Below are positions 1-64,000 of a stretch of DNA of 64,000 bases, one piece after another. The position numbers were made by a program, and so were the translations under genes. This DNA comes from Bradyrhizobium commune (GTDB lineage: Bacteria; Pseudomonadota; Alphaproteobacteria; Rhizobiales; Xanthobacteraceae), in the NCBI RefSeq assembly GCF_015624505.1, contig NZ_CP061379.1, forward strand, positions 2,356,001 through 2,420,000, in the 5' to 3' direction. Under the pieces are notes generated by a model that was given only the letters and a program-made list of their open reading frames with translations, was not told the DNA's origin and made no database searches. Positions within the stretch are counted from its first letter, which is position 1; every line of letters starts with the position of its first letter.

Positions 1-10
1 ACAGGGAGAG

Positions 11-40
11 TTGACATCGTTCCTGTTTTGTTCAATTAAT
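11..40 (+). promoter_or_regulatory. Putative sigma-70 promoter
   Basis: A perfect TTGACA lies at 11-16 and an AT-rich -10-like stretch (ATTAAT at 35-40) follows with an 18-base spacer. It would drive the membrane-protein gene starting near 73. Seen by eye only; the -10 element is imperfect. Confidence 0.35.
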
Positions 41-72
41 GCCCTGATGTCCATTATGTTTGTCTTGGGAAG

Positions 73-723
73 TTGGAGAGGTTTCGGTTGAGCAGTGATC
101 AGGAGCAGTCGGCGCCAGCAACGTCTGGCGGAGAGATGTTCCGACGTCCGCCCTGGCTGACCTGTGCGTTCGCTGCCGTGACTTTGGCGAGCCTGGCTGG
201 CCAGGAATTCCTGACGTATCTCCAGCCTGAGGCGGCCGGCTGGCTCCTTTGGCTCGGTGTCGCGTGTATCGCCATCACCGTCGTATGGCTCATCATCTGC
301 GCGTTCATTCGGAAGCCGCGAAGTGCGCCGGTCCTCCTCGCCACTTTGCTGGTTTTTTTTGTTCCCTATCTTTTCGAGCGCGAAAATGCCCCTTGGCTCA
401 CGTCACAGGGATTCCGCCTCCAGGCTTCGCCACTCGAGCAGTATCTGAAGGGGTGCCGGTTGGTCGAGTTCAACGAAGCGGGGGGCACCCAGGCCATGGG
501 CTTTTGTGAGAGGCGTGAATTCGGCTATTCGCTCAACACGCAGTTCGACAGTGTCTTCTACGATTCAACGGGAGGAATTCAGAAGCCGGAACGACGAACA
601 CCGGAATGGACGCAAGCTTGGCATGATCTCGAGACCGCTGACATTGGCCTGATCCGGACTTGCGGAGGAGCGCTTCGTCTCGTCGATCATTTTTACCGTG
701 TTTGTACTGCTTATGGAATGTGA
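73..723 (+). CDS. Hypothetical membrane protein, prophage region
   Basis: Encodes 216 aa that I do not recognise. Two or three hydrophobic segments lie roughly at residues 28-45, 55-78 and 87-101, followed by a soluble C-terminal half of about 110 residues with several cysteines. That suggests a membrane-anchored protein with a folded extracytoplasmic or cytoplasmic domain. The frame opens with TTG at 73, but a GGGAAG directly abuts it. ATG at 136 (residue 22, preceded by GGCGGAG) is an equally good start. It has its own promoter-like sequence and lies just before an apparent effector-like gene, so it may be phage cargo. Function unknown. Confidence 0.6.
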   Translation: MERFRLSSDQEQSAPATSGGEMFRRPPWLTCAFAAVTLASLAGQEFLTYLQPEAAGWLLWLGVACIAITVVWLIICAFIRKPRSAPVLLATLLVFFVPYLFERENAPWLTSQGFRLQASPLEQYLKGCRLVEFNEAGGTQAMGFCERREFGYSLNTQFDSVFYDSTGGIQKPERRTPEWTQAWHDLETADIGLIRTCGGALRLVDHFYRVCTAYGM

Positions 724-754
724 ACAGTAATCCTGGAGACGATGGACCAATTTG

Positions 755-1645
755 ATGGCTGAACGGACATTCTATGCCGGCGCAATACGCAACGAGAAGG
801 GCAGAGACATCGTGGCCGGCTTCGCGCCGGCCAAATTTTTGATGCGCGACGGCGCCTATGTCGTGGACCCGATCCCGGGCGGCTCTCAAGGTTTTGCGCT
901 CTATTCTGACGACCGCGGGAACAACAGGACCGAAGGAAGGATTGCAAACCCGAACAACTACCTCATGGTGCCCGCGAACTATGACGAGCAGAAAGCGAAA
1001 GCTTTTGCCGCGGTCATCACCCAAAAGTGGAACACGGTCCATCCTGGTGGTGATGACACCGGACTGACCGGACCAAGCGAGGCGCTCATGGCGATGACGC
1101 AAGCCTTCAGGCGTGGTGGTCCGCAGGACTTGCAGCGACATCCGCAATGGGGCGTTCCAAACGGCCTCTTCGTACCTGCCTTTACTAGCAGCGCTTCGAA
1201 CCATCTGGGATATGTCATGGCGCAAACACCCATTCCAATGGTTGCTGCCGAAGTCGGTGGAGGGACTTCAAATCGACTGGGCGCGATTCAAAAATTGATC
1301 GGTTCGATCATCAACGAAAACCGGAGGAATACGGGCGGGGTCAAGCCGCCGCCGCCAAATACCGATACGAGCGGGCCCTACGGCCTTTCCCAACAGAACC
1401 ATGCCAACATGGTTCAAGGTTATGAATACGGGAGCCGTAGCAATGCTCCGCCGTCCGCATTCGAGGATTACGGCCGTGACGCGCGACCACGCGGTGCCGC
1501 CGCGGTTATCGGCGCCGGCAATGGTATCGCGCCTTTCACCGGATCGCTTGCCGGCGTGAACTCCGACGAGCTGACGCCGCCGGACTGGCCTCCTGCGACC
1601 ACGGCTCCTGTACGCTATCTCAGTTCGTACAGAGTGCGACCGTAG
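755..1645 (+). CDS. Hypothetical prophage-associated protein, probably C-terminally frameshifted
   Basis: Encodes 296 aa from ATG 755 (a TTG at 752 is also in frame). The N-terminal 200 residues look like one globular domain with no signal peptide. A Pro/Gly-rich linker follows, then a C-terminal stretch reading TPPDWPP...PVRYLS. I associate that motif with a recurrent tail motif of Rhizobiales phage-associated proteins. After RYLS the frame ends within about nine residues, while another frame stays coding-like from about 1615 to 1824, so the original protein was probably about 60 residues longer. The gene sits between a membrane protein and the capsid gene. A toxin or effector role is possible but unproven. 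Confidence 0.55.
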   Translation: MAERTFYAGAIRNEKGRDIVAGFAPAKFLMRDGAYVVDPIPGGSQGFALYSDDRGNNRTEGRIANPNNYLMVPANYDEQKAKAFAAVITQKWNTVHPGGDDTGLTGPSEALMAMTQAFRRGGPQDLQRHPQWGVPNGLFVPAFTSSASNHLGYVMAQTPIPMVAAEVGGGTSNRLGAIQKLIGSIINENRRNTGGVKPPPPNTDTSGPYGLSQQNHANMVQGYEYGSRSNAPPSAFEDYGRDARPRGAAAVIGAGNGIAPFTGSLAGVNSDELTPPDWPPATTAPVRYLSSYRVRP

Positions 1646-1851
1646 ACGACGCGTTCGCGTCGACGCCGCCCTCACGCACCGCGTGGGCTCCCGGCGACCT
1701 AGTCTCGACATTCCAGACCGGACCTGTTCTCGGCGCGACCGGTGGAGCGAGATCGCAAAGTCGAAAATCAAACGCGAAGGCCTGGGCGTACCAACGGCAG
1801 TACGATGTTCTGCACGTCAGGTGACGCTCGGCTTCTCTCAGGGAAACACAG

Positions 1852-2814
1852 ATGACACTACCGGCTTCAACTTTCGTGACCTATTCCGCGGTCGGCAACC
1901 GCGAAGACCTCAGCGATATGATCTATCGCATCGACCCGGTCGACACGCCGTTCATGAGCGGCGTCGACAAGGAGAAGGCGGCTGCCGTCAATCACGAATG
2001 GCAGACGCAGGCCCTTGCCGCGGCCGATAACACCAACGCCCAGCTCGAGGGCGACGACCCCAACACCAACACGACCACGCCGACCGTCCGGCTCGGCAAT
2101 CTCTGCCAGATCTCCTACAAGGTCGCGCGTGTCTCGGGCACGCAGCAGGCGGTCGATCACGCCGGCCGCGACAACGAGCTCGCCTACCAGGAGATGCTGA
2201 AAGGTCTCGAGCTCAAGCGCGACCTCGAAACCATCCTGTGCGGCACCAACCAGGCCAAGGTGGTCGGCAACACGACGACGCCGCGGAAGAGTGCGTCCGT
2301 CCTCTCCTGGATCTTCTCGAACACCTCGAAAGGCACGGCAGGCGGTGCTGCGGACCCGGCGGCTGCCGACGGCACCGGCACGCGAACGGACGGCACCCAG
2401 CTCGCCTTCACCGAGGTGCGGCTTAAGACCGTGCTGTCCGCGATCTGGGGCAACGGCGGCAAGCCCGGTACCATCATGACCGGCGCCTTCAACAAGCAGG
2501 TGTTTTCGACCTTCACCGGTCGCTCCACCGCGATCGAGGAGTCGAAGTCGAAGAAGATCGTCGCGTCGGTCGATGCCTATGAGTCCGATTTCGGCAAGCT
2601 CAAGGTGCTCGCCAATCGCTTCCAGCGCCCGCGCGACGTGCTGGTGCTCGAGCTCGACAAATGGGCAGTGGCCTATCTCAATGGCCGCAACATGATCTCG
2701 ATCCCGCTGGCCAAGACCGGCGATTCCGATCGCCGCCAGATCCTGGCGGAATACACCCTGGTTTCTCGCAACGAGAAGGCCTCCGGCGGCGTGTTCGACA
2801 ACACCACGTCCTGA
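1852..2814 (+). CDS. Phage major capsid protein (DUF5309 / SU10 type)
   Basis: Encodes 320 aa. The N-terminus (TFVTYSAVGNREDLSD, then an IDPVDTPFM motif) and the later sequence are typical of the DUF5309/SU10 major capsid family, which builds the icosahedral head of C3-type podoviruses. Length matches the family. The central 150-190 region is Gly/Ala/Thr-rich, as in a surface-exposed loop. It begins with ATG after CAGGGAAAC and is followed by a strong hairpin terminator (2841-2871), consistent with high capsid expression. Downstream genes supply small head proteins and the SU10-type adaptor, which agrees with the assignment. Confidence 0.85.
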   Translation: MTLPASTFVTYSAVGNREDLSDMIYRIDPVDTPFMSGVDKEKAAAVNHEWQTQALAAADNTNAQLEGDDPNTNTTTPTVRLGNLCQISYKVARVSGTQQAVDHAGRDNELAYQEMLKGLELKRDLETILCGTNQAKVVGNTTTPRKSASVLSWIFSNTSKGTAGGAADPAAADGTGTRTDGTQLAFTEVRLKTVLSAIWGNGGKPGTIMTGAFNKQVFSTFTGRSTAIEESKSKKIVASVDAYESDFGKLKVLANRFQRPRDVLVLELDKWAVAYLNGRNMISIPLAKTGDSDRRQILAEYTLVSRNEKASGGVFDNTTS

Positions 2815-2840
2815 GCGATCAAGATCCTTCATCTCATCTC

Positions 2841-2871
2841 GGGGCGGCCTTCGGGTCGCCCCTCATTTTTT
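2841..2871 (+). terminator. Rho-independent terminator after the capsid gene
   Basis: A 9-bp GC stem (GGGGCGGCC / GGTCGCCCC, one G-T wobble) with a TTCG tetraloop is followed by CTCA and six T. It lies between the capsid stop and the next start at 2883, so it probably attenuates rather than fully stops transcription. Confidence 0.75.
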
Positions 2872-2882
2872 GGAGACCCAAG

Positions 2883-3245
2883 ATGCCGCTTCCCGGCAAT
2901 CGCCCTCTCAATACCGCCGATCTTACCGCCTATACGCCATCGTGCGGTGCCAGCCCCGTCGCTGCCTATGTCCGCGCTCCCTTCCGTTGCCGCGTGCTGA
3001 AAGTCACCGGCATTCTCGGCGGCGCTCTCACCACCACCGATGGAACGATCACCGTGTCGGCCAATGCGGTGACGCTTGCGACGTTCGCCGTGCCGCAGGC
3101 GGGGTCCGCCGCCGGCCAGCTGTTCTCGGTCGTTCCGCCGTCGCCGACCTATCTCAACGAGGACGACGTGATCGTGCTGACGCCCTCGGGCGCCGCAGGC
3201 GCGGCCATTCCGATGCATTTCTCGATCTCAGTGAGGACCGCCTGA
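2883..3245 (+). CDS. Small phage head-region protein
   Basis: Encodes 120 aa starting at ATG 2883, directly behind the capsid terminator with a GGAG at 2872-2875. The sequence is beta-rich with many Ala, Thr and Val and two cysteines near the start, and it has no membrane segment. Its place between capsid and adaptor, and its small size, suit a head decoration or completion protein, but I recognise no family motif. It is tightly followed by the next gene one base after its stop. Confidence 0.65.
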   Translation: MPLPGNRPLNTADLTAYTPSCGASPVAAYVRAPFRCRVLKVTGILGGALTTTDGTITVSANAVTLATFAVPQAGSAAGQLFSVVPPSPTYLNEDDVIVLTPSGAAGAAIPMHFSISVRTA

Positions 3246-3246
3246 C

Positions 3247-3558
3247 ATGCCGTTCTTCTCCAAGCAAAACTCCTCGCGCATCGGCCCGACCCAGACGATT
3301 GCCTATGACGGCAGTGTCGGCGCCACCAACGCGTTCGGCACGGAGACCTACCAGATCCGCCTGGTCGCCAATTCCGGCTGTAGCTACCGCATCGGCGACG
3401 GCGTCCAGACCGCGACCATTTCAGATCCCTACCTCCCGGCCAACGTCGTTGAATACGTCACGGTGAGCCCCGGCCAGCGCATCGCCGCGTTGAAGGCGGC
3501 CACCAACGGCTTGGTCACGGCGACAGCCGGCACGCTGTGGGTCACGGAGCTGTCGTGA
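3247..3558 (+). CDS. Small phage structural protein
   Basis: Encodes 103 aa that are beta-rich and Thr/Gly-rich. The middle (YRIGDGVQTA, then VEYVTVSPGQRIAALKA) resembles a small beta-sandwich of the kind found in head or tail accessory proteins. The ATG follows the previous stop by one base, and its own stop overlaps the ATG of the next gene. Translational coupling within the head-protein operon is therefore likely. No specific family is recognised. Confidence 0.6.
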   Translation: MPFFSKQNSSRIGPTQTIAYDGSVGATNAFGTETYQIRLVANSGCSYRIGDGVQTATISDPYLPANVVEYVTVSPGQRIAALKAATNGLVTATAGTLWVTELS

Positions 3559-3890
3559 TGGAGGGCGTCCTGATCCGACCTCATCTCGACAGCAATGGCC
3601 GCGACCTCGCGATCGAGCATGTTCAAGACGTCGCTCCGATCCTGGAATGGAATAGTCGGGCGCGCGGTGACGAGCAGCACGGCGAATGGGGGCGGCACGT
3701 CGCCCGCATTCCCAACGTCATCTACGTCCAATGGCTCAACGAGGAACATGCCAAGGGCAACACCTCGCTGCGGCTGTTCACGCCTGAATTCGACGCGATC
3801 GTGCAGAGGAAACTCGACGATCCCGAATGGGCCTATTTGCGAACCGATAGGCCCAAATTGCAGGCCGGCTGGTCAGCGGAGCTCTCGTGA
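3558..3890 (+). CDS. Hypothetical phage head/neck protein
   Basis: Encodes 110 aa. The start ATG at 3558 overlaps the upstream TGA (TGATG), which argues against an earlier in-frame start at 3537. The sequence is charged with alternating short helices, for example HGEWGRHVARIPNVIYVQWL and PEWAYLRTD, and has no signal or membrane segment. Similar small proteins are found between capsid and adaptor genes of alphaproteobacterial podoviruses; function unknown. Its end overlaps the adaptor gene by four bases. Confidence 0.6.
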   Translation: MEGVLIRPHLDSNGRDLAIEHVQDVAPILEWNSRARGDEQHGEWGRHVARIPNVIYVQWLNEEHAKGNTSLRLFTPEFDAIVQRKLDDPEWAYLRTDRPKLQAGWSAELS

Positions 3891-4540
3891 CCCAGATAAC
3901 CGACTACATTTCGCTGCAATCTGCGGTGACCGAATATCTCGCGCGCGACCAGGACACCACGCTGATCGCGCGGATCCCGACCTTCGTCCAGCTCGCGGAA
4001 GCCAAGTTCAACCGTCAGCTGTTCGTGCGGCAGATGGAGCAGCGGGCGACCGCGCTGGTTGACCTCGGATCGGACGAGCCGGAGTTCATCTCGCTGCCGT
4101 CGGACTTCCAGTCCATGCGCAGGGTTCGACTGTCGAGCGTGACTGGCAAGCCGTGCCTGGAGTTCAAGTCCGGCACGCAGATGGACGAATATCGCTTCGC
4201 GACGTCCGATATCGCCGCGCAGCCGCGTTACTTCACCGTGTTCGGCAACGAGCTGGAGCTCGCGCCGACCCCGGATGCCGCCTACACCATCGAAATGGTC
4301 TACCGGCAGAACGTGCCGGCGCTGGCGTCCGACGGCAGCAATTGGCTGCTGACCATGGCGCCGGATCTCTATCTCTACGGCGCCCTGCTGGAAACCGCGC
4401 CGTACATCAAGGAAGACGCGCGCATCCAGACCTGGGGGCTCGGCTTCACCTCGGCACTCACCGACCTCAACAATCTCGGGCTGACGTCGACCTTCAACGC
4501 GGGGCCGATGACGGTGCGCGTGTCCGGACAGGTCATCTAG
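3887..4540 (+). CDS. Phage adaptor protein (SU10 head-tail adaptor type)
   Basis: Encodes 217 aa from a GTG start that overlaps the preceding stop. The N-terminal helix set (LQSAVTEYLARDQD, IPTFVQLAEAKFNRQL) and the middle (LPSDFQSMRRV, then YFTVFGNELELAPTPD) match the SU10-type adaptor family. This protein forms the ring that joins the portal to the tail of podoviruses. Length fits the family. The position two genes after the capsid is as expected and supports a podovirus-like virion. Confidence 0.75.
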   Translation: MTQITDYISLQSAVTEYLARDQDTTLIARIPTFVQLAEAKFNRQLFVRQMEQRATALVDLGSDEPEFISLPSDFQSMRRVRLSSVTGKPCLEFKSGTQMDEYRFATSDIAAQPRYFTVFGNELELAPTPDAAYTIEMVYRQNVPALASDGSNWLLTMAPDLYLYGALLETAPYIKEDARIQTWGLGFTSALTDLNNLGLTSTFNAGPMTVRVSGQVI

Positions 4541-4549
4541 GAGGCGATC

Positions 4550-4981
4550 ATGGCAAGCTTCAACAAGTTCTATTGCTTCGTGCAGGACGTCGCCAACGCG
4601 CTGCACGACATGAAGACCGGTACAGCGCAGGTGTACAAGATCTATCTGACCAATACGGCGCCGGTCGTCACCAACACCGTCTACAACACGCCGGCGGATC
4701 TTGCGGCCGGCAACGGTTACACCGCGGGCGGCAACAGCGTCGGTACCATCACCGGCGCGCAGACGACCGGCACGTTCAAGTTCGTCGGCGGAAGCGACCC
4801 GTCATGGACGGCGTCGGGCGGTTCGATCGGACCGTTTCAATACGCGGTGCTCTACAATTCGACGTCGTCGACCAAGCCGCTGATCGGCTGGTGGGACTAT
4901 GGCACCGCCATCACGCTCACGAACGGCAACACCTTCACCGTCGATCTCGATCAGACCAACGGCATTTTGACGATCACCTGA
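4550..4981 (+). CDS. Phage structural protein, tail region
   Basis: Encodes 143 aa starting at ATG after GGAGGCGATC. The N-terminal 25 residues (NKFYCFVQDVANALHDMK) are followed by a beta-rich Gly/Thr/Asn region typical of phage tail or baseplate accessory proteins. The pattern matches small proteins that sit between the adaptor and fibre genes in alphaproteobacterial prophages. The precise role is not recognised. It ends one base before the next start. Confidence 0.6.
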   Translation: MASFNKFYCFVQDVANALHDMKTGTAQVYKIYLTNTAPVVTNTVYNTPADLAAGNGYTAGGNSVGTITGAQTTGTFKFVGGSDPSWTASGGSIGPFQYAVLYNSTSSTKPLIGWWDYGTAITLTNGNTFTVDLDQTNGILTIT

Positions 4982-4982
4982 C

Positions 4983-5816
4983 ATGGCAGCTTTTCTCGAC
5001 GTTTGCAGGTTCACGCCATCGGCCGGCGGCACCGCGGACTGGACTTACGCCGCCGCTGTCACGGGCTATCAGAGCCCGGCCGCAGCCGGCGTGGTCAACG
5101 GCCGGCTCTACAAATATCGCGCGGAAAGTGCGGATCTCAGCCAGTGGGAGGTGGGTGAGGGGGCTTACAACACCTCGACCGGCGTCCTGGCGAGGACGAC
5201 CGTGCTGTTCAACTCGTCGGGCACCACGGCGAAGATCAGTTTCTCAGCGACACCGCAGGTCGCCGTCGTTGCGCTCAAGGAGGATCTGATCTCGGTCGAG
5301 GAGAGCAACAGCTTCACGACCACGCAGCAGGCGCAGGCGCGCAACAATATCGGCGTGACGGCGATCGGCGCGGCCAACGTCGGTCAGATCCCTGGCACGA
5401 CCGGAACGACGCAACCGTCGGCCGGAAATGTCGGCGAGACGATCACCATCAATTCCACGCTCTCGTTCGGCGGTTCCGGTGTCACTGGAAATGTCGGGAG
5501 CGCGAGTCTCGCGCCCGGCGTCTACGACGTGACGATCATGGGAACGTTCGGCGGACCCGGCGGCACGACGTCGTCCGACTGGCTTCTTGCTTTCGGCACC
5601 ACCAGCGCGTCAGTGAGCTCGAGTCAGGCCATCCAGCTTCACGAGCGCATCAGCAATTCGTCGCCGCTCGCCGACATGTCGATCGTGATGACGTCAGCCT
5701 CGGTCCGCATCACGGTCGCGAGCACCACGACCTATTATCTCTGTGCTCAAGCCGCTTACGCCGGGGCCGGCGGCTATGGTGTTCAGGGCCAGGCCTATAT
5801 CCGGCGCGCGAGTTAG
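4983..5816 (+). CDS. Phage tail fibre-like protein
   Basis: Encodes 277 aa. The first 110 residues form a conserved fibre N-terminal module (ADWTYAAAVTGYQSPAAAGVVNGRLYKYRAES). It leads into QARNNIGVTAIGAAN, a short collagen/fibre hinge motif seen where tail fibres start their receptor-binding part. The C-terminal 140 residues are a Ser/Thr/Gly-rich beta domain with a hydrophobic end. This is probably a distal tail protein. The following small gene may be its assembly partner. Confidence 0.65.
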   Translation: MAAFLDVCRFTPSAGGTADWTYAAAVTGYQSPAAAGVVNGRLYKYRAESADLSQWEVGEGAYNTSTGVLARTTVLFNSSGTTAKISFSATPQVAVVALKEDLISVEESNSFTTTQQAQARNNIGVTAIGAANVGQIPGTTGTTQPSAGNVGETITINSTLSFGGSGVTGNVGSASLAPGVYDVTIMGTFGGPGGTTSSDWLLAFGTTSASVSSSQAIQLHERISNSSPLADMSIVMTSASVRITVASTTTYYLCAQAAYAGAGGYGVQGQAYIRRAS

Positions 5817-5827
5817 AGAAAGAGAAC

Positions 5828-6259
5828 ATGGCATATCATCCCAAGGACTTTGTTCTCGCCCTGGCGGCCCTGCGCCCCGGCCTCGCGAGGAATATCGACT
5901 TCGAGGTGTCGGATCACGGCGATGGGCCGTTCATCTCCCGCTGGGAACGAACCGACGTGGCGCAACCGACGGCTGCCGAAGTTGCAGCGGTCGATACGGA
6001 CGCACTCCTGCAACAGCAGGTGAGGTTCGTCGCGCGCGAGATGCTGGCCCAACTGACGCCGGACGACTATGTCAGGATCCAGCTGGCGATCACGTCGAAC
6101 GCTGCGCTGGGTCTGTTGTGGGCTGCCTTGCTCGGACAGGGTGAAGCGCCGATCTCGGTCGGTTCCGATCGCTTCAGGCAGGGGTGGGCCGGCATGACGT
6201 CCGCTCTGGGGAGCGACCGTTCTCATGCCATCGCCGCCGCGATCGGCATTCTGGTCTGA
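5828..6259 (+). CDS. Small phage protein, possible tail-fibre accessory (XkdW-like)
   Basis: Encodes 143 aa. The start (HPKDFVLALAALRPGLARNIDFEVSDHGDGPFISRW) followed by PTAAEVAAVD resembles XkdW-like or fibre-associated phage proteins, which place a small N-terminal domain before a helical segment. It starts after an AGAAAGAGAA purine run and ends three bases before the next gene. Assignment is by pattern only; chaperone or structural roles are both possible. Confidence 0.5.
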   Translation: MAYHPKDFVLALAALRPGLARNIDFEVSDHGDGPFISRWERTDVAQPTAAEVAAVDTDALLQQQVRFVAREMLAQLTPDDYVRIQLAITSNAALGLLWAALLGQGEAPISVGSDRFRQGWAGMTSALGSDRSHAIAAAIGILV

Positions 6260-6262
6260 TCG

Positions 6263-6874
6263 ATGTCACTCCTCGGGTTCGATGCTGTCGGGCGCCAGGC
6301 GCTCGGGCAGCTGCCGATGCTTGGCCTGACCAATACGGTTCTGCTCACGGTCACGAGCGCCTATGCGGTCGCCGGCCAGGGCGCGGCCTTTCAGGCGGCA
6401 GCAGCCGGTGGCGCAGGCGCCTTTGCCATCTCGGGAAATGCCGCAATCTTCGGCGCCGCGCTGTCTGCCGCAGCAGGCAGTTACGTCATGTCCGGAAACG
6501 TCGCCCTGTTCAGGCGATCGCTTGCGGCAAATCCCGCTGCTTACACGGTGGGCGGAGTGCCGACGACGACCGCTCTGCGGATGTCTTCGCTGACCGGCAC
6601 GTATCTGTTCACAGGTCGCGCGACGTCGATGGCCACATCGGCCGCGTTGCGCGGGGGCAGCTATCTCGTCAACGGCAATCCCTCGAGCTCGAGCAGGGAT
6701 TTCGAAGCGTGGTTTCCGCGGCCGTTCGATTCCGACGCCTGGAGCGGCGCCGTGATCGAAGCTCAAGTCTGGACGGCGAAGGATGGTGTCACCGCCGCCT
6801 GGGTCGTGGAAGCGGAGCCGTCCGATCAATGGACGAAGACGACGATCCAACCCGAGTCTTGGACAACCGAATAA
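6263..6874 (+). CDS. Repetitive Ala/Gly-rich phage protein
   Basis: Encodes 203 aa. Residues 25-130 contain about five imperfect repeats of roughly 19-22 residues, with a Tyr or Phe before [T/V]xxG and an Ala-rich spacer, as in AYAVAGQGAAF, AFAISGNAAIF, SYVMSGNVALF and TYLFTGRATSM. The last 60 residues are acidic and tryptophan-rich. Such repeats are common in phage fibre or adhesin shafts. It precedes the beta-propeller tail gene by 14 bases. Function is inferred from position only. Confidence 0.55.
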   Translation: MSLLGFDAVGRQALGQLPMLGLTNTVLLTVTSAYAVAGQGAAFQAAAAGGAGAFAISGNAAIFGAALSAAAGSYVMSGNVALFRRSLAANPAAYTVGGVPTTTALRMSSLTGTYLFTGRATSMATSAALRGGSYLVNGNPSSSSRDFEAWFPRPFDSDAWSGAVIEAQVWTAKDGVTAAWVVEAEPSDQWTKTTIQPESWTTE

Positions 6875-6888
6875 CCGAAGGCAAAGCC

Positions 6889-8361
6889 ATGCCCCTTCTT
6901 GCCTATGGCGAATACCGCCCGGACGTCAGCGATTACGAAGGACAAGCGACGCGCAACATTCTCAACGTCATTCCGCGCGGCGACGGCTACGGACCGTTTC
7001 CGTCCTTCTCCGCCTACACCTCGGCCCTGCCGGCGCCGTGCCGCGGCGCATTCTACGCACTGAAGTCCGATGGCACGGTCGTTACCTTCGCGGGCACGAG
7101 CACCAGGCTCTATCGGCTCAACAACATCGACTTCACCTGGATAGATGTGTCCAAGGGAGGTTCGCCCTATTCGGCGCTTTCGGCCACAGCGCAATGGCAG
7201 TTCGCCCAGACCGGGAACTTCGTCTTCGCGACGCAGGCCAATGCGGTGTTGCAGGTTTTCGATCTCTCGTCGTCGACGGCTTTTGTCGACGCGCTGGGGA
7301 CGCCGCCACAGGCGGCCTATATCAGCGTGGTCGGACGCTTCCTGGTGCTGTCCGGACTATTGTCGACGCCGTATCGGATCCAGTGGTCCGGGCTGAACAA
7401 TTTCAACGCGTCCGACAGCTGGACCAGCGGCATCAAATCGTCCGACTTCCAGGACTTTCCGGATGGCGGCATCGTTCGTGGTGTCGCCGGGGGCGAGTCC
7501 GGCATCGTGTTCCAGGACCAGGCGATCCGCCGCATGTCCTATGTGCCGGGGTCGCCGATCATCTTCCAGATCGATCGCATCACCCAGGACAAGGGGCTCT
7601 ACGCGCCGTACTCGATCATCCGTGCCGGCGAGCGCATCTTCTTTTACGCAGGGCAAGGCTTTCACAAGATCGAGCCGGGCGGCGTGCCGGAGCAGATCGG
7701 ACGCGAGAAGGTGGATCGCACGTTTCTCGCCGATCTCGACAAGGGCAATCTGCAACTCTTCATCGGCGCGGCCGACCCGCGCTCGACGCGCGTGTACTGG
7801 GCCTACAAGTCGGTGTCGGGCACGGTCGGCGCGTTCGACAAGCTGCTCGGCTACGATTTTGTGCTCGATCGCTTCTTTCCGGTTGCGGTGACGGGAGAGT
7901 ATCTGCTCGGCATCTCGCAGACCGGGCTTACGCTGGAAAATCTCGATAGCATCTCGTCGTCGCTCGATGCGCTGACGCTGAGCCTGGATGCCTATGCCAC
8001 CGCCGTGCAGCCCGAGATCGCGCAATTTTCGAATGGTCACGTGCTGGGCTTCTTTCGCGGTCCCAACCTCGAGGCAACGCTGGAAAGCTCGGAACAAGGC
8101 ACGGACGAGAACCGCATCACCATTCGCGGCTTCCGCCCGGTGACTGACGCCGCGACGTTGTTCGGCTCGGCGTCCTGGCGCGATACGCCGTCCGCCGCGG
8201 CGACGCCAGGCGCGGAGGTGCTGGTCAACGCGCGGACCGGGCGATGCGACCTCAGGCGCGACACCCGCTATTCGCGCTTCAAGGTGCGCATCCCCGCGGC
8301 GACGTCGTGGTCGTTCTGCGCCGGCATCGTTCCCGATCTTACACCCAGCGGCACGCTATGA
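6889..8361 (+). CDS. Phage tail protein, beta-propeller (nozzle-like)
   Basis: Encodes 490 aa. ATG 6889 is preceded by CCGAAGGC; the open frame runs further upstream but that part is a shadow of the preceding gene. The N-terminus (Y.PD..DYEG.ATRN..NVIPR..GYGPFPS) and repeating blade motifs (TVVTFAGTSTRLYRL, WQFAQTGNFVFATQ, VVGRFLVLSG, IIRAGERIFFYAG) fit the propeller-shaped tail or nozzle proteins of podovirus-like alphaproteobacterial phages. It ends in an ATGA overlap with the next gene. The family is well known in prophages, but its biochemical role is inferred. Confidence 0.7.
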   Translation: MPLLAYGEYRPDVSDYEGQATRNILNVIPRGDGYGPFPSFSAYTSALPAPCRGAFYALKSDGTVVTFAGTSTRLYRLNNIDFTWIDVSKGGSPYSALSATAQWQFAQTGNFVFATQANAVLQVFDLSSSTAFVDALGTPPQAAYISVVGRFLVLSGLLSTPYRIQWSGLNNFNASDSWTSGIKSSDFQDFPDGGIVRGVAGGESGIVFQDQAIRRMSYVPGSPIIFQIDRITQDKGLYAPYSIIRAGERIFFYAGQGFHKIEPGGVPEQIGREKVDRTFLADLDKGNLQLFIGAADPRSTRVYWAYKSVSGTVGAFDKLLGYDFVLDRFFPVAVTGEYLLGISQTGLTLENLDSISSSLDALTLSLDAYATAVQPEIAQFSNGHVLGFFRGPNLEATLESSEQGTDENRITIRGFRPVTDAATLFGSASWRDTPSAAATPGAEVLVNARTGRCDLRRDTRYSRFKVRIPAATSWSFCAGIVPDLTPSGTL

Positions 8362-8672
8362 CGGCTTACGTTCCGGGCATCACCGAGACCGACCTGAAGA
8401 AGATCGTGCTCGCGATCCAGCAGCTCGCAGCCGGCAGGTCGAACGCCGTCGGCAGCGTGACGCTGGCGACGGGAGCATCCAGCACGACCGTGACGACGGC
8501 GAACTGTGCGGTTGGTTCGGTGCCGATCCTGGTGCCGGCGTCCGCGAACGCGGCGACGGAGGTCGGCAACGGCACGATGTATGTGAGCGCGGTTGCAAAC
8601 GGCACGTTCACGATTGCGCATGCGAACGCCGCGACGACGGGGCGGGTGTTTTTGTGGGCGGTGATGGGGTGA
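8358..8672 (+). CDS. Small phage tail-associated protein
   Basis: Encodes 104 aa. The ATG overlaps the previous TGA by four bases, indicating coupled translation with the propeller protein. The sequence begins with a short amphipathic helix (TETDLKKIVLAIQQLAAGR). It continues as a Thr/Ala-rich beta domain ending in hydrophobic RVFLWAVMG, a pattern seen in trimeric fibre tips. No signal peptide. Function unrecognised. Confidence 0.6.
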   Translation: MTAYVPGITETDLKKIVLAIQQLAAGRSNAVGSVTLATGASSTTVTTANCAVGSVPILVPASANAATEVGNGTMYVSAVANGTFTIAHANAATTGRVFLWAVMG

Positions 8673-8812
8673 GGGGACGCCGGAGGCGCTCCTGACGACA
8701 CGATCTAAAGACAGCAAACGTTTCGATAGTCATTTCACCTGCTGAGCTTGGCTCGGTTGCGCGCGGCAGGCCGCACTGTGCTGCGCTCTATTCAGCTTCT
8801 CGTTTTCAAATC

Positions 8813-8959
8813 GTGAAAGATTTTCGATGGCAACCCCTGATATTGGCCGCGGAACGATGGGATGCCTGCAATAAGAACGGCGGAACTCCACCGCCTTGGG
8901 AACCAAAAAAGTGGAGTCTCGATCCGGACGAAGAGCTTTATATCAACCCAGATCGATAA
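8813..8959 (+). pseudogene. Gene remnant or very short CDS, 48 aa from GTG
   Basis: Within the 339-base gap between 8672 and 9012, one frame is open from 8696 to 8959. Its C-terminal part is distinctly protein-like, with AAERWDACNKNGGTPPPWEP and then WSLDPDEELYINPDR. The only conventional start is GTG at 8813, with no good ribosome site. It may be the 3' end of a decayed gene or a small cargo gene paired with the TPR-like gene. Base composition is lower in GC than the flanking tail genes. Confidence 0.3.
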
Positions 8960-9011
8960 AAGAGATCAGCCCGTTGCCAGCTCATATTTGAATTGACCTG
9001 ATACTCCCCTG

Positions 9012-9659
9012 TTGCTCGAATACGAACAACTGCGACAGGAGGCAAAGATCGGACAGATCGATCCATCAGTTAGAGTCGAAGGCTGGATTCGACGATTGCG
9101 CACCGAGGCTCCACTCGATCGCGTTATTGCTACCGTAACTCGGCGCCTCGAGCAAACGGATGGTGATGACCATCGTTCGCTTTCCTACGAATTGGTCTTT
9201 TTACTTCGCGAAGCAGAGCGGAATCAGGAGGCTCTGCAGCTTCTCGATCAGATTCTGCAATGCTATCCAGACGACGTTCTTCCCGGAATCAACAAGGCGA
9301 ACGTCTTCTTCAATTCGCTTGATGAGCCTGAGGAAGCGCTCAAGTGTATCGAGGTAGCGTTGGAGCGCGCTTATCGTACTAAGTATTTTCGTAGACAGGC
9401 ACTTGGCAACAAGGCTCGGATCCTCCTGAAATTGGGGCGTGGCGACGAGCTGTCCGATGTTCTCGAGGAAATCATGTCACTTCAGATGGTGACAAACATA
9501 CCTGATGTCGCCCGCGAGCGTGATTTTGTTGATAGGGCACCATCAGGGCTCATTCGAAAGAACGTCTTGGACCGCTACAACGAATTTCGTCCAAGACGGC
9601 CGGGCGATAGTTTGGCTGACGAACCGCCAAAATACAAACCGTCCGACGACAACATGTGA
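9012..9659 (+). CDS. TPR-like helical protein, probable phage cargo
   Basis: Encodes 215 aa from TTG 9012; a stop at 8994 limits the frame and no better start exists downstream. Paired helices such as LVFLLREAERNQEALQLLDQILQCYPDDV and GINKANVFFNSLDEPEEALKCIEVALERAY resemble tetratricopeptide repeats (about residues 55-140). There is no catalytic motif. GC is visibly lower than in the structural genes, and it interrupts the morphogenesis operon, so I read it as acquired cargo. It could be a scaffold or an immunity-type protein. Function unknown. Confidence 0.55.
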   Translation: MLEYEQLRQEAKIGQIDPSVRVEGWIRRLRTEAPLDRVIATVTRRLEQTDGDDHRSLSYELVFLLREAERNQEALQLLDQILQCYPDDVLPGINKANVFFNSLDEPEEALKCIEVALERAYRTKYFRRQALGNKARILLKLGRGDELSDVLEEIMSLQMVTNIPDVARERDFVDRAPSGLIRKNVLDRYNEFRPRRPGDSLADEPPKYKPSDDNM

Positions 9660-9697
9660 AGCTATTGACTGTTTTCAGGGCGCCATACAGTTGCCTA

Positions 9698-10174
9698 TCA
9701 CGTCCCGTCATCGCATTCCCTGATGATGGTCTTTTTCGCAGTCCCCAGCGTCTTTCGGACATCGAGCAGGGAAAACGTTTCCTGGGTTTGGTACTTGGGG
9801 AATTCGACGACAAAGGACTTTTGATTGCTCGCGGCCAATGCGTTGACGAGCTCTCTGAAGTCCCATTGGTTCTGGCGTCCCGCAGCCTTGAATTGGCTTC
9901 CGTCGAGAAGGAACGGATGGTTCTTGCCGTCGATGATGATCTGCGCTGTCACGATTTCTTTGACCTGCGGCTTGATCCGCGCGACCGTGATGAACATCCC
10001 CGGCGTCTTATCGTCGCTGCCGGCCGGGCAATAGATGCTGAAAGTGGATCCGGCACCGTTCTCGATGTTCGCCTCCAGCGTGCCCTGGCCATAGCCGAGG
10101 GTCCAGCGGAAATCGACGGCCAGGGCGGCGGTGCCGCTCACGATCAGGGCGAACGCAGCTGGTAGCAGTTTCAT
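9698..10174 (-). CDS. Secreted hypothetical protein
   Basis: Encodes 158 aa. A clear Sec signal peptide occupies residues 1-19 (KLLPAAFALIVSGTAALA, cleavage expected before VDFRW). The mature part is about 139 residues, mainly beta, with two cysteines (YCPAG and the C-terminal RECDDGT) that could form a disulfide. It is transcribed against the phage structural genes, which is typical of lysogen-expressed cargo. Similar small periplasmic proteins of unknown function occur in Rhizobiales. No enzymatic motif seen. Confidence 0.65.
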   Translation of the reverse strand: MKLLPAAFALIVSGTAALAVDFRWTLGYGQGTLEANIENGAGSTFSIYCPAGSDDKTPGMFITVARIKPQVKEIVTAQIIIDGKNHPFLLDGSQFKAAGRQNQWDFRELVNALAASNQKSFVVEFPKYQTQETFSLLDVRKTLGTAKKTIIRECDDGT

Positions 10175-10294
10175 CTGTCACATCCGGTAGTGGTGAGACA
10201 TTTAGCTATAGATAGATCGTCCGACATTGCAACTGCGCGTGCCCGTTTCGAGGGTGAGCAGGGCATTCCTTCAGATTTCGAAAAGGAGATGGAT

Positions 10295-11194
10295 ATGGGT
10301 TCCCGCGATAGCAGTGCATTTGTCCCGGAGACATCCTCGGGCGCCGGTGGTCTTCTCGGGAGATTGTCGGGAATGACCGGGCAAATGCGGAATGGAGCCG
10401 ATCCGACCGCAGCCCAGCAAGGCATGTATGATCCTGAGGCCTTTGGCGGAGCTGCGGTTGGCCTGATCGACCGAATGCGTAAGCTTCAGCAGCAGCAAGC
10501 CTCCTATCGGCCGAGCGCGACGTTGGCGCCGAGCCCGCTGACGAACCAAAGCGGCGGCAGAGCGAATGCTACGAATGATCTTTCAAGCGCGCTCGGCGCC
10601 GGCCAATTTCTTCGCGGGACATGGCTGGACATGCTGGCCAAGTACCGGCCGGATTTGACCGGGACACCGGACGAGCTTGCGGCGCTGCGCAAGGATCCTA
10701 AGCTTTCGGCCGAAATGGTCGAAGCCTATGCGGCCGAGAATGCCAAGCGGCTTGTTCGGGCCGGACATGAGGCTACTCCGGGCAATATCTATCTGGCGCA
10801 CTTTGCGGGCCCCTCGGGTGCGTTCAAGATACTCGCTGCCGACCAGGCAGCGTCGGCCAGGTCGGTTCTCGGAGAAGATGCAGTCACCGCCAATCCGTTT
10901 CTCGACAGGATGACGGTTGGAGACCTGAGGTCATGGGCGGACCGGAAGATGCGCGCGCAGCCGTCAGCACCGCGTTCTCAGGCGCCGGCTTTTCCCGATC
11001 ATGCTGACCCTGTCTTCGGCGCGCCGGCATTTCCGGACGTCGCGCCGCAAGGCCCATCGTCCAACGCATCACCGGCGTCGTCTCGCCCGGCTCCTGATGT
11101 CCCGCAAGGGACGGACGATCGCTCGCGTGGACTCCTGAGCAACGAACCGATGAGGCTTTGGCCGGTACAGCCCCCGATCTTCTTTCCGTTCTGA
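10295..11194 (+). CDS. Transglycosylase-like virion/lysis protein
   Basis: Encodes 299 aa. ATG 10295 is chosen because AAAAGGAGAT lies at ideal spacing; the frame is open back to GTG 10190. The central domain (about residues 90-200: GQFLRGTWLDMLAKY, DPKLSAEMVEAYAAENAKRLV, then NIYLAHFAGPSGAFKIL) matches the Rhizobiales lytic-transglycosylase/SLT-like module with its ELYLAHF...GA signature. The Pro/Ala-rich C-terminus ends in WPVQPPIFFPF. It probably cuts peptidoglycan during DNA injection or release. The catalytic Glu is not obvious, so activity is inferred. Confidence 0.6.
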   Translation: MGSRDSSAFVPETSSGAGGLLGRLSGMTGQMRNGADPTAAQQGMYDPEAFGGAAVGLIDRMRKLQQQQASYRPSATLAPSPLTNQSGGRANATNDLSSALGAGQFLRGTWLDMLAKYRPDLTGTPDELAALRKDPKLSAEMVEAYAAENAKRLVRAGHEATPGNIYLAHFAGPSGAFKILAADQAASARSVLGEDAVTANPFLDRMTVGDLRSWADRKMRAQPSAPRSQAPAFPDHADPVFGAPAFPDVAPQGPSSNASPASSRPAPDVPQGTDDRSRGLLSNEPMRLWPVQPPIFFPF

Positions 11195-11240
11195 AATGTC
11201 CCTCAGGAGCGGCCTATCGACGGAATCACGCGCAGGCGGC

Positions 11241-11642
11241 ATGCAGCTCGCCTGTGTCGATCCGAAGCGCGTGCGCGAGATCTGGCCGGCCGTCGCTCCG
11301 CTCCTCAAGCGAGCAATTGTCAGGACAGGGCTGTCGGCGTTCGCCGCAATCGAGCACGACATTCTCGATGGTTCCTCGCTGCTTTGGGTCGCCTGGAACG
11401 GTCGCGCCATCGAAGCGGCTGCATCGACGAGTCTTCAGCAGACGGATGCGGGCAAGGTCTGCGTCGTCACAGCGTGTGCCGGTGCCGGCATGACGCGCTG
11501 GTTGCCTTTGATCCACGATATCGAAGTCTACGCCGAAGTGGAGGGCTGCCGGTTCGTACGCATCTTCGGACGCAGGGGCTGGGCCCGCGTCCTGGATGGA
11601 TACAAAGAAACCTACGCGATCATCGACAGGCGCCTGCGGTAG
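11241..11642 (+). CDS. Conserved phage protein, possible GNAT-like fold
   Basis: Encodes 133 aa. ATG 11241 (MQLACVDPKRVREIWP) is preferred because family members of this type begin with MxLxxVDPxRV; an upstream ATG at 11196 adds 15 residues. The motifs DGSSLLWVAWNGRAIEAAASTSL, CVVTACAGAG and EGCRFVRIFGRRGWARVLDGYK recur in alphaproteobacterial phage proteins. They look like a degenerate acetyltransferase fold without a clear acetyl-CoA loop. It precedes an uncertain region and the next virion gene. Role unknown. Confidence 0.6.
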   Translation: MQLACVDPKRVREIWPAVAPLLKRAIVRTGLSAFAAIEHDILDGSSLLWVAWNGRAIEAAASTSLQQTDAGKVCVVTACAGAGMTRWLPLIHDIEVYAEVEGCRFVRIFGRRGWARVLDGYKETYAIIDRRLR

Positions 11643-11697
11643 CGGACGCGATGCGCGTTCAGACGCGCGCCGCCGCCGCTCGCACCGGGAAATCTGA

Positions 11698-11935
11698 AGC
11701 TTCACGCCATACGCCCGCGCCGCTGAATACTGCCGCGGCGACATCGCGCGGCCGATCGCGTCGTCGCAAGACAAGCGCGTGCTCTGTCTTGATGGGGAGA
11801 TCACATCCGACCTCAACGTCGCGGTCGGGGAAAACCTGGCGGATCGCGGCATCGCCGTCGAGTACTGCCATCGCTTGCGCTGCTGGAGCGGCGTCGCCGC
11901 AAAAATACCCTCAAGCTCAAAAAGGAACATCGTCC
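11698..11935 (+). other. Coding-like frame without start codon
   Basis: Between the genes ending at 11642 and starting at 11936, one frame is open from 11698 and its codons are strongly GC3-rich up to about 11925. The reading YCRGDIARPIASSQDKRVLCLDG continues as EITSDLNVAVGENLADRGIAVEYCHR. No ATG occurs; GTG 11779 is the first candidate start. It could be a gene with a frameshift near its 5' end, since ATG 11651 is in another frame. Confidence 0.3.
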
Positions 11936-12790
11936 ATGGGCGGACAATCCACTTCCACACAGACCCAGCAATCGCAGACTGCGCCCTGGGCCGCCGCGCA
12001 ACCTGCGCTCCAAACGATGCTGGGCCAGATCGGCACTGGCCTCAACAACACCGGCCTGACGTCGGCGGAGAGCTCTGCGCTCGACACGCTGCGGAACAAC
12101 GCCGCGACAGGTAATCCTTATGCGGGCCAGATCGCGAACTATGCGCAGACGCTGCTCAATGGCGGCGGAGCCACGGCGCAGGCCAGCAACGTGCAGGACA
12201 ATCTCGCGGCCTATCGGGCGGCGTTGACGCCATATGCAACCGGCAGCATGGTGGGCAACAATCCCGCGCTCACCGCACAGCTCGCGCAGATTCGTTCGGA
12301 CGTCGGCAACGACGTGAACTCGCAGTTTGCCGCAGCCGGTCGCGATCTGAGCGGTGCCAATCTGATGGCGTATGGCCGCGGCGTCTCAGCTGGCGAAGCG
12401 CCTGTGATCGCGGCTCAATACAATCAGGATGTGGCAAACCAACTCGCGGCTGGCAACGCGCTCTATAACGCTGGCAACACCACTGCCAACACGCTGGCGC
12501 AGATGCAGCAGAGCGACCTCGCCAATCGCGGTCAGGGCGTGTCTGCTGCGCAATCGGCGCTGGATGCGCAAAACTACGGCGCCAACGCCACTCTGGCGGA
12601 GGAAGCGCAGCGACGCGGCATTCCCGTGCAGGCATTGAGCCTGCTCGCACAGATCGGCGTACCCATCGCGCAGCTCGGCAGTCAGGGCAACAGCACGACG
12701 ACGGGGACACAGGAGAAATCCGGGGTGGATCAGTTTGCGACGTTGGCCGGTGGGATCAGCAGCCTGGTCAATGCCTTTAAGCCCAAGTAG
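11936..12790 (+). CDS. Phage virion protein, Gln/Ala-rich
   Basis: Encodes 284 aa. The start is ATG 11936 after AAAAAGGAACATCGTCC; upstream in-frame sequence is a shadow. The N-terminus is Gln/Ser/Thr-rich (STSTQTQQSQTAPWAAAQPAL). The body is an Ala/Asn/Gln-rich helical repeat region with low charge, and the C-terminus is IPVQALSLLAQIGVPIAQLGSQG. Such composition is seen in ejection or internal virion proteins of podovirus-like phages. The following gene is 11 bases downstream. Role inferred from context. Confidence 0.6.
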   Translation: MGGQSTSTQTQQSQTAPWAAAQPALQTMLGQIGTGLNNTGLTSAESSALDTLRNNAATGNPYAGQIANYAQTLLNGGGATAQASNVQDNLAAYRAALTPYATGSMVGNNPALTAQLAQIRSDVGNDVNSQFAAAGRDLSGANLMAYGRGVSAGEAPVIAAQYNQDVANQLAAGNALYNAGNTTANTLAQMQQSDLANRGQGVSAAQSALDAQNYGANATLAEEAQRRGIPVQALSLLAQIGVPIAQLGSQGNSTTTGTQEKSGVDQFATLAGGISSLVNAFKPK

Positions 12791-12801
12791 GGAGGCCGGA
12801 C

Positions 12802-13998
12802 ATGACGATTCAAACCGAATCCGCGTTGACGGGAGCAGCCTTTGATCTGGCAAATGCGGGATACGAGGCGATGCCGGACCGCGAGCGCAAGGAAGCGGCC
12901 GAGCCGATCGGCAGCGACAGCGGCTCGCTGCGTGATGCCGCGGACCGACGCTCCGATTCATCCTCCGAACTCGTCGTCAGGCGATACACAGATGCAGAGG
13001 GCAAGCCTGCGGCCGCAAACGAGGCCGTGACGCTGTCCCGTGCCGCGCGTGACTACGCGAGCGCGACGGCCAGTGACAGGCGGGCCGCCGAGAACGAGTC
13101 GGCCGAGGATCTCGCCACAAGGATCGACGCGCTGCGCGCGGAGGTCGCCGCCCAGGACCCGGATGCGCCCGAGTTCTACGGATTTGAGCAGTCCGAGGCA
13201 AATGACGGTGAAGACGAAGAGACCGCAGCTTCCTCAAAGACGGCAAGCGATCCGAAGCTGCGCTCAACGGAGATCGATCCGGATATCGAAACGCTCATGC
13301 GGCACCCGCAGGTGCGCCTGGCGCTCGAGGAAAAGGTCGGAGAGGTCGAGCGCGCGCGTCGAAGCTATGTCGACGGGCTCGACGCCGCCATGCAGGTGGC
13401 GCAAGCGAGCTTCATCAGCCAGTTTCCGGAGCTGACCGGTCTTGCTCCGGAGCAGCTTCCGGAAGCGCTGGCGCAGATGGCGCGGCAGGACCCCGCAAAG
13501 CTGTCGCGCGTCCAGGCGATCGTCGCGGCGAGCGAGCAGTTGCGCGCGCGCCAGGGGGAAGAAGCTCGGCGGACGGCGGATGCAGCGCGGCGCAACTTCC
13601 AGAATTATGCAAAGGCAGAGGATGTCCGGCTCGAGAGCTTGCTCAAGGATGAAACGCGGGACGTCCGGCAGGCGGTCGCGCAGGAGATACTTTCGTCGGC
13701 CAAGGCCAGCGGCATCGAACCGGACGAATTGCACCGTCTGTTCGACAGCGAGCCGCTGATGCGCAATGCGACCTTCCAGCGCATGATGTACGACGCCGGC
13801 AAGTATCGATTGATGATGAAGGCGAGGGATGCGGTTGCGGCCAGGCCCGTGCCGCCGGTGGTGCGGCCGGGGATGGCTGCGACCCGCGCCGAGCGTGAGC
13901 AGTCGGATCTGCGGTCGCTGAATGCCAGGCTTTCCAGCTCGGGCGATCTGAAGGATGCGGTTGCGCTTTATCAGGCGAAGAGGGCGGGCAGGCGGTGA
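12802..13998 (+). CDS. Phage coiled-coil protein, scaffold- or ejection-like
   Basis: Encodes 398 aa starting at ATG after GGGAGGCCGGAC. The first 170 residues are highly charged and low complexity. Long helices follow (EEKVGEVERARRSYVDGLD, QVAQASFISQFPELTG, EEARRTADAARRNFQNYAKAEDVRLES), and the end is SLNARLSSSGDLKDAVALYQAKRAGRR. Strongly helical, acidic-then-basic proteins with this C-terminus are typical of phage scaffold or internal virion proteins. Its position far from the capsid gene favours an ejection or internal role, but I cannot decide. Confidence 0.6.
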   Translation: MTIQTESALTGAAFDLANAGYEAMPDRERKEAAEPIGSDSGSLRDAADRRSDSSSELVVRRYTDAEGKPAAANEAVTLSRAARDYASATASDRRAAENESAEDLATRIDALRAEVAAQDPDAPEFYGFEQSEANDGEDEETAASSKTASDPKLRSTEIDPDIETLMRHPQVRLALEEKVGEVERARRSYVDGLDAAMQVAQASFISQFPELTGLAPEQLPEALAQMARQDPAKLSRVQAIVAASEQLRARQGEEARRTADAARRNFQNYAKAEDVRLESLLKDETRDVRQAVAQEILSSAKASGIEPDELHRLFDSEPLMRNATFQRMMYDAGKYRLMMKARDAVAARPVPPVVRPGMAATRAEREQSDLRSLNARLSSSGDLKDAVALYQAKRAGRR

Positions 13999-14071
13999 GC
14001 GATGCACCAGAGGGGCATTCGCCAGGCGATTGTTGGCTGAAAGAAACCTGTTCCAGCAGAGGATGACCTCC

Positions 14072-14338
14072 ATGACCGATGACGACCGGAATTTTATCGA
14101 TCGCGCTGATTCCATCACCGGAAATCTTTATGGCGAGCCGATGTCGCCGGAACGCATTGTCGAGAACTTTGCGCTCTATGGACTGAATAAGCGCGCGGCC
14201 GCGCTCGAGAGGTTCGACGCCGAGCTTCGAGGCGAGATCGATTCGAGCCCCCACAATCTGCGGCGGCGCATCCAGCTCGTCGATTTGCGCCGGCGCATGG
14301 GCGGTCTGCACGAGGCGCTGCGCAAAGCGAAGCGATGA
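14072..14338 (+). CDS. Small hypothetical phage protein
   Basis: Encodes 88 aa. ATG 14072 has AGAGG nine bases upstream; ATG 14063 is a weaker alternative. Motifs: FIDRADSITGNLYGEPMSPERIVENFALYGL and a basic C-terminal helix (LRRRIQLVDLRRRMGGLHEALRKAKR). It overlaps the next gene by four bases (ATGA), so the two are translationally coupled. No recognised family. Confidence 0.6.
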   Translation: MTDDDRNFIDRADSITGNLYGEPMSPERIVENFALYGLNKRAAALERFDAELRGEIDSSPHNLRRRIQLVDLRRRMGGLHEALRKAKR

Positions 14339-14823
14339 CGCATCCGCTGCTGACGGCGCTGGCGCAGGCGCGGCTGCGCGAGGCGCCGATATTCGTCCGA
14401 TGGTGTGAGCTGAACAATCTGATCGCCTGCCCGGCAGCACCGGCTTCGGTGGCGCGTTTTGTCACCGACTGCGCGTCGCTCGGCATGAGCCGGCTCTGGC
14501 CGGCCGTGCAGGACATCTCGCGGATGCATGCGTCGCTTGGCCTTGCCGATCCCACGCTTGGTGGCACAGCCGCAACCGCGATCAGCAAGATCGCGGCGGT
14601 TGCTCCGCCGCGATCTTGGCCTGCGGAATTCAAGCAGCTGTTCGGCACGCTGCCCTACGACATCCAGATGTATCTCGCATCCCACGAGACGCAGCGGGAG
14701 CGCGCGCTCCGGCGTGCGCAGAATGAGGCTGCATCCGCCCGGCAGAAGCTGGCGGAACGTGAAGTTCAATTGAAGGACGCAAAAACGCATGGCGACGAAG
14801 CAGCAACGAACGACAAGGCTTGA
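14335..14823 (+). CDS. Hypothetical phage protein
   Basis: Encodes 162 aa. The N-terminal domain (HPLLTALAQARLREAPIFVRWC, then PASVARFVTDCASLGMSRLWPAVQDISRMH) is helical. The C-terminal 60 residues form a likely coiled coil (ETQRERALRRAQNEAASARQKLAEREVQL). The start overlaps the previous stop and the end overlaps the next gene by 35 bases. Probably a virion or regulatory accessory protein; not recognised. Confidence 0.6.
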   Translation: MTHPLLTALAQARLREAPIFVRWCELNNLIACPAAPASVARFVTDCASLGMSRLWPAVQDISRMHASLGLADPTLGGTAATAISKIAAVAPPRSWPAEFKQLFGTLPYDIQMYLASHETQRERALRRAQNEAASARQKLAEREVQLKDAKTHGDEAATNDKA

Positions 14824-15085
14824 GGAGCGGATCGAGGAACTGCGCACCGAGATCGATGCCATCATCGACGAGCGCGTGGCGAAGATCGCGAGCCAGAGCC
14901 CGGGGGGTGCCGCCTGGTGTGATCCGCAACCTTCTCACGGCTCGAGCACCGGCCTGCCGCTGCGCGCAGTACATCGAGCTGTGCGGCAGGGAAGCGAAGA
15001 ATTCCGACTGACAGGGCGAGTGGTGCCCGTGGAAATGGACAACAGCGACGATCGCTCGCGCCTTCACATCGAGGAAGCAGGATGA
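14789..15085 (+). CDS. Small phage coiled-coil protein, apparently frameshifted at a G6 run
   Basis: The literal frame gives 98 aa. The first 37 residues form a coiled coil (RLEERIEELRTEIDAIIDERVAKIASQSPG). At six consecutive G (14902-14907) the conserved-looking continuation moves to another frame: PGVPPGVIRNLLTARAPACR, then CAQYIELCGREAKNSD, stopping at 15011. I recall similar Bradyrhizobium proteins reading SPGVP.GVIRN.LT.RAPGC in one frame. So this is a frameshift mutation, a homopolymer sequencing error or programmed slippage. The literal C-terminus after residue 38 is doubtful. Confidence 0.5.
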   Translation: MATKQQRTTRLEERIEELRTEIDAIIDERVAKIASQSPGGAAWCDPQPSHGSSTGLPLRAVHRAVRQGSEEFRLTGRVVPVEMDNSDDRSRLHIEEAG

Positions 15086-16077
15086 CTCTCTACAAATGGT
15101 CTCAAACGGCATCGGCCGACGCGACGGCGGATTCGACGATCAACTGGGCCGAGGGGCAATCTCCCTCCAGCGTCAACGATTCCGCGCGCGCAATGATGGC
15201 GGCGATCGCCAAATATCGGGATGACATCGCCGGCGCGATCGTGACGAGCGGGACCAACACGGCCTACGTCGTCAACAGCTATCAGGTGTTCCAGTCGCTC
15301 TCGCAGCTGAACGGCCAGGTGATCGCTTTCACACCGCACGCCACGAACGGTGCGACGGTCACGATCAATGTGGATGGTCTTGGTGCGAAGCCGCTGCGGT
15401 CGGCACCGGGGGGCGAATTGCCAGCCGGGACGATTATCCAAGGAACGCCGTATGCTGCCCTTTACAATAACGGTGACGCTGCGTTCTATCTGATGGGCTT
15501 CTTCAACAATCCCTACAATATGCCGATTGGTTGCTGTATCGATTTTTTCGGCGCTATAGCTCCGAACAGTTCGTTCGTGCTTGCCTACGGTCAGGGAATC
15601 TCCCGAACGGCGTACTCTACGCTGTTCTCGATGTTCGGTACGACGTATGGAGTCGGGGATGGCTCGACCACATTCAACATTCCAGACCTGCGTGGGCGGA
15701 TTATCGCTGGCAGAGATGACATGGGTGGTTCTGCCGCTTCGCGGCTTACATCATCGTATTTCGGCGGTTCGGCTAGTAACCTTGGCGCGGTGGGCGGCTC
15801 CGAAAGCCATACTCTTACGACAGCTCAACTTGCATCGCATGTACACGCGAACAGTCTGACTGATCTTGGACATCAGCACGGCGGTGGCCAGGCTAGCGTT
15901 CAGACCGCTTTTGGAGGGACGAACTCAGGGGCCCAGGTCACTTGGGGAGGTACGGCGCAAAATACGAGCTCGGCGACTACGGGGATCACCATCACAAATG
16001 CCTCTGCCGGCAGCGGCAACCCCCACAATAATACTCAGCCGACGATCATCGCAAATAAGCTCCTACGCATAATTTGA
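15082..16077 (+). CDS. Phage tail-collar domain protein
   Basis: Encodes 331 aa. Residues 1-135 are a fibre N-terminal part. Residues about 150-215 form a tail-collar domain (NMPIGCCIDFFGAIAPNSSFVLAYGQGISR, then LFSMFGTTYGVGDGSTTFNIPDLRGR). The C-terminus is the usual His-rich tip (SHTLTTAQLASHVHANS, LGHQHGG, GNPHNNTQPTIIANKLLRII), which probably binds metal in a trimer. It would serve as the distal adhesin. The ATG overlaps the upstream frame, and its 3' end overlaps the convergent acyltransferase gene by 15 bases. Confidence 0.8.
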   Translation: MTLYKWSQTASADATADSTINWAEGQSPSSVNDSARAMMAAIAKYRDDIAGAIVTSGTNTAYVVNSYQVFQSLSQLNGQVIAFTPHATNGATVTINVDGLGAKPLRSAPGGELPAGTIIQGTPYAALYNNGDAAFYLMGFFNNPYNMPIGCCIDFFGAIAPNSSFVLAYGQGISRTAYSTLFSMFGTTYGVGDGSTTFNIPDLRGRIIAGRDDMGGSAASRLTSSYFGGSASNLGAVGGSESHTLTTAQLASHVHANSLTDLGHQHGGGQASVQTAFGGTNSGAQVTWGGTAQNTSSATTGITITNASAGSGNPHNNTQPTIIANKLLRII

Positions 16078-17055
16078 TGCAGGCACAGCTGTTGTGATCG
16101 ACCGTCCGAGTTTCACAAAGCTATGCTCAATGAGAAACCAGGATGTCCACGCCATCGGAATCGTGAGGAAAACGGCGAGACCAAAGATAAATACCCAATT
16201 TTCAGAGGCTCTTGCCGCCAACGATAAGCCTATTGGGTGCAGCAAATAGAAACTATAAGAAATGCGTCCAACGAAGCGAACGGGAAAAGTATCCAAAACG
16301 GCGAAGAAACTGTCTTTGGTGTTGTTGGCAATCAAATAGATCAATGAAGCTGAGGCTAAAGTTTCGCCCAGGATCGTAATCGCCGTCTGCTTGCGAAGAC
16401 CACACATAACAAGAGTAGCAGCAGCTAACGCGGTGCATCCGATCAGCATCATTCGCTCTGCGCGCGATGCGAAATGTACAAGGACCCCGACCACGAAAGC
16501 GTAGAGCGGCGCCAAATTAGTGAAACCGCCTAGCAGGTGAACATAGGGTCCCCAAAATGACAGGGCCACTAGGATCACACAAAGTGAAATGAGAGGCCAA
16601 GGCCCAAATCGTTTGTGTGCCAGAAAGCATGCGAGGATTAGGGGGGAGGCTACGCACTCAACGGTCATTGACCACATAACGCCATTTATATCGTTACGGA
16701 TCATAAGTGCGTTCAAAAAAACATTTAGAGCGTCAAACGAGCCTTCGAAGCCCACGTAAAAACCGAACCGCCAATGAAGAAGGGTGAGAAGTACAATTGT
16801 CGCCGCGGCGGCGGGTAAGAGGCGAAACAGCCGATTGAGAAAGAATCTGCCAGGATTGGGATTTCGGTCGAGAGACCGAGCCAACACAAAACCGCTGAGC
16901 ACAAAAAACAATACGACAGGCGCCATGCCAGTCACGAACGTGTCGCTCTGCAATCCATATGAATGATAACCGACGACGGAAACGGCGGCCAGACCCCGAA
17001 GTGATTCAAGGCGGGGCAGAAATTCGGTTCGGCGACTTAAATCGCGCTTCGGCAT
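16063..17055 (-). CDS. Acyltransferase 3 family protein (OafA/WecH-like), probable lysogenic conversion gene
   Basis: Encodes 330 aa. The N-terminal signature LPRLESLRGLAAVSVVGYHSY with the catalytic-type His, plus PVVLFFVLSGFVLARSL and FFLNRLFRLLPAA, is diagnostic of inner-membrane acyltransferase-3 enzymes, which O-acylate surface polysaccharides. About ten hydrophobic segments follow. YSFYLLHPIGLSLAA is the usual late motif. GC is clearly lower than in neighbours and the gene is antisense to the virion genes. It is probably phage cargo that changes host surface glycan and blocks superinfection. Confidence 0.8.
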   Translation of the reverse strand: MPKRDLSRRTEFLPRLESLRGLAAVSVVGYHSYGLQSDTFVTGMAPVVLFFVLSGFVLARSLDRNPNPGRFFLNRLFRLLPAAAATIVLLTLLHWRFGFYVGFEGSFDALNVFLNALMIRNDINGVMWSMTVECVASPLILACFLAHKRFGPWPLISLCVILVALSFWGPYVHLLGGFTNLAPLYAFVVGVLVHFASRAERMMLIGCTALAAATLVMCGLRKQTAITILGETLASASLIYLIANNTKDSFFAVLDTFPVRFVGRISYSFYLLHPIGLSLAARASENWVFIFGLAVFLTIPMAWTSWFLIEHSFVKLGRSITTAVPASNYA

Positions 17056-17127
17056 AGGCGCGTGTTTTCCAAATATTACTGATTTGTATCTAAACGTATC
17101 ATCTTAAACCCCCAATCGAGTCAACCC
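17056..17127. promoter_or_regulatory. AT-rich divergent promoter region
   Basis: This 72-base gap between the divergent acyltransferase and endolysin genes is markedly AT-rich (ATATTACTGATTTGTATC at about 17073-17090). It must hold the start signals for both directions. No exact -35/-10 pair can be fixed by eye. Confidence 0.3.
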
Positions 17128-17814
17128 ATGGTAGACCTGAACGCCCTCTCCAGGGCGAATGCGAAGCGCTGGGCTAATGCCAAGCCGACCCGAGAGGCAG
17201 AAGCCGCCAGCATTGCCTCGCGCCTTTACAAGGCCAGGCAGCGCTACCAGGCCGTCGAGCGGCAAACCGGCGTGCCTTGGCCCGCTATCGCTGTCATCCA
17301 CGAACGGGAGTCGTCCCAGAATTGGATGGGCTCTCTGGCCCAGGGCGATCCCTGGAACCGGGTCTCGGTTCACGTTCCGGCCGGGCGAGGTCCTTTTGAC
17401 TCCTGGGAGGCCGCGGCGATCGATGCGCTGGTCAACTGCCCGCCTTTCCTGGCGCGCCACAAGGACTGGTCGATCGCCGGCGCGTTGACCGCGCTCGAGA
17501 CCTACAACGGCATCGGCTATGCCGCCCGTGGCGTGGCTTCGCCTTATCTCTGGTCCGGGACAAACCAGTACCACGCCGGAAAGTACGTGCGCGATGGCAT
17601 TTACGATCCCGGCAAGGTCGACCCGCAACTAGGCTGCGCGGCGTTGTTGCTTGCGCTGATGGAGCTCGATCCAGGGATCAGCTTTGCAGGGGTCAAGATC
17701 ACCAAGAGCCCGGTCATTCGCGATCCGAACAAGCCCTCACTGACGAACCCGTCGCAAGGCTCAATCGGCGCGCTTGTCGTCAACCTGATCAAGACCATTT
17801 TTGGAAGGAAATGA
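17128..17814 (+). CDS. Phage endolysin (lysozyme-like)
   Basis: Encodes 228 aa. The core (QTGVPWPAIAVIHERESSQNW, then GSLAQGDPWNRVSVHVPAGRG, and ALETYNGIGYAARGVASPYLW followed by NQYHAGKYVRDG) matches a widespread phage muramidase-type endolysin group. The Glu of HERESS is the likely catalytic acid. There is no signal peptide, so export needs a holin, and four small membrane-protein genes follow immediately. The C-terminal 40 residues (SGSIGALVVNLIKTIFG-like end) may be membrane-associating. Fairly confident of the lysis role. Confidence 0.75.
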   Translation: MVDLNALSRANAKRWANAKPTREAEAASIASRLYKARQRYQAVERQTGVPWPAIAVIHERESSQNWMGSLAQGDPWNRVSVHVPAGRGPFDSWEAAAIDALVNCPPFLARHKDWSIAGALTALETYNGIGYAARGVASPYLWSGTNQYHAGKYVRDGIYDPGKVDPQLGCAALLLALMELDPGISFAGVKITKSPVIRDPNKPSLTNPSQGSIGALVVNLIKTIFGRK

Positions 17815-17816
17815 AC

Positions 17817-17966
17817 ATGTGGACTGTTTTTGACGTCATCGTCTTCGCCGCCGGTTTCGGCGCCAGCTGGCTTTGCAAGGATGCGCTGCTCCGATTCGTG
17901 ACCGGCACCGACGCGCTGATCAAGTCGCTCGAGGCCAAGCTTGCCATGCTGCGGGCCAAGCCGTGA
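17817..17966 (+). CDS. Small one-TM protein of the lysis cassette
   Basis: Encodes 49 aa. ATG 17817 lies two bases after the endolysin stop, with AAGGAAATGAAC upstream. A hydrophobic N-terminal segment (VFDVIVFAAGFGASWLC) is followed by a short amphipathic helix (DALIKSLEAKLAMLRAK). Its stop overlaps the next ATG. Size, topology and neighbours suit a holin, antiholin or spanin-type role; no sequence family is recognised. Confidence 0.55.
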   Translation: MWTVFDVIVFAAGFGASWLCKDALLRFVTGTDALIKSLEAKLAMLRAKP

Positions 17967-18208
17967 TGATTGCGAAGATCAAGGCGGCTTGCCTGCACTC
18001 CATGACCATCGCCTGGAGTTACTGCATCGCGCTTGCCGGTGCATTGGCTTCGATCGTCGATGATCTTGCCGACGCCTTGGGCGATCCCGGCGTCAAGGAT
18101 CAAATCAGCGCGGCCATCGGCGACGTCAAGGTCACGGGACGGATCCTGCTCGCGATCTCCGTCGTGACGATCATCGCGCGCCTGCGAACACTCCGGAGGA
18201 CATCCTGA
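17966..18208 (+). CDS. Small membrane protein of the lysis cassette (holin candidate)
   Basis: Encodes 80 aa. The start overlaps the previous TGA and the end overlaps the next ATG. Two hydrophobic segments (MTIAWSYCIALAGALASIV and GRILLAISVVTIIARL) flank an acidic linker (DDLADALGDPGVKDQI), and the tail is basic. This matches small two-TM holin-like proteins found next to endolysins. Function inferred from topology and context. Confidence 0.6.
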   Translation: MIAKIKAACLHSMTIAWSYCIALAGALASIVDDLADALGDPGVKDQISAAIGDVKVTGRILLAISVVTIIARLRTLRRTS

Positions 18209-18591
18209 TGTGGATGACGATCATCTCGTTTCTCGGCGGTCCTGTCGTCAAGGCGCTGATCGATGCCTATAGCGCGAAATTGAAGGCTGAGACTACCGAC
18301 GCCAAAATTGCCGCGGATCTCGCAGCTGGCGAGATCGCTTCGCAAACGGCCGAGACCAAGGCCATCATGCAGTACCGCATCGCCGAGATCGGGCACTGGT
18401 ATGAGCCGGACAAGCTGATGGGGTATTGCGTGGCGCTCTACTTCGCAAAACTCCTGGTCTGGGACAAGGTCCTCGGTTTCGGCTCCACGGACGCCCTGGC
18501 GGGATTTGCCGCGATCACCGCGAATCTCGTCGTCTCCTTCTATTTCGCCAAGCGCGGCTTCGAGAATGTTGCAAGGATCATCAAGCGGTGA
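18208..18591 (+). CDS. Holin-like protein (3TM/GTA-type pattern)
   Basis: Encodes 127 aa. Hydrophobic start (MTIISFLGGPVVKALIDAY), an Ala/Lys/Glu helix (KAETTDAKIAADLAAGEIASQ), then IGHWYEPDKLMGYCVALYFAKLLVWDKVLG and ITANLVVSFYFAKRGFENVARII. The helix followed by two membrane segments resembles the GTA/prophage 3TM holin family of alphaproteobacteria. It would permeabilise the inner membrane for the endolysin at 17128. The end overlaps the next gene by four bases. Confidence 0.6.
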   Translation: MWMTIISFLGGPVVKALIDAYSAKLKAETTDAKIAADLAAGEIASQTAETKAIMQYRIAEIGHWYEPDKLMGYCVALYFAKLLVWDKVLGFGSTDALAGFAAITANLVVSFYFAKRGFENVARIIKR

Positions 18592-18887
18592 AGATACAGG
18601 ATGACGACATCCGGGCGATTGTCGCCGAGACGCTCGCCGAGCAGCACAGGATACAGCAGGAGAGCATCGATGCCATCGTGTTGAAAGCGGTGGCGTCGGT
18701 GCTGGCGTCCTTTGGAATCGAAGACGATGACCGAAAGGAGCTCAAGGCTGATTTTCAGCACCTGCGGCGGTGGCGCAAGAGTGTCGAGCAGGCGCAGAGC
18801 TACACTTTCAAGGCCGTCATCACAGTGATCGCGACCGGCTTGATGGGGGCCGTCTGGCTAGGCGTCAAGGTCGTGCTCGGCAAGTGA
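18588..18887 (+). CDS. Small C-terminally anchored protein of the lysis cassette
   Basis: Encodes 99 aa from GTG 18588, overlapping the previous stop. Residues 1-70 are charged and helical (ETLAEQHRIQQESIDAIV, then DDDRKELKADFQHLRRWRKSVEQAQ). A single C-terminal membrane segment follows (AVITVIATGLMGAVWLGVKVVLG). The layout is the reverse of i-spanins but is common for small proteins at the end of alphaproteobacterial phage lysis operons. Role unknown. Confidence 0.55.
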   Translation: MKIQDDDIRAIVAETLAEQHRIQQESIDAIVLKAVASVLASFGIEDDDRKELKADFQHLRRWRKSVEQAQSYTFKAVITVIATGLMGAVWLGVKVVLGK

Positions 18888-18937
18888 GCTCGTGCCTGCA
18901 AGTACGTTCAAGGATATTCCTCGTCAATGAGCCATCC

Positions 18938-19366
18938 ATGTACAAAATTCGAAGCGTCGATACGGACGACGATGACGTTGTCGACACCCTTGTCGACCTG
19001 CACCGGTTGACGTTTTTCGATGGGGCGAGCGTGCCGCAGTTCGAGCTCGGAGCTTGGTGGCTTGCCTATCACAATGATGACGCGGTGGCGTTTGCCGGAG
19101 TTGTCCCGTCGACGCACGCACGGAATGGCGGCTATTTTTCCAGGGTCGGGGTTCTGCGACGGCATCGGGGGCGGGGCCTTCAACTCAGGCTGACGCGGGT
19201 TATCGAAGCGAGGGGCAGGCGCGTCGGATGGCACAGCATCGTTTCGGATACGACGAATAATCCGGTGTCAGCAAATAATTTCATCAGGGCCGGTTATCGG
19301 CTCTACGAGCCCGACGTGCCCTGGGCCTGGTCGAATTCGCTCTATTGGAGAAAGTGGCTCAGATAG
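18938..19366 (+). CDS. GNAT family N-acetyltransferase
   Basis: Encodes 142 aa. ATG 18938 is the plausible start, though the frame is open further upstream. The acetyl-CoA loop is RRHRGRGLQLRL (R-x-x-G-x-G type) after a beta strand SRVGVL. The terminal NNPVSANNFIRAGYRLYEPD is the usual 'N..S...f.k.GF' motif. Substrate unknown. It is the last gene before the terminator at 19433, so it is the right-most gene of the phage region. Small GNATs at this position are common prophage cargo. Confidence 0.75.
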   Translation: MYKIRSVDTDDDDVVDTLVDLHRLTFFDGASVPQFELGAWWLAYHNDDAVAFAGVVPSTHARNGGYFSRVGVLRRHRGRGLQLRLTRVIEARGRRVGWHSIVSDTTNNPVSANNFIRAGYRLYEPDVPWAWSNSLYWRKWLR

Positions 19367-19432
19367 CGACGCAATCGCCTGGTCCCAGGGTGCGGAACGT
19401 CATTTTGCAGCGAACATCTGGCGCGATCAGAA

Positions 19433-19464
19433 CGGCCCGGCAGCTTGGCTGCCGGGCCGTTTTT
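19433..19464 (+). terminator. Strong rho-independent terminator
   Basis: A perfect 12-bp stem, CGGCCCGGCAGC / GCTGCCGGGCCG, with a TTG loop and a T5 tract. It ends the prophage transcription unit. The rest of the gap up to 19574 shows no gene, tRNA or clear attachment site. Confidence 0.9.
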
Positions 19465-19574
19465 GCATTTCAGGTGGAGCGAGTGAGCACTTGCGCAGAC
19501 GGCGGCGTCGCGCTTTAAGTTTGGTCTTGCAAGAAATTCGGCGAGCACAAGCCGATGTAAGGGAGTCCCAAACA

Positions 19575-20843
19575 TTGTCCACCAAGCCTCAATTGCCGGA
19601 ACGTCCGCTGCGGGCTACAGGACGACCAAGCGCGCTTGACGGTCTGCTGGTCATCGATTTCACGCGTGTGGTCGCGGGGCCCGCCTGCACACAGACGCTC
19701 GCCGATTTCGGTGCGCGCGTCATCAAGATCGAAAACCCCGACGGCGGCGACGACACGCGCGCCTACGAGCATGCCGAGATCGGCGGAGAAAGCGCCGCCT
19801 ATCTCAGCCTGAACCGCAACAAGCGTGGTATCGCGCTCGACCTCGGCGTGCGGGAGGCGCGTCAGATCGTGCTGGATCTGATCCGCAAGGCGGATGTCGT
19901 CGTAGAGAATTTTTCGAGCGGAGTCATGAAGAAGTTCGGTCTCGACTATGAAGCGGTCGCGCCGCTCAATCCGCGGCTGATCTATTGCTCGATCTCGGCC
20001 TATGGGCGCACCGGACCTTTCGCCTCCCGTCCTGGTTTCGATCCCATCACGCAAGCCGAAAGCGGCTTCATGTCGCTCAATGGGTTTGCAGACGGTCCCG
20101 CGGTCCGCACTGGGCCGCCCATCGTCGACATGGCGACAGGGATGTCTGCCTGCAACGCCATCCTGCTCGCTCTGTTGGCGCGGGATCGGCTCGGCCGCGG
20201 GCAGCATGTCGAGGTCGCCCTGTTCGACGTCGCCATGGGCATGACCGGCTTTTTTGGCATGGCCTATCTGATCAACGGCGAGAATCCGGGACGGTTCGGC
20301 AATTCGCCGAGTGGTTCTCCGACCGTCGGCGTCTACGACGCATCCGACGGGCCACTCTACATGGCCTGCGCCAATGACCGGCTGTTTCGGCGACTGGTGG
20401 TTGAGGTGTTGAACCGCCCTGATCTCATCGCCGATCCGCGGTTCGCCACGCGGAAGGCGCGGTCCGAGAACAAGGAGCTGCTGCGTGCGGCCATCGCGGA
20501 GGTCTTTGCGAGCGACACTCTCGAGAACTGGATGGCGAAGATGAAGCTCGCCAATATCCCGGTCGGCTACCTCAGGACGGTTGAGGAGGGGTTCAACGCC
20601 CCCGAAGCGCGCGAACGCGATCGCCTGAGCCGGATTCGGCATCCCACGGCGCAATGGGTTCCCAACATCGAGCCGCCGATCAACATGAGCGTAACGGCGG
20701 CGGTCGATCCCGTGGCCGCGCCGTTGTTGGGCGAGCACACGGAGCAGGTCTTGCGCGATATACTCGGTTACGACGAAGATCGCATCGCGGAGTTCGCGAA
20801 AAAAGGCGCGTTTGGATCGGGCAGGCTTTCGCGGCCGGTTTGA
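19575..20843 (+). CDS. CaiB/BaiF family CoA transferase
   Basis: Encodes 422 aa from TTG 19575, which has GGGAG nine bases upstream; the frame is open further back but unlikely to be translated. Family III CoA-transferase hallmarks: LVIDFTRVVAGPACTQTLADFGARVIKIE, then YLSLNRNKRGIALDL, VVENFSSGVMKKFGLDY, ISAYGRTGPFASRPGFD and the catalytic Asp about residue 185 in GPPIVDMATG. It transfers CoA between carboxylic acids, probably activating or recycling a catabolic acid. First gene of a plus-strand catabolic run with a GST, a flavin monooxygenase pair and an ABC transporter. Confidence 0.85.
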   Translation: MSTKPQLPERPLRATGRPSALDGLLVIDFTRVVAGPACTQTLADFGARVIKIENPDGGDDTRAYEHAEIGGESAAYLSLNRNKRGIALDLGVREARQIVLDLIRKADVVVENFSSGVMKKFGLDYEAVAPLNPRLIYCSISAYGRTGPFASRPGFDPITQAESGFMSLNGFADGPAVRTGPPIVDMATGMSACNAILLALLARDRLGRGQHVEVALFDVAMGMTGFFGMAYLINGENPGRFGNSPSGSPTVGVYDASDGPLYMACANDRLFRRLVVEVLNRPDLIADPRFATRKARSENKELLRAAIAEVFASDTLENWMAKMKLANIPVGYLRTVEEGFNAPEARERDRLSRIRHPTAQWVPNIEPPINMSVTAAVDPVAAPLLGEHTEQVLRDILGYDEDRIAEFAKKGAFGSGRLSRPV

Positions 20844-20877
20844 ACCTGCATGCTAAGATCCTCCAGGGGGTATGACG

Positions 20878-21534
20878 ATGACCATTCGGCTCTACGGCTT
20901 CTGGCGATCGATCGCCTCGTTTCGCGTCCGCGTGGCGCTGAAGCTGAAGCAGTTGCCATTCGAGGAAATTCCTGTCGATATCCTGTCCGGTGAGCAGTTT
21001 GGTCCGGACTATGGTGCGGTCAACGACGAGCGCGTCGTCCCCACCCTGGTGCATGGCGACCGCCGGGTATTTCAGTCTCTGGCTATCATCGAATTTCTCG
21101 ATGACCTCATGCCGGAGCCGAGGTTGTTGCCGTCCGATCCCGCCGATCGCGCCTATGCACGGTCTTTGGCCCTCGTCGCGGTCGCGGATGCCCACCCGTT
21201 GGTGACGCCGCGTGTCCGCAATCATCTCGTCAAGATGTTCGGTGCCGATGCCAATGCGATCGAGAGTTGGGCTAAGCATTGGACGATCGAAGGACTGGCG
21301 ACCTATGAGAGATTGCTGGAACGACGGCCGCCGGCGCCATTCGCTCTCGGCCCACGCGTGGGCGTCGCGGACATCTGCATTGCCGGCCAGATCGTCGGGG
21401 CCCACTTCCTGAAGCTCGATTTGACGCCGTTTCCCGCCGTGGCGCGGCTCGCTGATCACTGTTTTGCGCTCCCTCCCTTCGCGATGTCGCATCCTTTCGA
21501 GCAACCGGGTTATAGGGCGGCAGCGCCCCGCTAG
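20878..21534 (+). CDS. Zeta-class glutathione S-transferase / maleylacetoacetate-isomerase-like
   Basis: Encodes 218 aa. ATG 20878 has AGGGGG seven bases upstream; ATG 20872 is too close. The N-terminal thioredoxin fold begins RLYGFWRSIASFRVRVALKLK, which parallels the zeta-class active-site segment (SSCSxRVR in true maleylacetoacetate isomerases, here SIASFRVR). ERVVPTLVHGDRRVFQSLAIIEFLDD is the glutathione-binding part. Such enzymes isomerise cis ring-cleavage products to trans. Placed among a monooxygenase and a ring-cleaving enzyme, an isomerase role is attractive but unproven. Confidence 0.75.
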   Translation: MTIRLYGFWRSIASFRVRVALKLKQLPFEEIPVDILSGEQFGPDYGAVNDERVVPTLVHGDRRVFQSLAIIEFLDDLMPEPRLLPSDPADRAYARSLALVAVADAHPLVTPRVRNHLVKMFGADANAIESWAKHWTIEGLATYERLLERRPPAPFALGPRVGVADICIAGQIVGAHFLKLDLTPFPAVARLADHCFALPPFAMSHPFEQPGYRAAAPR

Positions 21535-21597
21535 CGCTGCATCAGCTTGATTCGGCGAAGTTCCCGCCGCATAAATGTGTGAAAGCGAGGGACATGA

Positions 21598-22827
21598 ATG
21601 GCGCCTGGTCGAGAGCCGAGCATGGGTCAGCCGGTAGGGACGGACTCCGGTGAACGCGCCTATGCGACGATGATCGCAAGGGCCAAGTCGCTCCTGCCGC
21701 AACTGCAGGAGCGGGCGGCCCGGACGGAAGAGTTGCGGCACCTGCCAGCGGAGACCGAGCGGGACCTGCACGACTGTGGCCTTTTCCGAATGCTTCAGCC
21801 GAAACGCATCGGCGGGGCAGAACTCGATTACGTCGCCCTGATCGATTGCGCCGATCTGCTCGGTCAGGCGGATGCGTCGGTGGCCTGGAATCTTGCCAAT
21901 CTGGCGAGCCATCACTGGATGCTCGGCATGTTCGAGCCGACAGCGCAGGATCAGGTTTGGGGCGCTGACCCGGACGTGCTGATCGCGTCGTCGTTCATCT
22001 TTCCGGCTGGCCGCGCCAGGAAGGTCGAGGGTGGGTACCAGCTGCGCGGAAGCTGGCCGTTCTCCTCCGGTGTCGCCTCCTGCGCGTGGAACATGCTCGC
22101 AAGTGTCGTCTCGTCGGACGACGAGGCTGATGGCATCGAATATCGTATCTTTCTGTTGCCGAAGGCCGATTATAGCATCCTCGATACCTGGAACGTCGCT
22201 GGGCTGCGCGGCACAGGGTCGTCGGACGTGGAAGTCAGGGACGCTTTCGTGGCCGACCATATGACTGTCGCCGTGGGTGATCTTGCCGGGGGCCCGACGC
22301 CGGGCAGCAAGGTCAATCCCAATCCGCTCTACGCGCTGCCTGTGTTCTCGCTGTTTCCCTATGTTCTGTCCGGCGTCGCACTCGGGAATGCGCAGGCATG
22401 CCTCGACGATTATGCGGAGGTCGCGCGTCATCGCATATCCACCTACAACCGCGCCAAGCTCAGCGACTTTCAAAGCACCCAGATCAAGATAGCGGAAGCC
22501 TCGGCCAAGATCGATGCCGCGCGACTCGTCATGCGTTCGGCCTGCATCGATGCCATGGAGAAGGCGCGGCGACGGTATATTCCGGACATGGCGACCAAGA
22601 CCAGGTACCGGCGCGACGGGGCCTTCTCGGTCAATATGTGCACCGACGCGGTCTCGATGCTGTTCGCGGCGAGCGGGGCCCGCGGCCTGTTCACGACGGG
22701 TGTGTTGCAGCGGCAGTTCCGCGACGCGCACGCCATCAACTCGCACCTCGCATTCAATTTTGATGCGGCCGGAACCAATTATGGACGTGTGGCGCTCGGC
22801 CTGCCGTCCGAGAATCTCACGTTGTGA
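21598..22827 (+). CDS. Two-component flavin-dependent monooxygenase, oxygenase subunit (acyl-CoA dehydrogenase fold)
   Basis: Encodes 409 aa. The fold is acyl-CoA-dehydrogenase-like with the C-terminal Acyl-CoA_dh_2 type domain. HCGLFRMLQPKRIGGAELDY-like text (here DLHDCGLFRMLQPKRIGG), DASVAWNLANLASHHWMLG, then QLRGSWPFSSGVASCAWN and NTWNVAGLRGTGSSDVEV are hallmarks of the HsaA/HpaH C2/DszC group. These use reduced flavin from a partner to hydroxylate aromatic or heteroaromatic rings. The partner reductase gene lies nine bases downstream. Substrate is unknown; an N-heteroaromatic is suggested by the NicX-like gene in the cluster. Confidence 0.8.
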   Translation: MAPGREPSMGQPVGTDSGERAYATMIARAKSLLPQLQERAARTEELRHLPAETERDLHDCGLFRMLQPKRIGGAELDYVALIDCADLLGQADASVAWNLANLASHHWMLGMFEPTAQDQVWGADPDVLIASSFIFPAGRARKVEGGYQLRGSWPFSSGVASCAWNMLASVVSSDDEADGIEYRIFLLPKADYSILDTWNVAGLRGTGSSDVEVRDAFVADHMTVAVGDLAGGPTPGSKVNPNPLYALPVFSLFPYVLSGVALGNAQACLDDYAEVARHRISTYNRAKLSDFQSTQIKIAEASAKIDAARLVMRSACIDAMEKARRRYIPDMATKTRYRRDGAFSVNMCTDAVSMLFAASGARGLFTTGVLQRQFRDAHAINSHLAFNFDAAGTNYGRVALGLPSENLTL

Positions 22828-22836
22828 GGCCGGGCG

Positions 22837-23400
22837 ATGAATGATCTGCCCAAGCAGCCGCCCGTTCCTGATGCCGCCAATGAACTCGCAAGCGACAGCT
22901 CGTCAATCGATCCTCGTGACTTTCGCAATGCGCTCGGCGCGTTCGGAACGGGTGTAACGATCATCACCGCCTCGGCCGCTGATGGAAAGCCCTACGGCAT
23001 CACTTGCAATTCATTCGCATCGGTCTCGTTGAATCCCCCTTTGGTCCTTTGGAGCCTCGGAGTTTATTCATCAAGCCTGACCGTCTTCCAGAACGCCAGC
23101 CACTTCACCGTCCATGTCCTCGGCGTTTCTCAGCAGGCGCTTGCGAACAAATTTGCGAAATCGTCCGAGGACAAGTTCGCCGGCATCGACTGGACGCCCG
23201 GGCTCGGCAACGCTCCGGTGCTTGCCGAGAGCGTCGCCAATTTTCAATGCCGTTCCGTCAATCGCTACTATGGCGGCGATCACGTGATCTTTCTTGGGGC
23301 GGTCGAGGCCTACACCTATAGCGACAGAGAGCCTTTGCTCTTTGCGCGAGGGACTTACGGCCGCTTTCTGGCGGACGACGAACGCAAGAAGTCGCCCTAA
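22837..23400 (+). CDS. Flavin reductase (FMN-binding split-barrel)
   Basis: Encodes 187 aa. Typical HpaC/HsaB-like motifs: DPRDFRNALGAFGTGVTIITA, GKPYGITCNSFASVSLNPPLVLW, FTVHVLGVSQQALANKFA and YYGGDHVIFLGAVEAY with LLFARGTYGRF. It uses NAD(P)H to reduce flavin and passes it to the oxygenase encoded just upstream. The pair is almost certainly one operon and one enzyme system. Confidence 0.88.
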   Translation: MNDLPKQPPVPDAANELASDSSSIDPRDFRNALGAFGTGVTIITASAADGKPYGITCNSFASVSLNPPLVLWSLGVYSSSLTVFQNASHFTVHVLGVSQQALANKFAKSSEDKFAGIDWTPGLGNAPVLAESVANFQCRSVNRYYGGDHVIFLGAVEAYTYSDREPLLFARGTYGRFLADDERKKSP

Positions 23401-23415
23401 GGCGGGGACGCCGGC

Positions 23416-24321
23416 TCAACAGTCTTCGGACAACTTGTAGATCTCCAGGGCGTCTGCGTCCGCGCCGCGTGCAGCCTTTGCCAGTCTGAAAATCTGTCCC
23501 GCGAGCGAGGCCATCGGTATGGGCGTCGACGTCGTCTGCGCGACATCGGCGACTGTATCGAGATCCTTGAGCATCGTTGCGATGTGCCCAAGCGGCGGCG
23601 AGTGAATGCCCTGAACCATGCGCGGCACGAACAGCTGAAGCGGAATGGAATCCGCAAAGCCCCCGGCGAGGGCTTCGGGCAAGCGATTGGCATCGATTCC
23701 CGCGTTTGCGGCGAGGCGGGTTGCTTCCGCAAGGACGGCCATCGCGCATCCGACGATCACTTGATTGCAGAGTTTTGTGGTCTGGCCCGCGCCGGTCGGG
23801 CCCATATGGGTGATCCTGCGTGCCATCGCCAGCACGTAGGGCCGCACCCGCTCGATGTCGCCGGCTTCCCCGCCGGCCATGATGGCGAGCGTGCCCTCCT
23901 CGGCGCCCTTGGTGCCACCCGACACCGGCGCATCGATCCAGCCCGCGCCGTTCGCAGCTTTTAGCCGGGCCGCGAGCTCGCGTGCGGCATCAGGATGAAT
24001 CGAGGAGAAATCAACCACGAGCTTGCCCGCTCCGGCAACCGCCGAGATACCCTCAGGTCCGAAGATCACCTCTTCGACGGCCGCTGCGTCAGTCACGCAC
24101 ATGAAGACGATGTCCGAGCGCGCAAGAACGTCGCGAGGTGTGGCTGCGTGCCCGGCACCGGCTTCGACGAGCGGCGCAACCTTGCCCTCCGACCGATTCC
24201 AGACAGTCACCTGATAGCCGGCCTTGAGCAGGCGGCGGGTCATCGGCGTCCCCATCAAGCCCAGGCCGAGATAGCCGAGCTTCTCCGCGCTCTGCAGGTT
24301 TGCCTTGCCGGCATCAGCCAT
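23416..24321 (-). CDS. NAD(P)-dependent 3-hydroxyisobutyrate-dehydrogenase-type oxidoreductase
   Basis: Encodes 301 aa. ATG at 24321 is preceded by GGAGG (reading on the minus strand); an upstream extension is unlikely. Rossmann signature GYLGLGLMGTPMTRRLLKAG; substrate loop DAPVSGGTKGAEEGTLAIMAGG; catalytic Lys in TTKLCNQVIVG. The family oxidises or reduces beta-hydroxyacids (3-hydroxyisobutyrate, tartronate semialdehyde and similar). It is transcribed opposite to the surrounding catabolic genes, convergent with the flavin reductase and divergent from the ABC binding protein. Confidence 0.82.
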   Translation of the reverse strand: MADAGKANLQSAEKLGYLGLGLMGTPMTRRLLKAGYQVTVWNRSEGKVAPLVEAGAGHAATPRDVLARSDIVFMCVTDAAAVEEVIFGPEGISAVAGAGKLVVDFSSIHPDAARELAARLKAANGAGWIDAPVSGGTKGAEEGTLAIMAGGEAGDIERVRPYVLAMARRITHMGPTGAGQTTKLCNQVIVGCAMAVLAEATRLAANAGIDANRLPEALAGGFADSIPLQLFVPRMVQGIHSPPLGHIATMLKDLDTVADVAQTTSTPIPMASLAGQIFRLAKAARGADADALEIYKLSEDC

Positions 24322-24501
24322 AGGTTGCCTCCTTCTGTCGCAGCGCAGGCGGCGCGCGGCCGCTTCCGCACCATACATAACGCATGGAGCCGCGACACCG
24401 GGCCGGTCTGCATGGCTTGCCTGATTGTTTGAACCATGAAACAATTTGGGCCGGTCGGGTTGGGTGGCGCCGGTCGGCGCCGGAGCAACGGAGTGGGCAC
24501 G

Positions 24502-25485
24502 ATGCGGACGGTTTCGAGGTGGATGCTGGCAATGGGGGCTGTGGCCGCCATGATTGCGGGCGCAAGCCCCTCACGGGCGCAACAGACGATCCGCGTCGGC
24601 TGGACGATCCCGGCCGAGGAATCCAAATATTGGATGATGCGCAGGCCCGCCGAATTCCCCAACATCGGCAAGACCTACAATATCGAATGGACCCAATTCC
24701 AGGGTACCGCGCCGATGACGCAGGCGCTCGCGGCGGGTGCGCTCGACTGCGCCACGCAGGCGCCGCTGTCACTCGCCAATGGCGTGGTCGGCGGCAATCT
24801 CAAGGCCTACATCGTGGCCCAGCATGTGTTTGAGAAGCCCGGCGGGTTTTCGGTCTATTGGGCGGTCATGGACGACTCCCCGATCAAGACGATCGCCGAT
24901 CTCAAGGGTAAGACAGTCGGTATTTCCGTGATCGGCGGCGGCACGCAGGGGCCGTTCAACCTGCTCCTGAAGCAGAACGGCATCGATCCGGCCAAGGACA
25001 TCAAGCTGGTCGAGGTCGGCTTTGCTGTCTCCGAAGATGCGTTGCGGCAGGGCCGCGTCGATGCGGTCAACATGAACCAGCCATTTGCGGCGCGTGCGGA
25101 GGCGAAGGGTGGCACGAGAAAGCTGTTCTCGTTGTCGCAGGCGATGCCGAACATCGTGCACATCCTGGAAGCCTGCCGGGCCGACTTCGTTGACAAGAAC
25201 CCGGAGCCGGTCAGGGCCTATGTCCGCGACATCACGTCGGGCATGAAGAAGGCGCTGGCGAACCGCGAAGAGACCTTGAAGGTGGTCAATGAAGTCTTGA
25301 AGGCGCCCATTCCGGTGCTCGAGACTTATCTCCTCAAGGACAATGATTTTGGCCGCGATCCCGGTGCGGCACCGAATTTCCCGGCGATTCAGAAGATGCT
25401 CGACATCTATGCGGAGACGGGAATGCTGCCGAAACTGGATGTCGCGCAGTTCAAGCATCCGACGATCGTCGCGCCGTTACAATAA
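24502..25485 (+). CDS. ABC transporter substrate-binding protein (NMT1/TauA/SsuA type)
   Basis: Encodes 327 aa from ATG 24502. A Sec signal peptide spans residues 1-26 (WMLAMGAVAAMIAGASPSRA, cleavage before QQTIRVGW). The mature protein has the NMT1/SsuA layout: QFQGTAPMTQALAAGALDCATQAPL, then DLKGKTVGISVIGGGTQGPFNLLLKQNGID and GRVDAVNMNQPFAA. Such proteins bind small organic molecules including nitrogen heterocycles, taurine or sulfonates. The ATPase and two permeases follow after an IlvD-like gene. A 12-bp hairpin sits just after its stop. Confidence 0.85.
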   Translation: MRTVSRWMLAMGAVAAMIAGASPSRAQQTIRVGWTIPAEESKYWMMRRPAEFPNIGKTYNIEWTQFQGTAPMTQALAAGALDCATQAPLSLANGVVGGNLKAYIVAQHVFEKPGGFSVYWAVMDDSPIKTIADLKGKTVGISVIGGGTQGPFNLLLKQNGIDPAKDIKLVEVGFAVSEDALRQGRVDAVNMNQPFAARAEAKGGTRKLFSLSQAMPNIVHILEACRADFVDKNPEPVRAYVRDITSGMKKALANREETLKVVNEVLKAPIPVLETYLLKDNDFGRDPGAAPNFPAIQKMLDIYAETGMLPKLDVAQFKHPTIVAPLQ

Positions 25486-25517
25486 ACGGTCTGGTCGTTT
25501 GCTGAGATAACGAGGTC

Positions 25518-25546
25518 GCAATGTCCCGCCACGTGCGGGACATTGC
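25518..25546 (+). promoter_or_regulatory. Intercistronic hairpin
   Basis: A perfect 12-bp stem, GCAATGTCCCGC / GCGGGACATTGC, with a 5-base loop between the binding-protein stop (25485) and the dehydratase start (25564). There is no T tract. Such hairpins often protect the upstream mRNA, giving more binding protein than downstream products. It also covers an alternative upstream start of the dehydratase. Confidence 0.6.
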
Positions 25547-25563
25547 ATGAAGATGATGCAGGT

Positions 25564-27258
25564 ATGAAGAAGTTGCGATCGCGGATAACGACTGACGGCC
25601 TTGACCGGGCCCCGCACCGCGCGTTCATGCGCGCGATGGGTCTCGACGACGCGGCAATCGCTAAGCCGATGGTCGGCATTGTCAGCATGAAGGGCGAGCA
25701 AACGCCCTGCAATATGACCCATGACTTCCAGGTCGCTGCGGCCAAAACCGGGATCGAAGAGACCGGCGGCACGCCGCGCGAATTCTCGACCGTCTCGGTC
25801 TCCGATGGCATCAGCATGAATCATGAGGGAATGAAGTTCTCCCTGTTTTCGCGCGAGCTGATCGCCGACTCCATCGAGGCAGTCGTTCATGGCCTCGCCT
25901 ATGACGCGCTGATCGGGTATGGCGGATGCGACAAGACGCTTCCCGGCGTCATGATGGGCATGGTTCGTTGCAACGTACCGTCCATCTTCATCTATGGCGG
26001 CAGCTCGCTGCCGGGCCGCATCGACGGCCGGACGCTGACCGTTCTCGACTCCTATGAAGCGGTCGGCAGCTTCATGACTAGCGAGATCGACGCCGCGACG
26101 CTCGAGCGGATCGAGCGCGCCTGCCTGCCGACCATCGGTGCCTGCGCCGGCCAGTTCACCGCAAACACCATGGGAATGGTGTCCGAGGCAATGGGCTTGA
26201 CCATTCCCAATGTCTCGATGGTGCCCGGCGTCTACGCCGAGCGTGCGCAAATATCCCGGCGCGCCGGGCGGCTCATCATGGAGATGCTGGAGCACGGTGG
26301 ACCACTGCCGCGCGACATCGTGACGCGGAAATCTCTGGAGAACGGTGCGGCGATCGTGGCTGCAACGGGCGGTTCGACCAACGCCGCGCTGCACCTGCCG
26401 GCGATCGCGAACGAGGCCGGTATCGCCTTCACCATCGACGATGTTGGCGAGGTTTTTGCCAGGACGCCGCTGATCGGAAACTTGCGACCCGGAGGCAAGT
26501 ACACGGCGAAGGACGTTTACGACATCGGCGGCGCCGCCGTCGTGATCCGCGAATTGATTGAGAGCGGACACATCGATGGCAGCTGCCTGAGTGTCACGGG
26601 CCGCACCATCGCCGAGGAATATGGCGCTGCCAATGCGCCGGATGGCGAGATCATCTACGCGGCTCGTGCGCCTATCATGCCCGATGGTGGCGTGGCGGTG
26701 TTGAAGGGCAATCTCTGTCCGGACGGCGCAGTGATCAAGGTCGCGGGTTTGAAGAGCCAGTTCTTCGAAGGCGTGGCGCGGGTTTTCGAGGATGAGGAGT
26801 CTTGCGTCGCGGCGGTTCGCGAGCGCAGCTACAAGGCCGGTGAAGTTCTGGTGATCCGCAACGAAGGGCCTGTCGGCGGCCCCGGCATGCGCGAGATGCT
26901 CGGCGTCACTGCGCTGATTTACGGGCAGGGCATGGGCGAAAAAGTTGCCCTGATCACGGATGGCCGGTTCTCTGGCGCGACGCGCGGGATGTGCATCGGG
27001 TATGTCTCTCCGGAAGCGTTCGTTGGCGGCCCGTTGGCGCTCGTGCGCGACGGCGACAAGATCCGCATCGATGCCGCCGGCCGCCGTATGGATCTGCTGG
27101 TCGACGAACAGGAGCTCGTAGCGCGACAACGCGATTGGAAGCCGCGGCCGCCACGCCATCGTGCTGGCGCACTCGCAAAATATGCACGGCTGGTCGGTCA
27201 GGCGCCCGGCGGAGCCGTGACGCATGAGGGCCCTGCGGAATGGCCATGGTTCGATTGA
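25564..27258 (+). CDS. Dihydroxy-acid dehydratase family (IlvD/Edd)
   Basis: Encodes 564 aa; ATG 25564 is chosen since earlier in-frame starts fall in the hairpin. The iron-sulfur ligands are visible as Cys49 (TPCNMTH), Cys122 (GGCDKT, with Lys124) and Cys194 ([13 protein letters not shown]). [15 protein letters not shown] and [11 protein letters not shown] complete the family pattern. It dehydrates 2,3-dihydroxy or sugar acids to 2-keto acids. Its place inside an ABC/catabolic operon suggests a dedicated catabolic dehydratase rather than the housekeeping branched-chain enzyme, but sequence alone cannot separate them. Confidence 0.85.
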
Positions 27259-27378
27259 GCCATGCTTGTGCGAAATGACGGCCTGTTTGGCAAGTTTCTT
27301 GCTAAGCTCCTGCCGCTGATGGAGGCCATTCAGCAGGTTGGTTGTGCGGTATTTGCACAAGCGTAAAGCGAGAGACGG

Positions 27379-28224
27379 ATGAGGGTTGTGCCTTCGAGAT
27401 CGAGTGAATGGGTGAGACCGGTGACGTCACAAAGGCCGGCTTCTGCGATCATCGAGATCGACCACGTCTCCCAGGTTTTTCAGACCTCGGCGCGCAGGGA
27501 TCATTTGGCGCTATCGGACATCTCGCTGACGATCGACGAAGGTGCGTTTGTCTCCATCCTTGGACCGTCTGGCTGTGGCAAGTCGACGTTGCTTTACATC
27601 GTCGGAGGGTTCGTCAGTCCAAGCAGCGGCGCTGCGAAGATGAAGGGACAGGCGATCACGCGCCCCGGTCCGGATCGTGGACCGGTGTTTCAGGAATTCG
27701 CGCTGTTTCCCTGGAAGACAGTGCTGGGCAATGTGATGTATGGGCCGCGTCAGCAGGGGGTGCACGCCGCTGAAGCGGAAGCGCAGAGCCGGTCCTTGAT
27801 CGAGATGGTCGGCCTCAAGGGCTACGAGAATTTCTACCCGAAGGAGCTGTCGGGTGGCATGAAGCAGCGCGTCGCGCTGGCCCGGACTCTCGCTTACCAC
27901 CCTGAAGTCCTGTTGATGGACGAGCCGTTCGGCGCGCTCGACGCTCACACCCGGACACGGTTGCAGAACGATCTCCTGAATATCTGGGAGCGCGACCGCA
28001 AGACGGTGCTGTTCGTGACCCATTCGGTCGACGAAGCCGTCTTCCTGTCCGATAAGGTCGTAATGATGTCGAAATCTCCCGGCCGCATCCGGCAGATCAT
28101 CGACATCGACCTGCCGCGGCCAAGGCGTCGCAACGAGCTGCTGCTCGATCCGCGCTACCAGAAATACGTCGTTGACATCGAGCGCATGTTCGACGAAAGC
28201 GACCAAGGCGGATCGGCATCATGA
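27379..28224 (+). CDS. ABC transporter ATP-binding protein (TauB/SsuB type)
   Basis: Encodes 281 aa. Walker A GPSGCGKST, Q-loop VFQEFALFPWKTVLGNV, signature LSGGMKQRVALAR, Walker B VLLMDEPFGALD and switch His in FVTHSVDEAVFLSD are all intact. The FPWKTV Q-loop is typical of the nitrate/taurine/sulfonate importers. It overlaps the first permease by four bases. The 120-base gap upstream holds no gene, and the cassette may have its own promoter there. Confidence 0.92.
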   Translation: MRVVPSRSSEWVRPVTSQRPASAIIEIDHVSQVFQTSARRDHLALSDISLTIDEGAFVSILGPSGCGKSTLLYIVGGFVSPSSGAAKMKGQAITRPGPDRGPVFQEFALFPWKTVLGNVMYGPRQQGVHAAEAEAQSRSLIEMVGLKGYENFYPKELSGGMKQRVALARTLAYHPEVLLMDEPFGALDAHTRTRLQNDLLNIWERDRKTVLFVTHSVDEAVFLSDKVVMMSKSPGRIRQIIDIDLPRPRRRNELLLDPRYQKYVVDIERMFDESDQGGSAS

Positions 28225-29006
28225 TATCGTCGGCCGCCCTGGTAAAACGTGCGGCTCCAGTACTGGCTTGCATCGGATTGCTGGCAGTGTGGCAGGTCGC
28301 CTCACTCGCGCTGAAGAACGACAGCTTTCCGACGTCGCTGGAGGCAATTCGCGCGATCCCGGATATTCTGGGTGACAAAGAATCCCTGATCAACATCCTG
28401 GCCTCGCTGCGCCGCATGGCGATCGGATTTGGCGTGGCGGTGCTTTTCTCGATTCCTTTGGGTTTGCTGATGGGCCGTAGCCGGGCGGTTGCAGCGTTCT
28501 TCAATCCGCTGCTGATGATCATCTATCCAGTGCCGAAGGCGGCGCTGATGCCAATCATCATGCTCTGGCTCGGCGTCGGCGAAGCTACGAAGATACTGGT
28601 GATCTTCCTCGGGGTCAGCCTGCCTGTGATCTATCACAGCTTTGAGGGCGCCAAGGCCGTCGAGGAGAAGATGCTGTGGTCGGGGGCGGCAATGGGGCTC
28701 TCGTCGCTGCAACGTCTGGTTCGGATCGTGCTGCCGGCCGCGCTCCCGGAGATTCTAACCGGGTGCCGCACCGGCCTGGTTCTGGCGCTGATCACCATGA
28801 TCACCAGCGAGATGATCGCTCGCCAGTCCGGCGCGGGAAACATCCTATTCAATGCGCTGGACATGGGACAATATGACACTGTCTTTGCGATGATCATCAT
28901 CGTCGGCGCGATGGGTATTTGCCTCGATGCGATCTTCGAGCGCGTCCGCGCGCGCCTCGTGCGCTGGTCTGAGCCTCAGTTCGACATGCCGCTGAGCTTC
29001 TCATGA
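28221..29006 (+). CDS. ABC transporter permease (first of two)
   Basis: Encodes 261 aa with about six membrane helices. The permease-ATPase contact (EAA) loop is MLWSGAAMGLSSLQRLVRIVLPAALPEILTGCRTGLVLALI. It overlaps the ATPase stop and the next permease start by ATGA. Two distinct permeases mean a heterodimeric channel, which is less usual for this importer family, where a homodimer is common. It belongs with the binding protein at 24502. Confidence 0.88.
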   Translation: MISSAALVKRAAPVLACIGLLAVWQVASLALKNDSFPTSLEAIRAIPDILGDKESLINILASLRRMAIGFGVAVLFSIPLGLLMGRSRAVAAFFNPLLMIIYPVPKAALMPIIMLWLGVGEATKILVIFLGVSLPVIYHSFEGAKAVEEKMLWSGAAMGLSSLQRLVRIVLPAALPEILTGCRTGLVLALITMITSEMIARQSGAGNILFNALDMGQYDTVFAMIIIVGAMGICLDAIFERVRARLVRWSEPQFDMPLSFS

Positions 29007-29770
29007 CATCGCGCCCTGTCCCAATGAATATTGTCCTCGGTATCGCGCCGATCGTGCTGGTGATCGCGGTGTGGCAAGGCCTTGTCTCGTCAGGTCTTGC
29101 GCCGGCGGTCTTGCTGCCTCCGCCAGGAGTTGTCTTCAGCCGGCTGTTCCAGCAGCTCGTAACCTGGACCTTTCAGCAGGAGATCGTGGCAACCTTGATC
29201 CGGTTGTTTGCCGGTTTTGCGATTGCCGTTGTGCTTGGCGTAAGCATTGGTATTGCCGCAGCAGCAAATCCGGCAATCAACGCGGTGGTGCGTCCGATCG
29301 TGCGCGTCCTGGCGCCGTTGCCGAAGGTTGCGCTGTATCCCGCCCTGTTGCTTCTCCTTGGTTTCGGCCATGGCTCGAAGATCACATTGGTCGCAGCAGA
29401 CGCGCTCTTTCCCATCCTGCTTTCGACCTATTATGGCGCCTCTACCGTCGAGCAAAAGCTGATCTGGTCCGCCATGGCGGCGGGAACGCCGCGCTACGAG
29501 ATCCTGTTCAAGGTTGTGTTGCCGGCGGCCATGCCGTCGATCCTGACGGGATGCCGGATCGGCCTTGTCATTTCCTGCATCGTGGTGTTTCTGGCCGAGA
29601 TGATCACATCGACGGATGGGTTGGGCCATGCCCTCGTGACTGCGGCCAGGACCTTCCAGGCCGTTGACATGTTCGTGCCGTTGATCACGATCTCGCTTTT
29701 GGGGTTGATCCTGAACGGATTGTTGGGCGCCCTGCGATCGTACCTGCTCCGGGGCTTCCCCGAAGCGTGA
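29003..29770 (+). CDS. ABC transporter permease (second of two)
   Basis: Encodes 255 aa. Six hydrophobic segments and an EAA loop (LIWSAMAAGTPRYEILFKVVLPAAMPSILTGCRIGLVI) are present. The sequence is related to, but clearly different from, the preceding permease. The start overlaps the previous stop, so the two are co-translated and probably assemble as a heterodimer. Confidence 0.88.
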   Translation: MTSRPVPMNIVLGIAPIVLVIAVWQGLVSSGLAPAVLLPPPGVVFSRLFQQLVTWTFQQEIVATLIRLFAGFAIAVVLGVSIGIAAAANPAINAVVRPIVRVLAPLPKVALYPALLLLLGFGHGSKITLVAADALFPILLSTYYGASTVEQKLIWSAMAAGTPRYEILFKVVLPAAMPSILTGCRIGLVISCIVVFLAEMITSTDGLGHALVTAARTFQAVDMFVPLITISLLGLILNGLLGALRSYLLRGFPEA

Positions 29771-29808
29771 TCCGAACGAACGAGAAACCAGAAGACCGGG
29801 AGTGAATC

Positions 29809-30855
29809 ATGCTGGCGGACCGTATCGAGGCTAAATGGATCGACGCATTTTGCGAGATTTTCGAGCGATGCGCGGTCAAGGCCGGTGATACCGCCGCCAT
29901 CCTGTCCGAGACCCAGTCACGTGCGTTGAATGTGCATCTGGCGGAGCTTGCTCTGCTGCGGATGGGCGCGCGACCGTTTCACGTGGTGATGCCGACGCCG
30001 CGCAATCGCAATGTCGTGCCGGTGCGTTCGACGGGCGCGAGCGAGGCGATCCAACGGCTAGGCCCAGTCATCACAGCGCTTCAGCAGGCTGGGTTTGTGG
30101 TGGATTGTACGATCGAAGGCCTGATGCATGCGGTGGAGACGCCGGAAATCCTGAAGGCCGGCGCGCGTATCCTGGTCATCTCCAACGAGCACCCCGAGGC
30201 ATTGGAGCGAATGGTACCGGACCTCGCGCTCGAGAAGCGCGTTCGGGCAGCCGCGAAGATGCTGCGCGGGACCAAGCGGATGCGTATCACCTCAAAGGCC
30301 GGCACCGCGCTCGACGTCGATATGGTCGGCGCCTCAACGGTCGGCGTCTGGGGGTGGACCGACAAGCCTGGCACACTGGCGCATTGGCCGGGCGGCATTG
30401 TGGTCAGCTTTCCCAAGAGCGGCACGATCAACGGTACACTGGTGATGGCGCCCGGTGACATCAACCTGACCTTCAAGCGTTATCTGACGTCCCCGGTGAA
30501 GATGACGTTGCAGGACGATTATGTCGTCGAGCTGGAAGGCGAGGGCACCGATGCCGCAATGATGCGTGCCTATCTGGCCGCCTGGGGTGATCGCGAGGCC
30601 TACGCCGTGTCGCATGTCGGCTTTGGCATGAATCCGGGGGCGCGCTATGAGGCGCTCTCGATGTACGACCAGCGCGACACCAACGGCACCGAGATCCGCG
30701 CCGTCTCCGGCAACTTCCTGTTTTCGACCGGTGCGAACGAATTTGCCGGCCGTTACACGGCCGGCCATTTCGACCTGCCGATGATGAGCACGACCATCGA
30801 ACTCGACGGCGTCGCGGTGGTGCGGGATGGCGTGCTTCAGGACGTCTTCGGTTAG
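29809..30855 (+). CDS. NicX-like 2,5-dihydroxypyridine 5,6-dioxygenase family protein
   Basis: Encodes 348 aa, the length of Pseudomonas NicX (about 350). The C-terminal two thirds follow NicX closely from memory: ILKAGARILVISNEHPEALERMVP, AHWPGGIVVSFP, GTLVMAPGDI, VSHVGFGMNPGARYEAL and SGNFLFSTGAN. The residues matching the NicX iron ligands are kept: His269 (SHVG), His320 and Asp322 (GHFD). NicX opens the pyridine ring without a classic extradiol fold. The family also resembles M29 aminopeptidases, so peptidase-like annotation is possible. Ring cleavage fits the neighbouring monooxygenase pair and transporter. Confidence 0.72.
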   Translation: MLADRIEAKWIDAFCEIFERCAVKAGDTAAILSETQSRALNVHLAELALLRMGARPFHVVMPTPRNRNVVPVRSTGASEAIQRLGPVITALQQAGFVVDCTIEGLMHAVETPEILKAGARILVISNEHPEALERMVPDLALEKRVRAAAKMLRGTKRMRITSKAGTALDVDMVGASTVGVWGWTDKPGTLAHWPGGIVVSFPKSGTINGTLVMAPGDINLTFKRYLTSPVKMTLQDDYVVELEGEGTDAAMMRAYLAAWGDREAYAVSHVGFGMNPGARYEALSMYDQRDTNGTEIRAVSGNFLFSTGANEFAGRYTAGHFDLPMMSTTIELDGVAVVRDGVLQDVFG

Positions 30856-31844
30856 CTGCGATCGAGCACCGGCGGCCGAGCCAACTCGAAGTGCCGGAGC
30901 AGGTCGACCATGGCCTGGAGCCGCTTGGTGCGATAAGCGTCGACGTCGATGCCCGAATAATCGAGGAAGCCGGCGCCTGTCCGCAGGCCGATCCGGCCCT
31001 CGTGCATGTTTCGTGCAATCACCTCGGGCGCGCGATAGCGGTCGCTGCCTAGCGCGCCTTCGAGATAGCGGCTCGCATAGTAGAGAATATCGCCGCCACC
31101 CCAGTCGATGAATTCGAGCAGCCCGAGCACGGCATAGCGGAAGCCGAAGCCGTAGCGGATCGCCTTGTCGATCTCCTCCGCGCTGGCGACGCCTTCCTCG
31201 ACCATGCGCGCGGCCTCGTTCATGGCCAGCGCCTGGATGCGCGGCACGATGAAGCCGGGCGTGGCGGCGCAGACTACAGGCACCTTGCCGATGCCTTCCA
31301 GCAATGCCTTGACCTCGTCGATGATGACAGGATCGGTCGCCTTGCCGGGAGAAAGCTCCACCAGCGGAATTAGATAAGCCGGGTTGAGCCAATGGACATT
31401 GAGGAAGCGGCGAGGGTTTTCGATCGCGCCTGAGAGATCGTCGACCAGGATGGTGGACGTTGTTGACGCGATGATGGTGTCCGGCTTCACCTGCCTTGAG
31501 GCCGTCCCTAGAACTTCGCGCTTGAGCTCGACAACTTCGGGGACGCCCTCGAAGACCATACCGACATCCGACAATGGGACGCTGCTTTGGCTGGCCGGTA
31601 CCATTGAAATCCGGTCGATCAGAGTTGCTATGTCTGCCTCGGCGAGCAGTCCCAGCTTCGACAGGCTGAGAAAGGTCTTCCTGATTTCGCCGAGCGCGTC
31701 CGCCTCCAGCTTGGCGAAGTCCTCCACGGAGCGAGGCTTGACGTCGATCATCGTGACTCTGTGTCCCGCGTAGGCGAACGCAACGGCGATGCCGCGGCCC
31801 ATGCGGCCGGCTCCGAGACAGGCGATGTTGGCGCGGGTGGTCAT
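30852..31844 (-). CDS. 3-hydroxyacyl-CoA dehydrogenase (HbdA type)
   Basis: Encodes 330 aa. NAD-binding GAGRMGRGIAVAFAYAGHRVTMID, catalytic region STTSTILVDDLSGAIENPRRFLNVHWLNPAYLIPLVEL, and the C-terminal helical domain (NEAARMVEEGVASAEEIDKAI, then GFRYAVLGLLEFIDWGG) are complete. It would oxidise a 3-hydroxyacyl-CoA in the beta-oxidation part of the anthranilate cluster. It overlaps the convergent NicX-like gene by four bases and lies three bases after the opine-dehydrogenase-like gene on the same strand. Confidence 0.87.
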   Translation of the reverse strand: MTTRANIACLGAGRMGRGIAVAFAYAGHRVTMIDVKPRSVEDFAKLEADALGEIRKTFLSLSKLGLLAEADIATLIDRISMVPASQSSVPLSDVGMVFEGVPEVVELKREVLGTASRQVKPDTIIASTTSTILVDDLSGAIENPRRFLNVHWLNPAYLIPLVELSPGKATDPVIIDEVKALLEGIGKVPVVCAATPGFIVPRIQALAMNEAARMVEEGVASAEEIDKAIRYGFGFRYAVLGLLEFIDWGGGDILYYASRYLEGALGSDRYRAPEVIARNMHEGRIGLRTGAGFLDYSGIDVDAYRTKRLQAMVDLLRHFELARPPVLDRS

Positions 31845-31847
31845 CGA

Positions 31848-32936
31848 TCAGAATCCCTCGCGAAGCAGCGTCTGCAATTCGGCCCTGTGGAGACCGCCGA
31901 GGCCCAGCGCGTCGAGCGTTCGCCCGCCTTGCGTAAAATCTTCCCCGCAGATTGCACCGCCAATCGCCAGAAAGGCCTTCGCCAGCGGCGTGGTGACGCC
32001 TGCCAGCCCAGCGGTGGACACCAGCAGCGACAGTCCAAGCCGCAAATCCTCGCGCATGTATCGGTGCTCCGTCAGGACAATACGTTCGCGCCAGTCGCCG
32101 GAATCGGTCAGGCGGTCGTGCGAGCCGCGGCCATACATCCAGATCTCGCCTTCCTTGGCGTAGTGATGGGCGAGTGGGAAATGCGGTGTACCGTATCCGA
32201 GCGCCTCGCGCACCGCGATCCGTTCGGCATCGAGCGCGTCGGTGACGCGACGGATTGCGGCTTGCGTGCCTTCCTTGTGAATGTCCCAGCGTTCAAAATG
32301 CTCGATCGGGCCTGCGTTCATCACGATAAGCGGCGGATGGATGATCGGTCCTGCATTCATCAACGCGCCGGAGAGCGCATCTCCGCACGGCTCGATGACG
32401 TCGGGAAAGGCGCGTCCAATCACTTCAAGTGCATGCGACGCCTGATCGGACGGGAAAACCCCAACCGGCAGTCGCTTGGCGCGTATGGTGATGGCGACCT
32501 CGAACGGCCCGTGCTTGCGCGTTAGCCACGGCAACGTCCCGGTCTCGGCAAAGCTGGCCTTGGCACGGTTGCCGGCCTCTCTTGCGGCCTGTGCAAAGAT
32601 CATCGAGCCGAATGTCGCCGGCGGCAGAAATACCACTTGGCCATCCCGCAGATGCGGGGCGAGCAGGCGGGCGATGTCCGGCTGTGCGAAAGCGGGGGCC
32701 GGGCACAGGATCAGTTCGACGCCGCCGACGGCTTCGGCAATGTCCGTCGTGACCAGCGCGAGCCTGACGTCGTGGCGCCCACTATGATCCTTCACCAGGA
32801 TGCGCGAGCCGGCCGCGCGATGCGCTACGACCTGATCCGGATCGCGGCGCCAGAGCCTGACCTCATGCCCCGATAGCGCAAAGTCGCCTGCGGCCGCGAA
32901 AGAGCCGTTTCCCCCACCCAGAACCGCAATCTTCAA
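31848..32936 (-). CDS. NAD/NADP octopine/nopaline dehydrogenase family protein
   Basis: Encodes 362 aa. N-terminal GGGNGSFAAAGDFALSGHEVRLWRRD is the opine-dehydrogenase Rossmann motif. The C-terminal helical domain carries ALMNAGPIIHPPLIVMNAGPIE and the His-Asp type pair region (HFERWDIHKEG). Family members reductively join an amino acid to a keto acid or act on similar secondary amines, and many have unknown substrates. It overlaps the ligase gene by four bases, so it belongs to the same operon, where an amine-forming or amine-oxidising step is plausible. Confidence 0.8.
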   Translation of the reverse strand: MKIAVLGGGNGSFAAAGDFALSGHEVRLWRRDPDQVVAHRAAGSRILVKDHSGRHDVRLALVTTDIAEAVGGVELILCPAPAFAQPDIARLLAPHLRDGQVVFLPPATFGSMIFAQAAREAGNRAKASFAETGTLPWLTRKHGPFEVAITIRAKRLPVGVFPSDQASHALEVIGRAFPDVIEPCGDALSGALMNAGPIIHPPLIVMNAGPIEHFERWDIHKEGTQAAIRRVTDALDAERIAVREALGYGTPHFPLAHHYAKEGEIWMYGRGSHDRLTDSGDWRERIVLTEHRYMREDLRLGLSLLVSTAGLAGVTTPLAKAFLAIGGAICGEDFTQGGRTLDALGLGGLHRAELQTLLREGF

Positions 32937-34459
32937 GATGCCTCTCCTTGCGCGCGCGACTGCGCATCAAGCTGCTTCAGCAGGAAATGTTGGACCTTGC
33001 CCAGCGCCGTGCGCGGCAGGTCAGTGACGAAAACGATGTCGCGCGGGATCTTGTAGCGGGCGAGTTGGGCCTGAAGGTGCACGCGCAGCTCGTCGGCTTC
33101 GAGACGGCAGCCGGATCGCCGGATCACATAGGCGATCGGCACTTCATCCCAGCGCGGATCCGGCCTGCTGACCACCGCACACTCGCTGACGTCGGGATGT
33201 TCCAGCAGGACCCGTTCGACTTCGGCCGGATAGACATTCTCGCCGCCGGAGATGATCATATTCTTCTTGCGGTCGCGGACCCAGAAATAGCCATCCGCGT
33301 CGCACAGGCCGATATCACCGGTGCGATACCAGCCGTCTTGCAGCGCATCGCGTGTGGCGTCCCCATTGCCCCAATATTCGAAGAAGACGTTGGGGCCGCA
33401 CACTGCGATTTCGCCCGGCGTGCCCGCCGGCACCTCGCGGCCTGCTTGATCGATCACCTTTGCTTCGCAGCACAGGCCGGCAAGGCCGGTCGATCCCACG
33501 CGCGAGAGATTGCCGCCAAGGCGCGTATAGACCGCGATGGGACAGGTTTCCGTCGAGCCGTAAACCTGAAGCACCGGAATGCCGCGCGCGACAAAGCGGT
33601 CGATCAGATGCGGCGGCACGATGGTCGAGCCGGTGGTAACAGCCTTTAGCGAAGAGAGGTCGGCTGCGGCCCAGGCGGGATGGTCGCTCACCGCCTGAAT
33701 GATCGCGGGCACCATCACTGTCAGCGTCGGTCGCTCCTGCGCGATGGCGGCAAGCGCCGTATCGGGCGTGAAGCGAGCATGGATCGTGATAGTCGCGCCG
33801 AGCTGGAGCGCGGGCGTCGTCTGGATGTTGAGACCGCCGACGTGGAAGAACGGCAACACCGTCAGCACATGATCGTCGGACGTCATGTTGTGCATATGCT
33901 GGCTCATGACGCCGTTCCAGAACAGGGCTTCCTGGCGCAGCACCGCGCCTTTCGGCCGTCCCGTCGTTCCGGACGTGTAGACAATGAGGAGCGGGCAGGA
34001 GAGATCGGTATGCGGATTTCGTCCGCTGCCCTCGCCATGCGCCAGCAGAGCCTCAAAGGTCGCGCCATGCGGTGGCGTGAAGTCGAGCCCGACGACGGCC
34101 GTCGCCGGCGCGAGTTCGGCGAGGACACCTTCGAAGGCCTGCTCGAGGACTAAAACCTTGGCGCCGGCATCGGCGAGAATGAAGAGCTGCTCGGCGATCG
34201 CCAGCCGCCAGTTCAGGGGCACCAGTAGCGCCCCGAGCCGCGCGCAGGCATAGAGAAGAACGAGATAGTCCGGGCGGTTCAAGCTCAGGATCGCGACACG
34301 ATCCCCGCGGCCGACACCGAGCTCCGTCTTCAATGCCGTTGCCGTCCGTTCGATGCGTGCGGCGAATGCCGCGTAGCTCAGCCGCTCCCCTTCGAAGGCG
34401 ATGGCCGTCTTGTCTGGCGCAAACGCCGCGTTGCGATCGATCAGACTACAGAGGTCCAC
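32933..34459 (-). CDS. AMP-dependent acyl-CoA synthetase
   Basis: Encodes 508 aa from GTG 34459, just after the upstream stop; the longer open frame overlaps the acyl-CoA dehydrogenase gene and is unlikely. AMP-binding motifs: LLIVYTSGTTGRPKGAVLRQE, VYGSTETCPI, DGWYRTGDIG and the C-terminal KNMIISGGENVYPAEVE with the catalytic Lys region LPRTALGKVQHFLL. It forms acyl-AMP and then acyl-CoA. In this operon it may activate a ring-derived or side-chain acid. Confidence 0.87.
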   Translation of the reverse strand: MDLCSLIDRNAAFAPDKTAIAFEGERLSYAAFAARIERTATALKTELGVGRGDRVAILSLNRPDYLVLLYACARLGALLVPLNWRLAIAEQLFILADAGAKVLVLEQAFEGVLAELAPATAVVGLDFTPPHGATFEALLAHGEGSGRNPHTDLSCPLLIVYTSGTTGRPKGAVLRQEALFWNGVMSQHMHNMTSDDHVLTVLPFFHVGGLNIQTTPALQLGATITIHARFTPDTALAAIAQERPTLTVMVPAIIQAVSDHPAWAAADLSSLKAVTTGSTIVPPHLIDRFVARGIPVLQVYGSTETCPIAVYTRLGGNLSRVGSTGLAGLCCEAKVIDQAGREVPAGTPGEIAVCGPNVFFEYWGNGDATRDALQDGWYRTGDIGLCDADGYFWVRDRKKNMIISGGENVYPAEVERVLLEHPDVSECAVVSRPDPRWDEVPIAYVIRRSGCRLEADELRVHLQAQLARYKIPRDIVFVTDLPRTALGKVQHFLLKQLDAQSRAQGEAS

Positions 34460-34461
34460 CG

Positions 34462-35751
34462 TCAGTCGTCCGTTTCGCCGGCCTCGTACAGCGCCTCGCG
34501 GCCGATGCGATCGAGGCAGAGCTCGGCCGTCCAGGGCAGCATCAGCGAGCCGCAGCGGCTGTCGCGATAGATCCGCTCTAGCGGCAGCGAGCGAAGCATG
34601 GCTTGTCCGCCGCAAGTGCGGATCGCGAGCGTCGCAAGCTCATTGGCGCCTTCCATCACCGAATATTGCGCCGCGTAGGCCCGCAACACCTGCTCCTTGC
34701 TCGGATTGGAGCGGGCCTCAGTGACCGCCTGGAACCAGATCGACTTGATCTGCTCGAGCTTGATCTGCATCTGCGCGACCGCGATCTGCTTGGTCGGGTA
34801 CATCCTGCGCTTGACCGGCGGCATGCCCGGCACCTCGCCGCGCAAGTAACGTACGGTGAAATCGTAAGCCGCTTGCGCGAGGCCCATATAGGTCGGCGAC
34901 AGCGTCAGGAACATGTGCGGCCAGCGCATCGCGGCCTGGAAATAGACGCCGCGCGGCATCAGCGCCGAATCCTCAGGCACGAAGACGTCTTTGAACAGCA
35001 GCGTCCGCGAGACCGTGCCGCGCATGCCGAGCGGATCCCAATCGCCGACGACCGAGACGCCCGGTGATTTCGCGGAAATGGCGAGGTAAAGCGTGTTACG
35101 GCGCGAGGCCTTCTCGCCTTCCTCGATCTCGGTGCAGAGCACGCCGTAATAATCAGCATGGCCCGAGAGTGACGCAAAGATCTTCTTGCCGTTGACGATC
35201 CAGCCGCCCTCGACAGGCCTCGCTTCCGTTCCGAAGGCAACGCCGCCTGCGGCCGCCGCACCGCCTTCCGAGAAGGGCTGCGAATAGATCGCACCGTCCT
35301 CGACGATTCTCTTGTAGTGGACCGCTCGCCGCCGCTCGTGCTCCGCGCGGGTCTCGATATCCATGTCGAGATCGTCAGCGAGCGGGCCCGACCACAGGGT
35401 CGAGCAGACATGCATGTTCCAGGTGAGCGCGGTCGCGCCGCAATAGCGGCCGATCTCGGCAGCCGCCAACGCATAGGTCTGGTAGTTCGCGCCTAGCCCG
35501 CCATGCTTCTTGGGGACGGCGATGCCGAGCAGGCCGACGCGATGGAGGTCGCGATAATTCTCGGTCGGGAAGACCGCCTCGCGATCGTAGGTCGCGGCAC
35601 GGCCGGCGAACACGCTCTGGCCGATCTCGCGGGCGCGGGCGATGATGCCGGCCTGTTCGTCGCTCAGTCGGAATGCGACGGGGTCGAAGATCGGCGCATC
35701 GAGTGCGATCTTGTCGCTCGTCCCAATCGTCTTGCTGACTTGCATCGTCAT
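34462..35751 (-). CDS. Acyl-CoA dehydrogenase family protein
   Basis: Encodes 429 aa. FRLSDEQAGIIARAREIGQSVF, GLLGIAVPKKHGGLGANYQTYALA, then the flavin-contact YSQPFSEGGAAAAGGVAFGTEARPVEGGWIVNGKKIFASLSGHADYYGV and the C-terminal VMEGANELATLAIRTCGGQAML fit the family. The usual catalytic Glu position is not obvious near the end, so it may belong to an atypical branch acting on cyclic or aromatic acyl-CoA. It lies in the minus-strand operon behind an alpha/beta hydrolase gene. Confidence 0.82.
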   Translation of the reverse strand: MTMQVSKTIGTSDKIALDAPIFDPVAFRLSDEQAGIIARAREIGQSVFAGRAATYDREAVFPTENYRDLHRVGLLGIAVPKKHGGLGANYQTYALAAAEIGRYCGATALTWNMHVCSTLWSGPLADDLDMDIETRAEHERRRAVHYKRIVEDGAIYSQPFSEGGAAAAGGVAFGTEARPVEGGWIVNGKKIFASLSGHADYYGVLCTEIEEGEKASRRNTLYLAISAKSPGVSVVGDWDPLGMRGTVSRTLLFKDVFVPEDSALMPRGVYFQAAMRWPHMFLTLSPTYMGLAQAAYDFTVRYLRGEVPGMPPVKRRMYPTKQIAVAQMQIKLEQIKSIWFQAVTEARSNPSKEQVLRAYAAQYSVMEGANELATLAIRTCGGQAMLRSLPLERIYRDSRCGSLMLPWTAELCLDRIGREALYEAGETDD

Positions 35752-35763
35752 GGGGCAGTCACC

Positions 35764-36579
35764 TTACGTTTTGGTCACGACGGAATTCAGGAATGGGCCG
35801 AGAGCCGCGTTGAAGGCATCGGGGCGCTCGAGGTTGGCGAGATGGCCGATGCCGGCGAGCTCGACATATTCGGCAGAGGGAATGTAGGTCGCCGTCTTCG
35901 CCATCATCGGTGCCGGCGCATTGTTGTCCTTCGAGCCGGACAACAGCAACGTCGGCACGGAAATATCCTTGAGCGTGCTGCGCTGATCGAACCCGATCAA
36001 GGCCAGCACCATGGCGCGATAGCTCGCCTCCGGGACGCTCGCCATGCACTCCCGCGCGACGTCCATCCCCATCGGATCCGGATCGTCGCCGACAAGGTCT
36101 TTCACCAGCGAAGGCGCCAGCGATTTCATCGTCTCGCCGAGATCGAGTGGTCCCAGCCGCGCCGCAATGAACGATTTCTGCCAGTCACCATCGGCCTTGC
36201 CGAAGGCCGGGCTGGTTTGCGCGAGAACGACGGCGCGCGCTGATGTCGGAGATTGCGCCAGCCATTTCTGGACGATCATGCCGCCGATGGAATGGCCGAT
36301 CAGAATGGGCTTTATTGCGCCGAGCTGCTCGATGAATTGCTGGAGCGCATCCGCAAGGGCAGCGATGCTGACGCTGGCAAGCGGCGCTGATCCGCCATAG
36401 CCCGGCATGTCCCATGCGATAGCGCGGAAGCGATCGCCGAAGGTCGTAAGTTGCTGCCGCCAGGCCCGCGCCGCGCCGCCAATGCCGTGGAGGAAAATCA
36501 AAGGAATCGCGCCCGGATCTCCCGCAGCTTCATAGGCGAAGCGTCCGTCCTTTGTTATCATTGGCGCAGGCTGCGACAC
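35764..36579 (-). CDS. Alpha/beta hydrolase
   Basis: Encodes 271 aa. Oxyanion motif FLHGIGGAARAW, nucleophile elbow GHSIGG (Ser), acid region LLLSGSKDNNAP and terminal His in IAGIGHLANLERPDAF-like text (ELAGIGHLANLERPD). It resembles PcaD/NicD-type hydrolases that act on ring-cleavage products. It is the first gene of the minus-strand operon; the two operator-like repeats at 36641 and 36721 lie just upstream. Substrate unknown: an enol-lactone, a formamide or a CoA thioester are all possible. Confidence 0.82.
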   Translation of the reverse strand: MSQPAPMITKDGRFAYEAAGDPGAIPLIFLHGIGGAARAWRQQLTTFGDRFRAIAWDMPGYGGSAPLASVSIAALADALQQFIEQLGAIKPILIGHSIGGMIVQKWLAQSPTSARAVVLAQTSPAFGKADGDWQKSFIAARLGPLDLGETMKSLAPSLVKDLVGDDPDPMGMDVARECMASVPEASYRAMVLALIGFDQRSTLKDISVPTLLLSGSKDNNAPAPMMAKTATYIPSAEYVELAGIGHLANLERPDAFNAALGPFLNSVVTKT

Positions 36580-36640
36580 GCGACATCCTTCTGCTTGGCC
36601 CGGCGATGCTAACAGGCTTGCGGGCGATGGGAAGCGATAA

Positions 36641-36654
36641 TTTTATACTTAAAG
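36641..36654. promoter_or_regulatory. MarR-type operator candidate 1
   Basis: TTTTA-TACT-TAAAG, one of six related sites with the form TTTRA-N4-TAAAA in this cluster. It lies in the divergent gap between the hydrolase (36579, minus) and the SDR gene (36778, plus). Confidence 0.45.
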
Positions 36655-36720
36655 CAATTTTCAGGCCGGTCGTACCGCACGCGTCCGTTCCCCGTGGAAA
36701 AACACGCTTCATTGCAAAAG

Positions 36721-36734
36721 CTTGAAGTTTAAAA
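36721..36734. promoter_or_regulatory. MarR-type operator candidate 2
   Basis: CTTGA-AGTT-TAAAA, the second site of the divergent gap, 44 bases before the SDR start. Same half-site layout as the sites at 38447, 43969 and 44687. Confidence 0.5.
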
Positions 36735-36777
36735 TATATCGAAGCTTGGGCCTTTAGCCATGTCAGGGAGCCAGCGC

Positions 36778-37539
36778 ATGTCCGGATTGCCGCATTCGCC
36801 GCACGCACTGGTGACGGGTGGCGGTCGCGGTATCGGTCGTGCGATTGCGGCAGCGCTTGTCCAGGCCGGTGCGACGGTGACAGTGCTCGGCCGGAATGCG
36901 GCAACGCTCGAAGAGGCCGTCAATGCAGGAGCTGCCCATTTTGCAGCCGTCGCCGACGTCTCGGACGAAGCCGCGCTGAAGGCAGCCATTGCTGAAGCGC
37001 ATACGCGCAAGCCGATCGATATCTTGATCGCCAACGCCGGCAGCGCCGAGTCGGCGCCGTTCGCGAAATCAGACGGCGCACTGTTTGCGCGCATGATGGA
37101 CGTCAATTTCATGGGTGTGGTCCATGCTATTAGCGCTGTGCTGCCCGGGATGAAGGATCGCCCCTATGGCCGCATCGTCGCGGTCGCATCGACGGCTGGA
37201 CTCAAGGGCTATGCCTATGTCAGCGCCTACGTCGCCGCCAAGCACGCGGTGGTCGGTCTAGTACGTTCGCTCGCCCTCGAGATGGCCGGCAGCAACATAA
37301 CCGTGAATGCGGTCTGTCCCGGCTTCACCGACACTGATCTGGTCGCTGGCAGCATTGACAACATCATGAAGAAGACCGGCCGGACGCGCGAGCAGGCGAT
37401 CGCCGAGCTTGCCAAGCACAATCCGCAGGGGCGTCTGGTCACGCCGCGGGAGGTCGCGGATGCCGTGCTTTGGCTATGTGGCGAGGGCGCAGGCGCGATC
37501 ACCGGACAGGCTATTGCTGTCGCCGGTGGCGAGATCTGA
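36778..37539 (+). CDS. SDR family oxidoreductase
   Basis: Encodes 253 aa. ATG 36778 has AGGGAG seven bases upstream; ATG 36760 is an alternative. Cofactor motif [18 protein letters not shown] motif [12 protein letters not shown], and catalytic Ser/Tyr/Lys as [22 protein letters not shown]. It probably oxidises a hydroxyacyl-CoA or cyclic alcohol intermediate of anthranilate breakdown. First gene of the plus-strand operon SDR - enoyl-CoA hydratase - fused monooxygenase/reductase. Confidence 0.87.
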
Positions 37540-37565
37540 CGGCCCGGAACAAGGAAGGACATCGC

Positions 37566-38402
37566 ATGAGCAGACCAGCCAATCCCGTGACCGTGCCGCT
37601 TGCGGACTATTCGCCGCAGCATTTCCTGCTGGCCGTGGTCGACGGTGTGGCGACCGTGACGTTCAACCGCCCGGAGCGGAAGAATCCGCTGACCTTCGAA
37701 AGCTATCGGGAACTCACCGATTTCTTCCGTGCCTGCGCCTTCGATGATGCGGTGAAGACCGTCGTCGTCACCGGTGCCGGCGGTAATTTCTCGTCCGGCG
37801 GCGATGTGTTCGAGATCATCGGGCCGCTCGTGAAGATGGATACCAAGGGGCTCACGGCCTTTACCCGCATGACCGGTGACCTCGTCAAGGCAATGCGCGC
37901 ATGCCCGCAGCCGATCGTTGCCGCGGTCGAGGGCATCTGCGCTGGCGCCGGCGCCATCGTCGCCATGGCGTCGGACATACGGCTCGCGGCGAGCGGGGCG
38001 AAGGTGGCGTTCCTGTTCAACAAGGTCGGCCTAGCCGGCTGCGACATGGGGGCCTGCGCGATCCTGCCGCGGATCATCGGACAGTCGCGCGCCTCCGAGC
38101 TGCTCTATACGGGCCGGTTCATGACCGCGGAGGAGGGCGAGCGCTGGGGCTTCTTCAGCCGCATCGTGACGCCGGAGCAGGTGCTGCTCCAGGCGCAGCT
38201 GCTGGCTAGGCAGGTCGCGGAAGGGCCGACCTTTGCCAACACCATGACCAAGCGGATGCTGGCGATGGAATGGGCGATGTCGGTGGAGGAGGCGATCGAG
38301 GCTGAAGCCGTTGCCCAGGCGCTGTGCATGACGACCGCCGATTTCGAGCGCGCCTTCGAGGCCTTCGCTAACAAGGTCAAGCCGGTCTTCAGGGGCGACT
38401 AA
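37566..38402 (+). CDS. Enoyl-CoA hydratase/isomerase family protein
   Basis: Encodes 278 aa; ATG 37566 follows AAGGAAGGACATCGC. Crotonase motifs: [20 protein letters not shown], oxyanion loop [15 protein letters not shown], and [20 protein letters not shown] followed by [24 protein letters not shown]. The second usual glutamate position reads Asp/Met here, so hydratase activity may be altered or replaced by ring hydrolase or isomerase action. It probably acts on the CoA-bound ring or its opened chain. Operon member after the SDR gene. Confidence 0.85.
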
Positions 38403-38446
38403 ACCGGTGAGGCTTTCCGGCGGGGAGGCTTGCAGCGGGGACTTGC

Positions 38447-38478
38447 GCGAAATTATTTTAGGGTTAAAATAATTTCGC
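38447..38478. promoter_or_regulatory. Perfect 14-bp inverted repeat, MarR-type operator candidate 3
   Basis: GCGAAATTATTTTA-GGGT-TAAAATAATTTCGC: two perfect 14-bp arms around four bases. It ends 22 bases before the start of the fused monooxygenase/reductase gene and is the strongest copy of the cluster motif. It has no T tract after it, so it is unlikely to be a terminator. Confidence 0.7.
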
Positions 38479-38500
38479 CGGGTCAATTGGCGAGGCTCCT

Positions 38501-40852
38501 ATGAAAGTCGCGATCATCGGTGGTGGACCTGCAGGTCTTTACGCAGCGATCCTGCTCAAGAAGCAGCGGCCGAGCGCCGACATCGCGGTGTATGAGCGCA
38601 ATCGCGCCGACGATACGTTCGGCTTTGGCGTGGTGTTTTCCGACGCCACGCTCGACAATTTCGAGAAGCACGATCTTCCGAGCTACCGCCGCATCACCCA
38701 GAAATTCGCCTACTGGGACGACATCGCCGTGCACTTCCGCGGCACGGTTCATCGGGTCGGCGGCAACGGCTTTTGCGGCTGCTCGCGACAAAAGCTGCTG
38801 CTGATCCTGCAGGAGCGGGCGCGCGAGCTCGGTGTCGTCCTGCATTTCGAAGTAGATGTCGAGGATGAGGCGCGCTTCGCCGCTGCTGATCTCATCCTGC
38901 TCGCCGACGGCATCAACAGCCGCTTCCGCGAGAAATACCTCGATCATTTCCAGCCTGAGGTCGATCTCCGCGCAAACAAGTTCGCCTGGATGGGATCGAC
39001 CCGGCCGCTCGACGCCTTCACCTTCATCTTCCAGGAGACGGAGTGGGGCCCCTTCATCGCCCACGCCTATCAGTACGAGGCCGGGCACTCGACCTGGATT
39101 TTCGAGACCGATCCGCAGACGTTCGAGCGGGCAGGGCTGACCGGGCTGGACGAGACCCAATCTGCAGCACGCATGGCCGAGATCTTCGGCTGGTTCCTCG
39201 ATGGGCACAAGTTGCTCACCAACCGTTCGATGTGGCGCAATTTCCCGATGATCCGCAGCAAGCGCTGGGTCAAGGACAACATGGTGCTGCTTGGCGATGC
39301 CAAGGCGAGCGCCCATTTCTCGATCGGCTCGGGGACCAAGCTCGCGATGGAAGACGCGATCGCGCTGGCTGAGGCGATGGAAAAGGTGCCCAGCATCAAA
39401 GCGGCGCTCGAGGTCTATGAGCACGGCCGCCGCGAGGAGGTCGAGAAGACCCAGCATGCCGCCGACGTCTCGCTGGTCTGGTTCGAGCACGTCGACCGCT
39501 TCTGGGATTTCGATCCCGTGCAGTTCGCCTTCGGCGTGATGACGCGCTCGAAGGCGATCACCTATGACAATCTCAAGCTCCGCGCGCCCAATTTCGTGGC
39601 CGAAGTCGAGAAGTCATTCGCCAAGCAGGCGCGTAGCAATGGCTTCGCCGTCAATGCCGACAAGCCGATGGTCCCGCTGTTCCAGCCATTCCGCCTGCGG
39701 GAGATGGAAATCGCCAACCGCGCCGTGATGTCACCGATGTGCATGTATTCGGCGAAGGAGGGTATCCCGGGCGATTTTCACCTCGTGCACTACGGCTCGC
39801 GGGCCATCGGCGGCGCCGGACTGATCTTCACGGAGATGACCTGCGTCAGCCGCGACGCCCGGATCACCCCCGGCTGCACGGGCCTGTGGAATGACGAGCA
39901 GGAAGCTTCGTGGCGTCGCATTGTGGATTTCGTCCACGGCAACTCGGCTGCAAAAATCTGCCTGCAACTCGGGCATGCCGGCCGCAAGGGCGCGACCAAG
40001 CTGATGTGGGACGGCATCGATCGTCCCCTAGACCAAGGCGGCTGGGACGTGGTCTCAGCATCGCCGCTCCCCTATTTCCCCGACAGCCAGGTGCCGCGCG
40101 AGCTTGATCGCGCGAGCATGAGCGCGGTGAGAGACTCCTTTGTCGCAGCGGCCGAGCGCGGCGAGCGCTGCGGCTTCGACATGCTCGAACTGCACTGTGC
40201 CCACGGCTATCTCTTGGCGAGCTTCATCTCGCCGCTGACCAACACGCGCACTGACGAATATGGTGGCTCACTTGAAAACCGCCTTCGCTTCCCGCTCGAG
40301 GTCTTCGAGGCGCTGCGCGCGGTGTGGCCTTCGCACAAGCCGATGTCGGTACGTATCTCGGCGACCGACTGGGCTGAGGGCGGAATCGATGGCGACGATG
40401 CCGTGGCGATTGCGCGCGCCTTTGCCGAGGCTGGTGTCGATCTCGTCGACGTCTCGACGGGCCAGACCGTGCGCGACGCGCAGCCGGTCTATGGGCGCAT
40501 GTTCCAGACGCCGTTCTCCGACCAGGTGCGCAACGAGGCGCGCGTCGCCACCATGTGTGTCGGCAACATCACGACCGCTGACCAGGCCAATACCATCCTG
40601 GCGGCCGGCCGGGCGGATCTCGTCGCTCTCGGCCGCCCGCATCTGGTTGATCCATTCTTCACCATGAAGGCAGCGGCCTGGTACGGGGCAAACGACGCGT
40701 TCTGCCCGCCGCAATATCTGCCCGGAAAAGATCAGATTTTCCGCAATAGCGTGCGTGACAGGCAAGATCTCGAGGAGCTGCGAATTAAGGCTAAGCCCAA
40801 GACCCGGGCGGAGCTCAAGGCGGAGGCGACAAAGCCGCTTGCGGCAGAGTGA
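38501..40852 (+). CDS. 2-aminobenzoyl-CoA monooxygenase/reductase-type fusion (salicylyl-CoA 5-hydroxylase/oxidoreductase annotation)
   Basis: Encodes 783 aa, close to the Azoarcus evansii enzyme. Residues 1-375 are a PHBH-like FAD monooxygenase: [49 protein letters not shown]. Residues about 385-760 are an Old Yellow Enzyme-type reductase: [40 protein letters not shown], and [30 protein letters not shown]. The enzyme hydroxylates and then reduces the CoA-bound aromatic ring, giving a non-aromatic 2-amino-5-oxocyclohexene-type product. With the CoA ligase at 44752 it defines this cluster as 2-aminobenzoate catabolism. Confidence 0.88.
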
Positions 40853-40907
40853 CCGCCCGTGCCAATTTAACCCATTGCCTGGCGTGTTTTGAGTGGAGTT
40901 GAGGGCG

Positions 40908-42158
40908 ATGAAGGCGATTATCGTCGGTGGCGGTATCGGTGGTCTCACCACGGCGTTGATGCTGCGGGCACGTGGCATCGCCTGCGAGATTTTCGAGCAG
41001 GCCGACACCATCCGTGAGCTCGGCGTCGGCATCAACACGCTGCCACATGCCATGCGAGAGCTTGCCAGCCTTGGTCTTCTGCAGAAGCTCGACGACGTCG
41101 CGATCCGCACCGACCAGCTCTATTACCTCAACCGCCACGGCCAGGAGGTCTGGCGCGAAGCCCGTGGCATCGATGCCGGCCACGATGTGCCGCAATTCTC
41201 GATCCACCGCGGACGCCTTCAGAGTGTCATCCATCGTGCCGTCGAGGAGCGGCTCGGGCCCGAGGCGATCCACACTGGCTGCCGGCTCGGCTCCTTCACT
41301 CAGGATGAGGGCGGCGTCTCGGCGTACTTTTTCGATCGCACCGGTTCGCACATCCACACCGCGCGTGGCGATATCCTGATCGGTGCCGATGGCATTCATT
41401 CACGCGTGCGCGACACACTGTTTCCAAACGAGGGGCCGCCATGCTGGAACGGCCTGATGCTGTGGCGCGGCGCGCGCGACTGGCCGCTGTTCCTCTCCGG
41501 CAAATCGATGATCGTGGCCGGTGGCCTCAATGCCAAGGTCGTGGTCTACCCGATCGCGGAGGGATCGAGCCCGGCGAGCCGCTTGACCAATTGGGCGGTG
41601 CTGGTGAAGGTCGGTGAGGGCAACGCGCCGCCGCCGCGGAAAGAGGACTGGTCGCGGCCGGGCCGGCGCGAGGAGCTGATGCCGCATGTGGCGCGCTTCT
41701 CCGTGCCCTATATCGACGTGAAGAGCCTGATCTCGGCGACGCCCGAATTCTACGAATATCCGACCTGCGACCGCGATCCCTTGCCCTATTGGTCGTCCGG
41801 GCGCGTCACGCTGCTCGGCGATGCCGCGCACCCGATGTACCCGGTTGGCTCGAACGGCGCGTCGCAGGCGATCCTCGACGCGCGCTGCCTCGCGGACGCG
41901 CTGGTGCGCGCCGAGCATCCGCGCCAGGCGCTGGTCGAATATGAGAAGAAGCGCCTGCCGATGACCGCGGAGATCGTCCGCTCCAACCGTCGTGGCGGCC
42001 CCGAAGGCGTCATCGACGCCGTCGAGCAGCTCGCGCCCGACGGCTTCGACAATGTCGACAATGTGCTGAGCTATTCTCAGCGCGAGGCGATCGTGCGCGG
42101 CTATGCCAGCAAGGCCGGCTTCGCCGCAGTGCCAGGACTTGCGGCAGTGCGCGCTTAA
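40908..42158 (+). CDS. FAD-dependent monooxygenase (PhzS/salicylate-hydroxylase-like)
   Basis: Encodes 416 aa; ATG 40908 follows GAGGGCG. Motifs: KAIIVGGGIGGLTTALMLRARGI, the DG loop ILIGADGIHSRVR and the GD motif GRVTLLGDAAHPMYPVGSNGASQAILDA. The N-terminal EQADTIRELGVGINTLPHA and FSIHRGRLQSVIHRAV match PhzS-like flavin oxidoreductases common in Bradyrhizobium. It hydroxylates a free aromatic acid or amine. Lying after the fused enzyme, it may feed an additional aminoaromatic into the pathway. Substrate unknown. Confidence 0.82.
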   Translation: MKAIIVGGGIGGLTTALMLRARGIACEIFEQADTIRELGVGINTLPHAMRELASLGLLQKLDDVAIRTDQLYYLNRHGQEVWREARGIDAGHDVPQFSIHRGRLQSVIHRAVEERLGPEAIHTGCRLGSFTQDEGGVSAYFFDRTGSHIHTARGDILIGADGIHSRVRDTLFPNEGPPCWNGLMLWRGARDWPLFLSGKSMIVAGGLNAKVVVYPIAEGSSPASRLTNWAVLVKVGEGNAPPPRKEDWSRPGRREELMPHVARFSVPYIDVKSLISATPEFYEYPTCDRDPLPYWSSGRVTLLGDAAHPMYPVGSNGASQAILDARCLADALVRAEHPRQALVEYEKKRLPMTAEIVRSNRRGGPEGVIDAVEQLAPDGFDNVDNVLSYSQREAIVRGYASKAGFAAVPGLAAVRA

Positions 42159-42167
42159 GGCCCGCCG

Positions 42168-42626
42168 CTATCCGGCGCCAGGCGGCGGCGGCAGGAAGTG
42201 GATGTTGAACTCCGCGGCCATCGCCACCACGTCCTCCGGCTTCTGCTCCTTCATGTTGTGAAGGCCCCAGAACAGGTCGAACAGTTTTTTGGTCGGCGAG
42301 ACCCAGAACAACACCTTCGCGGTCTGGTCCGACTTGTTGAAGATGCCATGCGGCACGCCCATGCCGAGCCGGATCAGGTCGCCCGGGGTCGCTTGGGCCT
42401 CGGAATTGCCGAGCATGAAGTCGAGCTTGCCCTCCAGCATGTAGAGATACTCATCCTGGTCGGGATGGATGTGCGGTGGCACGAACGTGCCCGGCGGCAA
42501 TGTCGCATGCCAGGAGAAGCTGTTCTCGGTATTGCTCTTCGGCACATAAGTCTGGCCGAGGATGTTCCAGGAAATTCCCTGGAGGCCCTCATTGGCCCGC
42601 GTGATGCCGGTGATTTCGCTCTTCAT
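42168..42626 (-). CDS. Cupin domain protein
   Basis: Encodes 152 aa. Cupin motif 1 is PPGTFVPPHIHPDQDEYLYMLEGKL with metal ligands HxH...E. Motif 2 is PGDLIRLGMGVPHGIFNKSD with the final His. Single-domain cupins of this type bind iron, manganese or nickel and may be dioxygenases, isomerases or binding proteins. It lies between the monooxygenase (convergent) and the ABC binding protein, 29 bases after the latter on the same strand, so it is co-transcribed with it. Confidence 0.82.
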   Translation of the reverse strand: MKSEITGITRANEGLQGISWNILGQTYVPKSNTENSFSWHATLPPGTFVPPHIHPDQDEYLYMLEGKLDFMLGNSEAQATPGDLIRLGMGVPHGIFNKSDQTAKVLFWVSPTKKLFDLFWGLHNMKEQKPEDVVAMAAEFNIHFLPPPPGAG

Positions 42627-42655
42627 TACAGTCCTCCCTCAACGCGACACGCGGC

Positions 42656-43831
42656 TTAGTTCGCCGCCTTGCAGTCCTTGGCATAGCGGTCGCCGTAATT
42701 CTCAAAAACCTTCTGCACGATCTCGGTCTGGAACTTGCCGTCCGGGCGCTTGGCGACCTTGGTCAGGTAAAAGTCCTGGATCGGATAGCCGTTGGTGTTG
42801 AACTTGAAGGAGCCGCGCAACGAGGTGAAGTCCGCCTTCTTCAAGGCCGCCGCAATGGCATCCTTATTGGAGAGATCGCCCTTTACGCCCTTGACCGCGC
42901 TGTCGATCAGCATTGCGGCGTCATAGGCCTGGAAGGCATAGGTGCCGGGTACGCCATTGTATGCGGCCTCATAGGCGGCGACGAACTTCTTGTTTTGGGG
43001 ATTGTCAAGATTTGGCGCCCAGTTGGCGCCGCCGAACATGCCGACGGCGGCGTCCTGCTGCGCCGGCAGGGTCGATTCATCCACGGTGAAAGCCGACAGA
43101 ACAGGGATACTGTCGGCAAGGCCGGCCTGCTTGTATTGCTTGACGAGATTGACGCCGAGGCCGCCCGGCATGAACGTGAAGAGCGCATCGGGCTTCTGCG
43201 CCGAGATCTTGGAAAGCTCCGGCTGGAAGTCCAGCGTGTTCAGCGGCATGTAGGACTCTTCGACGATCTCGCCCTTGTAGTCGAGCTTGAATCCGGCGAC
43301 CGAGTCCTTGCCCGCCTGATAGTTCGGCACCATCAGGTACATGCGCTTGTAGCCGCGATCCTGCGCGACCTTGCCGAGGATCTCGTGCACCTGATCGTTC
43401 TGGTACGAGGTCACATAGAAGAACGGATTACAGTCCTTGCCGGCAAAGGTCGACGGGCCGGCATTCGGGCTGATCAGGAAGGTCTTCGATTCCGTGACCG
43501 GCCGGTGGATCGCCTGAAGGATGTTAGAGAAGATCGGGCCGACCACGAAATCGACCTTGTCGCGCTCGAGCAGACCCTTGACCTTTGTCACGGCCGCATC
43601 TGGTTTGAGCTCGTCGTCGACCACCACGACCTCGACATCGCGACCGCCCATCTTGCCGCCGAGATCCTTCACCGCGAGCGCAAAGCCGTCGCGGACCTGT
43701 TGCCCCAGCGCAGCCGCAGGCCCCGACAGAGTTACGATCACGCCCAGCTTGATCTTGTCTTCGGCGAGGGCGGGGCTCAGCGCGGTGCCAAGCAGGAAGG
43801 CGGCCGCGGCCATGGTGAATTGCGTCTTCAT
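42656..43831 (-). CDS. ABC transporter substrate-binding protein (LivJ/branched-chain type)
   Basis: Encodes 391 aa. Sec signal peptide at residues 1-23 (AAAAFLLGTALSPALA, then EDKIKLGVIV). Periplasmic-binding-protein type I layout: TLSGPAAALGQQVRDGFALAVKDLGGKMGGRDVEVVVVDDE, then VDFVVGPIFSNILQAIHRPV and KTFLISPNAGPSTFAGKDCNPFFY. Relatives bind aromatic acids such as benzoate derivatives. It is expressed divergently from the MarR gene, with two operator-like repeats between, so regulated uptake of 2-aminobenzoate or a relative is likely. The permeases and ATPases are not nearby. Confidence 0.87.
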   Translation of the reverse strand: MKTQFTMAAAAFLLGTALSPALAEDKIKLGVIVTLSGPAAALGQQVRDGFALAVKDLGGKMGGRDVEVVVVDDELKPDAAVTKVKGLLERDKVDFVVGPIFSNILQAIHRPVTESKTFLISPNAGPSTFAGKDCNPFFYVTSYQNDQVHEILGKVAQDRGYKRMYLMVPNYQAGKDSVAGFKLDYKGEIVEESYMPLNTLDFQPELSKISAQKPDALFTFMPGGLGVNLVKQYKQAGLADSIPVLSAFTVDESTLPAQQDAAVGMFGGANWAPNLDNPQNKKFVAAYEAAYNGVPGTYAFQAYDAAMLIDSAVKGVKGDLSNKDAIAAALKKADFTSLRGSFKFNTNGYPIQDFYLTKVAKRPDGKFQTEIVQKVFENYGDRYAKDCKAAN

Positions 43832-43968
43832 GATCTGTCCCCCGTGACATCAGGCTTGCGTCGCAAGCCACGTACTCCGATCCAAGCTTAAGCCGATGAT
43901 GGCTTCCGCGGCAAGCAAGGCTGAAAGCGTTGTGCCATCATGCAACGGGCATGCATGCAAGCGGCGCG

Positions 43969-43996
43969 CCAATTGCTTGAAGCTTAAAGAAATTGG
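43969..43996. promoter_or_regulatory. MarR-type operator candidate 4 (28-bp near-palindrome)
   Basis: CCAATTGCTTGAAG / CTTAAAGAAATTGG: 12 of 14 positions pair around the centre. It is placed between the divergent ABC binding protein and marR genes, suggesting autoregulation. Confidence 0.6.
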
Positions 43997-44044
43997 CATG
44001 CGGTCGATTGTTGTAGCTTTAGGCTTGCGGCCGGGGCCGATTTA

Positions 44045-44058
44045 TTTGAAGCTCAAAA
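44045..44058. promoter_or_regulatory. MarR-type operator candidate 5
   Basis: TTTGA-AGCT-CAAAA, weaker than the other copies, 54 bases before the marR start. The 280-base gap 43832-44111 contains this site, the site at 43969 and no gene. Confidence 0.4.
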
Positions 44059-44111
44059 CGTTAGGGAATCCGTGGCCTCCGCCACTGCCAGCCATCAGTG
44101 TTTGCATCAAG

Positions 44112-44603
44112 ATGCTCGATTCCGAGACCAAGGCCGTCGAAACGCCGGAGGATCATGCCGAGGAGCTTCGGCTGTGGTTGCGCCTCCTGACCTGCACGAC
44201 CCTGATCGAGGGCGAGGTTCGCGGCCGGCTGCGGCAGCGCTTCGACGTGACGCTGCCGCGTTTCGACCTGATGGCGCAGCTCGACAAGGCGCCCGACGGT
44301 ATGACCCTGTCCGACATCTCCAAGCGCATGATGGTCTCCAACGGCAACGTTACCGGCCTCGTCGAGCGCCTGGTGGAATCCGGCCATCTCGACCGCCGGA
44401 CCTCGGAGACGGACCGCCGCGTCCAGGTGATCCGCCTCACGAAACTCGGCCGCGCCGAGTTTCGTAGGATGGCCGCGGAGCACGAGACCTGGATCGCCGA
44501 TCTCTTCGCTGACCTGACGCCGAAGGACGTACGCGAATTGATGCGGCTCCTGGCCAAGACCAAGGCGTCGGCGCAGAAATCGGCAGTGCGCCGCCGGCCT
44601 TAA
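44112..44603 (+). CDS. MarR family transcriptional regulator
   Basis: Encodes 163 aa from ATG 44112; the open frame extends upstream but that part overlaps operator sites. Winged helix: FDVTLPRFDLMAQLDKAPDGMTLSDISKRMMVSNGNVTGLVERLVESGHLDRRTSETDRRVQVIRLTKLG in segments, with the wing SETDRRVQVIRLT. Such regulators often respond to aromatic acyl-CoA and repress their own operon. The gene stands between the binding-protein gene and the CoA ligase, at the centre of the repeated TTTRA-N4-TAAAA sites, and is the obvious local regulator. Confidence 0.87.
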   Translation: MLDSETKAVETPEDHAEELRLWLRLLTCTTLIEGEVRGRLRQRFDVTLPRFDLMAQLDKAPDGMTLSDISKRMMVSNGNVTGLVERLVESGHLDRRTSETDRRVQVIRLTKLGRAEFRRMAAEHETWIADLFADLTPKDVRELMRLLAKTKASAQKSAVRRRP

Positions 44604-44686
44604 ATGGATGGTCGGGCAGTCCGCCAATCCCATCTTGCCGCAGGAAAATGCATGGGATGCCCAAAATCCGCTATTGCGCCGAATTG

Positions 44687-44700
44687 TTTTAAGCCTAAAA
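44687..44700. promoter_or_regulatory. MarR-type operator candidate 6
   Basis: TTTTA-AGCC-TAAAA, perfect five-base arms, 51 bases before the ligase start at 44752. This spacing is suitable for repressing its promoter. Confidence 0.6.
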
Positions 44701-44751
44701 TGTTTCCCAGATAGTGCTGCCGGGTGCTTTCCATGCGCAAAGGAGCGTGCG

Positions 44752-46443
44752 ATGGCCAACGCCGCCAAGGTTCAAGTGACGGGCTCGTCTGACGGCAATG
44801 TCGCGACGGCCCATGTCGACACATTCGCGCGGCAGCATCTGCCGCCGCGAGAGCTCTGGCCCGAATTCACCTTCACGCGGCCGGAGCTGCACTATCCGCC
44901 GCGATTGAACTGCGTCAGCTATTTCCTCGACCGTTGGGTCGAGCAGGGGCACGGCGATGCGCCCTGCGTCATCAGTCCCGCCGTCAGCTACTCCTATCGC
45001 GAGCTGCAAACGCTGGTGAACCGGATCGCTAATGTACTGGTCAGCAAGCTTGGTCTCGTGACGGGCGGACGTGTGCTGCTGCGCTCCGCAAACAACCCGA
45101 TGATGGTTGCGACCTATCTCGCGGTGATCAAGGCCGGCGGCATTTGCGTGGCGACCATGCCGCTGCTGCGCGCCAAGGAGCTGTCCTATCCGATCCAGAA
45201 GGCTGAAATCACGCTGGCGCTCTGCGACGGAAAACTTGCAGATGAAATGGAGAAGGCGAGAGCCGCTGTGCCCGGGCTCAAGCACGTCCTCTATTGGGGC
45301 AATGGTGCAGCCGACTCGCTCGAGGCGCTGATCGCGGACGCGAGTCCAGAGTTCAACGCCGTCGATACCGCTTCCGATGACATCTGCCTGATCGCCTTCA
45401 CCTCTGGCACGACCGGCGATCCCAAGGGCACCATGCATTTCCACCGGGACATGCTGGCCGTGTGTGACGGCTACGCGCGCAACATCCTGCGGGCCGCACA
45501 GAACGATCGCTTCGTCGGCTCGGCGCCGCTCGCCTTCACCTTTGGCTTCGGTGGCGTGCTGTTTCCCATGCATATCGGCGCTTCCTTCGTCGTGCTGGAG
45601 AAGACGACGCCGGACGATATTCTGAACGCGATCGAGCAGTACAAGATCACGGTGTGTTTCACCGCTCCGACCGCCTATCGAGCTATGATCGGCAAGCTCC
45701 CAGGCCGCGATATATCTTCGCTCCGCAAGTGCGTCTCCGCCGGCGAGACGCTGCCGAAGCCGACATTCGATGCCTGGCACAAGGCGACCGGCATCAAGCT
45801 GATGGATGGCATTGGCTCGACCGAGATGCTGCACATCTTTATCAGTGCGACCGAGGACGAGATCCGTCCCGGCGCGACCGGAAAGCCGGTGCCGGGCTAT
45901 GAAGCCAAGATCGTCGATGACGCCGGCGACGACATGCCGCCGGGCACGATGGGACGGCTTGCGGTGCGCGGACCGACCGGCTGCCGGTATCTCGCCGACG
46001 AGCGCCAGCGCAAATATGTCCAGAACGGCTGGAATATCACCGGCGATACTTACCTCATGGATAGCGACGGTTACTTCTGGTACCAGTCGCGCTCGGACGA
46101 CATGATCGTGTCGTCTGGCTACAACATCGCCGGCACCGACGTCGAGGCGGCGCTGCTCACGCATCCGTCCGTCGTCGAGTGCGGCGTCGTCGGTGCGCCC
46201 GACGAAGCGCGCGGAATGATCGTGAAGGCCTATGTCATCACCGTGCCCGGCGTCACGCCGGACGCCAAGCTCGCGGCTGAGTTGCAGGAGCATGTCAAAC
46301 GGGAGATCGCGCCATACAAATATCCGCGCGCGATCGAATTTGTGACGCAATTGCCGAAAACCGAGACCGGCAAGTTGAAGCGCTTTGCCTTGCGCCAGCT
46401 GGCGCAGGCGGCGGCAGCATCTTCCGGCGTTGCCGCAGAATGA
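44752..46443 (+). CDS. 2-aminobenzoate/benzoate-CoA ligase family protein
   Basis: Encodes 563 aa. ATG 44752 has AAAGGAGCGTGCG upstream. N-terminal FARQHLPPRELWPEF and LNCVSYFLDRWVEQG are characteristic of benzoate/2-aminobenzoate-CoA ligases. AMP-binding core FTSGTTGDPKGTMHFHRD, LAFTFGFGGVLFPMHIG, DGIGSTEMLHIFIS, then WYQSRSDDMIVSSGYNIAGTDVE and the catalytic Lys region LPKTETGKLKRFAL. It converts the aromatic acid to its CoA thioester, the entry step for the fused monooxygenase/reductase. RidA gene follows ten bases later. Confidence 0.88.
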   Translation: MANAAKVQVTGSSDGNVATAHVDTFARQHLPPRELWPEFTFTRPELHYPPRLNCVSYFLDRWVEQGHGDAPCVISPAVSYSYRELQTLVNRIANVLVSKLGLVTGGRVLLRSANNPMMVATYLAVIKAGGICVATMPLLRAKELSYPIQKAEITLALCDGKLADEMEKARAAVPGLKHVLYWGNGAADSLEALIADASPEFNAVDTASDDICLIAFTSGTTGDPKGTMHFHRDMLAVCDGYARNILRAAQNDRFVGSAPLAFTFGFGGVLFPMHIGASFVVLEKTTPDDILNAIEQYKITVCFTAPTAYRAMIGKLPGRDISSLRKCVSAGETLPKPTFDAWHKATGIKLMDGIGSTEMLHIFISATEDEIRPGATGKPVPGYEAKIVDDAGDDMPPGTMGRLAVRGPTGCRYLADERQRKYVQNGWNITGDTYLMDSDGYFWYQSRSDDMIVSSGYNIAGTDVEAALLTHPSVVECGVVGAPDEARGMIVKAYVITVPGVTPDAKLAAELQEHVKREIAPYKYPRAIEFVTQLPKTETGKLKRFALRQLAQAAAASSGVAAE

Positions 46444-46453
46444 GGATAGAGAT

Positions 46454-46918
46454 TTGTCCGTGACGACACCGAAAGGCCCGCATCTTGCGGTGCTGCCGAC
46501 CGCAGCCGAGGACGAAACCCGTTCCACGGCGCAGATGCTCCAGCCCTCCGGCTGGCCGATGCCGAAGGGCTATGCCAACGGCATGGCCGCGGACGGCCGC
46601 ATCGTCGTGACCGGCGGAGTGATCGGTTGGGATATCGAGGAACGTCTCGCGGATGGCTTTGTCGCCCAAGTGCACCAGACCCTGAGCAACATCGCTGCGA
46701 TCCTGGCGGAGGCCGGTGCGCGACCCGAGCATCTCGTGCGCCTCACCTGGTACGTGGTCGACATGGACGAGTACCTGACGAACCTGAGGGAGCTCGGCAA
46801 GGTCTATCGGACGATCTTCGGCACGCACTATCCTGCGATGGCACTGGTGCAGGTCGTCCGCCTCGTCGAGAAGGCGGCGCGCGTCGAAATCGAGGCGACC
46901 GCCGTCATTCCGCGCTGA
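46454..46918 (+). CDS. RidA family protein (enamine/imine deaminase type)
   Basis: Encodes 154 aa from TTG 46454 (GAGG eight bases upstream); GTG 46460 is an alternative. Motifs: GMAADGRIVVTGGVIGWD, VAQVHQTLSNIAAILAEAGARPEHLVRLTWYVVDMDEYL, and YPAMALVQVVRLVEKAARVEIEATAVIP. It is the longer AbmD-like or YjgH-like branch. RidA proteins hydrolyse enamines to ketones and ammonia. The monooxygenase/reductase of this pathway makes a cyclic enamine, so removing the amino group is a reasoned role here. Same operon as the ligase. Confidence 0.82.
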   Translation: MSVTTPKGPHLAVLPTAAEDETRSTAQMLQPSGWPMPKGYANGMAADGRIVVTGGVIGWDIEERLADGFVAQVHQTLSNIAAILAEAGARPEHLVRLTWYVVDMDEYLTNLRELGKVYRTIFGTHYPAMALVQVVRLVEKAARVEIEATAVIPR

Positions 46919-46933
46919 GCCGCGTTCGTCGCT

Positions 46934-47662
46934 TCAGCTCGCTTTGGCGAGATCATCGTCCTCGGGCGAGTTCAAATAGACGCCCGACATGGTGTCGACC
47001 CAGCACAGATGGTCGTGCACCTTTTTCACGCCCTGGACATTTTCCGCCGCAACGACTGCAGCTTGACGCGCGCGTTCCTCGGTAATGACGCCGCTCAAGT
47101 GAACGATGCCGCCGCGAACGATGACGTTGAGCCCGAACGGGCACCAGTCGTTCTTCTCCATGGCGTCGATGATGCGGCTGCGGATGTGATCGTCGTCGGC
47201 TGTTGGATCCGGCACTTCGCGAGCAAGGCCGGCCACCGCCTGCAATAAATTGGCGCGCGACACGATGCCGACGAGCTTGTCACCGCGCACCACTGGAAGA
47301 CGCTTGACGTTGTTCCGTTCCATCAAGTCAACGATCTCCGCGAGCGCGGTATCCTCGGTGATGGTGACTGGCGAATCGGTCATCACTTCGGAAACCTTGC
47401 GCCCGTGCTCGTGCACGAAGTCGCTGGCCGTTTTGCCGGGACCGAGGATGAACCGCAGCCAGCGGCCCTGCTTGCGCCCGGTGCCGATTTCGCTGCGGCG
47501 TATGAAGTCACCTTCCGAGACAACGCCGACCAGCGTGCCGGCCTCGTCGACTACGGTCAGGCCGCTGACGTGCCGCTTCAGCATGATGTTGGCCGCCTCG
47601 ACGATGCCGGTGCCGGGGGTGACCGAGATGACCGACCGGGTCATGATCTGGTGGGCGCGCAT
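46934..47662 (-). CDS. CBS-pair plus BON domain protein
   Basis: Encodes 242 aa; ATG 47662 has GGAG upstream on the minus strand. Residues 1-60 and about 90-145 are two CBS motifs (QIMTRSVISVTPGTGIVEAANIML; SEVMTDSPVTITEDTALAEIVDLMERNNVKRLPVV). Residues 165-225 form a BON domain (IIDAMEKNDWCPFGLNVIVRGGIVHLSGVI, VVAAENVQGVKKVHDHL). Such proteins sense adenine nucleotides and bind membranes. Divergent from phaC with two FixK/FNR-type boxes in the shared promoter, which suggests low-oxygen induction. Confidence 0.87.
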   Translation of the reverse strand: MRAHQIMTRSVISVTPGTGIVEAANIMLKRHVSGLTVVDEAGTLVGVVSEGDFIRRSEIGTGRKQGRWLRFILGPGKTASDFVHEHGRKVSEVMTDSPVTITEDTALAEIVDLMERNNVKRLPVVRGDKLVGIVSRANLLQAVAGLAREVPDPTADDDHIRSRIIDAMEKNDWCPFGLNVIVRGGIVHLSGVITEERARQAAVVAAENVQGVKKVHDHLCWVDTMSGVYLNSPEDDDLAKAS

Positions 47663-47726
47663 GGGAAACTCCGCAGTCTGGACCAATTTCGATACGAAAA
47701 CTCTAGATCAGGCGCGGCAGCAGGGT

Positions 47727-47740
47727 TTGACGCAGGTCAA
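47727..47740. promoter_or_regulatory. FixK2/FNR-type box
   Basis: TTGA-CGCAGG-TCAA, a perfect match to TTGA-N6-TCAA, 65 bases before the CBS-BON start and 108 before the phaC start. Confidence 0.7.
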
Positions 47741-47763
47741 GCGGCTGGACGGAACCAATCAGG

Positions 47764-47777
47764 TTGACGCAGCTCAA
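47764..47777. promoter_or_regulatory. FixK2/FNR-type box
   Basis: TTGA-CGCAGC-TCAA, a second perfect match, 71 bases before phaC. Its first bases coincide with an in-frame TTG, which argues for translation starting later, at 47848. Confidence 0.7.
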
Positions 47778-47847
47778 ACGCACGCGCCAGGCGCGGCTCT
47801 ATCCTGGCGCGGAAAACAGGACCAGAAGCGTGCAGGAACCTTCCGTC

Positions 47848-49698
47848 ATGAGCGTCGTGCATACATTTCCTCGGCCCGCAGGGCCGGCGGGGCCGCCGAC
47901 GCCCGGCATTCCCGTTGCTGGCGTCAGCCCCTCTCCGGTGAGCAGCGAGGCGTCCGGCAAACGGTTAGTCCCGAGCGCTGAGCCGGCGTCCGAGCCGCAG
48001 CCGCTCGACCGTGCCCTCCACGCAATGCTGGCGCGGTTCACGGGCGGGATTTCGCCGGCGGCCTTGTCGCTCGCCTGGCTTGATTGGGGCTCGCATCTTG
48101 CTGTGGCGCCCCAGCGCCAGATGGAGCTGGCCCGCGATGTCCTGCGCGACATTGGCCGCTTTGTCGAAGCCGCCGCCCACGCGACGTCGCCCGAGCAGAA
48201 ACCTTGGTCCGTGATTCAACCGCATGGGCGGGATCGTCGTTTCAAAGAGCCGCAGTGGGAGGTCGCGCCCTTCAATCTGTTGGCGCAGGCCTTTCTGCTC
48301 GGCGAGCGCTGGTGGCACGACGCGACAACCGGCGTGCGCGGTGTCTCGCGTGCCAATGAAGCGATCGTCGAGTTCTCGGTGCGGCAGATGCTCGATACGT
48401 TCGCGCCGTCGAATTTCGTGGCGACCAACCCCGAAGTGCTGGAGAAGGCGTTTCGGAGCGGCGGAGAGAATTTCATCTTCGGTTGGCAGAATTGGTGCAG
48501 CGATCTGATGCGCCTGCTGTTCGCAGCAAAATCGCCCGGCCATGAGCAGTTCGTGGTTGGCAAGACGGTTGCGGCCTCGACCGGCAAGGTCGTCTACCGC
48601 AACGAACTGATGGAGCTCATCCAGTACGCTCCGACCACCGCGAAGGTGAGGCCGGAGCCGATCCTGATCGTGCCGGCCTGGATCATGAAGTACTACATCC
48701 TCGATCTGTCACGGCAGAATTCGCTGGTGCGCTACCTCACCAGTCAGGGTTTTACCGTGTTCGCGATTTCCTGGCGCAATCCCGACGCGAGGGACCGGGA
48801 TGTTGCTTTCGACGACTATCGCAACCTCGGCGTCATGGCCGCTCTGGACACGATCGGCAAGATTGTGCCCGGGCGGAAGGCCCATGGGCTCGGCTATTGT
48901 CTGGGCGGAACGTTGCTATCGATAGCCGCCGCTGCGATGGCCCGCGACGGCGACGTCCGTCTCGGCACGGTCACGCTCCTTGCCGCGCAGACCGATTTCA
49001 CCGAAGCGGGCGAATTGACGCTCTTCATCAACGAAAGCCAGGTCACGTTCCTCGAAGACATGATGTGGCAACGGGGCTTTCTCGATACGGCGCAGATGGC
49101 CGGTGCATTTGCGCTCCTCCGCTCCAACGATCTGATCTGGTCGCGGCTGTCGCACGATTATCTGATGGGCGATGCGGCGCCGCCGAGTGACCTGATGGCC
49201 TGGAACGCGGACGCGACGCGGCTGCCCTATCGCATGCATTCGGAATATCTGCGCAAGCTGTTCCTCGACAACGATCTGGCTGAAGGTCGCTACACTGTCG
49301 ACGGCCGCAGCATCGCGCTCTCCGACATCCATGCGCCGATGTTCGTGGTCGGCACGCTCGCAGATCACGTGGCGCCGTGGCGGTCTGTCTATAAGCTCCA
49401 CTACCAGGTCGACGCCGACGTGACCTTCCTGCTGACCAGCGGCGGCCACAATGCCGGCGTGGTCGCGCCTCCCGACGATCCCGGGCACAGCTATCAGGTG
49501 ATGACCAAGGCTGCGGATGCGCCCTATGTCGGCCCGGACCAATGGCTGAAGCTGGCACCGCATGTTGAGGGATCGTGGTGGCCGGAATGGACGCAGTGGC
49601 TGACAGCGAGATCGGGCAATCCCTGTGATCCGCCGCCAATCGGATCTGGAGATATCGAGAGCCTGCCCGACGCACCCGGCGACTATGTCCGCACCTAG
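47848..49698 (+). CDS. phaC: Poly(3-hydroxyalkanoate) synthase, class I
   Basis: Encodes 616 aa from ATG 47848. N-terminal PhaC domain (PSNFVATNPEVLEKAFRSGGEN, GKVVYRNELMELIQYAP) and the catalytic alpha/beta domain. The nucleophile is Cys351 in GLGYCLGGT; Asp506 (GTLADHVAPW) and His534 (SGGHNAG) complete the triad. It polymerises hydroxyacyl-CoA into storage granules. The N-terminus has a Pro/Ser-rich extension of about 50 residues. The promoter has two FixK-type boxes, suggesting use as a reductant sink at low oxygen. It overlaps the convergent CHAD gene by four bases. Confidence 0.9.
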   Translation: MSVVHTFPRPAGPAGPPTPGIPVAGVSPSPVSSEASGKRLVPSAEPASEPQPLDRALHAMLARFTGGISPAALSLAWLDWGSHLAVAPQRQMELARDVLRDIGRFVEAAAHATSPEQKPWSVIQPHGRDRRFKEPQWEVAPFNLLAQAFLLGERWWHDATTGVRGVSRANEAIVEFSVRQMLDTFAPSNFVATNPEVLEKAFRSGGENFIFGWQNWCSDLMRLLFAAKSPGHEQFVVGKTVAASTGKVVYRNELMELIQYAPTTAKVRPEPILIVPAWIMKYYILDLSRQNSLVRYLTSQGFTVFAISWRNPDARDRDVAFDDYRNLGVMAALDTIGKIVPGRKAHGLGYCLGGTLLSIAAAAMARDGDVRLGTVTLLAAQTDFTEAGELTLFINESQVTFLEDMMWQRGFLDTAQMAGAFALLRSNDLIWSRLSHDYLMGDAAPPSDLMAWNADATRLPYRMHSEYLRKLFLDNDLAEGRYTVDGRSIALSDIHAPMFVVGTLADHVAPWRSVYKLHYQVDADVTFLLTSGGHNAGVVAPPDDPGHSYQVMTKAADAPYVGPDQWLKLAPHVEGSWWPEWTQWLTARSGNPCDPPPIGSGDIESLPDAPGDYVRT

Positions 49699-50684
49699 TC
49701 CTCAGGCTCCGTATTCGGTGCGAGGTCGGAGGATCGGAAGGGTTTGGCCTTGTCCAGTTTCCGATACGCCGTGGCGGCGGTTCGCAACAGCTTCTTTTCG
49801 CGCTTGCGGTCGAGGAAGCGAATGCCCGCCTCGGGGACGGCCTCGTTCAATGACGCCGCCAGCGTTTGGCCTCGCGCATCGTCATTCAGTTGTCCGAGCG
49901 ACCGCTGAGCCTTGCGCAATTGCTTGAGGATCGACTTTTGCTTCGTCAGCGATTTGTCGGCGAACAGATCCTCCAGCGACTCGATCGAGTAGGTCAGTCG
50001 CTTGTTGAGAAGTCGCAGCTTGTGCCGCTTCTCGACGTCGAGCTTGCGAAGCTTCCTGGCTCTCTTGAGAAGTGTCGTCTCCCACTCCTTGAGTTGCGCC
50101 GTCGCGTGGTCGGAGAGCGAGCAGCGGCGCAGTCTGATGGCGTCCTTGCTGCGTCTGGTTGACCAGGGGCCGCTCTCGATCCAGGCCGAGGTCTGTTCGA
50201 CCAGCCGCCGATAGCGCGCGGAATGCAGCGCGCGGGCCAGCAGGCGATGGCTCTCGGCACGCTTCTCGTCCCAGTGCTGGAGCTCGGCGATCACGGCGAG
50301 CTCCTCGCCGGTCTCGGCGACGACGCGTTCGATTGCCACGTCGAGGTCTCGCACCATGCCAAGCTGGCTGTTCAGCCATTTCAGCTCGGTCCAGACTTTT
50401 GGCCGCAGCGCGTCATCGACCATCGGGGAAAAGAAGCGGATGGCGGTCCGCAGATGTGTCAGCGCGATTCGGATCTGATGAAGTGCGTCGGGGTCGCCCC
50501 GGCAGGTGCCATCATGCTGGGCGAGGACGGCGGCGAGGTGACGTCGCGCGATGATCCGGAAGGCGGTGTCGCAGGCCATGCCAGGGCTCAGGCGGCCAGG
50601 CAGTGTATTGCGATTCGCCGCCGGCCTGGCGCGAACGGTCGCCGTCGAGGTCCTGGTGCGTCGCGCCATCCCTGTCCGCGTCAA
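49695..50684 (-). CDS. CHAD domain protein
   Basis: Encodes 329 aa from TTG 50684; ATG 50669 is an alternative. The domain has repeated His/Arg/Lys-rich helices: DALHQIRIALTHLRTAIRFFSP, AESHRLLARALHSARYRRL, VEKRHKLRLLNKRLTYSIESLEDLF and QLRKAQRSLGQLNDD. CHAD domains bind polyphosphate and are found on granules. No CYTH (triphosphatase) partner is fused. Next to phaC it may help localise polyphosphate with storage granules. It follows the kinase-like gene by ten bases on the same strand. Confidence 0.85.
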   Translation of the reverse strand: MTRTGMARRTRTSTATVRARPAANRNTLPGRLSPGMACDTAFRIIARRHLAAVLAQHDGTCRGDPDALHQIRIALTHLRTAIRFFSPMVDDALRPKVWTELKWLNSQLGMVRDLDVAIERVVAETGEELAVIAELQHWDEKRAESHRLLARALHSARYRRLVEQTSAWIESGPWSTRRSKDAIRLRRCSLSDHATAQLKEWETTLLKRARKLRKLDVEKRHKLRLLNKRLTYSIESLEDLFADKSLTKQKSILKQLRKAQRSLGQLNDDARGQTLAASLNEAVPEAGIRFLDRKREKKLLRTAATAYRKLDKAKPFRSSDLAPNTEPED

Positions 50685-50694
50685 TCAGATAGCC

Positions 50695-52230
50695 TTACCC
50701 GCCCTTGGCGATCGCGTCCCGGCAGCGCTGAAGCGTCTGCTCTTGTGTCCCGGATGCATCGATGGTCGCCCAACCGACATGACCGATATTATAGTGCTCT
50801 TGCAGCGCGGCAACCTCTTGCGTGGCGTCGGATGCGTCCCCTTGTCGACTTCCGATTCGCGCCTGTCGCGTCGCGAGGTCGGCGACCAGGAAGAAACCTG
50901 TCATCGGTATGTCGCACGCCCGCCCCAACGTGGCGAATGCGTCTCGTTCGGCATCTCGGGCGAACACGCCGTCGACAACGACCGAATGGCCCTGGGCGAG
51001 CACGCGCCGGGCGTGTCGGGCCAACGTCTCGTAGACGTGCGCCGCAAGCTCTGGCGTGTATGCGGATCGCGGCAACCGGTCCGTGTCCTTGACCCCGAAC
51101 ATCTGCTTGCGGACGACGTCGCTGCGCAGCACGACCGCTCCCGGGTGCGGTGCTATGTCCGGCGCGAGCGCGCGCGCCAAAACCGTCTTTCCGGTGCCCG
51201 ACAATCCACCAACGGCAATCAGGCGAGGCGCAGGGGGATGGATCAGCGCCCGGGCCAGGCCAAAGTAGCGCTGCGCGTCGTTAAGGATGCCGGAATCGCT
51301 GGAATGCGGTGAATTCAGCCGCGCCAGCGTCACCTGCGCACGGATCGCCGCCCGAATCGACATGAACAACGGCAGCGCACCGAGCGCGTCGAGATTTTCG
51401 TGCGGCGTTGTGGTCAGATATTGGTTCAGGACGATGTTCGCCGCCACAGTCTGGTCGTGGTGCAACAGATCCATCAGCGTGAATGCGAGATCGTAGAGCA
51501 CGTCGACGGTGGACATCCGCGCGTCGAACTCGATGGCGTCGAACAGGATCGGCTGCTGTTCGATCGACACGATATTCGCAAGATGCAGGTCGCCATGGCA
51601 GCGGCGTACGAAACCCCGGCGGCCACGCTGCTCAAGCAACGAGCGAACGCGCAAAAACGCCTCGTGCGAGGCTTCGGCAAGCTGCTCGATCTCCGCCGCT
51701 GAAATATACCCGCCGTTCCGCAGACCATTGCTGTTACCGTCGATCAGGGCAGGGATGGAGGAAACCCACCCCTCGCCATCAGCATCTGGGGCGGCCGCAT
51801 GTGAAGCGGCGATCGCGTCGGCGGTCGCCGAGGCCAGGTTTGGATCCAGCGGGCCGGCCTTCGCCAAATGGTCCAGAGTCCGGCTTTCGTCGAAGCGCAA
51901 CATGTCGACCGCATACTCGATCGGTCGGCCCGATCCTGCAACCTTCACCGATCCGTCCGGCTCCTCCGTGATCGCCACGACGCGATGATAGATCTGCGGC
52001 GCCAGCGGCCGGTTGATCCTGATCTCCTCCTCGCAGGCCGCCTTGCGCTGCTCGAGCGTCGAATAATCGAGGAAGGGAAACCGGACGGCCCGCTTGATTT
52101 TCAGCGCGCGTGTCCCGTCGAGGAAGACTGACGCTGCGTGCGTGTCGATCCGCTTCACGCCGCCACGCGCGGTCAGCGTTGCAAAGATCCGTTCCTGGGT
52201 TGCGGAATCGTCTGTCATCCCTGCCGGCAT
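50695..52230 (-). CDS. Bifunctional phosphotransferase/ATP-binding (AAA, zeta-toxin-like kinase) protein
   Basis: Encodes 511 aa. Residues 1-320 resemble aminoglycoside-phosphotransferase-like kinases: ASVFLDGTRALKIKRAVRFPFLDYSTLEQRK, then the catalytic GFVRRCHGDLHLANIV and ILFDAIEFDA. Residues about 330-511 are a P-loop kinase with Walker A GGLSGTGKTVLARAL, RSDVVRKQMFG and VVDGVFARDAERDAF. Widely found in stress or hypoxia gene sets. Substrate unknown. It is divergent from the UspA gene, with two FixK-type boxes between. Confidence 0.82.
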   Translation of the reverse strand: MPAGMTDDSATQERIFATLTARGGVKRIDTHAASVFLDGTRALKIKRAVRFPFLDYSTLEQRKAACEEEIRINRPLAPQIYHRVVAITEEPDGSVKVAGSGRPIEYAVDMLRFDESRTLDHLAKAGPLDPNLASATADAIAASHAAAPDADGEGWVSSIPALIDGNSNGLRNGGYISAAEIEQLAEASHEAFLRVRSLLEQRGRRGFVRRCHGDLHLANIVSIEQQPILFDAIEFDARMSTVDVLYDLAFTLMDLLHHDQTVAANIVLNQYLTTTPHENLDALGALPLFMSIRAAIRAQVTLARLNSPHSSDSGILNDAQRYFGLARALIHPPAPRLIAVGGLSGTGKTVLARALAPDIAPHPGAVVLRSDVVRKQMFGVKDTDRLPRSAYTPELAAHVYETLARHARRVLAQGHSVVVDGVFARDAERDAFATLGRACDIPMTGFFLVADLATRQARIGSRQGDASDATQEVAALQEHYNIGHVGWATIDASGTQEQTLQRCRDAIAKGG

Positions 52231-52295
52231 GTGCAGATGGGCGGCAGGTGGTCCGGCCGCCGAAATAGGTCTTACGACGAGATGACGACCACTCC

Positions 52296-52309
52296 TTGAC
52301 TTCCGTCAA
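52296..52309. promoter_or_regulatory. FixK2/FNR-type box
   Basis: TTGA-CTTCCG-TCAA, a perfect TTGA-N6-TCAA, 66 bases before the kinase gene start on the minus strand. Confidence 0.7.
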
Positions 52310-52346
52310 GGCCTGTCGTCGGCTGGCCTGACGGAATTCCCTCGGC

Positions 52347-52360
52347 TTGACGAGGATCAA
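52347..52360. promoter_or_regulatory. FixK2/FNR-type box
   Basis: TTGA-CGAGGA-TCAA, a perfect match, 48 bases before the UspA start, flanked as CTTGA...TCAAG. Confidence 0.72.
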
Positions 52361-52407
52361 GCGTCCCGACCAAAGGCGGCCTAGTTTGGCCGGCAAGGAG
52401 AATCCCG

Positions 52408-53247
52408 ATGCCCATCAAGGACGTCTTTCTGCCGCTGATCGGCCAGCCGCGTAAACCAGCGCTTGCAGCCATCGAGAAGTGCGTGGCCGTTGCCGCCGAC
52501 CTCGGTGCCAGGATCACCGCGCTTGCGCTGGAGGACGATGTTTTCGTGCGTCCGAAGGTGGTGTTTCCTGATGATCCGGAGTCCGCCGACACGATCGGCG
52601 TGCGCGAAGTGGGCGACATGCAGCAGCTGCTCAACGCGTTCACGCGCGCGGCCTCCCGCACCGGCATTCGCGCACAGAGCCGGTCAGGCAGGGTGCCGGC
52701 GGACCAAATTGCATCGACCTTTGCCGAACATGCGCGCTTCAGCGATCTCACGCTGATCCCGGTGAAGCCGCACGACAGCCAAAGCGAAAATATCGTCGAG
52801 ACGTTCCTGTTCGAGTCCGGCCGGCCGCTGCTGCTCTGTCCGGAGCAGCATGTGGACGTGTTGCGGCCGGAATTCGAGAACGTCATGATCGCCTGGGATC
52901 ACTCGGCTCGCGCTGCGCGCGCGGTTGGCGACGCGCTGCCGATCCTTCAGGCGGCCAACGCGGTGCGCGTGATCACGGTGGCTGACGACAACGCCGACGC
53001 GATCGCGCAATCAGGGACCAGTCTCGTCGATCATCTCAGGGAGCACGGGGTCTACGCGTCCTTTGAAACCGTGAAGGGCAGCGGCAGCTCGATCGGCAAG
53101 GTGCTCGGGACCTGGGCGAATGAACATGCGATCGATGCCATCGTCATGGGCGCCTACCACCATTCGCGCCTGAACGAGATCGTCTGGGGCGGGGTGACCA
53201 AGACCGTCATCGGCCAGCCACCGTGCTGGGTGATGATGTCGCACTAG
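52408..53247 (+). CDS. Tandem universal stress protein (UspA family)
   Basis: Encodes 279 aa starting ATG after CAAGGAGAATCCC. Two Usp folds: residues 1-140 (KDVFLPLIGQPRKPALAAIEKCVAVAADLGARITALAL) and about 150-279 (FENVMIAWDHSARAARAVGDALPILQAANAVRVITV ... IDAIVMGAYHHSRLNEIVWGGVTKTVI). The C-terminal domain has a degenerate nucleotide loop. Such proteins aid survival under oxygen or energy stress. The FixK-type box upstream supports low-oxygen induction; the acyl-CoA synthetase fusion follows. Confidence 0.87.
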   Translation: MPIKDVFLPLIGQPRKPALAAIEKCVAVAADLGARITALALEDDVFVRPKVVFPDDPESADTIGVREVGDMQQLLNAFTRAASRTGIRAQSRSGRVPADQIASTFAEHARFSDLTLIPVKPHDSQSENIVETFLFESGRPLLLCPEQHVDVLRPEFENVMIAWDHSARAARAVGDALPILQAANAVRVITVADDNADAIAQSGTSLVDHLREHGVYASFETVKGSGSSIGKVLGTWANEHAIDAIVMGAYHHSRLNEIVWGGVTKTVIGQPPCWVMMSH

Positions 53248-53306
53248 CTGCGTTTGCCACATCGATCCAGATTTCCGACCCGTCGCCCGATCGAACGGTT
53301 GCAACC

Positions 53307-56000
53307 ATGTCAACCTATCGCCTGAAAAACGTGTTGTCGCCGCGGTCCGTGGCGTTGGTGGGCGCGAGCGCCCGTCAGGTCTCCGTCGGTCGCGCCGTTC
53401 TGGAGAACATCCGGAAGGCGGAATTCAGGGGTCCGTTCGGGCTGGTGAATCCGCGGCATGCCGAGATCGGCGGCGTCGCTGCGGTCAGCAGCCTGGACCA
53501 ATTGCCGTTCGTCCCCGAGCTGGTCGTCATCACCGCGCCGGCGGCCGAGGTTCCCGGCATCATCGATCAGGCCGGGCAGCGCGGCTCGGCCGGCGTGTTG
53601 ATCGTCTCGGCCGGGCTCGGTCTGGGGCCGGGATCGCCGCACGAGGCCGCCATCGCCGCGGCGCGCAAATACGGTATGCGACTGATCGGCCCTAATTGCC
53701 TCGGCATCATGATGCCCGGTGCCAGCCTCAACGCCAGTTTCGCCGCCCATATGCCAGGCTCGGGCAATCTTGCACTGATCTCGCAATCGGGTGCGATCGC
53801 CGCCGGCATGGTGGATTGGGCCGCACAGCGCGGCGTCGGCTTCTCCGGCATCGTCTCGATCGGCGACCAGATCGACGTCGATCTCGCCGACCTGCTCGAC
53901 TATTTCGCGATGGATCACAAGACCCGCGCGATCCTGCTCTATATCGAGGCCATCAAGGACGCGCGGAAGTTCATGTCGGCGGCGCGGGCCGCGGCGCGCG
54001 TGAAGCCGGTCGTCGTGGTCAAGTCCGGCCGAATGGCGCAGGGTGCGAAGGCAGCGGCCACGCACACGGGCGCGCTTGCCGGTGCGGATTCCGTCTATGA
54101 TGCGGCATTCCGCCGTGCCGGTGTGCTGCGGGTATCAGATCTGCGCGAGCTGTTCGATTGCGCCGAGACGCTCGGCCGCGTCGAATCGCGGACCGGCAAG
54201 CGCCTCGCGATCCTGACCAATGGCGGCGGCATCGGCGTCCTGGCCGTCGACCGGCTGGTCGAGCTTGGCGGCATTCCCGCGTCGATCTCGGCGGAGGCGC
54301 GCAAAGATCTTGACGCCGTGCTGCCGCCGACCTGGTCCGGCGCCAACCCGGTCGACATCGTCGGCGACGCTGACGCATCGCGCTACGCCGCGGCGCTGGA
54401 TGTGCTGCTCGCCGATCCCGACAATGACGCGGTTCTGGTCCTCAATGTGCAGACCGCGATCGCCTCGGCCGTTGACATCGCAACCCGGGTGACGGAACTC
54501 GTCAGCGCGTATCGCACCAAGCACCGCAGCTGGGCGAAACCTGTCCTTGCGGCTTGGGTCGGGGCCGATCAGAAGATCGTCGAGATGCTGTCAGGCGCCG
54601 GCATTCCGAACTATCCGACCGAGGATGACGCGGTTCGCGGGTTTATGCACCTCGTGAGACATCGCGAGGTCGTGGAGGCGCTGAGCCAGGTTCCCCCGGC
54701 GATGCCCGACACCTTCTTGCCAGACGCGAGAGCCGCGAGGCAGATCGTCGCGAACGCAATTGCGGATGGCCGCAAATGGCTCGAACCGGTCGAGGTCAAG
54801 CGCCTGCTCGAAGCCTATGACATCGCGATGGTACCGACCTTTGCGGCGACCGATGTCGAGCAGGCGGTGGTCTGCGCCAACGACATCTTCGCCCAGGGGG
54901 CAACCGTCGTGCTCAAGATCATGTCACGCGACATCGTGCACAAATCCGATGTCGGCGGCGTCGTTCTCAATCTCACCACGCCGGATGCCGTGCGTGCCGC
55001 CGCGACAGACATCCTTGCGCGTGCGAGGAAGCTGCGCCCGGAAGCCCGCATTGCTGGCATCATCGTGCAGGCGATGGTCGTCAAGCCCAAGGCGCGCGAG
55101 CTGATCCTGGGCCTTGCGGACGATCCGACCTTCGGCACCGTCGTCGTGTTCGGCCGGGGCGGGACGGCGGTGGAGATCATCAATGACAAGGCGCTTGCGC
55201 TGCCGCCGCTCGATTTGCAGCTCGCGCGCGACCTGATCGGGCGCACGCGTGTTTCTCGGCTGTTGCGCGCCTACCGGGACGTTCCCGCGGTGAAGCAGGA
55301 CGCCGTCGCGATGGTGCTGGTCAAGCTCGCGCAGATGGCGGCCGACATTCCAGAGATCCGCGAGTTCGACATCAATCCGATGTTGGCAGACGAAACCGGC
55401 GTCACGGCGGTTGACGCGCGCGTCGCGGTCGGACCACCACAGCGGAAATTTGCGGGCTCAGGGCCCGCCAATTTCGCCGTCCGCGCCTATCCGTCGCAGT
55501 GGGAGCGACGCCTCGTGCTCAAGGACGGCTGGCGCATCTCCGTGCGTCCCTTGCGCCCGGAGGACGAGCCGACCATCCACGAATTCCTGCACCATGTCAC
55601 GCCCCACGACCTCCGCCTGCGCTTCTTCGCGCCGATGAAGGAGTTTACCCACGAATTCATCGCCCGCCTGACCCAGCTCGACTACGCGCGGGCGATGGCC
55701 TTCATCGCCTTCGACGAGGCGACCAGCGAGATGGTCGGCGTGGTCCGGCTCCATTCGGACTCGGTCTACGAGAGCGGCGAGTATGCGATCCTGCTGCGTT
55801 CGGACCTCAAGGGCAGGGGGCTCGGATGGGCCCTGATGCAACTGATCATCGACTACGCGAAATCGGAGGGGTTGAGGACCATCTCGGGCGACGTGCTCAA
55901 GGAGAACGTCACGATGCTGGAGATGTGCCGCCAGCTCGGTTTTGCGGTGAAGCCGGATCCGACCGAGCCCGACATCTGTGACGTCAGGCTGAAGCTCTGA
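53307..56000 (+). CDS. ADP-forming acyl-CoA synthetase fused to GNAT (Pat/PatZ-type protein acetyltransferase)
   Basis: Encodes 897 aa from ATG 53307. Order: CoA-binding domain (1-130, SPRSVALVGASARQVSVGRAVLENI), succinyl-CoA-ligase-like domain with GPNCLGIMMPG and the HTGALAGADSVYDAAFRRAGV segment, an ATP-grasp domain (about 490-700, VVLKIMSRDIVHKSDVGGVVLNL), and a GNAT domain (about 730-897, LRSDLKGRGLGWALMQLIIDYA). Family members acetylate lysines of metabolic enzymes such as acyl-CoA synthetases, or make acyl-CoA. Located after UspA by 59 bases, probably one operon under FixK-type control. Confidence 0.87.
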   Translation: MSTYRLKNVLSPRSVALVGASARQVSVGRAVLENIRKAEFRGPFGLVNPRHAEIGGVAAVSSLDQLPFVPELVVITAPAAEVPGIIDQAGQRGSAGVLIVSAGLGLGPGSPHEAAIAAARKYGMRLIGPNCLGIMMPGASLNASFAAHMPGSGNLALISQSGAIAAGMVDWAAQRGVGFSGIVSIGDQIDVDLADLLDYFAMDHKTRAILLYIEAIKDARKFMSAARAAARVKPVVVVKSGRMAQGAKAAATHTGALAGADSVYDAAFRRAGVLRVSDLRELFDCAETLGRVESRTGKRLAILTNGGGIGVLAVDRLVELGGIPASISAEARKDLDAVLPPTWSGANPVDIVGDADASRYAAALDVLLADPDNDAVLVLNVQTAIASAVDIATRVTELVSAYRTKHRSWAKPVLAAWVGADQKIVEMLSGAGIPNYPTEDDAVRGFMHLVRHREVVEALSQVPPAMPDTFLPDARAARQIVANAIADGRKWLEPVEVKRLLEAYDIAMVPTFAATDVEQAVVCANDIFAQGATVVLKIMSRDIVHKSDVGGVVLNLTTPDAVRAAATDILARARKLRPEARIAGIIVQAMVVKPKARELILGLADDPTFGTVVVFGRGGTAVEIINDKALALPPLDLQLARDLIGRTRVSRLLRAYRDVPAVKQDAVAMVLVKLAQMAADIPEIREFDINPMLADETGVTAVDARVAVGPPQRKFAGSGPANFAVRAYPSQWERRLVLKDGWRISVRPLRPEDEPTIHEFLHHVTPHDLRLRFFAPMKEFTHEFIARLTQLDYARAMAFIAFDEATSEMVGVVRLHSDSVYESGEYAILLRSDLKGRGLGWALMQLIIDYAKSEGLRTISGDVLKENVTMLEMCRQLGFAVKPDPTEPDICDVRLKL

Positions 56001-56185
56001 AGTGCGGTTACCGCAACTCTGCATCGCACGAAATGCATTGACGCACCCTCCGGATGCGGTTTAGTGGAACTCGCACGGTCTCAGCGGCATTTGATTAAAC
56101 CTGTACGCTCTGCTTTCCGGTTGAAAAGCCGGGCAACGTTGACTACGCAGGGACACCACTGCCTCGCAGTCTTAGGAGTCCCGGC
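56001..56185. other. Intergenic region upstream of the Crp/Fnr gene
   Basis: About 185 bases with short imperfect dyads (GCGGTTACCGC near 56004; CCGGTTGAAAAGCCGG near 56119). No TTGA-N6-TCAA box and no gene are seen. It must hold the promoter for the Crp/Fnr regulator; TTAGGAGTC before 56186 is the ribosome site. Confidence 0.4.
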
Positions 56186-56914
56186 GTGCCTCAGGACAAG
56201 ACCGGCGACCCCCGACAGTCGTCGGGCAACAAATTATCGGTCCTGCGCAAGCACCCGATCTTCGCGGATCTGGAGCCTGACGCGCTTGATCAGCTCTGCC
56301 GCTATGCCAAGCACACGACGGTGAAGCGCGGAGCGACGATTGCAGCCAAGGGCGACCCCGGCAACAATCTGTTTGCGGTGATCACGGGAACAGTGAAGAT
56401 CTCCTCCTCGTCGCCTGATGGGCGGAACGCTATTCTCAATCTGATCGGTCCGGGAGAAATCTTTGGCGAGATCGCGGTTCTCGACGGCGCGCCGCGGTCG
56501 GCGGATGCGACCGCCAACACCAATTGCGAGCTTTACATCATCGACCGCCGCGACTTCCTGCCGTTTGTGAAGAGCCAGCCGGCGCTGGCGATGAAATTCA
56601 TTGAGCTGCTGTGCGCGCGGCTGCGCTGGACCAGCCAGCAGGTCGAGCAGGTGATCTTGCAGAATTTGCCGGGCCGGCTTGCCAGCGCGCTGCTCGGCCT
56701 CACCGAGGAGCGCAAGTTCGACTCCGGCAGCGGCACGCTCGCCGTCACCCAGCAGGAGATCAGCGAGATGGTGGGGATGACGCGCGAGAGCATCAACAAG
56801 CAATTGCGCGCCTGGGCCGGACGCAACTGGGTTCGTCTCGAGCACGGCGCCATCGTCGTGCTCGACACCGAAGCGCTACGTGAGCTCGTTGACAGCGGCC
56901 TCGACGGCGACTAA
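56186..56914 (+). CDS. Crp/Fnr family transcriptional regulator
   Basis: Encodes 242 aa from GTG 56186 (TTAGGAG upstream). cNMP-binding-like barrel: FADLEPDALDQLCRYAKHTTVKRGATIAAKGDPGNNLFAVITGTVKIS, GEIFGEIAVLDGAPRSADATANTNCELYIIDR. The HTH is VTQQEISEMVGMTRESINKQLRAW. There is no N-terminal Cys cluster for an FNR iron-sulfur centre (only Cys38 early on). The recognition helix reads ESINK rather than the E..SR of FixK/FNR, so it probably does not read the TTGA-N6-TCAA boxes nearby. Ligand unknown. Confidence 0.88.
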   Translation: MPQDKTGDPRQSSGNKLSVLRKHPIFADLEPDALDQLCRYAKHTTVKRGATIAAKGDPGNNLFAVITGTVKISSSSPDGRNAILNLIGPGEIFGEIAVLDGAPRSADATANTNCELYIIDRRDFLPFVKSQPALAMKFIELLCARLRWTSQQVEQVILQNLPGRLASALLGLTEERKFDSGSGTLAVTQQEISEMVGMTRESINKQLRAWAGRNWVRLEHGAIVVLDTEALRELVDSGLDGD

Positions 56915-56917
56915 CGC

Positions 56918-56941
56918 GCGATGACGACGAGTCGTCATCGC
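56918..56941. terminator. Hairpin after the Crp/Fnr gene
   Basis: A perfect 11-bp stem, GCGATGACGAC / GTCGTCATCGC, with a 2-base spacer, four bases after the stop. There is no strong T tract (only TTGTTGTTT further on), so it may be a terminator or an mRNA end stabiliser. Confidence 0.5.
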
Positions 56942-56958
56942 TCGTCAGGTTGTTGTTT

Positions 56959-57008
56959 GAGCATGATCTTTTTCGGAGAACCGCTGCGAACTTTTCCCGA
57001 TCATGCTT
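56959..57008. repeat. Dispersed Rhizobiales intergenic repeat (GAGCATGATC...GATCATGCTT)
   Basis: About 50 bases bounded by GAGCATGATC and GATCATGCTT, with inner TTTTCGGAGAACCGCTGCGA and CTTTTCCC. From memory this matches a very common intergenic repeat of Bradyrhizobium/Rhodopseudomonas genomes. It sits exactly between the Crp/Fnr and cyclase genes. Origin and function are unknown; its presence supports the host assignment. Confidence 0.65.
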
Positions 57009-57785
57009 TTAGCTCTCGATGATCGCGACCGCACGGGTCCAGCCCGCGGAGGCGCGCTCGATCTTCACCGGAAAGCATGAGACGGTGAAGCCGGTTGCAG
57101 GCAATTGCTCGAGATTGTGCAGCTTCTCGAGATGGCAATAGCCGATGTGCCGTCCCGCCTTATGGCCCTCCCAGATCAGGCCGGCGTTTTTCGTTTCCGC
57201 GTATTTCCTTGCGGTGAAGACGAACGGTGCATCCCAGCTCCAGCCGTCGGTTCCGGTGAGCCGTACGCCGCGTTCGAGCAGGTACATGGTGGCCTCACAG
57301 CCCATGCCGCAGCCGGAATTGACGTAGTCGGCCTGGCCGAATTTGGCGCCGGCGCTGGTGTTGACGACGACGATCTCCAGCGGCGAGAGCGTGTGGCCGA
57401 TACGCTTGAGTTCCTTCTCGACGTCCTCGGCGGTGGCGACATAGCCGTCTGGCAGATGTCGGAAGTCAAGCTTCACGCCGGGCTGAAAGCACCATTCCAG
57501 CGGCACCTCGTCGATGGTCCATGACCGCTCGCCGCGATTCATGGTCGGGTGAAAATGCCATGGCGCGTCGAGATGCGTGCCGTTGTGGGTCGACAGCGAG
57601 ACCTGCTCGACCGCCCAGCCCTGGCCATCCGGCAGATCCTGCGCCTTGAGACCATCGAAGAACTGCAACATGCGCGGCAGCCCCTGCTGATGGTCGATAT
57701 ACTGGATCGTCGGGTGGTTGCCCGGCGGATCGGCCGGCACGTCGTTCTGCAACGGCACGGAGATGTCGATCAGCTTCCGCGGCAT
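57009..57785 (-). CDS. Cyclase family metal-dependent hydrolase (KynB/isatin hydrolase superfamily)
   Basis: Encodes 258 aa; ATG 57785 follows GAGGGAAACGCCC on the minus strand. The metal motif is STHNGTHLDAPWHF (HxGTHxDxPxH). Other conserved parts: WTIDEVPLEWCF, CGMGCEATMYLLERGVRLTGTDGWSWDAP and IWEGHKAGRHIGYCHLEKL, with PVKIERASAGWTRAV at the end. The superfamily hydrolyses N-formylkynurenine, isatin and related cyclic amides. Length is greater than KynB (about 210) and nearer the larger cyclase and isatin-hydrolase group. TRAP transporter genes lie upstream on the same strand. Confidence 0.82.
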   Translation of the reverse strand: MPRKLIDISVPLQNDVPADPPGNHPTIQYIDHQQGLPRMLQFFDGLKAQDLPDGQGWAVEQVSLSTHNGTHLDAPWHFHPTMNRGERSWTIDEVPLEWCFQPGVKLDFRHLPDGYVATAEDVEKELKRIGHTLSPLEIVVVNTSAGAKFGQADYVNSGCGMGCEATMYLLERGVRLTGTDGWSWDAPFVFTARKYAETKNAGLIWEGHKAGRHIGYCHLEKLHNLEQLPATGFTVSCFPVKIERASAGWTRAVAIIES

Positions 57786-57865
57786 GGGCGTTTCCCTCGA
57801 GATGTTTCCCAGCATCTTGAGGGCGGCGTGCCGGCGCCGTCAAGCGACGCGCCGGCGCGATCAAC

Positions 57866-59155
57866 TCACCGCAGGATGTGACGCGGCAGCCAGAGCGAGA
57901 TCTCCGGCAGATAGGTGACGAGCATCAGCACGAACAGCATGACGCCGTAGAACGGCCAGATCTTGCGCATGACCTCTTCAAGCGAGACCTTGCCGACCGC
58001 GCAGCCGACGAACAGGATCGCGCCGACCGGTGGATGGCACAGGCCGATGCCGAGATTGAGCAGCATGATCATGCCGAAATGCACGGGATCGACGCCGAAA
58101 TTCTGCATCACCGGCAGCAGGATCGGCGTCGCGATCAGGATCGACGGCGCCATGTCGAGCAGCGTGCCGAGCAGCAGCAGCAGCACGTTGAGCAGCAGCA
58201 GGATGACGTATTTGTTGCTGGAGATCGACAGGAAGAATGCCGTCATCTTCGCCGGCATCTGTGTGAGCGCCATGATGTAGCCGACTGCGGAGGCGCAGGC
58301 GATCAGCGTCATCACCATCGCGACCGTGCGCAAGGTCCGGTGCAGCAGCACCGGCAAGTCACGCCATTGATAGTCGCGGTAGACGAACATGGTGACGAAG
58401 AACGCCCAGATGCAGGCGACCGCGCCAGCCTCGATCGCGGTGAAGATGCCGCCCAAAATGCCGCCGAGGATGATGACGAGCGTGATCAGGCCCCAGGCCG
58501 CATCGATCGTGATCTTGATCGCGTCCTTGGCCGGAACAGTGCGCCCCTGAGGATGACCCTCGCGATAGGCAATCGCAACGCACAGCACGATCAGCGAGAA
58601 GCCGAGCAGCAGGCCGGGAAACACGCCCGCCATGAACAGGGCGCTGATCGAGATGGTGCCGCCGGTCGCGAGCGAATACAGCACCGCATTGTGGCTCGGC
58701 GGCACCAGCAGCGCCTGCACCGAGGACGAGATGGTGAGGTTGGTGGCGAACACGCGCGGATAGCCGTTCTTCTCCATCTGCGGGATCATCACCGAGCCGA
58801 TCGCCGAGGTATCGGCCACCGCCGAGCCGGAGATGCCGCTGAGGAACGTCGTCGCCAGCACGTTGACGATCGAGAGGCCGCCGCGCAGCCGGGTCAAGCC
58901 GACCAGCACGTCGGCAAAGGCGACCAGCCGCTTTGCCATGCCGCCTTCCGCCATGATGGCGCCGGCGAGCACGAAGAACGGGATCGTCAGCATCGCAACC
59001 TTGCTGACGCCGTCCGAGATTTTCAGCATCAAGGCTTCAAGGGGAATGCCGACCGACAGCGCGCCCGCGATCGCCGCCATCGCCAGCGAGTAGGCGATCG
59101 GCATGCCGATCAGGAAGCAGACGATCATCGTGCCGAGCAGGATAAAGATGTCCAT
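57866..59155 (-). CDS. dctM: TRAP transporter large permease (DctM)
   Basis: Encodes 429 aa with about twelve hydrophobic segments. Family signatures: FLIGMPIAYSLAMAAIAGAL at the start, FFVLAGAIMAEGGMAKRLVAFADVLVGLTRLRGGLSIVNVLA, FLSGISGSAVADTSAIGSVMIPQM and LNLGIGLCHPPVGAILFVGCAVGKV near the end. It is the main translocation subunit and uses the sodium or proton gradient with DctQ. It lies 16 bases after dctQ; the cyclase gene follows 80 bases later. Confidence 0.93.
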   Translation of the reverse strand: MDIFILLGTMIVCFLIGMPIAYSLAMAAIAGALSVGIPLEALMLKISDGVSKVAMLTIPFFVLAGAIMAEGGMAKRLVAFADVLVGLTRLRGGLSIVNVLATTFLSGISGSAVADTSAIGSVMIPQMEKNGYPRVFATNLTISSSVQALLVPPSHNAVLYSLATGGTISISALFMAGVFPGLLLGFSLIVLCVAIAYREGHPQGRTVPAKDAIKITIDAAWGLITLVIILGGILGGIFTAIEAGAVACIWAFFVTMFVYRDYQWRDLPVLLHRTLRTVAMVMTLIACASAVGYIMALTQMPAKMTAFFLSISSNKYVILLLLNVLLLLLGTLLDMAPSILIATPILLPVMQNFGVDPVHFGMIMLLNLGIGLCHPPVGAILFVGCAVGKVSLEEVMRKIWPFYGVMLFVLMLVTYLPEISLWLPRHILR

Positions 59156-59171
59156 GACGATGACTCCTGGC

Positions 59172-59687
59172 TCACTCGAAGGCCGCAGGCTCGGAATGCT
59201 TGCCGATCGGGTCGGGTGGCACGCCGAGGAATATCCGTTCGATCACGAACAGGAGCAGGCAGACGCCGCCGATCGGAATCGGCAGATAGGTGACGCCGAC
59301 CGACAGCGACGGGAAGTCAGCGATGGAGTTGTGCCAGGTGATCTCGACGAGACTTTCACCCCAGATGACCATGAACAGCGCGATAAGCGCCATGAGCAAC
59401 TGAACGAAGATGTCGAGCGCCCGTTGCAGGGGCGGCGGGAGCTTCTTGGCGAAATAGGCGACATTCATGTGCAGGTTGAGCCGGTAGCCGGCGGCTGCGC
59501 CGATGAATGTCAAGACGATCGTCAGCAGCACCGCCATCGGCTCCGGCCACGAAGCCGCGCTGTTGAGGACGTAGCGCGTGAATACCGCCCAGGGGATCAC
59601 CGCGGAGATCGCGACCAGCGCGATGCAGCCGACGATCACGCACAACAAATAGAGAAAATCCATCGCTCGGCGAAACAGTGCGGCCAT
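59172..59687 (-). CDS. dctQ: TRAP transporter small permease (DctQ)
   Basis: Encodes 171 aa with four membrane segments (FLYLLCVIVGCIALVAISAVIPWAVFTRYVL; EPMAVLLTIVLTFIGAAAGY; QLLMALIALFMVIWG; LPIPIGGVCLLLFVIERIF). NVAYFAKKLPPPLQRALDIFVQL is the typical central loop. Partner of DctM. The gap to dctP (59688-59775) contains a strong stem-loop. Confidence 0.9.
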   Translation of the reverse strand: MAALFRRAMDFLYLLCVIVGCIALVAISAVIPWAVFTRYVLNSAASWPEPMAVLLTIVLTFIGAAAGYRLNLHMNVAYFAKKLPPPLQRALDIFVQLLMALIALFMVIWGESLVEITWHNSIADFPSLSVGVTYLPIPIGGVCLLLFVIERIFLGVPPDPIGKHSEPAAFE

Positions 59688-59725
59688 CCGCGTTTCCTGC
59701 TCTGTCAGTGGTTTAAGTTGTCGAG

Positions 59726-59759
59726 GCCGAAGCGCGACGAGTGCTCATCGCGCTTCGGC
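59726..59759 (-). promoter_or_regulatory. Stem-loop between dctP and dctQ
   Basis: GCCGAAGCGCG / CGCGCTTCGGC form an 11-bp stem that extends with further pairs around a GTGC loop. On the minus strand it follows dctP and has no clear T run. It probably lowers permease expression relative to the binding protein or stabilises the dctP mRNA. Confidence 0.6.
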
Positions 59760-59775
59760 TCTTTTCGAGCATCCT

Positions 59776-60780
59776 CTAGAGCGCTTGGATGCGCTGGATC
59801 GTGGCCTGGTATTTCGGGCCGTATTTGTCCCAGACCGGCTTGACCGCGTCCTGGAATGGTTTCTTGTCGGCGATCTCGACGATTTCGCAGCCAGCGGCCT
59901 TGGCCTTCTCCATCGCCGTCGTCTCGTACTTCTTCCACAGCTCGCGCTCCTCGAGCTGGGCTTCGCGCGCGAACTTCTTGATCAGCGCTTGGTCGTCGGC
60001 CGACAGTGCTGTCCAGGATCGCTTCGAGAAACAGAGGATCTCAGGGATCACGAGGTGCTCGGTCAGCGAGTAATATTTTGCGGCGGTGTAGTGGTTGCTG
60101 AACACGTAGCTCGGCGGATTGTTTTCAGCGCCGTCGATCACGCCTGTTTGCAGCGACGAGAACACCTGGTCGTAGCCCATGGCGATGCCGTTGCCGCCGA
60201 GCGAGTTGACCATGTCGATGAAGATCGGATTGCCGATGACGCGAAGCTTCAGGCCCTTGACGTCGGCGATCGACTTGATCGGATGTTTGGTGTTGTAGAA
60301 GCTGCGCGCGCCCGAATCCATCCAGCACAGTCCGACCAGGTTCGCGTTCGGGCTCGCGGTGATCTTGTCGAGCAATTCCTGGCCGATGTCGCCGTCCATC
60401 ATCTTCCAGGCTTGCGCTATGTTCTTGAACAGGAAGGGCATGTTGACGACGTTGATGTCGTCGACGATTGGCCCGACCGCGCCTGCACTGACGCGCAGCA
60501 TCTGGATCGCGCCAATCTGTGTCTGCTCGATCGTCTCCTTCTCGGCGCCGAGTTGCGCGGAGGGATAGGTCTGGATCGAGAGCCGGCCTTGCGTCGCATC
60601 CGACAGCTTCTTGCCCATGCTCTCGACGGCGGCGACCGTCGGATAGCCGACCGGCTGCACGTCGGCAGCCTTGAACACGGCTTTGGTCTGGGCGCGGCCC
60701 GACGAGATCGGAGCCAGCGTGGCTGCTCCAAGTCCGGCGCCAAGTCCGGCGCTCAATTTGATGAAATCACGGCGTCTCAT
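59776..60780 (-). CDS. dctP: TRAP transporter substrate-binding protein (DctP), Tat-exported
   Basis: Encodes 334 aa. The N-terminus MRRRDFIKLSAGLGAG is a twin-arginine signal (RRxFIK) with cleavage expected near SSGRAQ. The mature part has DctP features: ESMGKKLSDATQGRLSIQTYPSAQLGAEKETIEQTQIGAIQM, GLKLRVIGNPIFIDMVNSLGGNGIAM and SLQTGVIDGAENNPPSYVFSNHYTAAKYYSLTEH. Binds a carboxylate ligand in the periplasm. First gene of the TRAP operon, behind the GntR gene by 55 bases. Confidence 0.92.
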   Translation of the reverse strand: MRRRDFIKLSAGLGAGLGAATLAPISSGRAQTKAVFKAADVQPVGYPTVAAVESMGKKLSDATQGRLSIQTYPSAQLGAEKETIEQTQIGAIQMLRVSAGAVGPIVDDINVVNMPFLFKNIAQAWKMMDGDIGQELLDKITASPNANLVGLCWMDSGARSFYNTKHPIKSIADVKGLKLRVIGNPIFIDMVNSLGGNGIAMGYDQVFSSLQTGVIDGAENNPPSYVFSNHYTAAKYYSLTEHLVIPEILCFSKRSWTALSADDQALIKKFAREAQLEERELWKKYETTAMEKAKAAGCEIVEIADKKPFQDAVKPVWDKYGPKYQATIQRIQAL

Positions 60781-60835
60781 GGTAGTCCTCCCTCATTGCT
60801 TCGTTGGTGTGCGTCGTTGTTTGACCGCGGTCCGG

Positions 60836-61579
60836 TTATTCCGTGCTTGCGAAAAACTCCGGATTGGTATGTTGCGTTTCCGAGATGTCGCGGAGCAGGC
60901 GATCGAGATGCTTCTCCATCGCGATTCCCGCGCGTTGCGGATCGTGCGCTTCGATCGCCGCGAGGATCGGCTCGTGCTCGGCGATCACCTGTGTCATGCG
61001 TCCGACGACCGGCAGCGTCAGCTGCCGATAGCGATCGACGTGGACCTTCACGTGCTGGATCAGCGTCCAGATGCCGGGATGTCTCGCGACATCGGCGACA
61101 GTGGCGTGGAACAGCTCGTCGGCCTGGTGAAACGCGGTGCGGTCGCCGGCTTCGTCGGCCTCGCGCTGGCGCTCGACGATCGAGCGCAATTGCAGGATCT
61201 GGCTTGCGGTGGCGCGCTCGGCCGCAAGCCGCGCGGTGGTTTCCTCCAGCGCCTTGCGGATGATGATCGCTTCGGGCAGGGCGGCGAGCGGAATGCGGGA
61301 GACGAAAATTCCCGATTGCGGGAACACGTCGAGCAGGCCCTCGTCAGACAGCTTGAGGATCGCCTCGCGCACCGGCGTCCGGCTGACGCCATAGGTCATT
61401 GCGATCTCCGCTTCCGAGATCACTTCGCCCGGCCGGCGCCGCATCGACACCAGCTCGCTGCGCAGCTCGGTATAGATGCGCGACGAGGCCGTCGCCCGCT
61501 GCGGCGGCTTGCCGCGGCGGGGCGTGACGACGGCCGGCGTGGATGCGGCCTGGGCTTTCCTCTTTGCGCGTGCGGGCAT
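60836..61579 (-). CDS. GntR family regulator with FCD domain
   Basis: Encodes 247 aa; ATG 61579 is preferred over the longer frame. N-terminal basic, Ala/Pro-rich segment, then the winged helix (RIYTELRSELVSMRRRPGEVISEAEIAMTYGVSRTPVREAILKLSDEGLLDVFPQSGIFV). The FCD effector domain follows with metal-type histidines: FHQADELFHATVADVARHPGIW, DRYRQLTLPVVGRMTQVIAEHEPILAAI and AGIAMEKHLDRLL. It probably controls the TRAP operon and the divergent SDR gene in response to the imported acid. Confidence 0.9.
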   Translation of the reverse strand: MPARAKRKAQAASTPAVVTPRRGKPPQRATASSRIYTELRSELVSMRRRPGEVISEAEIAMTYGVSRTPVREAILKLSDEGLLDVFPQSGIFVSRIPLAALPEAIIIRKALEETTARLAAERATASQILQLRSIVERQREADEAGDRTAFHQADELFHATVADVARHPGIWTLIQHVKVHVDRYRQLTLPVVGRMTQVIAEHEPILAAIEAHDPQRAGIAMEKHLDRLLRDISETQHTNPEFFASTE

Positions 61580-61604
61580 GGTTGTGTTTGAAATTGATAT
61601 ATTA

Positions 61605-61610
61605 GTATAC
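61605..61610. promoter_or_regulatory. FCD/GntR-type half palindrome (GTATAC core)
   Basis: TTAGTATACGAG fits the GTATAC-centred sites of FCD regulators; AT-rich TGATATATTAG precedes it. It is 26 bases before the gntR start, a good place for autoregulation. Confidence 0.45.
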
Positions 61611-61760
61611 GAGGCGATCGGACAGAAGATCAACTGGCTAGATTAGCCCGATGGTGCGTTGCAGCAGGATTTGCAAGGTCGTGACGAAGGGTGAGACACC
61701 AGCCTTCGTCGCATTCAGCGGATAACTCCGCACGCATGCCGCCCTCCTTGAATTTATTTC

Positions 61761-61779
61761 CCCTAGGGCTTTCCTAGGG
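61761..61779. repeat. Inverted repeat CCCTAGG-N5-CCTAGGG
   Basis: Perfect 7-bp arms in the 361-base gap between gntR and the SDR gene. Could be an operator or the end of a transcript. The rest of the gap (61580-61940) shows no gene. Confidence 0.4.
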
Positions 61780-61810
61780 TCGCGCAGCGCGGCGAGTCCA
61801 AGTTGAAGGG

Positions 61811-61826
61811 GGTATCGATCGATACC
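61811..61826. promoter_or_regulatory. Perfect 16-bp palindrome GGTATCGATCGATACC
   Basis: An uninterrupted palindrome 115 bases before the SDR start, in the divergent promoter region of gntR and SDR. It is likely an operator; which regulator binds it is unknown. Confidence 0.55.
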
Positions 61827-61940
61827 GATTTTGGATTGATGGGTGACCGCGAGAGCGTCAAACACTCTAGCCGCCCTGTTTTCGCAGCCGGGGATGAGTG
61901 CAGTACGCCCCGACTTTGAAAGCATTGGAAGGATGTGACC

Positions 61941-62747
61941 GTGACGGACTATCGCAAGCTCTTCGATCTCACCGGCAAGACCGCCGTGGTGCTCGGCGCC
62001 GCATCGGGCATCGGCAAATCGTCGGCGGAAGCACTGGCCGGGCTCGGTGCCCGGATCGTCTGCGCGGATCGCGCGCTTGACGCAGCGGAAGCGACCGCCG
62101 CCGGCATTCGCGACAAGGGCGGTTGGGCCGAGGCCGCCGCGTGTGACGCCGCCAGCGCCGCTGACGTCAACGCATTGGCCAAAATCGCGATGCAAAAATT
62201 TCCGCGGCTCGACATCGCCGTGACCACGCCCGGCCTCAACATCCGCAAGACCATCCTCGACTACACCGAGGAGGATCTCGACCGCGTCCTCACGCTGAAT
62301 GTGAAGGGCACCGTCTGGTTCTTCCAGGCGTTCGGCCGCATCATGGTGGAGCAGAAGGGCGGCAGCATCATCGCCTGCTCCTCGGTCCGCGCTGTCACCA
62401 TCGAGCCCGGCCTTGCGGTGTATGGGTCCACCAAGGCGGCGATCGGGCTTCTGGTGAAGGGCTTTGCGTCCGAGGTCGGCCGCGCCGGCGTGCGCGTCAA
62501 CGCAATTGCGCCGAGCATCGCCGAGACCGCGCTGACCGGCCCGTTCAAGCAGCGTCCCGACATCTACAATCTCTACGCCGGCCACACCGTGTTCAACCGC
62601 TGGAGCAGCGCCCATGAGGTCGCGACCGCCGTTGCCTATCTCGCCTCGGATGCCGCGAGCTATGTCAGCGGCAGCACGCTGTTCGTCGACGGCGGTTGGA
62701 CCGCCGTCGACGGGCCGCCGACCGGCCTCACGCAGCTGCACAAATAG
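61941..62747 (+). CDS. SDR family oxidoreductase
   Basis: Encodes 268 aa from GTG 61941, with GGAAGGA seven bases upstream; GTG 61935 is an alternative. Cofactor loop VVLGAASGIGKSSAEALAGLGARIVCADR (NAD-type Asp), catalytic CSSVRAV...VYGSTKAAIGLLVKGF (Ser, Tyr, Lys) and the end SYVSGSTLFVDGGW are complete. It probably oxidises a hydroxy acid or sugar acid imported by the TRAP system. Divergent from the gntR gene, convergent with the ModA-like gene. Confidence 0.88.
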   Translation: MTDYRKLFDLTGKTAVVLGAASGIGKSSAEALAGLGARIVCADRALDAAEATAAGIRDKGGWAEAAACDAASAADVNALAKIAMQKFPRLDIAVTTPGLNIRKTILDYTEEDLDRVLTLNVKGTVWFFQAFGRIMVEQKGGSIIACSSVRAVTIEPGLAVYGSTKAAIGLLVKGFASEVGRAGVRVNAIAPSIAETALTGPFKQRPDIYNLYAGHTVFNRWSSAHEVATAVAYLASDAASYVSGSTLFVDGGWTAVDGPPTGLTQLHK

Positions 62748-62759
62748 GGCCATCCGCGT

Positions 62760-63461
62760 CTAGCCGGCAAAGCCCACGCGCTGGCGCAGCTCTCTCTGAT
62801 CTGCGCCAGTCAGCAACGCGATCAGGGCGGCTGCCTCGTTCGGATGTGCAGCCCGCGCAGTCACGCCGGCTGTATACATCGTCACCAGCTCGCATCCCGG
62901 CGGCAGCGATCCCGACAGCACGATGCCGTCGATTGCGATGATCTCGGTCGCCTGGGTGCAGCCGATCGGGCGTTGTGCGGTGGACATCGCAAGCTCCCGC
63001 ATCGCAGTCGCGCCATTCGGAAAGATCTTCAGCCGCGAGGCGACCTCATAGGCGATGCCAAGCTGATCCAGCACTTTTGCGACGTGCTGTCCCGCGGTCG
63101 AGGCTTTTGTGTCGGGCACGAAGATCGCGTCGGCGGCGCGCAAGACGTCGCGTAGATCGGCTTCGGTTTTGACCGTCACCTTGGCATCGCGGCTGCGGAC
63201 CGCGAGCGCCGTTTCGACCCGGCCGATATTGGCGATCGCGGCGGGGACGACGAGTTTCTCATCGGCAAGCTTCGTCAGCAGCGCCTGCGTCAGGATCACG
63301 AGATCGGCCGGCGTGCCCGCGCGCAGCCTGTCGGCCATGATGCCGACCGCACCGAATTCGCCATCGACTGCAAATCCCGTCTTCGCCTTGAAGGCCGCGG
63401 CGAGGCCGCGCACCAGGCCTTGCGCCGCGCCGCCGCTGAGGATGTTCACTGTATCAGCCAT
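62760..63461 (-). CDS. ModA-like substrate-binding-domain protein without signal peptide
   Basis: Encodes 233 aa. Type II binding-protein fold: VNILSGGAAQGLVRGLAAAFKAKTGFAVDGEFGAVGIMADRLRAGTPADLVILTQAL and the second lobe IFVPDTKASTAGQHVAKVLDQLGI, then GCTQATEIIAIDGIVLSGSLPPGCELVTMYTAGV. It resembles molybdate-type binding proteins, but the start MADTVNILSGG shows no leader, so it would stay in the cytoplasm unless a longer start exists. It follows the Bug-type gene by 18 bases on the same strand. Role unknown. Confidence 0.78.
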   Translation of the reverse strand: MADTVNILSGGAAQGLVRGLAAAFKAKTGFAVDGEFGAVGIMADRLRAGTPADLVILTQALLTKLADEKLVVPAAIANIGRVETALAVRSRDAKVTVKTEADLRDVLRAADAIFVPDTKASTAGQHVAKVLDQLGIAYEVASRLKIFPNGATAMRELAMSTAQRPIGCTQATEIIAIDGIVLSGSLPPGCELVTMYTAGVTARAAHPNEAAALIALLTGADQRELRQRVGFAG

Positions 63462-63479
63462 GCCGGCTCCCGTCAGATT

Positions 63480-64000
63480 TCAGGATTTGTCGAACCGCTT
63501 GACGACATCGGCCCATTTTTCGATGTCGCCGCGCAAGAATTTGTCGAATTCGCCCGGCGTCATCGACATCGGCAGAGCCCCCTGTTCGGTCCACAGCTTG
63601 ACGATCTCGGGCCGCTTCACGAATGCACCGACGGCCGCGTTGAGCTTGTCGATGATCGGTCTCGGCGTGCCCGCCGGCGCCATCAGGCCGAGCCAGATCG
63701 TGGCCTCGTAGCCGGGCACGCCGGCCTCATTCGCGGTCGGCACGTTCGGCAGCACCGCGGAACGCAGCTTGCCGGTGGTCGCGAGCGCACGGACCTGGTT
63801 CTCTCCGATGTTCGGCGCCATCGCCGGCACCGCGTCGATCATCATCTGCACCTGGCCGCCGATCACGCCGCTGCGCGCCTCGCCGCTGTTACGATAGGGC
63901 ACATGGACGAGGTCGATGCCCGCCATCGCCTTGAACAGCTCGCCGGCCATGTGATAGGGCGTGCCCTGGCCGGAGGAGGCGTAGTTCAGCTTGCCCGGCT
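63480..64000 (-). CDS. Bug/TctC family tripartite tricarboxylate transporter binding protein (partial)
   Basis: The window end cuts off the N-terminal part; about 173 C-terminal residues are present. Family motifs: LNYASSGQGTPYHMAGELFKAMAGIDLVHVPYRNSGEARSGVIGGQVQMMIDAVPAMAP, then ALATTGKLRSAVLPNVPTANEAGVPGYEATIWLGLMAPAGTP and ending with DKFLRGDIEKWADVVKR. Orphan Bug proteins, abundant in this bacterial group, bind small carboxylates. An in-frame ATG at 63950 is internal and not the real start. Confidence 0.88.
   Translation of the reverse strand, partial: PGKLNYASSGQGTPYHMAGELFKAMAGIDLVHVPYRNSGEARSGVIGGQVQMMIDAVPAMAPNIGENQVRALATTGKLRSAVLPNVPTANEAGVPGYEATIWLGLMAPAGTPRPIIDKLNAAVGAFVKRPEIVKLWTEQGALPMSMTPGEFDKFLRGDIEKWADVVKRFDKS

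Follow-up and report, generated by a model that had tools for sequence, protein, structure and literature searches.

The aerobic 2-aminobenzoyl-CoA pathway of Azoarcus evansii comprises a CoA ligase, a flavin monooxygenase/reductase and beta-oxidation enzymes (Schuehle 2001, described in PMC4539516), and the accessible part of that account describes neither a regulator nor an operator. In Pseudomonas aeruginosa, the kynurenine pathway genes are controlled by KynR, a regulator of the Lrp/AsnC type (Knoten 2011, as cited in the accessible part of PMC4938989). Auxin-degradation loci are reported to end in anthranilate, and for IadR2 (MarR_50) of the Variovorax auxin loci neither ligand nor DNA site was found, according to the accessible part of the study (Conway et al. 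2022, PMC9613470). No regulator or operator of the 2-aminobenzoyl-CoA pathway, and no MarR of a kynurenine operon, was found in the accessible portions of the open-licence literature surveyed; for example, neither MarR nor kynuren- is mentioned in the accessible main text of PMC6449761, nor anthranil- or kynuren- in the accessible text of PMC10458429.

The window (the whole 64-kb stretch of DNA analysed) holds a cluster that resembles the A. evansii pathway in its predicted CoA ligase, monooxygenase/reductase and beta-oxidation enzymes (Table 1). Both an aromatic CoA ligase and a two-domain fused monooxygenase/reductase are present, above the cut-offs of TIGR02262 and NF006101; the fused protein has 783 aa in the window, and the A. 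evansii enzyme is a 170 kDa homodimer (accessible part of PMC4539516). Of 60 genomes of the genus, 58 (its own genome counted) contain a match to the MarR-family regulator of the cluster. Like CouR, this regulator is a (predicted) MarR-type repressor that serves a CoA-dependent aromatic pathway and has an operator at its own gene (PMC4737184, accessible part), but it is no close relative, since CouR is absent among the 45 solved sequences matched. Unlike KynR, it belongs to another protein family, and the MarR control proposed here is common to kynurenine genes and anthranilate breakdown.

Table 1. Genes and operator-like sites of the window cluster (window positions), and genes of the distant operon. 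Scores and cut-offs are in bits for family models and in matrix units for sites.
Feature	Position	Strand	Family match or sequence	Remark
acyl-CoA dehydrogenase-like protein	34462..35751	-	PF02771, PF02770, PF00441	hydrolase operon
abH, alpha/beta hydrolase	35764..36579	-	PF00561	first in hydrolase operon
operator-like site a	36641..36654		TTTTATACTTAAAG	score 20.5; 61 bp 5' of hydrolase operon
operator-like site b	36721..36734		CTTGAAGTTTAAAA	score 21.2; 25 bp 5' of SDR-hydratase operon
sdr, short-chain dehydrogenase	36760..37539	+	PF00106	
ech, enoyl-CoA hydratase family protein	37566..38402	+	NF006107, 466.6 (cut-off 330)	
operator-like site c	38447..38478		core 38456-38469, TTTTAGGGTTAAAA	5' of fused monooxygenase/reductase
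ACMR-type fused flavin monooxygenase/old-yellow-enzyme reductase	38501..40852	+	NF006101, 1142.5 (cut-off 1078); PF01494 + PF00724	
fmo, second FAD monooxygenase	40908..42158	+	NF005720, 578.6 (cut-off 400)	
cupin protein	42168..42626	-	PF07883	
sbp, periplasmic substrate-binding protein	42656..43831	-	PF13458	
operator-like site d	43969..43996		core 43976-43989, CTTGAAGCTTAAAG	28-bp near palindrome; between sbp and marR
operator-like site e	44045..44058		TTTGAAGCTCAAAA	score 20.5; 53 bp 5' of marR
marR, MarR-family regulator	44112..44603	+	PF12802, 48.2 (cut-off 27); PF01047, 44.0 (cut-off 24.6)	163 aa
operator-like site f	44687..44700		TTTTAAGCCTAAAA	score 23.6, top in window; 51 bp 5' of CoA ligase gene
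bclA, benzoate-CoA ligase family	44752..46443	+	TIGR02262, 393.6 (cut-off 375.25)	candidate 2-aminobenzoate-CoA ligase
ridA, Rid-family-like protein	46454..46918	+	TIGR00004, 61.4 (under cut-off 106.25), on longer frame 46385-46918	end of ligase operon
hydrolase			NF058665	first gene of distant operon
tryptophan 2,3-dioxygenase			TIGR03036, 432.9 (cut-off 390.7)	distant operon
kynureninase			TIGR01814, 276.2 (cut-off 246.4)	distant operon

Operator-like sites in the cluster

A preliminary description of this DNA had pointed to six related inverted repeats before the transcription units of the cluster, and all six were recovered where it placed them. They include the perfect 14-bp arms at 38447 (38447-38460 and 38465-38478, enclosing the core) and the 28-bp near palindrome at 43969, in which 13 of 17 positions are paired within a 34-bp frame. 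Symmetry outside the core is uneven, with the sites at 36641, 36721 and 44045 pairing at just 6-8 of 17 positions. The formula first given for the repeats, TTTRA-N4-TAAAA, had to be replaced, as it has no match on the + strand of the window; read from the sequence, the core common to the six sites is YTTKA-N4-YAAAR, with the ideal form TTTTAAGCTTAAAA.

All site scores were computed with a symmetric matrix built from the six window sites. The six score 20.5-23.6, the next-best place in the 64 kb scores 14.75, and each site still ranks 1-6 in the window when it is omitted from the matrix. None of 30 first-order Markov surrogates reaches 20.5 (maximum 17.1). In the window, 0 of 215 250-bp tiles outside 36001-46000 contain a site scoring at least 15.5. 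The earlier remark that no copies occur elsewhere is correct within the window; in the rest of the genome, a strong seventh site was found. Among random 250-bp segments of 20 clusters, 85 of 2000 contain a site of at least 15.5, the operators themselves included. A consensus scan for sigma-70-like promoters near the sites passed none.

The same gaps were compared across another 20 clusters from the genus, counting a site when it scores at least 15.5 and lies at most 250 bp 5' of a gene. Sites recur 5' of marR (20/20, in the gap common to sbp and marR), bclA (20/20), ACMR (16/16 clusters having the gene), abH (7/7 clusters holding it) and sbp (19/20). A site also precedes sdr in 14 of 18; in the remaining four clusters, sdr directly follows ACMR. 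Where abH is missing, its gap holds one site fewer, and the three clusters without ACMR between ech and fmo have no site there. No site was found in these clusters 5' of ech (0/19), fmo, cupin or ridA (0/20 each). Distant versions of the genes (ACMR 52-53% and bclA 52-58% identical) are likewise preceded by a site.

Beyond the genus, 20 loci were taken from other families in the class, and 16 of them carry a site (15.6-26.1) 5' of the sdr, ACMR or marR operon, and the MarR proteins of other-family loci are 48-61% identical to that of the window. A search of the phylum recovered the motif in 6 of 20 stretches, and in 4 of the 18 stretches that lie beyond the own order (other classes). Some genomes of the genus also encode paralogous MarRs with similar sites, and thus a second MarR could share operators in those genomes.

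A seventh site and the kynurenine operon

We searched the own genome (7.6 Mb) with two patterns covering 1785 of the 2077 14-mers that score at least 17; because the patterns miss some of these 14-mers and hits were taken among the matches listed, weaker operators may be overlooked. The highest score among the matches listed (24.6) belongs to a site at genome positions 4329273-4329286 that had been left out of the matrix. It lies 1.93 Mb from the window cluster and 72 bp 5' of a hydrolase-dioxygenase-kynureninase operon, the enzymes of which form the route from tryptophan to anthranilate. Judged from sequence, the predicted regulon is wider than first supposed and takes in this operon. Two more hits were inspected and judged to be chance: one at 5908409 (17.5), flanked by a chain-length-determinant-like gene and by small frames, and one at 6946107 (17.1).

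The arrangement is widespread in the genus, where 45 of 48 tryptophan-dioxygenase loci, in three gene arrangements, have a site in the gap 5' of the operon. The second dioxygenase copy of one genome (G036, locus L086) is without a site, and that of another (G012) has a weak one (score 14.5). Over 29 loci, the 14-mer at the dioxygenase site is 99.5% identical to the own copy, and the 50-bp flanks are 45% and 76% identical. In 11 of the 45 site-bearing loci the kynurenine genes adjoin the ridA-bclA end of the cluster; two site-bearing loci of other families hold kynurenine genes in the same cluster, such genes lying inside it in L161 and L162. The strict core has 116 matches in the 60 genomes of the genus, and since the reversed pattern matches 95 times, the bare counts carry little weight. 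Among 75 of the 116 that were listed, 66 fall at the two loci (assigned by distance to marR or dioxygenase and sorted by hand); of the other nine, one is next to a paralogue of marR and 8 are at unrelated places.

Predicted regulon and its ligand

We consider it probable (about 0.85) that the sites are operators of a MarR repressor responding to an aromatic ligand, with the cluster and the kynurenine operon as its targets. The MarR regulon for CoA-dependent anthranilate breakdown put forward in the preliminary description is well supported: the sites accompany the genes and recur in the other-family loci, and the tryptophan-to-anthranilate operon was hit by a matrix built without its site. One palindrome marks both the predicted anthranilate-breakdown genes and the distant anthranilate-making genes, and a single repressor most likely binds it at both places. 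We infer binding by the MarR, repression, inducer and substrate. The assignment to anthranilate is indirect and is made because the kynurenine operon shares the site and the auxin loci end in anthranilate; the family models do not name it.

Under this proposal, the six sites would be operators of the MarR at 44112-44603, which would also control its own gene. Anthranilate could come from tryptophan via the kynurenine route, be taken up with the help of the binding protein or, where a strain has iad genes, derive from auxin, and would be activated to 2-aminobenzoyl-CoA. Release of the MarR by an aromatic ligand, most likely 2-aminobenzoyl-CoA and next most likely anthranilate itself, would allow production of the ligase and the fused monooxygenase/reductase, along with the binding protein and the enzymes resembling those of beta-oxidation. 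Through the seventh operator, the tryptophan-to-anthranilate enzymes would be switched on together with the cluster. This predicts that tryptophan catabolism is controlled here by its end product via a MarR, in contrast to KynR in P. aeruginosa. The operator could potentially be used to build a sensor that detects anthranilate or the corresponding CoA ester.

Induction by free anthranilate (or by kynurenine) instead of the CoA ester is a substantial possibility, albeit the lesser one. The ligase gene itself has a site (44687), so that a CoA-ester inducer would need basal ligase, and the kynurenine operon yields anthranilate and not its CoA ester. On the other hand, CouR provides a precedent for the ester, being released by p-coumaroyl-CoA and not by p-coumarate (PMC4737184, accessible part), and 2-aminobenzoyl-CoA is the inducer we prefer. 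The same regulon might also serve a pathway that degrades salicylate or another aromatic acid via its CoA ester, the kynurenine site being incidental, and NCBIfam indeed names the fused enzyme salicylyl-CoA 5-hydroxylase/oxidoreductase, above cut-off. We regard this as unlikely given the recurrence of the site at dioxygenase loci and the kynurenine genes found next to or within the cluster; moreover, auxin loci L207, L240 and L246, of a kind ending in anthranilate (PMC9613470, accessible part), hold the same genes. Thus, the seventh site 5' of a tryptophan-to-anthranilate operon favours anthranilate over salicylate as the substrate.

With no promoter consensus placeable near the sites, the MarR could instead activate from them, or both activate and repress. 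This seems improbable, since most characterised MarR regulators repress, and gene 51 goes up in Variovorax when MarR_50, a likely member of this subfamily, is deleted (both from the accessible part of PMC9613470); repression is the mode that we favour. Finally, although AT-rich palindromes in the intergenic DNA of a 62% G+C window might be structural or merely AT-rich elements without a common regulator, this is very hard to reconcile with the gap in matrix scores, the surrogates and tiles, the recurrence before the same promoters in 20 clusters and a site better conserved than its flanks.

Relation to the MarR regulators of auxin loci

In Variovorax gossypii, a marR about 25 kb after IadR encodes a protein that shares 46% identity with the window MarR. 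It is preceded by an SDR gene whose identity to the window sdr is 53% (53-54% across the mapped Variovorax loci). This marR likely corresponds to MarR_50 and its SDR to gene 51, reportedly the only locus gene that rises strongly when MarR_50 is deleted (PMC9613470, accessible part), as judged by gene counting (IadR = 73, marR ~24 genes on) in a species other than the one studied, with several intermediate genes inferred from gap lengths. Relatives of the window MarR do lie in iad loci (L141, L207, L224 and L246). The window MarR is like the candidate IadR2/MarR_50 in probable subfamily kinship and in the accompanying SDR gene, but differs in that the Variovorax promoter is without the motif and no iad locus was found in the own genome, as the best IadA-like protein there scores only 147 bits, compared with 275-296 in genomes having one.

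The chances appear about even that the orphan IadR2 and the window MarR form one subfamily sensing anthranilate or its CoA ester, with a diverged operator at Variovorax gene 51 but TTTTAAGCTTAAAA-type operators in the genus of the window and elsewhere in the class, where a single circuit that senses the product would link the breakdown of tryptophan, auxin and anthranilate. For a MarR subfamily whose auxin-locus members have none of these, the analysis supplies a candidate operator together with a regulon and a few possible ligands, making the role of IadR2 directly testable.

The window MarR matches the IadR structure 7kfo with 30.5 bits only. The marR paralogues L136 and L141 were considered as the auxin sensor IadR and rejected, their best solved relative being 3boq instead; 7kym is in neither match list, and 7kfo matches L136 weakly and is missing among the matches of L141. 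In betaproteobacteria, a 17-bp palindrome, TTTAGTTGACAACTAAA, 5' of ACMR or sdr occurs with at most 3 mismatches at 20 of 71 loci and in 6 of 1420 random segments. It was set aside as a lead only, the pattern having been drawn from the same loci in which it was counted, most of the 20 matches coming from Burkholderia relatives, and the palindrome overlapping a TTGACA. Plasmid-borne relatives of the window MarR also occur in Sinorhizobium, Ensifer, Shinella and Aminobacter, the best among the matches listed being 64-67% identical.

Operator-like sites and their conservation in the cluster

Our analysis supports, and widens, the reading put forward in the preliminary description, a MarR regulon of anthranilate breakdown, which is a familiar kind of regulon for an aromatic pathway. 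The genome is a single contig of 7,622,528 bases, in which the window spans 2356001-2420000. A sequence scan of the window confirmed the observation of six related inverted repeats at the places described (see table); four of the original coordinates are those of the cores and two are ends of longer repeats. The formula first proposed, TTTRA-N4-TAAAA, has zero matches in the window, and YTTKA-N4-YAAAR covers all six. A symmetric matrix built from these sites places them at ranks 1-6 across all window positions (lowest site 20.5, rank 7 14.75), each keeps a rank of 6 or better in the window when left out, and a score of 20.5 was never attained in 30 Markov surrogates of the window.

Operator-like sites in the window (core positions), with distances to the start codons chosen in this analysis; operons were deduced from gene order.
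Site	Bases before start codon	Gene or operon
36641	61	hydrolase operon
36721	25	SDR-hydratase operon
38456	31	fused monooxygenase/reductase
43976	144	binding-protein/cupin operon
44045	53	marR
44687	51	CoA ligase-Rid operon

The MarR is matched at E 1e-30 in 58 of 60 Bradyrhizobium genomes, this one included; of the two lacking a match, one is an assembly in 720 contigs and the other a genome of 4.3 Mb. Alignment of the same gaps in related genomes had been proposed, and we compared the surroundings of marR in 20 of the other 57 genomes with a match, counting sites that score at least 15.5 within 250 bp upstream of a gene. Sites precede the hydrolase gene abH (7/7), the fused monooxygenase/reductase gene ACMR (16/16), the CoA ligase gene bclA (20/20) and marR itself (20/20). 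They also precede the binding-protein gene sbp in 19 of 20 clusters (the remaining one scores 15.4) and sdr in 14 of 18, sdr directly following ACMR in the other four; abH and sdr have a common gap, as do sbp and marR, and one site is possibly counted twice in these figures. Among the 20 clusters no such site was found upstream of ech (0/19), the second monooxygenase gene fmo, cupin or ridA (0/20 each). Of 2000 segments of 250 bp drawn at random from these loci, with the operators counted in, 85 contain one.

The sites accompany the genes across clusters. Distant versions of ACMR or the ligase are still preceded by a site, and three clusters that lack ACMR and otherwise keep the rest (retrieved stretches L066, L067 and L068) have zero sites between ech and fmo, even at a score of 12. 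A fourth cluster without ACMR (L079) is interrupted by a contig end. In another stretch (L096, G038:C46), a site scoring 23.6 at 3903 lies about 340 bp upstream of a second binding-protein gene, whose product is 46% identical to that of sbp and which is possibly a transporter member of the regulon.

A seventh site at the kynurenine operon

The genome-wide search suggested in the preliminary description, run by two patterns that together take in every 14-mer scoring at least 19, recovered the cluster sites and a seventh, TTTTAAGCTTAAAG at 4329273. Lying outside matrix training, it scores 24.6, the top value among sites seen in this genome. Seven of the places listed score at least 20, all at the cluster and kynurenine loci and six of them training sites, whereas a simple model of base composition predicts 0.33 for the genome; for one further place on the list, which is six places short of the full set, the score is at most 20.0. 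The seventh site is 72 bp upstream of an operon for a hydrolase, tryptophan 2,3-dioxygenase and kynureninase, enzymes that form a route to anthranilate. The hydrolase, encoded first and named hormone-sensitive lipase by NCBIfam, is a candidate formamidase.

Tryptophan dioxygenase is present in 47 of the 60 genomes, at 48 places, one of which runs into the end of its contig (L059, L317). A site scoring 15.3 to 24.6 lies in the gap upstream of the operon at 45 of these. The second dioxygenase copy of genome G036 (L086) has no site in its upstream gap; L089 (G012) has only a weak one (14.5) and an apparently split dioxygenase reading frame, and its operon is possibly decaying. Loci with a site are arranged as hydrolase-dioxygenase-kynureninase (31), as dioxygenase-kynureninase adjoining the ridA-bclA end of the cluster and facing a hydrolase gene (11), or with dioxygenase and kynureninase divergent (3); dioxygenases of the latter two arrangements are 64-66% identical to that of this genome. 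Across 30 loci, a site scoring at least 18 lies upstream in 29 and none lies in the 1500 bp downstream of the dioxygenase gene. In the 29 loci alignable to our own, identity is 99.5% over the 14-mer, and 45% and 76% over the 50-bp flanks.

Related MarR proteins, auxin loci and other families

Auxin-degradation (iad) genes, named here from domains, also occur with these regulators. One locus (L141) holds iadA-B-C-D-E, an SDR gene and marR; another (L207) holds iadA-iadB-marR, with a MarR 64% identical to that of the window, and ACMR-sdr-cupin-ech downstream of a site. Loci of Paenalcaligenes hominis (L246) and Verticiella sediminum (L240) bring together iad genes, marR and ACMR. The MarR encoded beside iadA in Variovorax gossypii is a full-length match (311.6 bits) to 7kfo, the solved MarR_73 (IadR), and a second marR about 25 kb beyond encodes a protein 46% identical to the window MarR, with an SDR in front of it 53% identical to that of the window. 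By gene count (about the 24th, several intervening genes being deduced from gap lengths), these probably correspond to MarR_50, the likely IadR2, and to gene 51 (Conway et al., 2022; PMC9613470). In that study, gene 51 is reported as the one gene of the locus strongly raised on deletion of MarR_50, and neither a ligand nor a DNA site came to light for this regulator.

In a tree of 78 sequences, the window MarR and its genus orthologues are placed beside a clade (joint support 98/94) that includes marR paralogues of the genus. The genes of these paralogues lie about 19-25 kb from iadA, except in L133, where the two are on separate contigs. Variovorax sequences form a separate clade; deep placements in the tree are unsure because of long branches. 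At L129-L135 and L143, from the same genus, a marR paralogue (48-56% identical) is preceded by a site scoring 17.5-23.4, and four of these eight adjoin a second ACMR (50-51% identical). The two MarRs may share operators in such genomes. In L138, L141 and L142, the start of iadA coincides with, or is closely preceded by, a weaker site (TTTGAKGTCTAAAA, 17.4-17.6). Ahead of marR in Variovorax (L221-L230), a TTCAGAACTAAA-like stretch directly 5' of the probable SDR start codon, in seven of the nine sequences shown, may serve as an operator of IadR2 or belong to the translation start.

A class-wide search at E 1e-25 found MarR relatives in 50 of 289 genomes. Of the other 49 genomes, 20 were sampled, all belonging to other families, and 16 of these 20 stretches have a site (15.6-26.1) within 600 bp upstream of sdr, ACMR or marR, the perfect palindrome TTTTAAGCTTAAAA occurring twice among them, and four (L146, L150, L155, L158) have none within that distance. 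The background frequency, with the operators counted in, is 22 tiles with such a site among 895 tiles of 400 bp from these loci. Two loci (L161, L162) carry kynurenine genes within the same cluster. Phylum-wide, 72 of 398 genomes have a relative, and the motif is present in 6 of 20 stretches, including 4 of 18 outside the order; the operator there is therefore mostly different or absent.

Substrate and ligand

Family searches identify an alpha/beta hydrolase and an acyl-CoA dehydrogenase-like protein in the hydrolase operon and, in the rest of the cluster, an SDR, an enoyl-CoA hydratase, a second FAD monooxygenase, a cupin, a periplasmic binding protein, the MarR, a benzoate-CoA-type ligase and ACMR, an FAD monooxygenase fused to an old-yellow-enzyme reductase; the Rid-like protein scores under its family cut-off. 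The fusion and the ligase are the pair of enzymes that characterize the aerobic 2-aminobenzoyl-CoA pathway, as described for Azoarcus evansii (PMC4539516). Because the NCBIfam name of the fusion is salicylyl-CoA 5-hydroxylase/oxidoreductase, the family model does not reveal the substrate.

Most economically, the MarR would repress at all seven sites, and an aromatic ligand would lift repression where the tryptophan, auxin and outside anthranilate routes converge. Free anthranilate as this ligand is consistent with a site upstream of the ligase gene itself. We give somewhat better odds to 2-aminobenzoyl-CoA; CouR, with its acyl-CoA ligand (PMC4737184), is a precedent that fits a CoA-ester inducer. 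Judged by the open papers listed in literature searches, three elements appear to be new: the operator, its connection with the kynurenine operon and the bridge to IadR2.

After the cluster, a PHA synthase-like protein (47764-49698) reaches 535 bits against TIGR01838, under the cut-off of 622.65, and the matrix finds zero sites scoring at least 15 upstream of its gene. The hydrolase operon (30852-36579, minus strand) continues into genes for a ligase, an octopine-dehydrogenase-like protein and a 3-hydroxyacyl-CoA dehydrogenase. Relatives of the latter two (58% and 51%) are encoded beyond IadR in the iad locus of Variovorax gossypii (L307:10-2071), a hint of a role linked to indole or auxin.
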